A DNA stretch of 27,158 nt from a virus, in the IMG/VR virus record IMGVR_UViG_3300020465_000074, positions 1 to 27,158 of that record; one strand, written 5' to 3'. The notes beneath the pieces were generated by a model. It ran no database searches, was not told the origin of the DNA, and was given only the letters and a program-made list of their open reading frames with translations. Shown piece by piece: positions 1-27,158 of the stretch (positions within the stretch are counted from its first letter, which is position 1; each line of letters opens with the position of its first letter). The position numbers and the translations under genes are program-made.

Positions 1-3000
1 TCAATGTTGCAACAGCACCTGTACCAGATCCAGTAATAGATTTTAAAGAACATGAAGATTCTGTAAAACTATTTACTAATGCTCCAGTAGAAGTATCTTT
101 CTTATTAAATCCACTACCAGTTATAGTAACTTCAACACCATAATCCTTTAAAGCAGATCCAGATCCACCTGTAGTATCAATAGGTGCTCCTCTTTCTTCA
201 ATAACACCAGTAATACTATCATCTTCACTATCAGTAATCAATCCAGTACTAATTTTTCTACCTACAGGTATAGATACTGCTTCTGCCTTAGTAATTTGAG
301 TTACACCAAATTTAATCTTTCTAGGTAAAGTCCTAACAGGATTACTAGGTAGTCTTTGAGCATTTAAATTACCTGGTTCAATTGGACTGCTATAGAACGT
401 AGTAGTTCCAAAAGGAACAAATGATGCTTTTCTAAGAGTAAATTTAAGGTCTTGATACTGACTTGGTGTCCAAATTGTACCATTCTGTGATTTAAATAAA
501 CTACCACCAATATATTGCTTAGTTACAACACCAAACTGTGATTGATCACTAGTTGCAGGTAAACCTACAGGTGGAGTAACACTCTTCTGTCCCATAGTAG
601 CGACCCACATTTCATATTCATCAGATCCAGGTGATAAGAATACAATTGCGTATTCTTTACCAGATTCTAGATAAACTGGTGATGGGAATTTAATAGTAGT
701 TGCTGCTGTAGCATCATCAGATGTATTAATATTATTTGGATTTAAAGCTACTTGAGCATAATCCTGAACAAGGAAACTTGTTGGTGTTCCCAATTCAACT
801 TCTCTAAGTTCAACAAAAACCTTAGCATTTGGATCTTTCTTATAGAAATAAACATCAAATGATGTTAGGAATGCTCCAGTTTCATCAACAGTAAATGTTT
901 GTGCTAGAGGATCCCTATAAGGTGCTTCTATTCTTACAGTAGAAGACTCTGAATTTGAAGTTACAGATACAGTAGTCTCATTAGGTTTTTGTGCAGGTTC
1001 TGGTGGATTTCTAACACCAACAGTACTTGTATTCTGAGTTAGAATAGTTCCTGTTCCTGTATATGTTCCACTAGCATCACTAGCAAGAGCAGTACTACCT
1101 GCTGGAACAAATCCTCCAGTCGTATTAGCAGTAAGTCTAAATGTCTTCTTACCTGTATAGAATAATACTGATGGTTGTGGTGTAGAATTAGCATCTCTAA
1201 AGAAGAAAGCACCTAATACATCACCCCATTGATCAGACATTAAATCTGTGTTGGTTATAGTTGCTTCAGTTCCACTTGTTTCTCCTACAAGTTTAGCACC
1301 TTTAACAACATATCCCCAATAATTTTCATTATTTGCTAAAGCATATACATCAGTATTAAATAATACAGATGTTGCCGAATAACTATCAGCTGGACCTGGA
1401 CGAGATCTATCAAATGGATCAACTGTATATTTCTCAACAGTTTTATTAGGAGACCCTAATCCAGCACCAACTTCTGGTCTTGTAGCATCGCCAAATTTAT
1501 GACTTGGTGCAGCAGATCTTATATATCCAATCTGTGTTGAACCATTCATAACTCTAACATTTTCACCAACATTAAACCCAGTAGATGCTGTTTCCATCTG
1601 GATTTCGATTATTTTGGGAACTATATCAGGTATTCCACTATCTAACTTATGAACATGCTTTGTATATGGTTTTAAACCATTAGCAACAAATGCTACGTTT
1701 CTAGAACGCATAAACTGATCGGATTCGCCACTAATCTTAACACTTTCAACATAATCAAATTCCCTACTAGGACCTTCCATTTGATTAGTAAATGATGTAA
1801 CTACAGTTTGTGTATGGGTTGTAGTTGTAGTGGTGGTAATATCAGTATGATTACCATCAAATTCATCTTGATCTGCTTCAATATCATTTTCTGTTACATC
1901 TACAGCAGTATTTGAAGTTGTATTATCAGAAACTATATTAGATATTTCATTCCAAGTTGCTCCAGTAGATTCAAGTCTATGATTATCAATATAAATTGTT
2001 CTAGTCCAGTTATCGGATGGTGGATCTAAAATAACACCACCAACATAAACAATAACGTTAAATGGATTAATGTTCTCAACACCAGATGCCTGTGGTTGAT
2101 GAATCCACTGTACTTCATCATATTTAAGAGTTACTAAATCTCCTGTTTTCTGACAATTTGGATCCAATAGACTCAAATTAGATGACATATCAGCAGTTTC
2201 GTAATCAATTCCTGGATTTAAACCTAACTGTGCCCTCATAGACCAGAAATCAACAGCACTAATCAATTCTTTATTAACAACATCTACATCACATCTAGAA
2301 GCATCTTCAGCAAAATTAATAAAATCTCTATTTTTGAAATCATTAACAATAAATCCTGTTTTGAATCTATCCAAACCATCAGCATCCTTTACTGCTAATG
2401 ATTTTGTATCCAATTCTAAGGAAGTAAGAGAAGTCATTACCTCAAGATTATCAATTCTCTTCTCCAATTTACCAATATCTCTCATGGTAAATCTTCTATT
2501 ATCATATAATCTAATAGAAGGACCTTTCATAGGGTCATACAAATATGGTGGAAGTGATATTTGAGCAACTTCCATTGAATCGCCTAATTCAGTTGGAGGT
2601 GCTGGTTTATCATCAGACACACCTTTAATCAATTTGACTTCTTCAAATTTATTAATTACTAATTTATCAATTCTAGGTAAGTAATAGCTATACCCAACAA
2701 TTGTACTTTCATCTGGAGTTACAACATATCTTGTATCAGTTTCAAGTAATCTACTATTATAAGAGAATGGTGAAGAAGTTGTTTGTTGTCCAGCAGTGTC
2801 ATTTGGTACAAATTTCTTAACTCTTGGTCTAAAATCAAGAATATCTGATGCTCTATCATTCCCAACTGTAGGAAGATCATGAGTATATCTTTCTTTATTA
2901 TATGAATTAACAGTATAAAAATCACCATTACTATTTTCAGCAGATTCATAATAATCAAAAATAACTAATAATCTCTTAGATGGTTTTGCTGCTGATGCCT

Positions 3001-6000
3001 TTCTTACAATTCTTGAATAATCACAGAACTGTTTTCTATGACCTTTATCTAAAGTAAAGTTAGGTGTTCTATCAACATAATTACCCTCAGTTACTTTTTG
3101 ACAAACAGAATTAATATTTGACTCTTTAAATATTATTGTCTCACCCTTTACAAACTTATTAGCATTTAAGTATACAAATTCAATATTTTCATCATCAACA
3201 CGATTTACAATCTGACCTATTGCTCTACTATCACTACCAACAACCTGTTCTCCAATAAATGAATTTGTTAATAAACCTAATCCAGAGACAAATTTCAACT
3301 GATCTAATGTTGGTGCTACTTTGTCTTTAGATTCATATACAGCATGAACTTTAACAACATCTGGAATATTTAAAGATATTTCTTTATCTTCAACTCTTAG
3401 ACCATATGCACTACTAATTCCTAAATTTGTCGACTCATTAGATACATTAATAGTTTTTGTTACTGCTAATGTAGAACTTCTAATATAATTCTTTTGCTTA
3501 GTAGCTAAACCAAGTTTCTTTAATGTACAATTAATTGTAGCTGGTATTGCTGCGGTATCAGCACTACTGTACTTCAATCCAGAAAATACAACAGTAGCAC
3601 CATTATTTGATATGTTTACTTTATCTTGTGTTAAATCTTCCGATACACCATTCTTATAATGAATAGAATATCTTTCTGCGTCAAAAGGTTCAAAGAAAGC
3701 AGTAGTGATACCTAAAGCACCATCATTACCAGAACCATCAAATAATTCACTAGTTTGAAGTGTTATTCTAAAAGTAGAATCTGGGTTTTTACCTTTAACT
3801 TGACGAGTAATAGTAAGATTAGAATCTGAAAGATCTACTGTAGAAATATTTTTCTTTGGTAATCTAGTATATAAACCAGATTGGTTTAAATTAATAATCT
3901 TAGGTACTTTAATCCTAAATGTTGACTGATTATTACCACTTACAAGAGTTCCATCATTAACACCTGAAATTGTTGCTACATTCTTAAGTGTTAACTGTTC
4001 TCCATTGGCAGAGATATTAGATACTCTATTATATGTTTCATTGGTTGCTGATGATTTTTGATATCCAATTATACTATCTGTTTTTATACCAACTTGTCCA
4101 CTAAATCTTCTTCTGGGACAAGTTGCTAGATTTTCAGTTATAGCTCCAGTAGTAGCATCCCATGAAATTTCAGTTAAAACATTATTAGATAGTCTTTGAA
4201 TCTTAATATAATAAACATTACAAACTGATGAAGCACCTTTAATAGCACCAGAAGGAGCAGAACCACCTGCGTTTGTATATTCAGTAAAGTTTAAATATTT
4301 TAATTGTCCACTGTATACTGGTGTATTATTAGAAGTTCCATCATATAATATAATTTCTGTAGCAGAACCAGAAACACCAGGAGTACCATAAACAGTACCA
4401 TCACTAACTTTTAAAAGAGCTGCTGGATTAAGACCAACACCACCATATCCTAACCAACCATCACCATCATATCCAACGGTAATTTTAACTACATCTGATA
4501 ATACAGTATCTGTTAACCACAGTATACTCAAATCAGCATGACCAGATCCCATACTTACAAAAGAAGCATCATCACTGTCAAATATATTACCCATATCAAT
4601 ACCAGCAGGTCCAGTAGTGGTTGCTGTGGCATAGCTTACAGTCTCATTATAAGTATTTGCTGCTGTTTGCTCAGACCATCTTGGTTCATCTGAAGCACCC
4701 AAATATGAATTATAAGTGTAATCACCACCAGAAGTAACGTTTAGTTGATCTGTTAATGAAAAATTAGGTAATACTCTATCATATAGAACAGAATCGGCAC
4801 TAAAATCTACTTGAAATCCACCAATATCTTTGGATTGGAAAACAGATCTTATATCATCTGTTGTATATGTTATAACATTAGATATATTTGCTGTACATGT
4901 ATCAACTCCAACATTACTAGTTCTTTCATTAAATAATATCTTTTCACCTTTTACAAAACTACCAGTAGTTTGAATTACATGTATTTCTCCACCATTTCTA
5001 TGCTTATCAACATAACCAGTAGCACCACTACTTTGACCAGTTACTTTACTACCTAATGGAGCTAATATATCCTTTTGGTAATTAATATCAACACTATTTG
5101 ATATCTGAAGTACAGTATATGTCTGTACATCATACATATACAAGTCCCATTCAGTTGAATCTCCAGTGTAAGGAGCATCTGATGGATTATACCAATAAAC
5201 CCTTGCCTTTCCTACTGGCAATCCATTACCAGCAGTTGGAGCAGCATCAGAATCTTTTCTAGCATTCCACAGTTCAACTACATTAGATACTGGAGTAGCA
5301 GAATCATTTTGTCCGATATTAATATATGGAGTACCTTCACTATGATTAACTCTTAGTAAACTACCCATTCTAAATGGAACGGATCCAGATTTTATGGTTT
5401 TTGTATCTCTAGGTTTTTCTACATCTAAAACTGTTGTACCTGGCAATGCTACATCAAATCCTCTAACATATGCTTTACCTGGAGACAATTTAACACACAT
5501 TAAATCATCAGATGGATTAGCACCTTGGTCAGTTTTCTCAGTATCAAGATACAATCCATTAGATCCAATTTCATTATTTAATGAATTTTGTAAATTAACT
5601 CTGAATGGATTTACCGAATAGTTTCCAGATTCATCAAATGTTCTCTTAGCAAGATACTTTTTAATTTCAGAATATACTGAAGAATTCTGTATTTTCTTGA
5701 TTTCACCCTTTCTTACTCTTAATAATTCTACAAAATTAATATCATCAAAATCGTCAATTGATTTTTTGGATAATTTAACACTTATTTTAAATCTATCAGC
5801 ACCTGGTGCAGCAAAGTTTGTAAATCCTTTAGCATTATCATTTAATGATGGATCATCACTGGCGTTTATAATCTCTTCAATAATCTCAAAACCAACCCTA
5901 TATGTTGGTTTATTAGAATATGGCTCTAATACAATAAGAGATTTAGTAACATCTACAAATGTTCCTCTTAAAAAATATACACCACTATCAACACCAAAAG

Positions 6001-6553
6001 ATGATCCAGTTGCTGTTGCGTCATCAGCAACTAAAGTCAATACTGTATCACCAGACTTTAATGTAGTATTTCCATAAGTTACATTTTCATCTAGTACTAA
6101 TATCTCACCATTTGGAAAATGCTCACTTGCACCAGTTGAACTAGACTCTGTATATTTGACAAATATTGTTATTTCATCTACACCCTCAGTTGGAGGAAGA
6201 ATATAATTTACAATTTTGGCAACAATTTGAGAATTTTGTCCCCTTACTCTTGTTCCTTCACCCTGTATTACTGCATCTAAGTATATACTAACATCAACAC
6301 CTAAATGATCAGCATTTACCTTACAGGCAAAATATGTATTGTCATACGTAACAGATCCAGGTATAACCATAGATCCTTCTTTAAAGATATGATTACCAAA
6401 CTGTTCTACCTGATTCTGTAGAATTGATTGTAATCCTGATAATTCTCTTGCTTGTACTGGGAAACCAGGTTTAAACAGAACTTTATAGAAATTATCTGCC
6501 TTATCAAAATCATCATAATAAGGACTTATATTTAAGTTAGTCTTTTGTGGCAT
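1..6553 (-). CDS. DUF4815-family giant virion structural protein (partial, C-terminus off window)
   Basis: This frame stays open from an ATG at 6553 to the left edge, giving 2184 complete codons and no stop, so the C-terminus is missing. The N-terminus (starts MPQKTNLNISPYYDDF, followed by a segment with KPGFPVQARE) is the start of the DUF4815 family of cyanomyovirus structural proteins. Around residue 1880 a second recognisable block begins (DPLAQTF, then PSPVYLESGKEYAIV, then SLFKSQNGTIWTPSQY), also typical of these proteins. Residues near 518 and 1110-1145 carry two copies of a small module (G..S.A.G.V followed by FVKGE.I.F). A seven-threonine run lies near residue 1572. The ATG lies six bases after the gp8 stop, so the gene is co-transcribed with gp8. 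By position it follows gp8 where T4 has gp9 and gp10, so a peripheral baseplate or fibre-attachment role is inferred; I see no clear sequence match to T4 gp9 or gp10. Confidence 0.9.
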   Translation of the reverse strand, partial: MPQKTNLNISPYYDDFDKADNFYKVLFKPGFPVQARELSGLQSILQNQVEQFGNHIFKEGSMVIPGSVTYDNTYFACKVNADHLGVDVSIYLDAVIQGEGTRVRGQNSQIVAKIVNYILPPTEGVDEITIFVKYTESSSTGASEHFPNGEILVLDENVTYGNTTLKSGDTVLTLVADDATATGSSFGVDSGVYFLRGTFVDVTKSLIVLEPYSNKPTYRVGFEIIEEIINASDDPSLNDNAKGFTNFAAPGADRFKISVKLSKKSIDDFDDINFVELLRVRKGEIKKIQNSSVYSEIKKYLAKRTFDESGNYSVNPFRVNLQNSLNNEIGSNGLYLDTEKTDQGANPSDDLMCVKLSPGKAYVRGFDVALPGTTVLDVEKPRDTKTIKSGSVPFRMGSLLRVNHSEGTPYINIGQNDSATPVSNVVELWNARKDSDAAPTAGNGLPVGKARVYWYNPSDAPYTGDSTEWDLYMYDVQTYTVLQISNSVDINYQKDILAPLGSKVTGQSSGATGYVDKHRNGGEIHVIQTTGSFVKGEKILFNERTSNVGVDTCTANISNVITYTTDDIRSVFQSKDIGGFQVDFSADSVLYDRVLPNFSLTDQLNVTSGGDYTYNSYLGASDEPRWSEQTAANTYNETVSYATATTTGPAGIDMGNIFDSDDASFVSMGSGHADLSILWLTDTVLSDVVKITVGYDGDGWLGYGGVGLNPAALLKVSDGTVYGTPGVSGSATEIILYDGTSNNTPVYSGQLKYLNFTEYTNAGGSAPSGAIKGASSVCNVYYIKIQRLSNNVLTEISWDATTGAITENLATCPRRRFSGQVGIKTDSIIGYQKSSATNETYNRVSNISANGEQLTLKNVATISGVNDGTLVSGNNQSTFRIKVPKIINLNQSGLYTRLPKKNISTVDLSDSNLTITRQVKGKNPDSTFRITLQTSELFDGSGNDGALGITTAFFEPFDAERYSIHYKNGVSEDLTQDKVNISNNGATVVFSGLKYSSADTAAIPATINCTLKKLGLATKQKNYIRSSTLAVTKTINVSNESTNLGISSAYGLRVEDKEISLNIPDVVKVHAVYESKDKVAPTLDQLKFVSGLGLLTNSFIGEQVVGSDSRAIGQIVNRVDDENIEFVYLNANKFVKGETIIFKESNINSVCQKVTEGNYVDRTPNFTLDKGHRKQFCDYSRIVRKASAAKPSKRLLVIFDYYESAENSNGDFYTVNSYNKERYTHDLPTVGNDRASDILDFRPRVKKFVPNDTAGQQTTSSPFSYNSRLLETDTRYVVTPDESTIVGYSYYLPRIDKLVINKFEEVKLIKGVSDDKPAPPTELGDSMEVAQISLPPYLYDPMKGPSIRLYDNRRFTMRDIGKLEKRIDNLEVMTSLTSLELDTKSLAVKDADGLDRFKTGFIVNDFKNRDFINFAEDASRCDVDVVNKELISAVDFWSMRAQLGLNPGIDYETADMSSNLSLLDPNCQKTGDLVTLKYDEVQWIHQPQASGVENINPFNVIVYVGGVILDPPSDNWTRTIYIDNHRLESTGATWNEISNIVSDNTTSNTAVDVTENDIEADQDEFDGNHTDITTTTTTTHTQTVVTSFTNQMEGPSREFDYVESVKISGESDQFMRSRNVAFVANGLKPYTKHVHKLDSGIPDIVPKIIEIQMETASTGFNVGENVRVMNGSTQIGYIRSAAPSHKFGDATRPEVGAGLGSPNKTVEKYTVDPFDRSRPGPADSYSATSVLFNTDVYALANNENYWGYVVKGAKLVGETSGTEATITNTDLMSDQWGDVLGAFFFRDANSTPQPSVLFYTGKKTFRLTANTTGGFVPAGSTALASDASGTYTGTGTILTQNTSTVGVRNPPEPAQKPNETTVSVTSNSESSTVRIEAPYRDPLAQTFTVDETGAFLTSFDVYFYKKDPNAKVFVELREVELGTPTSFLVQDYAQVALNPNNINTSDDATAATTIKFPSPVYLESGKEYAIVFLSPGSDEYEMWVATMGQKSVTPPVGLPATSDQSQFGVVTKQYIGGSLFKSQNGTIWTPSQYQDLKFTLRKASFVPFGTTTFYSSPIEPGNLNAQRLPSNPVRTLPRKIKFGVTQITKAEAVSIPVGRKISTGLITDSEDDSITGVIEERGAPIDTTGGSGSALKDYGVEVTITGSGFNKKDTSTGALVNSFTESSCSLKSITGSGTGAVATL

Positions 6554-6559
6554 TTTACT

Positions 6560-8167
6560 TTAGAATTCCAGGATGATTTTAACGTCTTCTTTTTGTCGCT
6601 CATTTCGAGCAATCAGAGGTCTATTATCAATATAAACCAATTCCCCTGATCCTTTATTTATCTCAGATTTGGCCAACCCACCTGTGAAGAATACATCGAG
6701 ATTAACCTGCTTATTACCACTAGTAAAAGTAGTAATTCCATTATAATTGTTATCAACATATCCCTTAAATCCAGAAACTTGTCCTTCAACAACAGTTCCT
6801 GATTTAAATGGATATAATTGACCTATTGTAGATATACCAACATAATCAGTATGATCCTGTGCTCCACCATATGCTAATGATCTATCAGTAAAATACTTTA
6901 GAACTTTAGTATCCTTATCAAAGGAAGCAACATACGCTCTTGCCTTAACAGTATCACCTGAAGTGTTTACATATGTTTGATGAATTTCTTCACCAACAGT
7001 AGGATTTCCAGTTACTTTTTCAGTATCTAAACTACTTGTTGGATCATCTTTAAATTTCATCGCATCTAACGATGAAAATTGATCAGCAGTAAACGAAGTA
7101 TTAGCATCAATAGTTGTAGGATTTTTTACAATCCCAACTTGAGCAAACTTTGTATCTATAGGAAAATCTTTAGTGGAATCGTCAAATCTAGCATAGATTA
7201 AGACTTTATCAGTTCCTAATTCTGTATAGATGTCATACCCATGACCTCTACTTGGGGGAATGATTGGTATTAATTTTGCGGAGTTACCAGCAGAATTGTT
7301 ATTAACTGCTCCTAAGTCAACTAACCCATAAGTATATCCTTTACCACCAGCACTAACTGTAACATTGGATATTGTTCCTTGAGAAACATCAACTCTTGCC
7401 TTAGCACCTGTACCATCACCAACAATATCAACTTCTTGACCAGTTAATGGTTGATATTGTTTACCAGCATCAGCAATATAAACATGCTTAATTTGGTTAT
7501 TATTTACTGTAGAATCACCATTTTCTCTAACTGCTCTAATTTGTGGGTCTGTACTTGTTGCCCAATCATTTGGAACTGTTACATATTCTGTAGAATCAAA
7601 TTTAATAATATCACTAGGAGAAACAGTATACAAGTACTTCCAAATATAACCATCACCAGATCCACCAGCTTTTGATGGTTCTAGATCGGTAAATGTTGGT
7701 TCGTCTTGAGAAACATTTCCTTTAGGATTACTTCCAGTTGATCCATTAGCAATACAAATATAAACTTTGAAATCAGAGTTCATTACATAATATTTTGCAT
7801 CATATAACTTAGTTGCTGATTCTAAGGCACTTTTATTCGCACCACTATAGTCATCTCTATAGATTTCATATCTAGTTCCAACTTTCCAATCAATTCTTTT
7901 CACAACCCTTCTAATATTGGCAGAAGTTATCTTCTTACCAAACATCATAGTGTCACTAAGATGAGAATTATTTGAAAAACTATCAAGTGGTTGAGGTGGA
8001 TTTGAATTCCATTGCTCAGATCTACCAAAACCAACTACAGGATCTCCTGCTTCTTTATGTGTGGGATTCGGTAGACCAATAAAAACGTAGTAATTATTAT
8101 TCTCAATAGACTCTACGAAATTAGTGGCATTAAGAATTCTAAATTGATCAGTAACAATTGCAGGCAT
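6560..8167 (-). CDS. 8: Baseplate wedge protein gp8, enlarged
   Basis: This protein of 535 residues is the T4 gp8 homologue; T4 gp8 is 334 residues. Blocks recalled from T4 gp8 recur in order: FGRSEQW at 47-53, GDGYIWKYLY at 171-180 followed by EYVTVP, F.Q..I..NP at about 341-350, and a C-terminal block with GSGELVYIDNRP at 507-518 that ends in ILEF. The extra length sits in two places. Residues about 226-320 include a GGKGY beta-type repeat, and residues about 365-500 include a VEGQVSGFKGYV module. gp8 forms dimers on the T4 baseplate wedge next to gp7 and gp10. It starts at an ATG 39 bases after the stop of the giant upstream gene, and a late promoter lies in that gap. It is followed after six bases by the DUF4815 gene. 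The identity is firm; the placing of the insertions relies on my recall of the T4 protein. Confidence 0.93.
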   Translation of the reverse strand: MPAIVTDQFRILNATNFVESIENNNYYVFIGLPNPTHKEAGDPVVGFGRSEQWNSNPPQPLDSFSNNSHLSDTMMFGKKITSANIRRVVKRIDWKVGTRYEIYRDDYSGANKSALESATKLYDAKYYVMNSDFKVYICIANGSTGSNPKGNVSQDEPTFTDLEPSKAGGSGDGYIWKYLYTVSPSDIIKFDSTEYVTVPNDWATSTDPQIRAVRENGDSTVNNNQIKHVYIADAGKQYQPLTGQEVDIVGDGTGAKARVDVSQGTISNVTVSAGGKGYTYGLVDLGAVNNNSAGNSAKLIPIIPPSRGHGYDIYTELGTDKVLIYARFDDSTKDFPIDTKFAQVGIVKNPTTIDANTSFTADQFSSLDAMKFKDDPTSSLDTEKVTGNPTVGEEIHQTYVNTSGDTVKARAYVASFDKDTKVLKYFTDRSLAYGGAQDHTDYVGISTIGQLYPFKSGTVVEGQVSGFKGYVDNNYNGITTFTSGNKQVNLDVFFTGGLAKSEINKGSGELVYIDNRPLIARNERQKEDVKIILEF

Positions 8168-8194
8168 CTTATCAGCTAACTAAACTTTTTTTTC

Positions 8195-8202
8195 TATTTA
8201 TA
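8195..8202 (-). promoter_or_regulatory. T4-type late promoter for gp8
   Basis: The minus strand reads TATAAATA here, an exact match to the T4 late promoter recognised by the gp55-type sigma factor. It lies in the 39-base gap between the giant gp7-like gene and gp8, 27 bases upstream of the gp8 ATG. By the T4 spacing, transcription would start near 8189 and give a leader of about 22 bases. It would give gp8 and the DUF4815 gene their own late transcript. Confidence 0.8.
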
Positions 8203-8206
8203 GTCA

Positions 8207-11200
8207 TTATAATACTTGTAATCTTATTGCCCCCGTATTCCTCAATCCCTTAAGTGAAGAATCTGTATAATTCTTCCTTTGGATTGTTGGGAATGATGAT
8301 AATCCAACATCAACAGTGAAACCAGTTACACCAATAGAAATAGGATTTGAATCTCTAGTAGCATTATATAGTCTTCCCCATGATAACCTACCCAAACTAG
8401 TTGTTATTCCAATATTAGTTTGATCAAAACCACCAGTTGAAGCTAAACCTACATGATTAGTTGTACTCAATATATTACATGTAATTTCACCCGTTCTACC
8501 AGAACTTGCTATATCATGTACTTTATAGATGTTATCAGCAAATGATGTACCAATACCAACTATGGATGTATCATGACTATCAACTGAAACAATTCCATCA
8601 CCAATCTTAGTATCCTTAATCATAACAGGATAACCAACTAATAAATCACTAACTGAATAATTTCCAATTGCTTGGAAGAAGAACTTAATAGCAAGAGGAT
8701 GATTATTAGTACCAGTAGTTGTGCTTATACCAGTAATAATTCCAGAGAAACCCTGAACATTACTAATAGATGTTATTTTCTCTGACTCATATTGTGGACT
8801 CTCAATAAGAACCTGAGGTTGTATTGGCCAACTTGCATGATGACTTGATATTCCACTATATCCAAAACCAGGATTTGTAATATCAATACTAATAACTGAT
8901 CCATCAACAATATTTGCTGTAGCAGTAGCAGTTACTCCAGTACCTGACCACACATTATTTGCTCCACCAGTAAATAATCCATCTGGATCTGGAAGTTTAA
9001 CCGTAGGAGCAACTGTATATCCAAATCCACCATCAGTAACTGATATTGAATCTAACTTATACTGTGAAGTATTACCAATAGATGCTAAACTATTAAGTTC
9101 TATAGTTGCTGTTGCTCCTGCAGGTCTTTTTACTTCAGTTCCATCAGATTTAGTAGATCCAGGTAACATTAAAGCATCAACAGCAGCAATATTAACAGAA
9201 TATCTATCTTGAGGATCTAATCTTATTGGTCCTTCTTCATAGAAGAATGCTTCAGCATCATCTACAAATATTCCACCATTTTGTTGTGTACCAGTATTTG
9301 TCTCTACATCAGCAATAATCTTTGCTGTAGGATATATTTGTGGTTCAATAGATTCTCTAGACTTAACAACTAATGATCCTTGAATACTAAGATCAGTTTT
9401 CTGTTTTATCCATTCAAGTGGTCTATCATTAAATTCATCAATACCTGGTCCAGAATATATGTTAGTCTCAACTAAATTTGATGTTAATATCTCTTTAACA
9501 ACTCTATCTTTATCTTGAGGGAAAGTTTCTTCACCCAAACTAGGATGACCATGTAATCTAACTTGGTCACCTGGTCTAATTGTTTCTTGAATATCAACAA
9601 GTTCAACATCAACTCCTCTTTGACCAAGATAGAAGAATACATCCACTTTATCACCAGAATCTGGTGGTTCAGTAAATGTAAATGTTGTTCCACCTTCAAA
9701 CTGATAAGCAATTCCAGGAGTTTGTAATACTCCATTTACAAATATAAGAAGAACAGCATTTAAATCTATAGATTCTGATAATGCTTCATTCTTATCAGTT
9801 TCAAAACTCAATAACTGACCATTAAAGAATAGTGGGAATCTTCTCCTCCTACCATTCTGCATTAATCTAATATCATCAATGAAATCAATTTCACCAAATT
9901 GCCATGCTGAGAAATAATCATTAAAGACTTCAACAACATTCAATTCAAATTCTTGAAGTGGTTCCTGTAATCCAACTGCAGGTACTAAACCAATTGGTTT
10001 TAATCTATCACCAATCTTAAAGGAATGTCCATCTCTTGCTATATCAAATTCAGATATCTCAAACAATGTAGATCCAATACCTACAGTAGTTTTTGCAGCA
10101 CCTACCTTTAAATCAAGAAGCAAATTAACACCAGTGTCTGTAGTCTTACCTACCCCTAATCTAGAAGTACCAACAACAGGCATATTCTCATAAACTGGTT
10201 GAGGAACGATAATTTCAGGATTAACATAACCCGATCCACTATTTTCAATAGTAAATTCTAATGATCCACCAGTTCCTGCAGGAGATTTACCAACATTTAT
10301 TGTAAATGATGTATTAGATGGAATTTCTTCAATACCTACAGGTCTATTATGAATTGGATCAGTTGTTCTTGGATAATCGTGTGTTGTTCTATGACTATCT
10401 TGATTACATGTAAATGTAAGTGTATTAGCAACAAACTGAACATGACTACTTGCTTTTCTTAGTTGATTATCCTTAGCACGTATAAAATTATGTAATGATG
10501 TATCTGAAGCTGGTATGTTTGTTAAACATTGAATTTCAAACTTAAAGTCAGTCTTATTTGAAATTTGTACCCATTTATTGTGAATTGGATCACCTTTTCT
10601 TGGGTAAGCATGTTCACTTAAATAACTGTCTTTTGAGCAATTAAATACTAAAGATTCTTCCTCAATCTTAACATAATCACCATTACTAAATCCATGCTGT
10701 GTATCTGTGGTTATAGTAACAATTCCAACATTAGGATTATAAACAGCATTTTCTATTGTATGGGTTTCCATTACACCAAATCCATGATTGGAATTTGTGG
10801 TAACTGTCATAATACCACTAGCAGGATCATATTTGGCATCACTTATAGTTAATGTTCCACCATTGCTTGATGAAATTGGTGAAGAAGAACTAACAAACTT
10901 ATGATCATTATAAGCAACTCTAGCAGTTACTACAGCACCAGTACCAGCACCACCACCAGGACCAACATTAGTCATGAATGTATTTGGTGATACTGATGTT
11001 ATTGGTAGATAAGCATCATATGCTGGATCAGTTGTTCTTGGATATGGATGTAAACTCATATCAGCATCTTTAGAACATCTAAAGGTTAAACCGCCCTGAG
11101 CAATCTTCAATGACTTAGTTCCTGACATTCCATTATCAGTAGAACTCTTAAATGTATGTTCGTAGAAACCTCCAGATTTAACAGCACCAGCAGTGGCACT

Positions 11201-14200
11201 TACAAAAGTATGAGGATCTGTATTTGTGGAAGGTATAGTAGTTAATACTTGTAATGTTATTGTAGTGTCAGTAGTTGCCTGAACAGTAATTGCTGTATTA
11301 TAATATGGATCATTACCATTAGATCTTGGATATGATTTTTGAGCAGCCGTACCAGTAGCACCACCAAATCCACAACTAAATTTAATAGATTCTTGTTCTA
11401 ATCTAACACTTGTTCCTGATTTTATAGTATGTGTTCCTATCTCAAGAACCATTAATCCAGTATTAGGATCATACGTAGTTCCTGTCGTTGGTGTATAAGC
11501 AACAATTGGACTTGTTCCGACATTTGTTTCAAATTGAGTATCTGTCGCACTGGATACAACTAACCACTTATTACTTGAAGGATCGGTTACTCTTGGATAA
11601 GTATGATCTGATCCATTATTATCCATAGCACAGGTAAATGTGATTGAATTATCATCAAATTTAACCTGTTCATTATTAGTAAACTTATGAGGAACAAATA
11701 CAGCACCAGAAATAGCACTTACAAATGTATGATCATCCACATTAGTAGAAGGTGTTGTTGACAATACATTTACAGTAATCGTACCAGCATCGGTATCTAC
11801 AGCAGTGATTGATATAAACGTATCGTATGCTGGATCAGCACCACCAGCAGGATTACCTGTTCCAGATGATCTAGGATATGTCTTTTCAGCAGCAGTACCA
11901 CCAAATTCACAACTAAATGTTAATGAATTTGGAGCAATCTTAACTTTGTTAGTTGTATTTAATGAATGCTTACCAATATTCAATACCATATCACCTGTTT
12001 GTGGATTATAGTCAGCCCCACTAACATCATAATGTTTACCAGCACTAACAGTCATAATACCAGCAATAGAATCATACTCTGCATAATTAACCTTATAATC
12101 CACAGGAGCAGGTATTGTATGACTTCCATCAATAGTTAATAACAAATCACCAGTAACAGAATTATAATCTGCCTTAGTAGGTGTAAATGATTCACCCATA
12201 AAGGATCCAGTGTATGCTGTAATAGAATTATTAGTTGAACTTACAAACTTATGAAGATAGTTAATATCATTGACTCCAATAGAAACTGGATTGCGATAAC
12301 CAGATCCGAATGTTAATTCATCATAATATGCCCAAACTTCACCATTCTTGAAATAATTATGAGGAATAGTACAAATACCAGCAAATACTTCAAATGTTCT
12401 TTCAGATGCAACTCCAACTAACTGTAAAGGTCTATCAGTATCTTGGAAAACATTGGTTGTTATTCCAGCATGTTGTACCTCACAATCCATCCACATATTT
12501 TCTACTTTAACTGCTTCAGGAGTTCCTAAAGCAAATCCATGTCCAGTATTAGTAGTAACTGTCATAATTCCAGATCTGTGGTCATAATGAGCAGTTTGAA
12601 TACCACCACCAACAGGTCCAACTGATGTTCCAACACCAACAATACTACCAATAGTACCATTAACCAACTTAGGATGAACTCTAGCACCAACTAAAGGAGC
12701 ATAACCACGTCCAACTGTTGATCCTAAAGAAACTATTAATCCACCTCTAGGAATTTGGTTTTGATTAATATCAAATTCAGATTGAATCTTTTGTCCATTT
12801 TCAGAACTAATACCAGTAAATACAACACTAGAAATTCCAGCACTAGTATCTGTTACAATCTCATAATTATTTCCTAAGTTGTTAAGAGTTAAAGGTGTTT
12901 GGAATACTCCATTAACAAATAAAATACCATTACCCACACTAACACCTGTTGATGTATTAGCACCTCCAACAGTTAGAGTATATGTTCTTCCAATTCCAGT
13001 AAATGAATCTGAAAGATCATCAAATATCATATTTGTATCATAATTTGATCTTAAGAAAGTTCTTCCACTATATTCTGCTTTAACATACGGAAGATTAGTT
13101 AAACTTCTTCTTGTTCTAGTATTTCCTTTTGGAGCATCTAAGAACCATGCTGTACTATCAACAACATTAAATGATCCTCTATAAACTTGGACATTACTGT
13201 TGGCAACATGAATTTGTTCTGATAATCCTAAACATCCTCTCTTAACTTTAACAAGAGGAATTGTTCCATTAACTGAATTAATTGTTCCTACAAGATCTGT
13301 ACCAAATCCAACTTCTTCAACCTTCATATATTCATTATTAACCTTTAATACATCTCTTGGTTGAACGGAACTTATTCCACTCAAAGAGAACTGAGAAAGA
13401 CCTATACCAATTGTTGATGGAAGATTATGGTTAATTGAAGTATATGTAATTGGTTGTTGAATAATACCATCAAGTCCAATAACAGTTTTACTCAATTTAT
13501 TTGTCATCTCAAGTTTATGGGCATTACCCTGACCCGAATTAGTAAATGTTATTGGAATAGCATCATCAGCACTTACATACTCTTTTCTACTAAACAACTG
13601 AATTTTATCTGGATCCAATGCCTTAACATATACAGTAGATGGCATTGTTGTTTGAACAAACCCATTATTGTCCATAGTAGCAGCAATTCCTATTGCTACT
13701 GGAGCAACACCTATAAATGTTGAGGCTTCTTTATATGTTATCTCTTCATTATCATTAAAGAAATGATTTGGTATTGTTAATGTACTTCCACCACCAACAG
13801 TTGTAGAAACAGTATTTGGATCTGATGGATTAAATCTCTTAAAGTAAATTGGTGTTCCTTCAAATTTAAGATCAAAATTAACCTTATTTCCTCTACTACC
13901 ATTAGGACCATCATATGATGCTAATATTAAATCACTAGAAACTGGACCATACTCTAGAATATCTGGTTCATTCTCAAAGTCATTTAAAGTACTGAATACT
14001 TCATTATATGCCTGAACTTCAATTAATTCTTCAGTATCAATAAATTCTTGATCTGGGTAGAATAAGAACTCAAGATTTTGTCCAGCAGTATTTGATCCAA
14101 AAGTTCCAATACCAGTATCTGTTCCAACAGAAACGTGTGGATATTGAACTGTTACTGCATCATCATTCTTATCCTGTATGACAATAACTTGATGAATAGC

Positions 14201-17200
14201 AGAAGTAGTTCCACAAGAAACCCTTACAAGAGATTTGACAGTACTGTCATTCTCTATAACAAGTGGTTTAGTTACCATTATTGGTTGTATGCTCCCTGAA
14301 GAACCCTTACCACTAGAATATGAGGATTCATATCTAAGAGTTCTTTCAGATCCTTCTGGTTGATTTGGAACGTTAAATCTGTATGTTCCTATACCAGCAG
14401 TAGTCGTACCAAGTCCAACAATATTTGTACTAACAACTAATGCCGAGTTCCTATCATTAATACAATCAAACGAGATAGTTCCTGATTCTACCTTTGTTGT
14501 TAATATACCAACTTTACTTAAACCACTACTACTGAATGAAACATCTAAAACATCTCCATATATTTCTGAAATATATGTACTTTCTCCATCATAATTTATG
14601 ATGAGTTCATTATAATCTAATTCACCAGTAACTTTGTCTTTTATAATTGAATTAGCATAGAAAGCATTGAAGTCTGTATGTGAAAATTCTGCTATAGTTG
14701 TAGTAGTAACTCCTAATGGAATTGCTCTCCTACCTATAGTAACGTCCATGAATCCAAGATTATTGGTAGATGGACGTGTATTACTCTTACTTAAAGTTGC
14801 AGTATGAGTACTATCAATACTTACAATTTCAGTTCCATCTTCAATACCAGGACCAGTTAGAGTTGTTCCAATACCAACTTTAGATACTGATGTTAAATCA
14901 AAATCCTCACTAGTTAATGTTGTTCCACTTATACTTCCAGTAAATGTAGTTCTACCAACGGCAACATCAACATTTTTACCTACCAAATCAACACATCCAA
15001 ATTCTTTAGTACCAGAAGATACTAAATCACTACCAAATGATGTTTTAATAATCTTAAGATCATGATCTTTTTCAAATTTTTCAGTAGGAGTAAAGTTTAA
15101 AGTTTTTCTATTGAAGGTATCAACATCTGCAGAAAAATCACCAAGTTTTATATTAGTAAAGTCTGATGTTTTTTCTAATATGAAAGCATTATCAGTACTT
15201 GTTAATACTATAAGATCACTAAATTGAGTATCAAATGTATCTGGATCTATAATTTGTACCAAATATTTTGCATAATTTGTATTGATTTCTTCTATTTCTG
15301 TGAATAAATCTTGACTACCTTTACTTGAAAATCTGCCACTAATATCATCATGAATAATAACCCTGTTTGTTCTACACTTAGTGTAATCGGTTAATCTCTT
15401 ATTTCTAAAATTAACAAACTTAGAATTAATATCATCTCTCACATCATAATCATTAGCAAGATCAAAATAATTAATAGTATCTACTCTTCTTTCGGAAGTA
15501 ATATCAAGAACAATAGAAGATACCACTGGTTGAGTAGTTCCTATACCAACAGCACTTACTTTATTTTCTATTATAGTATCTGAGAAATTCTTAAGACCTG
15601 CTGGATGTATTAACCTATTGACTGGATCAACAAAGTCATCCCAAGTTTTTTCACTTTTAATAGAATATGAAAGATTTTGATAATAATCATTATCTGGTAT
15701 TACTTGAAAATCTTCACTCAATTTACCAGTATTATCTAACCAACCATAATCCTGTCTATTAGAATAATCAACTCTAAATTTAGCCTTATTATTAATAAAT
15801 CCAGTTACTGTAGCAACAGTACCACTAGACGATCCAGTAATTCTATCACCCATCTTCAGTTCATCTATTCCATCAATTTTAATAAAATCTTCTCTAGATT
15901 CAACAACAAAAATATCTTTCTCTACAAAATCTAGTCCTTCTTTAACTAAAATAGTTTCATTAAGTGCGAATCTAGCTCTTTTTTGAACAGGAGCAAAAGT
16001 AGGATACTTAGATCTGTTTATGATATTAGCATATCCAGATTGATATGTTTTAGCAATTCCAGGATTTGTACTTACTCCAATTAAATCAAACTCAAGAATA
16101 TCTGGATTTATTGCTTGATAAGATTTAACTTTAAAGAATTGATACTTATAATTTTCGGAATTATAACCAGTCCAACTAGGATCAACAGTTACACCAGATG
16201 CTGATGACTGTTGTGTTCCAATACCAGATTCTCCAAATAATTGAATACCTTCAACAAAAATTTCATCACCCTCTTTAAATGGAGACTCATTATACCCATT
16301 AATAGGTGTTTCCATAACACATCTAGCCACTGTTCCATTAGTGGTCATAGAAACTATTCCAATACCATTAGAGTTATTGATAGCAACAACTCTATGAGTT
16401 ACTGAATCTAAACCTTTAATAGGAGCAATTACATTAACCCCAGTGATACTTTGATATGGAACATTAGCAGTTAATGAAGTTCTATCAACTACCTCATCAA
16501 TTTCTGGATTATAAAGAATCAAATCTGGAGAACTTAGGTAATCAAGACCACCATCAACAACTTCAACTTCGTCAATTTGATCTAAATCATCTATCCTAAC
16601 AACTGGTGGAATAAACGCTTCTGGTCTTAATGTTTTATCTGATGAATATTCAAATCCAAAATCAATTATTCTTATCTGATTGATTTTACCAATAGAAGTA
16701 GACAAAGCTACTACATTAGCATTCTCGCCCCGTAAACTAGTTACGGAAGTAAATCCAGGTACACTCTTATAACTAAAACCTTCTGATATTAATTTAACAC
16801 TCTTTATAGGTCCAACTACTGTTTCGGATTTACTAGAATATTCAATAACATCACATTGATCCTTCTCATATGTCAAAACTTCAGGAACCGATCTTGGTGA
16901 AATCTTAAAGGTTTCGTCAGTAACATCAAATACTTTATAATCACCACTATAATTACTATCTACAAACTTAATTTGAGAATAATTAAGAACACTAGTATCT
17001 GTTGTGCTAATATAACCACCCTTTTCTAAAGCATAGTACATTACAGATGGCAATGCTGTGGAGAATCCTATTGATACCGCAGCACCTACAATATTTCCAC
17101 TAAAGTCAAAAATCTGTCCACCTGTTGTACCTAAACCAACTGTTCCAACTCCAGAAACACTGAATGTTTCTCCTGCTACACCAGCATTAATAAATTCGTT

Positions 17201-20200
17201 TTTATATTCTTTATCATAAAATAGTTTAAAATCAAACCCATCTAAACTACTGGTTGATAAACCAAATGTTAAATTTGAATTTTTAACAACTGTTATTTGT
17301 GGGTTAATTAGAGAAACTTCATGCTTATTACCACCATCACTAGTAATATTAACAATATTTGGCGGTATTGATACAGAATCTTTATATGTCTCAGATAAAT
17401 TAAACTTATTTGAATCTATTTCATGTACAAAATAACCACCAGTAGTTAATCCAGAAGCTATTTCGTCACTATCATAGAATAGTTTGTCACCAGTTTTATA
17501 CCCATGATTATTAATTGTTATGGAATTGTTAAGAGTATCAATGTCTGATGCTTCAAAAATTACAGTATTAATTAATAATTTCTCATGTTCTTTATTGTAA
17601 CTAACTGATACTGGAGCAGTAGATCCCAATCCAACAACAACATTAGGTACAACATTTAGTGATATCAGATCATTATTTTGTAATCCATGAGTTGTTGTAT
17701 TTGCTGCTCCTATTTCAGTAATAACTGTAGAAACAATCCTATCAATATTAGCAGTTAATTGCTCATAATCAGATTCAAATGTATATTCATAATCATTGCT
17801 ACCGTTACCAAAGAAATATAATCCAGCTTCTGTTTTTGCTGCTCCAGCATTTGTAGCAAGTCCTATATGATTTGTACCTTTATCGATAACATATACATCA
17901 CTAACACCACTAGACTGATTTGGAATATAGAACTGATTTGATGCGTCATCATCTCTACCAACAAGGAAAGATGCTTTTGCTAATGGTTTTCTTAACTTAA
18001 CCTTTTGACCTGTTGTAAATGGATGATTTGGTACATATATTGTTTGTGGTGGAACAGGAACTTCAAGACTAATTTCTCCATAAGTGTAATCTAAACTAGA
18101 TCCACTAGTAGTTCCTAATCCAACTGAATTATTTGGATTAAAATATTCAATTTGATTAACTTTAGACTCAAAATAATCAGTCTTAACAGGAATAGTAATA
18201 CGATTGTTTATTACATCAATATTAGAACCATAAGTATGCCCAATACCAGTACCATATCTTCTAACTCTTATAATTTTTTCTAGATCATAAAGATTTAAAA
18301 CTTTAAGAATCTCACTACCAATTTGAATAGATCCACCAATAGAAACTGTATTTGGTATTTCATTAACATAAATGTCTTCAACAGTTCCAGCAGAACTATT
18401 ATTAACATTCATTGTCTTTGCTAATCCAATAATATTTGTACTAATACCAACCTTAAACGAATTATTTAATCTATAATTTGATGTACTAAGACCAGAAATC
18501 AATACTGTATCTTCATCATTTAATGGCAGTGAAGGTAGGAAATGAGCCTGAATTTCATTCTCATTCTGCCAAACCAAAATAGAATTCTCAAATTTAGTTA
18601 AATCAGTCTTAATACTAGAAACACCAATACCAACTATCTCATCAACTATTCCTCTAGCACCAGTACCATTAGTACCAGTATTATCAAAAGTAGTAAAATC
18701 TCCAACTTTATACTTCGATCCACCATCTAAAACTTGGAAACTATCAACAACACCTCTAGTTACTGATTCAACAACAGATTTTTGTTTAATAATCTCATTA
18801 GACTCAATCAAGAAATCATTATCTGCAAATCGATCATTTACTTTATATGGGAATGTATTTCTAGATAAACGAGAAGTATTAAAATCGAAAGATTGATCCA
18901 ATGAAATATTTTCCTGAATCAATGGTAATCTATATGTTTTACCAATAAAATATGGGAATACTGGTGTAATATTATCACTATCTAAAGTAGAAAAATAAGC
19001 ATATATTCCATTAGGGAATTCTGGTGTCTTACAGAATCTACCATTATGTTTATCTAAATCACCGTTAGCATCATATCTCCAATCATTTACAAAGAATCCA
19101 GCAGGAACATCTGGTCTATCAAACCAATCAATATCCTTAACATATCCAGAAACTAAACGCTTAACCTCTCCAATATCATCAGGATCAGAATATCCATATG
19201 GTCCATAAATTGGACATCCATCATATGCCCAACCAATAATAGGAGAATGTGTACCAGTTCCAGCAGCAACATCAACTCCTTCATCATTGAAATGTTCTGC
19301 TAGATGCTTACTATAAGCACTAATATTAAATGTTACTGTATCTGGACTATCACTTAATCTCTTTTTATTCTCTTCATCATATTGCCATGTAGTTGGATCT
19401 TCTGCTAAATGGTAATTGCCAAGAGTATTCTCATGATTTACTCTATCAATAGATAATTCTCTTACTCTAGCATCTAATAATCCATTATGCCCTCTAGCAT
19501 TTACAAATACATTTGTACTCGTATCAGAATATCCAATACCAGTATTAATCACAACAACATCAATTAATTGACCATTATTGATTATTGGTTTTAATTGTGC
19601 ACCACTACCAATAGGTCCACTTATCTCTAATTCTGGTAGAGAATTATATTCTTTACCCCTATTAAGAACAAAAACGTCCTTAATTTCTCCATTCTCTACA
19701 AAAGCTTTTACTTCAGCATCTCTACCATTCTGAATAACGATATCAGATTTTAACTTATGATTAACAACTCTTGATCCATAATGACTACCTTTTTCATAGA
19801 CATATGCTCCAATTATTTCACCTGTAACGATAGGTGTTACTAAATTTGTAAAATTAACAGCAATATTATTATCTGAAGTAGCTTCTATACTTACACTAAT
19901 ATTTGGATATTTAAATACCTGATATCCAGTACCACTAGATCTTAAATCAATATACTTTCTTCTTGAATAGTCTTCAGGATGTGTTAATTTAAAGGAATTT
20001 TCATCAACTTTAACAACTCTATATGAAAGAGAAGTATCTAATCCCTCAATAGTTGTAGGAGAATCTACACCCATACCAACCATTGTAGTATATTCTACAA
20101 GATCATTATCTCTAAATCCATGATTTTTGAAGTTTATAGTATCATAAGAAGTAGATATTCCTGAAGGTTGAACTGGTAATTTTCTATACTGATAATCAGA

Positions 20201-23173
20201 TCCTGCGGTTAATACTTTAATAGATCTCAAAGTATTCTTAGATGTTGTTCTAAATTTATGAATACCAGCAGCAGTAGTTGCTGTTGAGAATCCTATAGTA
20301 TTAATACCAGCAACACCATGTAGAGCATCGTCTGGAGTCTTAAATAATCTAATTCTTGATGGATTTAAAACCTTAACATAATAAGGTGCTCCATTAGTAA
20401 GATATTCAGTAATAGTAGTACTTGGATCTTTAAAAGCAGTAATTCCTATTGGATCATGTCCATTACTATTATAGTATATTAATTGCCCATCTATAAAGTT
20501 ATGGATACCTTTAAATGTAATTGTTTCTTCTTGAATATCTAATCCACCTGAGAAGAATATGTCACGACTATCAAACTGTACTTCCCTAAATCTTGGACCG
20601 ACAATTGGTTCCAACAAACAACCAGTACCATTACCACCAGATAATGAAACTGATATTATTCTATCAATATCAAAATTCTGTTCATCTACAATTATTTCTT
20701 TTACTGTTCCACTAATAACTGGTTCACATAACGCTGTAGTAGCAGCACCCAATACTGTTGTATTGTATTGAGAAACCAAATTTGTACCAACACCTACTGG
20801 GGTCTCTATAACAACCTTAGGTGGATTAACAACATCATATCCAGATCCACCATTAAAAATGTCTATATTCTCTATAGGACCATAATTGATCTTATCATCA
20901 GAAATACATGATCTTATTTGAACACCATTAACCAACAATCCAATATCATTAACTGGTTCTTCTTCTTTAGCACTAACGTTTAAGTCTTGATATAGGTTAA
21001 ACTTGCGAAGAGTTCTATGATCTCTTATCTTTTTATTATCAGTTGATACTGGATATAAGTTGTGAGATACGCCATTAGAAGGTGTTGAATTAAATCCTAT
21101 TGGACTTCCAAAATCAATAGCACTTATTGATTGGTATAATTTAACCTTTCTTCTATCTGTACCTACACCAGCATAATAAACTCCATTATTTTGTAATCCA
21201 ATGGTTGTTCCTGTTCCTGTCTGTAGAGTTGGTTCAGTTGTTCCTGTCCCTGCTCTATAAACAACAGGATCACCGCTATTAAACTTAACCTCAGTTGCGA
21301 AAGTAAACTCTAAGAAATCTATTGGATAGTTTGTTAAGGGATCCGTTTTAGCTGGGCTGGTTAAAAATGGTTCTTCACCAGTTGGAATAGTGTTTACAAT
21401 CGATTCGGCATCTATTTCATAACTTGGAAGTGAATTTGAAGCAACATAACCATAATCATTGTCTTTCGTATAAACATTTAATACGTCAGATAATACTTTA
21501 TTATTACCGTAAGTAATTCCAATTCCAGTATTTTTTGCCGATGCCTTATTAAGAACTCTTCTTATATCATAATAAGCATTTGGATTAGGATCTAAAGACT
21601 CATCTAACCAAATTCTATTTGTTTGTATCAAATTGGGTAGATCAATTTGCGTAATTTGACCGCCACCAACCTCAGTTTGTGTATTTCTTCTTAAAATAAC
21701 AAAACTATCACCTTTTTTTAAACTTGATTTATCAATTTCACTTGCTAACTCAAATGTCGTGTCTCCAGCATCGATAAATCCGTTAATTTGATACCTAGAA
21801 CTAGTATTATAAACCCAAGAATTAGCAAAAACCTGTTTAAATGACTTATTAACACTTTCTACTGGATTTTTAATAGATTCACCTAGATTTTTAACATATA
21901 TCTCTTGTCCTTCGCTTATTAGACTAATATCACCATCAGGTACAAATTCAGATAAAACACCAGTAATTCTTAATTCGGACTTTTTGTTAATATCTCCATT
22001 TTCATAACCAAAAATAGTTTCTGTTGATCTTAAATCAGATGCTATTTCAATATTTTTATCTACACCAGCACATCCAAAAAATTGATTAACTGATTTTGAG
22101 GAATATGTAATAATATTACCATCAACAACAAAATCTCCTGATGTTGGGAACCCAATCGTAGAATCTACTGATATTATCTCCGATCCAGCAGTAACATATT
22201 CCAATACCTTTGATTTTCCTGGTATTGTAAATGTACCTTCGATTAGATCTCTATCACTAAATCCAACAAATAATGAAATTTTATAATATTCTTTTCTATC
22301 TCTTGTTAATATCTCAACTTCAGATACAGATCCACTTGTTTGACTATCTGTAGACTTAGTTATTGTTTGTCCAACTAAATTAGAAGGATTTCCACTTATT
22401 TTCTCTGCTATTATAACTTCTCTACGAATATATTCAGCACCTGATGGTTTAATTAGACGTTCTTCAAGGTCTAAAACTTCAGCATCCTTACCAAATAAGA
22501 CTTTAAAAAGAATTTTTACAGACTCAGATATACCTTTTGATTGATAAAATGATCTAGCAACCTTAATAAAATTACCAACATCAATACCAGAAGCAAATTC
22601 ATTGTCCTCTAAACCAGGTAAGAATGTTTTCTTTAATTTTCTATAAAATTCCTGTAAGAATAGTACACTTAAGTTAGTAACAGTAGAACCTGTAGTATGA
22701 TCAGCAGCATTAGTATCCTTAAATTCTAAAGTTTCTTTATTGACATTCTGTATTGTCGATTCTATACTACTTTTATAATTGGTTACACCACTAAATCCAC
22801 GTATACAACCAGTAAAGGTAGTGTCTGTTTTACCTGTATATGTTATTATTTCATCATCAATCTTTAATAATCCATACTCAGCAGGAAATCCTTTAGTTGA
22901 ATCTACATTAATTGTTGGATTAATAACATCCGTAATTGAAATATCAGAAGTTAATGTAGTTTTACCTGTAATAACTTCAGGAACTAAATTATCAACTTTG
23001 ATATATCGATCAAAGTTTTCTATTATATCACCAGCAGATCCTTGATATTCTAAAGAATTGTAGTAAGTTTTTAGAAAATCAACAGCTAATGGAAAATCAG
23101 CAACCACAAATTCGGGAAGCTGACTTTCTAAGATCTTATTTACCTGAACTCTTTTCTCAAATTCTATGCTCAT
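8207..23173 (-). CDS. 7: Giant gp7-like baseplate wedge protein with YHYH domain and many repeat modules
   Basis: This is a single open frame of 4988 residues. It starts at an ATG one base after the gp6 stop and ends before gp8, which is the position of T4 gene 7 (1032 residues in T4). Residues 202-235 (VARSFYQSKG, ILFKVLFG), 266-271 (LVGQTI) and 301-313 (LFVGFSDRDLIEG) resemble the C-terminal part of T4 gp7 as I recall it (DFYSTKG, FLFKVLY, LVGQTI, LLGRLIAG). The next T4 block (YYVMKIKSN, then IRFVHPVG) has its counterpart only at about 2495-2530 (DYYQNLSYSIKS, then RLIHPAG). Between and after them are repetitive beta-rich modules: at least twelve GG.GY-type repeats, a YHYH-like domain near 1310-1410 (GWAYDGCPIYGPYGY), six F.C...YPR repeats at about 3750-4290, and VNGVLQTPG near 4490. 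The likely role is wedge initiator plus a large peripheral extension. The structural role is confident; the name gp7 is inferred from synteny and motif order. Confidence 0.82.
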   Translation of the reverse strand: MSIEFEKRVQVNKILESQLPEFVVADFPLAVDFLKTYYNSLEYQGSAGDIIENFDRYIKVDNLVPEVITGKTTLTSDISITDVINPTINVDSTKGFPAEYGLLKIDDEIITYTGKTDTTFTGCIRGFSGVTNYKSSIESTIQNVNKETLEFKDTNAADHTTGSTVTNLSVLFLQEFYRKLKKTFLPGLEDNEFASGIDVGNFIKVARSFYQSKGISESVKILFKVLFGKDAEVLDLEERLIKPSGAEYIRREVIIAEKISGNPSNLVGQTITKSTDSQTSGSVSEVEILTRDRKEYYKISLFVGFSDRDLIEGTFTIPGKSKVLEYVTAGSEIISVDSTIGFPTSGDFVVDGNIITYSSKSVNQFFGCAGVDKNIEIASDLRSTETIFGYENGDINKKSELRITGVLSEFVPDGDISLISEGQEIYVKNLGESIKNPVESVNKSFKQVFANSWVYNTSSRYQINGFIDAGDTTFELASEIDKSSLKKGDSFVILRRNTQTEVGGGQITQIDLPNLIQTNRIWLDESLDPNPNAYYDIRRVLNKASAKNTGIGITYGNNKVLSDVLNVYTKDNDYGYVASNSLPSYEIDAESIVNTIPTGEEPFLTSPAKTDPLTNYPIDFLEFTFATEVKFNSGDPVVYRAGTGTTEPTLQTGTGTTIGLQNNGVYYAGVGTDRRKVKLYQSISAIDFGSPIGFNSTPSNGVSHNLYPVSTDNKKIRDHRTLRKFNLYQDLNVSAKEEEPVNDIGLLVNGVQIRSCISDDKINYGPIENIDIFNGGSGYDVVNPPKVVIETPVGVGTNLVSQYNTTVLGAATTALCEPVISGTVKEIIVDEQNFDIDRIISVSLSGGNGTGCLLEPIVGPRFREVQFDSRDIFFSGGLDIQEETITFKGIHNFIDGQLIYYNSNGHDPIGITAFKDPSTTITEYLTNGAPYYVKVLNPSRIRLFKTPDDALHGVAGINTIGFSTATTAAGIHKFRTTSKNTLRSIKVLTAGSDYQYRKLPVQPSGISTSYDTINFKNHGFRDNDLVEYTTMVGMGVDSPTTIEGLDTSLSYRVVKVDENSFKLTHPEDYSRRKYIDLRSSGTGYQVFKYPNISVSIEATSDNNIAVNFTNLVTPIVTGEIIGAYVYEKGSHYGSRVVNHKLKSDIVIQNGRDAEVKAFVENGEIKDVFVLNRGKEYNSLPELEISGPIGSGAQLKPIINNGQLIDVVVINTGIGYSDTSTNVFVNARGHNGLLDARVRELSIDRVNHENTLGNYHLAEDPTTWQYDEENKKRLSDSPDTVTFNISAYSKHLAEHFNDEGVDVAAGTGTHSPIIGWAYDGCPIYGPYGYSDPDDIGEVKRLVSGYVKDIDWFDRPDVPAGFFVNDWRYDANGDLDKHNGRFCKTPEFPNGIYAYFSTLDSDNITPVFPYFIGKTYRLPLIQENISLDQSFDFNTSRLSRNTFPYKVNDRFADNDFLIESNEIIKQKSVVESVTRGVVDSFQVLDGGSKYKVGDFTTFDNTGTNGTGARGIVDEIVGIGVSSIKTDLTKFENSILVWQNENEIQAHFLPSLPLNDEDTVLISGLSTSNYRLNNSFKVGISTNIIGLAKTMNVNNSSAGTVEDIYVNEIPNTVSIGGSIQIGSEILKVLNLYDLEKIIRVRRYGTGIGHTYGSNIDVINNRITIPVKTDYFESKVNQIEYFNPNNSVGLGTTSGSSLDYTYGEISLEVPVPPQTIYVPNHPFTTGQKVKLRKPLAKASFLVGRDDDASNQFYIPNQSSGVSDVYVIDKGTNHIGLATNAGAAKTEAGLYFFGNGSNDYEYTFESDYEQLTANIDRIVSTVITEIGAANTTTHGLQNNDLISLNVVPNVVVGLGSTAPVSVSYNKEHEKLLINTVIFEASDIDTLNNSITINNHGYKTGDKLFYDSDEIASGLTTGGYFVHEIDSNKFNLSETYKDSVSIPPNIVNITSDGGNKHEVSLINPQITVVKNSNLTFGLSTSSLDGFDFKLFYDKEYKNEFINAGVAGETFSVSGVGTVGLGTTGGQIFDFSGNIVGAAVSIGFSTALPSVMYYALEKGGYISTTDTSVLNYSQIKFVDSNYSGDYKVFDVTDETFKISPRSVPEVLTYEKDQCDVIEYSSKSETVVGPIKSVKLISEGFSYKSVPGFTSVTSLRGENANVVALSTSIGKINQIRIIDFGFEYSSDKTLRPEAFIPPVVRIDDLDQIDEVEVVDGGLDYLSSPDLILYNPEIDEVVDRTSLTANVPYQSITGVNVIAPIKGLDSVTHRVVAINNSNGIGIVSMTTNGTVARCVMETPINGYNESPFKEGDEIFVEGIQLFGESGIGTQQSSASGVTVDPSWTGYNSENYKYQFFKVKSYQAINPDILEFDLIGVSTNPGIAKTYQSGYANIINRSKYPTFAPVQKRARFALNETILVKEGLDFVEKDIFVVESREDFIKIDGIDELKMGDRITGSSSGTVATVTGFINNKAKFRVDYSNRQDYGWLDNTGKLSEDFQVIPDNDYYQNLSYSIKSEKTWDDFVDPVNRLIHPAGLKNFSDTIIENKVSAVGIGTTQPVVSSIVLDITSERRVDTINYFDLANDYDVRDDINSKFVNFRNKRLTDYTKCRTNRVIIHDDISGRFSSKGSQDLFTEIEEINTNYAKYLVQIIDPDTFDTQFSDLIVLTSTDNAFILEKTSDFTNIKLGDFSADVDTFNRKTLNFTPTEKFEKDHDLKIIKTSFGSDLVSSGTKEFGCVDLVGKNVDVAVGRTTFTGSISGTTLTSEDFDLTSVSKVGIGTTLTGPGIEDGTEIVSIDSTHTATLSKSNTRPSTNNLGFMDVTIGRRAIPLGVTTTTIAEFSHTDFNAFYANSIIKDKVTGELDYNELIINYDGESTYISEIYGDVLDVSFSSSGLSKVGILTTKVESGTISFDCINDRNSALVVSTNIVGLGTTTAGIGTYRFNVPNQPEGSERTLRYESSYSSGKGSSGSIQPIMVTKPLVIENDSTVKSLVRVSCGTTSAIHQVIVIQDKNDDAVTVQYPHVSVGTDTGIGTFGSNTAGQNLEFLFYPDQEFIDTEELIEVQAYNEVFSTLNDFENEPDILEYGPVSSDLILASYDGPNGSRGNKVNFDLKFEGTPIYFKRFNPSDPNTVSTTVGGGSTLTIPNHFFNDNEEITYKEASTFIGVAPVAIGIAATMDNNGFVQTTMPSTVYVKALDPDKIQLFSRKEYVSADDAIPITFTNSGQGNAHKLEMTNKLSKTVIGLDGIIQQPITYTSINHNLPSTIGIGLSQFSLSGISSVQPRDVLKVNNEYMKVEEVGFGTDLVGTINSVNGTIPLVKVKRGCLGLSEQIHVANSNVQVYRGSFNVVDSTAWFLDAPKGNTRTRRSLTNLPYVKAEYSGRTFLRSNYDTNMIFDDLSDSFTGIGRTYTLTVGGANTSTGVSVGNGILFVNGVFQTPLTLNNLGNNYEIVTDTSAGISSVVFTGISSENGQKIQSEFDINQNQIPRGGLIVSLGSTVGRGYAPLVGARVHPKLVNGTIGSIVGVGTSVGPVGGGIQTAHYDHRSGIMTVTTNTGHGFALGTPEAVKVENMWMDCEVQHAGITTNVFQDTDRPLQLVGVASERTFEVFAGICTIPHNYFKNGEVWAYYDELTFGSGYRNPVSIGVNDINYLHKFVSSTNNSITAYTGSFMGESFTPTKADYNSVTGDLLLTIDGSHTIPAPVDYKVNYAEYDSIAGIMTVSAGKHYDVSGADYNPQTGDMVLNIGKHSLNTTNKVKIAPNSLTFSCEFGGTAAEKTYPRSSGTGNPAGGADPAYDTFISITAVDTDAGTITVNVLSTTPSTNVDDHTFVSAISGAVFVPHKFTNNEQVKFDDNSITFTCAMDNNGSDHTYPRVTDPSSNKWLVVSSATDTQFETNVGTSPIVAYTPTTGTTYDPNTGLMVLEIGTHTIKSGTSVRLEQESIKFSCGFGGATGTAAQKSYPRSNGNDPYYNTAITVQATTDTTITLQVLTTIPSTNTDPHTFVSATAGAVKSGGFYEHTFKSSTDNGMSGTKSLKIAQGGLTFRCSKDADMSLHPYPRTTDPAYDAYLPITSVSPNTFMTNVGPGGGAGTGAVVTARVAYNDHKFVSSSSPISSSNGGTLTISDAKYDPASGIMTVTTNSNHGFGVMETHTIENAVYNPNVGIVTITTDTQHGFSNGDYVKIEEESLVFNCSKDSYLSEHAYPRKGDPIHNKWVQISNKTDFKFEIQCLTNIPASDTSLHNFIRAKDNQLRKASSHVQFVANTLTFTCNQDSHRTTHDYPRTTDPIHNRPVGIEEIPSNTSFTINVGKSPAGTGGSLEFTIENSGSGYVNPEIIVPQPVYENMPVVGTSRLGVGKTTDTGVNLLLDLKVGAAKTTVGIGSTLFEISEFDIARDGHSFKIGDRLKPIGLVPAVGLQEPLQEFELNVVEVFNDYFSAWQFGEIDFIDDIRLMQNGRRRRFPLFFNGQLLSFETDKNEALSESIDLNAVLLIFVNGVLQTPGIAYQFEGGTTFTFTEPPDSGDKVDVFFYLGQRGVDVELVDIQETIRPGDQVRLHGHPSLGEETFPQDKDRVVKEILTSNLVETNIYSGPGIDEFNDRPLEWIKQKTDLSIQGSLVVKSRESIEPQIYPTAKIIADVETNTGTQQNGGIFVDDAEAFFYEEGPIRLDPQDRYSVNIAAVDALMLPGSTKSDGTEVKRPAGATATIELNSLASIGNTSQYKLDSISVTDGGFGYTVAPTVKLPDPDGLFTGGANNVWSGTGVTATATANIVDGSVISIDITNPGFGYSGISSHHASWPIQPQVLIESPQYESEKITSISNVQGFSGIITGISTTTGTNNHPLAIKFFFQAIGNYSVSDLLVGYPVMIKDTKIGDGIVSVDSHDTSIVGIGTSFADNIYKVHDIASSGRTGEITCNILSTTNHVGLASTGGFDQTNIGITTSLGRLSWGRLYNATRDSNPISIGVTGFTVDVGLSSFPTIQRKNYTDSSLKGLRNTGAIRLQVL
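10350..11930 (-). repeat. Six-copy protein repeat (F.C ... YPR) inside the giant gp7-like gene
   Basis: Six degenerate repeats of roughly 75-150 residues are encoded here (residues about 3750-4290). Each copy has F-x-C (FSCEF, FTCAM, FSCGF, FRCSK, FNCSK, FTCNQ), then about 10-15 residues later a YPR motif (KTYPRS, HTYPRV, KSYPRS, HPYPRT, HAYPRK, HDYPRT), then usually DP. The repeats are clear at protein level and diverged at DNA level. The evenly placed single cysteine suggests a folding unit, but its function is not known to me. Confidence 0.8.
18940..19260 (-). other. YHYH-like domain encoded within the giant gene
   Basis: Residues about 1305-1411 of the giant protein contain GWAYDGCPIYGPYGY and, further on, FPYFIG, both hallmarks of the YHYH domain. 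The tetrad that names the family reads YAYF here (near residue 1391), so both signature histidines are lost. The domain is common in cyanophage structural proteins; its role is unknown. A structural rather than metal-dependent role is an inference. Confidence 0.75.
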
Positions 23174-23174
23174 T

Positions 23175-25118
23175 CTACTTTCTTTCTATTGTTCCGTTAG
23201 AATAACTTGATGTGTAATAATCTCTTGAGAATACAACGCCTGATACGTCTTCACCCGATGCAATTACATCCTTAACCATATTTATCTTACTATTAGAAAC
23301 GTCAAAACTCAGGTACAAATCCTTTAATCCAATTACATCATTAGAATCTGGGAATGCCTGTATCTCAATCAAGTTATTTAGAGCAAGTGTAGAAGTGATA
23401 TTGACAGTATTTAAGACAATTTCACCTTTTTTATAATTTACTATACCAACATCTTTAGATACAATCTTCATTTCATTCTTGTCATCCTTAGAAACAATAC
23501 AAATAACACCCTTTCCACTACCATCCAATTTACCATTAGCATTTGTATTGGGAATATCAGTCAAATAAACAGTTTTACTATAACCTGAAATGTTAAATCC
23601 AGTACTCTTAATGTTAAACCCTTCAGGGTTAATATGGAAACGATTTCCAAAACATAACTCATATTGAGCAAATTGATTGATTAATGCTTTTAAATCTCTT
23701 CTAATTCTTACTGTTGTAATGTTTGAAGTGATTGCTTCATTAACCCTATCAATCAACTGATTAATTTTACTATATTTAAATCTGCCACCAAACTTATTAA
23801 TGTCAACATTATCAGAATATGTAGTAAGAGAATCTAAAATATTTGCTTGTAAGTTGGAAGCATTTGTAATTTGTGCTGTGTTATAATAAACTGTTGAATC
23901 TATTTCAACATATAGTATCTTAAGATCAACAATTTCGGAATTTATACCAGCAATAGCATAACTTTTTAACTTATTTTTGATTTGTTGCTTATCAAAATCG
24001 GATACATAAGTACCATTTCTTGGTTTAATACTAATCTGAACTTTACCAAATTGTGGAGGATCTAATTCTTCACCACCAACAACAGCAACAGACTCTGTTG
24101 CAGGGTAAATTGTCTGTATTATTGCCTCATAATCCCTTGGTGTAACCGCCCTGTATTGTGCCGAATATAGTCTAGGAGCCAAATACTTAATAGATGATAA
24201 ATTCTCGTTCTCAGAACCATTTGAGGCACTTACAACAGTATTTACTGTAACAACTGTGTTAGGTTTAATGGGAACGTTATTGTGGTCAACAAAAGTACCA
24301 CCAAAATCAAAGGATCGTGCTCCATTACCCTCTGTACCATCAGTTATAATGTATCTAACATTAATTTTATCACCTGTTTCTAACTTTTTACCAAAGAATC
24401 CATCACCAAATAGTAATTCAATCTTTTCATCTTGAACTTCTTGTAGTAAGAAAATTTCAGAATCTTTGTTTAAGTTTAAAATATTATCAACTTTCTTATA
24501 TTCTCTACCTGTACCAGTAATATTTGTAGGTTTTACATTAACTACAATGGTAGAAGTGTCAATATTGCTATTTCCAAGTATAAATCTTTGATCTTGTTCA
24601 GTATTTACTAAAAAAGCACCGTTTATAAGGGTTCCTTGAACAATATCTACGGAAAAATCAGCATATCTCTTACCATTATTGGTATAAAGGTTCGCTGTTG
24701 TTGCTTCTGAGACTGAAAAACGGTAAGATGTGTCATTTACAGTACCAATGCATACTAAACCAGGATTTAATGTAATAAAAGGTATCTGATCTGGTTGACC
24801 TATCTTAGGATCATCGATCTCAACGGTAAAAGTAACGGATGCTTTTGCTCCAGTCCTTGATCTAGGAACATATCCAATGTTACGAGCAAGCGATATAACA
24901 TTTTCTCTTACGGTTGCAGAGTCCAAAAATGACTCATTTGCCACCAAATTCGCATTAAATGAGTTAATATACGTATTATACGCTAAAGTATCAATTAAAA
25001 CTGAAAAATTAGACCCTTCAAAGTCAAAATCAGTGAAATTTGTGTTTGAAGCAAGGTGATTTTTTATCTCAGTTTTAATTTGATCATAATCTAGGTTGGT
25101 AAATTGTGTAAATGGCAT
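23175..25118 (-). CDS. 6: Baseplate wedge protein gp6 (baseplate J-like)
   Basis: This protein is 647 residues, close to the 660 of T4 gp6. The N-terminal part has the gp6 pattern: a short helical start, then FTDFDFEGSNFSVLIDTLAYNT at about 27-48, then NLVANESFLDSATVRENV and the NIGYVPRS block. T4 gp6 has the equivalents DFEGSRLNVLCDLLAYNT and NGYLPTSKS. A middle part with LAPRLYSAQYRAVTPRDYEA near 310-330 is the typical baseplate J-like segment. gp6 dimers tie neighbouring wedges into the ring around the hub and drive the sheath-contraction switch. The ATG is preceded by AGGTAA on the minus strand, a fair ribosome binding site. It starts four bases after the gp25 stop, and the giant gp7-like gene starts one base after its own stop, so the three are expected to be translated from one late message. 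Confidence 0.95.
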   Translation of the reverse strand: MPFTQFTNLDYDQIKTEIKNHLASNTNFTDFDFEGSNFSVLIDTLAYNTYINSFNANLVANESFLDSATVRENVISLARNIGYVPRSRTGAKASVTFTVEIDDPKIGQPDQIPFITLNPGLVCIGTVNDTSYRFSVSEATTANLYTNNGKRYADFSVDIVQGTLINGAFLVNTEQDQRFILGNSNIDTSTIVVNVKPTNITGTGREYKKVDNILNLNKDSEIFLLQEVQDEKIELLFGDGFFGKKLETGDKINVRYIITDGTEGNGARSFDFGGTFVDHNNVPIKPNTVVTVNTVVSASNGSENENLSSIKYLAPRLYSAQYRAVTPRDYEAIIQTIYPATESVAVVGGEELDPPQFGKVQISIKPRNGTYVSDFDKQQIKNKLKSYAIAGINSEIVDLKILYVEIDSTVYYNTAQITNASNLQANILDSLTTYSDNVDINKFGGRFKYSKINQLIDRVNEAITSNITTVRIRRDLKALINQFAQYELCFGNRFHINPEGFNIKSTGFNISGYSKTVYLTDIPNTNANGKLDGSGKGVICIVSKDDKNEMKIVSKDVGIVNYKKGEIVLNTVNITSTLALNNLIEIQAFPDSNDVIGLKDLYLSFDVSNSKINMVKDVIASGEDVSGVVFSRDYYTSSYSNGTIERK

Positions 25119-25122
25119 TATA

Positions 25123-25530
25123 TTACCTAGTTGGTTCTAATAAAAATGTAAATTCTTGACGAGGAACTTCCATACCCACAATATCATAGTAAATTATGAC
25201 TTCTAAAGTATTGGCATCAGGTTGTCCATTAACTTCTACTTCAACATTATCAACTCTAGGTTCAAAATTTTCTATGGTAGTACGAATTTGATCCTGAATT
25301 ACGGTACGAGTCGTATTTGTATACAATTCAAACAGAGATCCACGAATATCCGTACCTAAAAGAGAGTTAAAAAACTTTTCTGTAGGTATTGTCTCAACTA
25401 AATTACGCACAGACCTAGCAATAGCACGTTCATTCTTTAAAATCGGCATATCCTTTGTAATAGGATGCGGTTTAAAGGATAAACTAATGTCTTTAAAGAC
25501 CTGAGATTGACGTTTTATTACTGTAGGCAA
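25123..25530 (-). CDS. 25: Baseplate wedge protein gp25 (TssE-like), TTG start
   Basis: This protein is 135 residues; T4 gp25 is 132. It carries the conserved EPR motif of the gp25/TssE family at residues 90-92, after a helical region that includes RAIARSVRNLVETIPTEKFF. gp25 with gp6 and gp53 forms the core bundle of the wedge and nucleates the contractile sheath. No ATG exists between the upstream in-frame TGA (25551-25549) and the body of the protein, so TTG at 25530 is chosen; it gives the usual N-terminus (PTVIKRQSQVFKDISLSFKP). I see no clear Shine-Dalgarno sequence. A late promoter lies 24 bases upstream. This is the first gene of the late block, directly followed by gp6. Confidence 0.95.
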   Translation of the reverse strand: MPTVIKRQSQVFKDISLSFKPHPITKDMPILKNERAIARSVRNLVETIPTEKFFNSLLGTDIRGSLFELYTNTTRTVIQDQIRTTIENFEPRVDNVEVEVNGQPDANTLEVIIYYDIVGMEVPRQEFTFLLEPTR

Positions 25531-25554
25531 AGCAAACTTAGTATTATGTCACTT

Positions 25555-25562
25555 TATTTATA
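25555..25562 (-). promoter_or_regulatory. T4-type late promoter for gp25-gp6-gp7-like operon
   Basis: The minus strand reads TATAAATA, an exact late promoter. It sits between the terminator of the early cluster and the TTG start of gp25, so the expected transcript begins near 25549 with a leader of about 20 bases. It would drive gp25, gp6 and the giant gp7-like gene. Confidence 0.85.
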
Positions 25563-25572
25563 CGTGATCATT

Positions 25573-25600
25573 AAAAAAGGGAGATTGATTCATCTCCCTT
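25573..25600 (-). terminator. Intrinsic terminator ending the early cluster
   Basis: On the minus strand AAGGGAGAT, a six-base loop and ATCTCCCTT form a perfect 9-bp stem that runs straight into a T tract (TTTTTT counting the last stem bases). It ends the message of the small genes and insulates the late promoter that follows ten bases on. The first base of the stop codon of the 48-residue gene is in the stem and the other two are in the loop. Confidence 0.9.
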
Positions 25601-25736
25601 GCCCTCTAGTTCTTTTCTTTGCTTTATTACGAGAAGTAGCAGAGTATTTTGTGTGCTTACCATCTCCTTGTCGAGTCTTCTTCGGGGTTGCTTCTACATA
25701 AGTACCACCAAAAAGACCTACTTTCATTTTAGCCAT
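25590..25736 (-). CDS. Small basic conserved T4-like cyanophage protein
   Basis: This frame encodes 48 residues beginning MAKMKVGLFGGTYVEATPKK and ending in KKRTRGQGR. Fourteen of 48 residues are K or R and only two are acidic, so it is strongly basic. I recognise it as one of the short conserved proteins of marine T4-like phages, with the GLFGGTYV and RGQG ends kept; its function is unknown. Binding to nucleic acid or to another phage protein is only a guess from charge. The ATG lies two bases after the stop of the preceding 51-residue gene. A second ATG at codon 4 is possible, but the first fits the family start as I recall it. It is the last gene before the terminator. Confidence 0.85.
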   Translation of the reverse strand: MAKMKVGLFGGTYVEATPKKTRQGDGKHTKYSATSRNKAKKRTRGQGR

Positions 25737-25738
25737 AA

Positions 25739-25894
25739 TTAATTTTCAATAAATTCAGTTTTAATATCAGTTGGATGAGGCACTCCACTTATATAAAAGT
25801 CCTGTGCCAAATCCTCCATAGTGTTAAAATACTCATCTTGAGAGAGATCCTTATAAGCAATCTTGCCTTCAATAAGAATATTATAACGAGTCAT
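25739..25894 (-). CDS. Small conserved acidic hypothetical protein
   Basis: This frame encodes 51 residues, starting MTRYNILIEGKIAYKDLSQD and continuing with EYFNTMEDLAQDFY. It matches my memory of a short conserved protein of marine T4-like phages with no assigned role. The acidic middle (DLSQDEYF, MEDLAQDF) looks like one or two helices after a short beta hairpin. Its ATG overlaps the TAA of the glycosyltransferase-like gene in a TAATG junction, which implies translational coupling, and it is followed by the 48-residue basic protein. The opposite charge of the two neighbours is notable, but an interaction is not shown. Confidence 0.85.
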   Translation of the reverse strand: MTRYNILIEGKIAYKDLSQDEYFNTMEDLAQDFYISGVPHPTDIKTEFIEN

Positions 25895-26649
25895 TAGATT
25901 ACTCTCATCTTTTCATGACCTACACGAACACGAGGATCACACCAGATCTCAAACCCTGCCTCCTTCGCATCTAGGCAGAACGAAACGTCCTCACCACACA
26001 TATCCTGTACTTCGCCACTTTCAAAGACTTGCATCTTAGGAGCGAACCAAGGATACTTCATCTCTTCATGCTCAAATACACCATTCTTAATTAATAACCA
26101 TCCAAATCCTGTATAGTCAACAGTAAATGGTTTCTTTCTTTTCGAGATGCTTTCGATGGTTTCGTGATTCATTACCCCACCATTCGTACGGAAATCATCT
26201 TCTTCTAACCAGTGTGCTACCGAGGTGGTTTTGCCGTCTTCGGTACAATACCAACCAGCAGCAAGATCCTTATCCATTAATAGCACTTGCCAGAACTTCT
26301 CAGAGTTGAATACTATATCACTATCAATCCATAACTGATAATCATACTGTAACTTGCCGTCCCAAGGTTTCTGATCGGGTCCTCTCAGTACATTCGCACC
26401 GAGACATTTGCACCGAGCGAAGTTCACCATAGACGAGTAATCCTGTGAGATCTGTATCGAAGCACCCGCCTGGACAAGATCGAAGCATAACTGTACAAAA
26501 CTCTTCAAATATGTGTATGAAACTCCACGACCTGGTAGGCAGAAGACTACTGTCTTCCCCTTGATCATTTCCTTTGCTTTCTCGTAATCCCACTCTGCTT
26601 CTTTCTTTACCACAGGGGATTTCGCTTTAACTGTAAATCCTTTAGCCAT
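25894..26649 (-). CDS. GT-A fold glycosyltransferase-like protein
   Basis: This protein of 251 residues has the layout of a GT-A glycosyltransferase. An opening beta strand (KTVVFCLPGRGVS, 32-44) is followed by the metal-binding DSD motif in WIDSDIVF (107-114), an acceptor loop near GFGWLLIKNGVFE (181-193), and a C-terminal GEDVSF (219-224) with a late histidine in VGHEK (243-247). In the family DxD and the final H hold the metal and nucleotide sugar, and the ED pair serves as catalytic base region. The sugar and acceptor cannot be told from sequence; modification of a virion or host component is possible. A consensus sigma70 promoter lies directly upstream, so it is probably expressed early. 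Its G+C is clearly higher than that of the structural genes. The ATG has GTAGG just upstream as a weak ribosome site. Confidence 0.75.
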   Translation of the reverse strand: MAKGFTVKAKSPVVKKEAEWDYEKAKEMIKGKTVVFCLPGRGVSYTYLKSFVQLCFDLVQAGASIQISQDYSSMVNFARCKCLGANVLRGPDQKPWDGKLQYDYQLWIDSDIVFNSEKFWQVLLMDKDLAAGWYCTEDGKTTSVAHWLEEDDFRTNGGVMNHETIESISKRKKPFTVDYTGFGWLLIKNGVFEHEEMKYPWFAPKMQVFESGEVQDMCGEDVSFCLDAKEAGFEIWCDPRVRVGHEKMRVI

Positions 26650-26672
26650 AACCTACGTAATGTTATACCAAT

Positions 26673-26701
26673 ATTATATCCCATTATGTAGCCTATGTCA
26701 A
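26673..26701 (-). promoter_or_regulatory. Consensus sigma70-type (early) promoter
   Basis: On the minus strand a perfect -35 TTGACA (26701-26696) and a perfect -10 TATAAT (26678-26673) are separated by exactly 17 bases. The expected start is near 26666, about 17 bases before the glycosyltransferase-like ATG. This is the host RNA polymerase promoter type used for early genes in T4-like cyanophages. The -35 box begins two bases after the stop codon of the oxygenase gene. Confidence 0.9.
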
Positions 26702-26702
26702 C

Positions 26703-27158
26703 TTAAATATACGTTACGGATAACAACATCCTATCCTTTGTATTAGTGGGTGTTGAGCTACTGTGAAGAACTGAACCATCAAAAACCAACAACCGATTTT
26801 TCACACTATCAATCCTCTCACCTGTTTCAAATTCAGTAAAACCATCATTACTATTCATATAGATTAATGCTGTTTTACAAGTTTCTCCATGATCTATATG
26901 TCTATCATGTATAATTTGTTTTCCTTGATTCACATATAATAACACTCTTGCTCTGAATAAAAAATCTACTTCGAGTGCCTCAAACAAAGGTACAAATTTA
27001 TCATAGAGGGGACTTTCTATTCTATACGCATGAAATAAACTATGTACAAAGTAATAATGATCTAAGTTTGCTCTTGGATCTTCTAGGTTAGTTGCTACCT
27101 GATGTTGAAATAACCAAGGAAACTGTGTATCAGTTATAATATTATAAAGGTGCTCGTA
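26703..27158 (-). CDS. 2OG-Fe(II) oxygenase (partial, N-terminus off window)
   Basis: The frame is open from the right edge to a TAA at 26703, giving 151 residues. A TTG at 26987 lies inside the frame but is not the start, because the 57 upstream codons are open and fit the family (PWLFQHQV, then HSLFHAYR). The iron-binding triad is visible: HID (residues 87-89 of the fragment) and a distal histidine in VLHSS (132). An arginine in KDRMLL (143) would bind 2-oxoglutarate. This family is very common in marine T4-like phages, in which its substrate is generally unknown; hydroxylation of a protein or nucleotide is possible. The gene ends just before the early promoter of the next gene. Confidence 0.88.
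   Translation of the reverse strand, partial: YEHLYNIITDTQFPWLFQHQVATNLEDPRANLDHYYFVHSLFHAYRIESPLYDKFVPLFEALEVDFLFRARVLLYVNQGKQIIHDRHIDHGETCKTALIYMNSNDGFTEFETGERIDSVKNRLLVFDGSVLHSSSTPTNTKDRMLLSVTYI

Follow-up and report, generated by a model that had tools for sequence, protein, structure and literature searches.

A giant gp7-type wedge gene with an interrupted core in a metagenomic virus related to cyanophage P-SSM2

Described gp7 proteins and the giant gene of the window

The gp7 protein of phage T4 (NP_049765.1; structures 5iv5 and 5hx2) comprises 1,032 aa, with about 640 N-terminal residues forming domains I-IV and with a domain VI. Domains of T4 gp7 are described as contacting gp9 and gp10, one of them swinging out when the baseplate opens (PMC3004832). 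In Vibrio phage XM1, the wedge is a (gp16)2-gp17 complex in which gp17 is called a T4 gp7 orthologue; within the core bundle, its helices come together with two gp16 chains, and twelve spikes are held by an internal loop and by the C terminus (PMC10457771). XM1 gp17 has only 242 aa. The gp7-like part of Alg12, from AlgoCIS, is described as lying exposed at the baseplate's side, as binding tail fibres and as a hotspot of evolutionary re-engineering (PMC8894135); it differs from the protein studied here in being fused to a gp6-like part. Both proteins are likened to ours by description only. A small wedge, (gp31)2-gp32, is described in A-1(L), a cyanophage from fresh water (PMC10966104).

A giant gp7 as such is already known: the gp7 of P-SSM2 (AAX44489.1, 5,195 aa) is annotated as 'baseplate wedge initiator' and its family is collected in PHROG_2885. 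Sullivan et al. (2010) named gp7 as one of the proteins in the non-cyanophage core that diverge strongly (PMC3037559), and a later comparison considered T4 Gp7 absent from both marine groups and apparently substituted by VrlC (PMC7029224). A search of the open literature by titles and the beginnings of abstracts, with subscription papers and preprints mostly outside it, returned no description of a split gp7 core.

The window, that is the whole stretch of DNA analysed, is a metagenomic virus record of 27,158 bases. On its minus strand, the order of the genes is gp25, gp6, a 4988-aa ORF, gp8 and a giant ORF with a DUF4815 match (Table 1). The order gp25-gp6-gp7-gp8 is the same in P-SSM2, and the 4988-aa ORF occupies the slot between gp6 and gp8. 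This ORF matches the baseplate wedge subunit profile PHROG_2885 with 3814.8 bits, the best stretch placing residues 2-3888 on positions 3-3501 of 4179, which is a match to gp7 of the P-SSM2 type. The P-SSM2 protein resembles it along the whole length and has the same architecture, with gaps of 100 and 2,145 residues and a tail of 2,605 residues, but it is 207 residues longer, and the 200-residue bins of the window protein are 29-69% identical to it. Rfam and tRNA scans over the window found nothing, and NCBIfam gave no match for three window proteins. At positions 26703-27158 on the minus strand, the window matches PHROG_274, labelled 'DNA endonuclease V' (E 3e-35), and Pfam gives only a sub-threshold DUF6445 match; judging by an HxD...H pattern, this product looks more like a 2OG-Fe(II) oxygenase.

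We consider it probable that a P-SSM2-like cyanophage encodes its gp7 orthologue in this ORF, with a wedge core interrupted twice and with the insert and the tail forming peripheral arms. The core would comprise the N-terminal helices (b0), the helices that contain FYQSKG together with the first part of domain V (b1), and a helix bearing HPAG (b2). A module of about 100 residues would lie between the first helices, and a second interruption of about 2,150 residues would lie at the border of domain V or immediately behind it, with about 2,390 further residues past the core. The comparisons given below show that the protein is related to T4 gp7, in which order its blocks stand, that they are interrupted, and that the interruptions are of graded size in relatives.

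The motifs on which an earlier note on this DNA based its proposal of a split gp7 lie where it had placed them: FYQSKG at 209-214, LFKVLF at 222-227, LVGQTI at 266-271 and LFVGFSDRDLIEG at 301-313 in the first block, and DYYQNLSYSIKS at 2496-2507 and RLIHPAG at 2520-2526 in the second. Its figure of about 2450 residues after the second half compares with 2,458 residues behind residue 2530, and the spacing of about 150 residues that it gave for T4 gp7 was right (FYSTKG at 734, LIAGQ at 820, SYYVM at 860 and FVHPV at 882). The name 'domain IV' that it gave to the core has to be replaced: in the naming of Pfam, the core corresponds to the helical domain (T4 643-689), the helices that follow, domain V (766-861) and one more helix after domain V. 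The giant ORF begins 7 residues before its core.

Table 1. Features of the window, with positions on the 27,158-base record and residues of the 4988-aa ORF
Feature	Position	Strand	Residues	Remarks
Probable gp7 orthologue	8207..23173	(-)	4988 aa	ATG start, stop included, uninterrupted frame
gp6, syntenic neighbour	23175..25118	(-)		PF21379 56.5 bits, PHROG_219
gp25, syntenic neighbour	25123..25530	(-)		TTG start; PF04965 54.9 bits
gp8, syntenic neighbour	6560..8167	(-)		PF09215 51.8 bits, PHROG_438
DUF4815 giant ORF	2-6553	(-)	2,184 aa	leaves window end; slot of the VrlC gene of HTVC008M
Core block b0, N-terminal helices	22985..23152	(-)	8-63	profile match in all 10 giants including the window and in 3 compact relatives
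Inserted module A	22679..22966	(-)	70-165	gap 103 residues here vs 17 in phiN3; present in 10/10 giants
Core block b1, helices with FYQSKG plus first part of domain V	22199..22675	(-)	167-325	hmmsearch, hhalign and BLASTP matches to T4 gp7
Second copy of module A, opening the large insert	22031..22219	(-)	319-381	self-match E 8.6e-6
Large insertion, b1 to b2	15737..22198	(-)	326-2479	exact ends uncertain; gap 2,154 residues
YHYH domain (PF14240) inside the insert	18974..19549	(-)	1209-1400	83 bits, cut-off 25
Core block b2, DYYQNLSYSIKS...RLIHPAG helix	15374..15736	(-)	2480-2600	hmmsearch E 0.0033, hhalign to T4 gp7
C-terminal tail	8210..15373	(-)	2601-4988	behind b2
Conserved tail segment	12914..13558	(-)	3206-3420	>80 bits in 7/10 giants
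Internal repeat array	10262..12253	(-)	3641-4304	self-BLAST, best E 7.6e-17

Contents and possible role of the insert and the tail

Module A and its second copy are both found in the ten giants; at the threshold used, neither is seen in T4 or in any of the three compact relatives. The modelled copy is a small barrel that resembles the phage tail protein 9n71_A (Z 9.2, rmsd 1.7, 66 residues). Elsewhere in the insert, the model of segment 861-977 shows a likeness to the E1 FCCH region found in UBA1-type enzymes (Z up to 7.8), and a modelled barrel at 458-541 matches sugar-acting enzymes with a Z of 8.6, a level to be read in the light of the middling values that small barrels often give, such similarity being no proof of function. 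A segment homologous to the YHYH region of the window lies inside the insert of all ten giants, and no YHYH domain was detected in the three compact relatives. The YHYH domain of the window (about 18974-19549) presumably lacks the motif that gives it its name, since the corresponding place reads IYAYF by eye. The shared order of the modules suggests that one ancestral insert was inherited by the giant group.

Identity to P-SSM2, taken in 200-residue bins, is 0.62-0.69 in the core blocks vs 0.34-0.59 in the insert. The tail bins range from 0.29 to 0.69, with the maximum at 3201-3600 (0.65-0.69). The tail segment 3206-3420 is thus conserved to the same degree as the core, and it is a possible contact surface.

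By analogy with known baseplates, the core would fold with two gp6 chains into a (gp6)2-gp7 wedge unit under gp25. The insert and the tail are placed at the periphery because of the analogy with XM1 gp17, AlgoCIS Alg12 and the T4 baseplate; we infer that they form peripheral baseplate arms. With moderate confidence, they would extend outward as strings of small beta domains that form the baseplate periphery, where they would anchor fibres and adjacent peripheral proteins and relay the signal of attachment to the interior. In this role they would replace the N-terminal gp7 domains of T4, which are lacking here, and perhaps also part of the gp10-gp12 rim; cyanomyoviruses are reported to be without g10, g11 and g12 (PMC2984593). 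As a tentative extension, to which we give less than even chances, the Kyanoviridae may have rebuilt the whole baseplate periphery on one chain. The N-terminal arm of T4 gp7 and the gp10-gp11-gp12 rim would then have been lost or never gained, and their job would have moved to an arm of about 2,150 residues leaving the edge of domain V and to the C-terminal tail, a process possibly begun by duplication of the module A barrel into two sites of the core.

The insert could also be, within a correctly identified split core, an arm that contacts the surface of the cyanobacterium by binding a receptor or glycans and is not mainly a scaffold. The YHYH domain, listed in PMC7029224 among carbohydrate-binding and host-recognition domains, is consistent with this, as are the match of the barrel at 458-541 to sugar-acting enzymes and the lower identity of the insert relative to the core. 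However, the length of the insert and the order of its modules are kept across the giants, which fits a scaffold equally well or better, and the barrel similarity indicates no function. We regard a binding arm as unlikely and retain the peripheral scaffold as the preferred role.

Relationship of the core blocks to T4 gp7

Profiles for b1 and b2 were seeded by window residues 166-330 and 2480-2600, respectively, and grown on marine relatives and the phiN3 relative, excluding all Straboviridae. In hmmsearch, with E-values valid for a small test set, the b1 profile matched T4 gp7 at 3.1e-9 (best among 500 shuffled T4 gp7 sequences, 0.24) and the b2 profile at 0.0033 (best of 500 shuffles, 0.09). 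The seven T4-type gp7 tested outranked all 500 shuffles with both profiles. BLASTP of the window ORF against T4 gp7 aligned 209-275 with 734-790 (E 9e-5).

When b1 and b2 from 62 ORFs were joined and compared with a T4-type gp7 profile, as the earlier note had proposed, a strong match was obtained and it crosses the join, so that the absence of a profile match to gp7, the first outcome that the note had named as speaking against its proposal, did not occur. In detail, hhalign, whose E-values in these comparisons are single-pair values, gave one 171-column stretch with Prob 98.6 and a score of 113.0. Taken singly, b1 scored 91.4 (Prob 98.1) and b2 scored 40.0 (Prob 80.0). With the order of the blocks swapped, the score was 89.6 and only b1 aligned; 60 column-shuffled T4 profiles scored at most 25.2. 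The match of b2 to T4 gp7 is modest, at Prob 80 alone. This weakness, together with models that give no reliable contact between b1 and b2, would be expected if b2 were a common baseplate helix motif and not the counterpart of T4 gp7 860-909, the ORF then being an unsplit gp7 N-terminal core with fused modules. Against this stand the order of b1 and b2 and their joint alignment to T4-type gp7, the presence of b1 in all 62 b2-bearing ORFs, and the compact-relative profile, which aligns to T4-type gp7 in three collinear stretches (647-680, 733-759 and 862-909), each of them weak. We therefore judge an unrelated b2 to be improbable, and an interrupted gp7 core remains the preferred reading.

Comparison with known structures leads to the same protein. 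A profile combining 59 relatives with residues 1-1190 of the window ORF, run against 177,635 PDB sequences, gave two matches at E<=10, both of them T4-type gp7 (E 0.00032 and 0.00046). The compact-relative profile gave one match, also gp7 (E 0.14), and single-sequence phmmer with the whole ORF against the PDB gave no match.

The similarity to T4 covers the core. Sequence following the helical domain (T4 about 724-817 and 862-909) is present in the window ORF in T4's order. The helical domain itself, Gp7_helical (T4 643-689), has no Pfam match in the window ORF, and residues 1-66 alone fail to match T4, so that b0 lacks direct recognition of T4 gp7. A bridge to the T4 helical domain is provided by phiN3, whose N-terminal helices match both b0 and the T4 PHROG, the match of phiN3 gp7 to this PHROG extending over 643-832 (E 8.6e-7). 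Pfam Gp7_5th, which represents domain V, is absent from the window ORF at E<=0.1; T4 domains I-IV and VI were not detected, and there was no Pfam Gp7_6th or fn3 match.

These missing T4 domains could mean that the ORF is a mere member of a wide superfamily of gp7/gpI-like wedge proteins and not the T4 gp7 orthologue. We do not treat the N-terminal domains and domain VI as defining gp7, because XM1 gp17, called an orthologue, has so few residues. A superfamily relationship alone is also at odds with the shared slot between gp6 and gp8, with the fact that the sole PDB sequence matches are gp7, and with the search of eight whole genomes by the T4-type profile. In seven of the eight, there was exactly one match, always the ORF in the gp7 slot (E 3.5e-10 to 0.0036), and no second, better gp7 candidate was seen in any of the eight. 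The profile found nothing in HTVC008M at E<=1, where the gp7-slot ORF is recognised by the b1 and b2 profiles. We consider this alternative very improbable and keep to orthology with T4 gp7.

The same search bears on VrlC, the DUF4815 giant, as a substitute for gp7: this candidate was rejected, the T4-type profile having matched only the gp7-slot ORF in seven genomes and nothing in HTVC008M. The present data contradict the claim of a missing gp7 in PMC7029224. An abundant marine phage group thus keeps gp7, against the published comparison, and the site at which its giant version opens has been located approximately.

Insertion point and size of the interruptions in relatives

The structural models bear mainly on domain V. 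The model of L102, a natural compact relative of 896 aa, had a mean pLDDT of 57.2, most helices and b2 being below 50. Foldseek against the PDB gave two matches at E<=0.001 (9f4a_A0 and 5iv5_BJ), with 5hx2_A next at 2.5e-3; these three chains are taken as gp7 from their length and from the PDB profile matches. With VIA, 5hx2_A came first, over T4 767-844 in domain V (Z 8.8, rmsd 2.3, 78 aligned), and an unrelated row for another part of the model reached Z 8.5. The model of window residues 1-1190 had a mean pLDDT of 66.7, and in the models the helices and b2 were mostly below 55. The alignment of the window model to 5iv5_BJ 760-856 covered 94 residues at an rmsd of 3.6 and reached Z 9.0; two rows for other parts of the model ranked above it (9.4 and 9.2). 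Foldseek gave the window model no PDB match at E<=0.001, the best row being 9f4a_A0 at 7.7e-3, and the further rows of Foldseek and VIA are given no weight as to function. The models support a domain V fold in the window ORF, short of proof.

According to alignments and models, the insert probably sits either at the C-terminal border of T4 domain V or directly behind this domain. Adding about 45 residues before b2 to the joined profile raised the score (122.4 vs 113.0), and the L102 model aligns T4 767-844 to residues 237..610; both point to an insert inside domain V. In contrast, the window model closes domain V locally, with 246..421 on T4 760-856, which points to an insert just after the domain. 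With the local closer (379-425), the profile score hardly changed (78.1 vs 77.6); among 40 random closers, the best reached 88.6. Score gains of this size decide no insertion point, because a random closer gained as much.

The central claim of the earlier note, a gp7 core split by a large insert, agrees with the gap of 2,154 residues between b1 and b2 here, whereas the blocks adjoin in T4 gp7. Compact relatives occupying the same slot also have a split core: I899_gp055 of HTVC008M (Pelagibacter; 1,016 aa), gp161 of Melnitz-3 (Methylophilales; 896 aa) and gp105 of phiN3 (Sinorhizobium; 1,006 aa), with gaps of 441, 314 and 744 residues, respectively. Among the giants, the gap is 1,499 in S-RIM44, 2,061-2,268 in eight proteins, including those of the window and P-SSM2, and 2,723 in P-SSM4. 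The smaller module in the first half is likewise real, as the b0-b1 gap is 88-103 residues in nine of the ten giants; it is 599 in P-SSM4. Among the compact relatives, phiN3 has 17 residues there and the two marine phages have 116 and 129. Tails measure 7-211 residues in the three compact relatives vs 472-3,660 in the ten giants. The explanation of the 15-kb gene by an insertion is therefore only partly sufficient: the split core is supported, but the tail of about 2,390 residues also contributes.

Across the DNA examined, 93 ORFs carry b1, and 62 of them also carry b2. The b1-b2 gap is 2,061-2,161 residues in 54 of these 62 and at least 1,499 in 59; this narrow spread partly reflects relatedness, because 49 of the 62 are IMG/VR contigs chosen for their similarity to the window. 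Of the 31 ORFs with b1 and without b2, 29 run past the end of the examined DNA, with no more than 1,635 residues following b1; the other two, in L085 and L041, stop before b2. Although the window is a metagenomic virus record, an assembly artefact or chance fusion is practically ruled out by the uninterrupted 5,195-aa counterpart in P-SSM2, which resembles the ORF from end to end, and by the gaps of at least 1,499 residues in 59 of the 62 two-block ORFs.

One part of the core can thus host a huge addition, an arrangement common to the window virus and its relatives. The series of gaps from 314 to 2,723 residues offers material on how the core of a contractile tail takes up large insertions, and it provides definite residues as targets for cryo-EM. 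Families that carry the labels 'head closure' and 'virion structural protein' become a wedge protein with a size series.

The HTVC008M protein (L005:8506-11556) is annotated as 'head closure Hc2' (PHROG_3465), and its slot and both blocks identify it as gp7; the label of this family looks wrong. In S-SSM7, two genes are annotated as gp7 (L009:15989-25012 and 26078-33320), and in the DNA examined only the first has b1 and b2. The gp7 of P-SSM4 (L008:5390-27328) is larger still than that of the window, with 7,312 aa, insertions of 599 and 2,723 residues and a tail of 3,660 residues.
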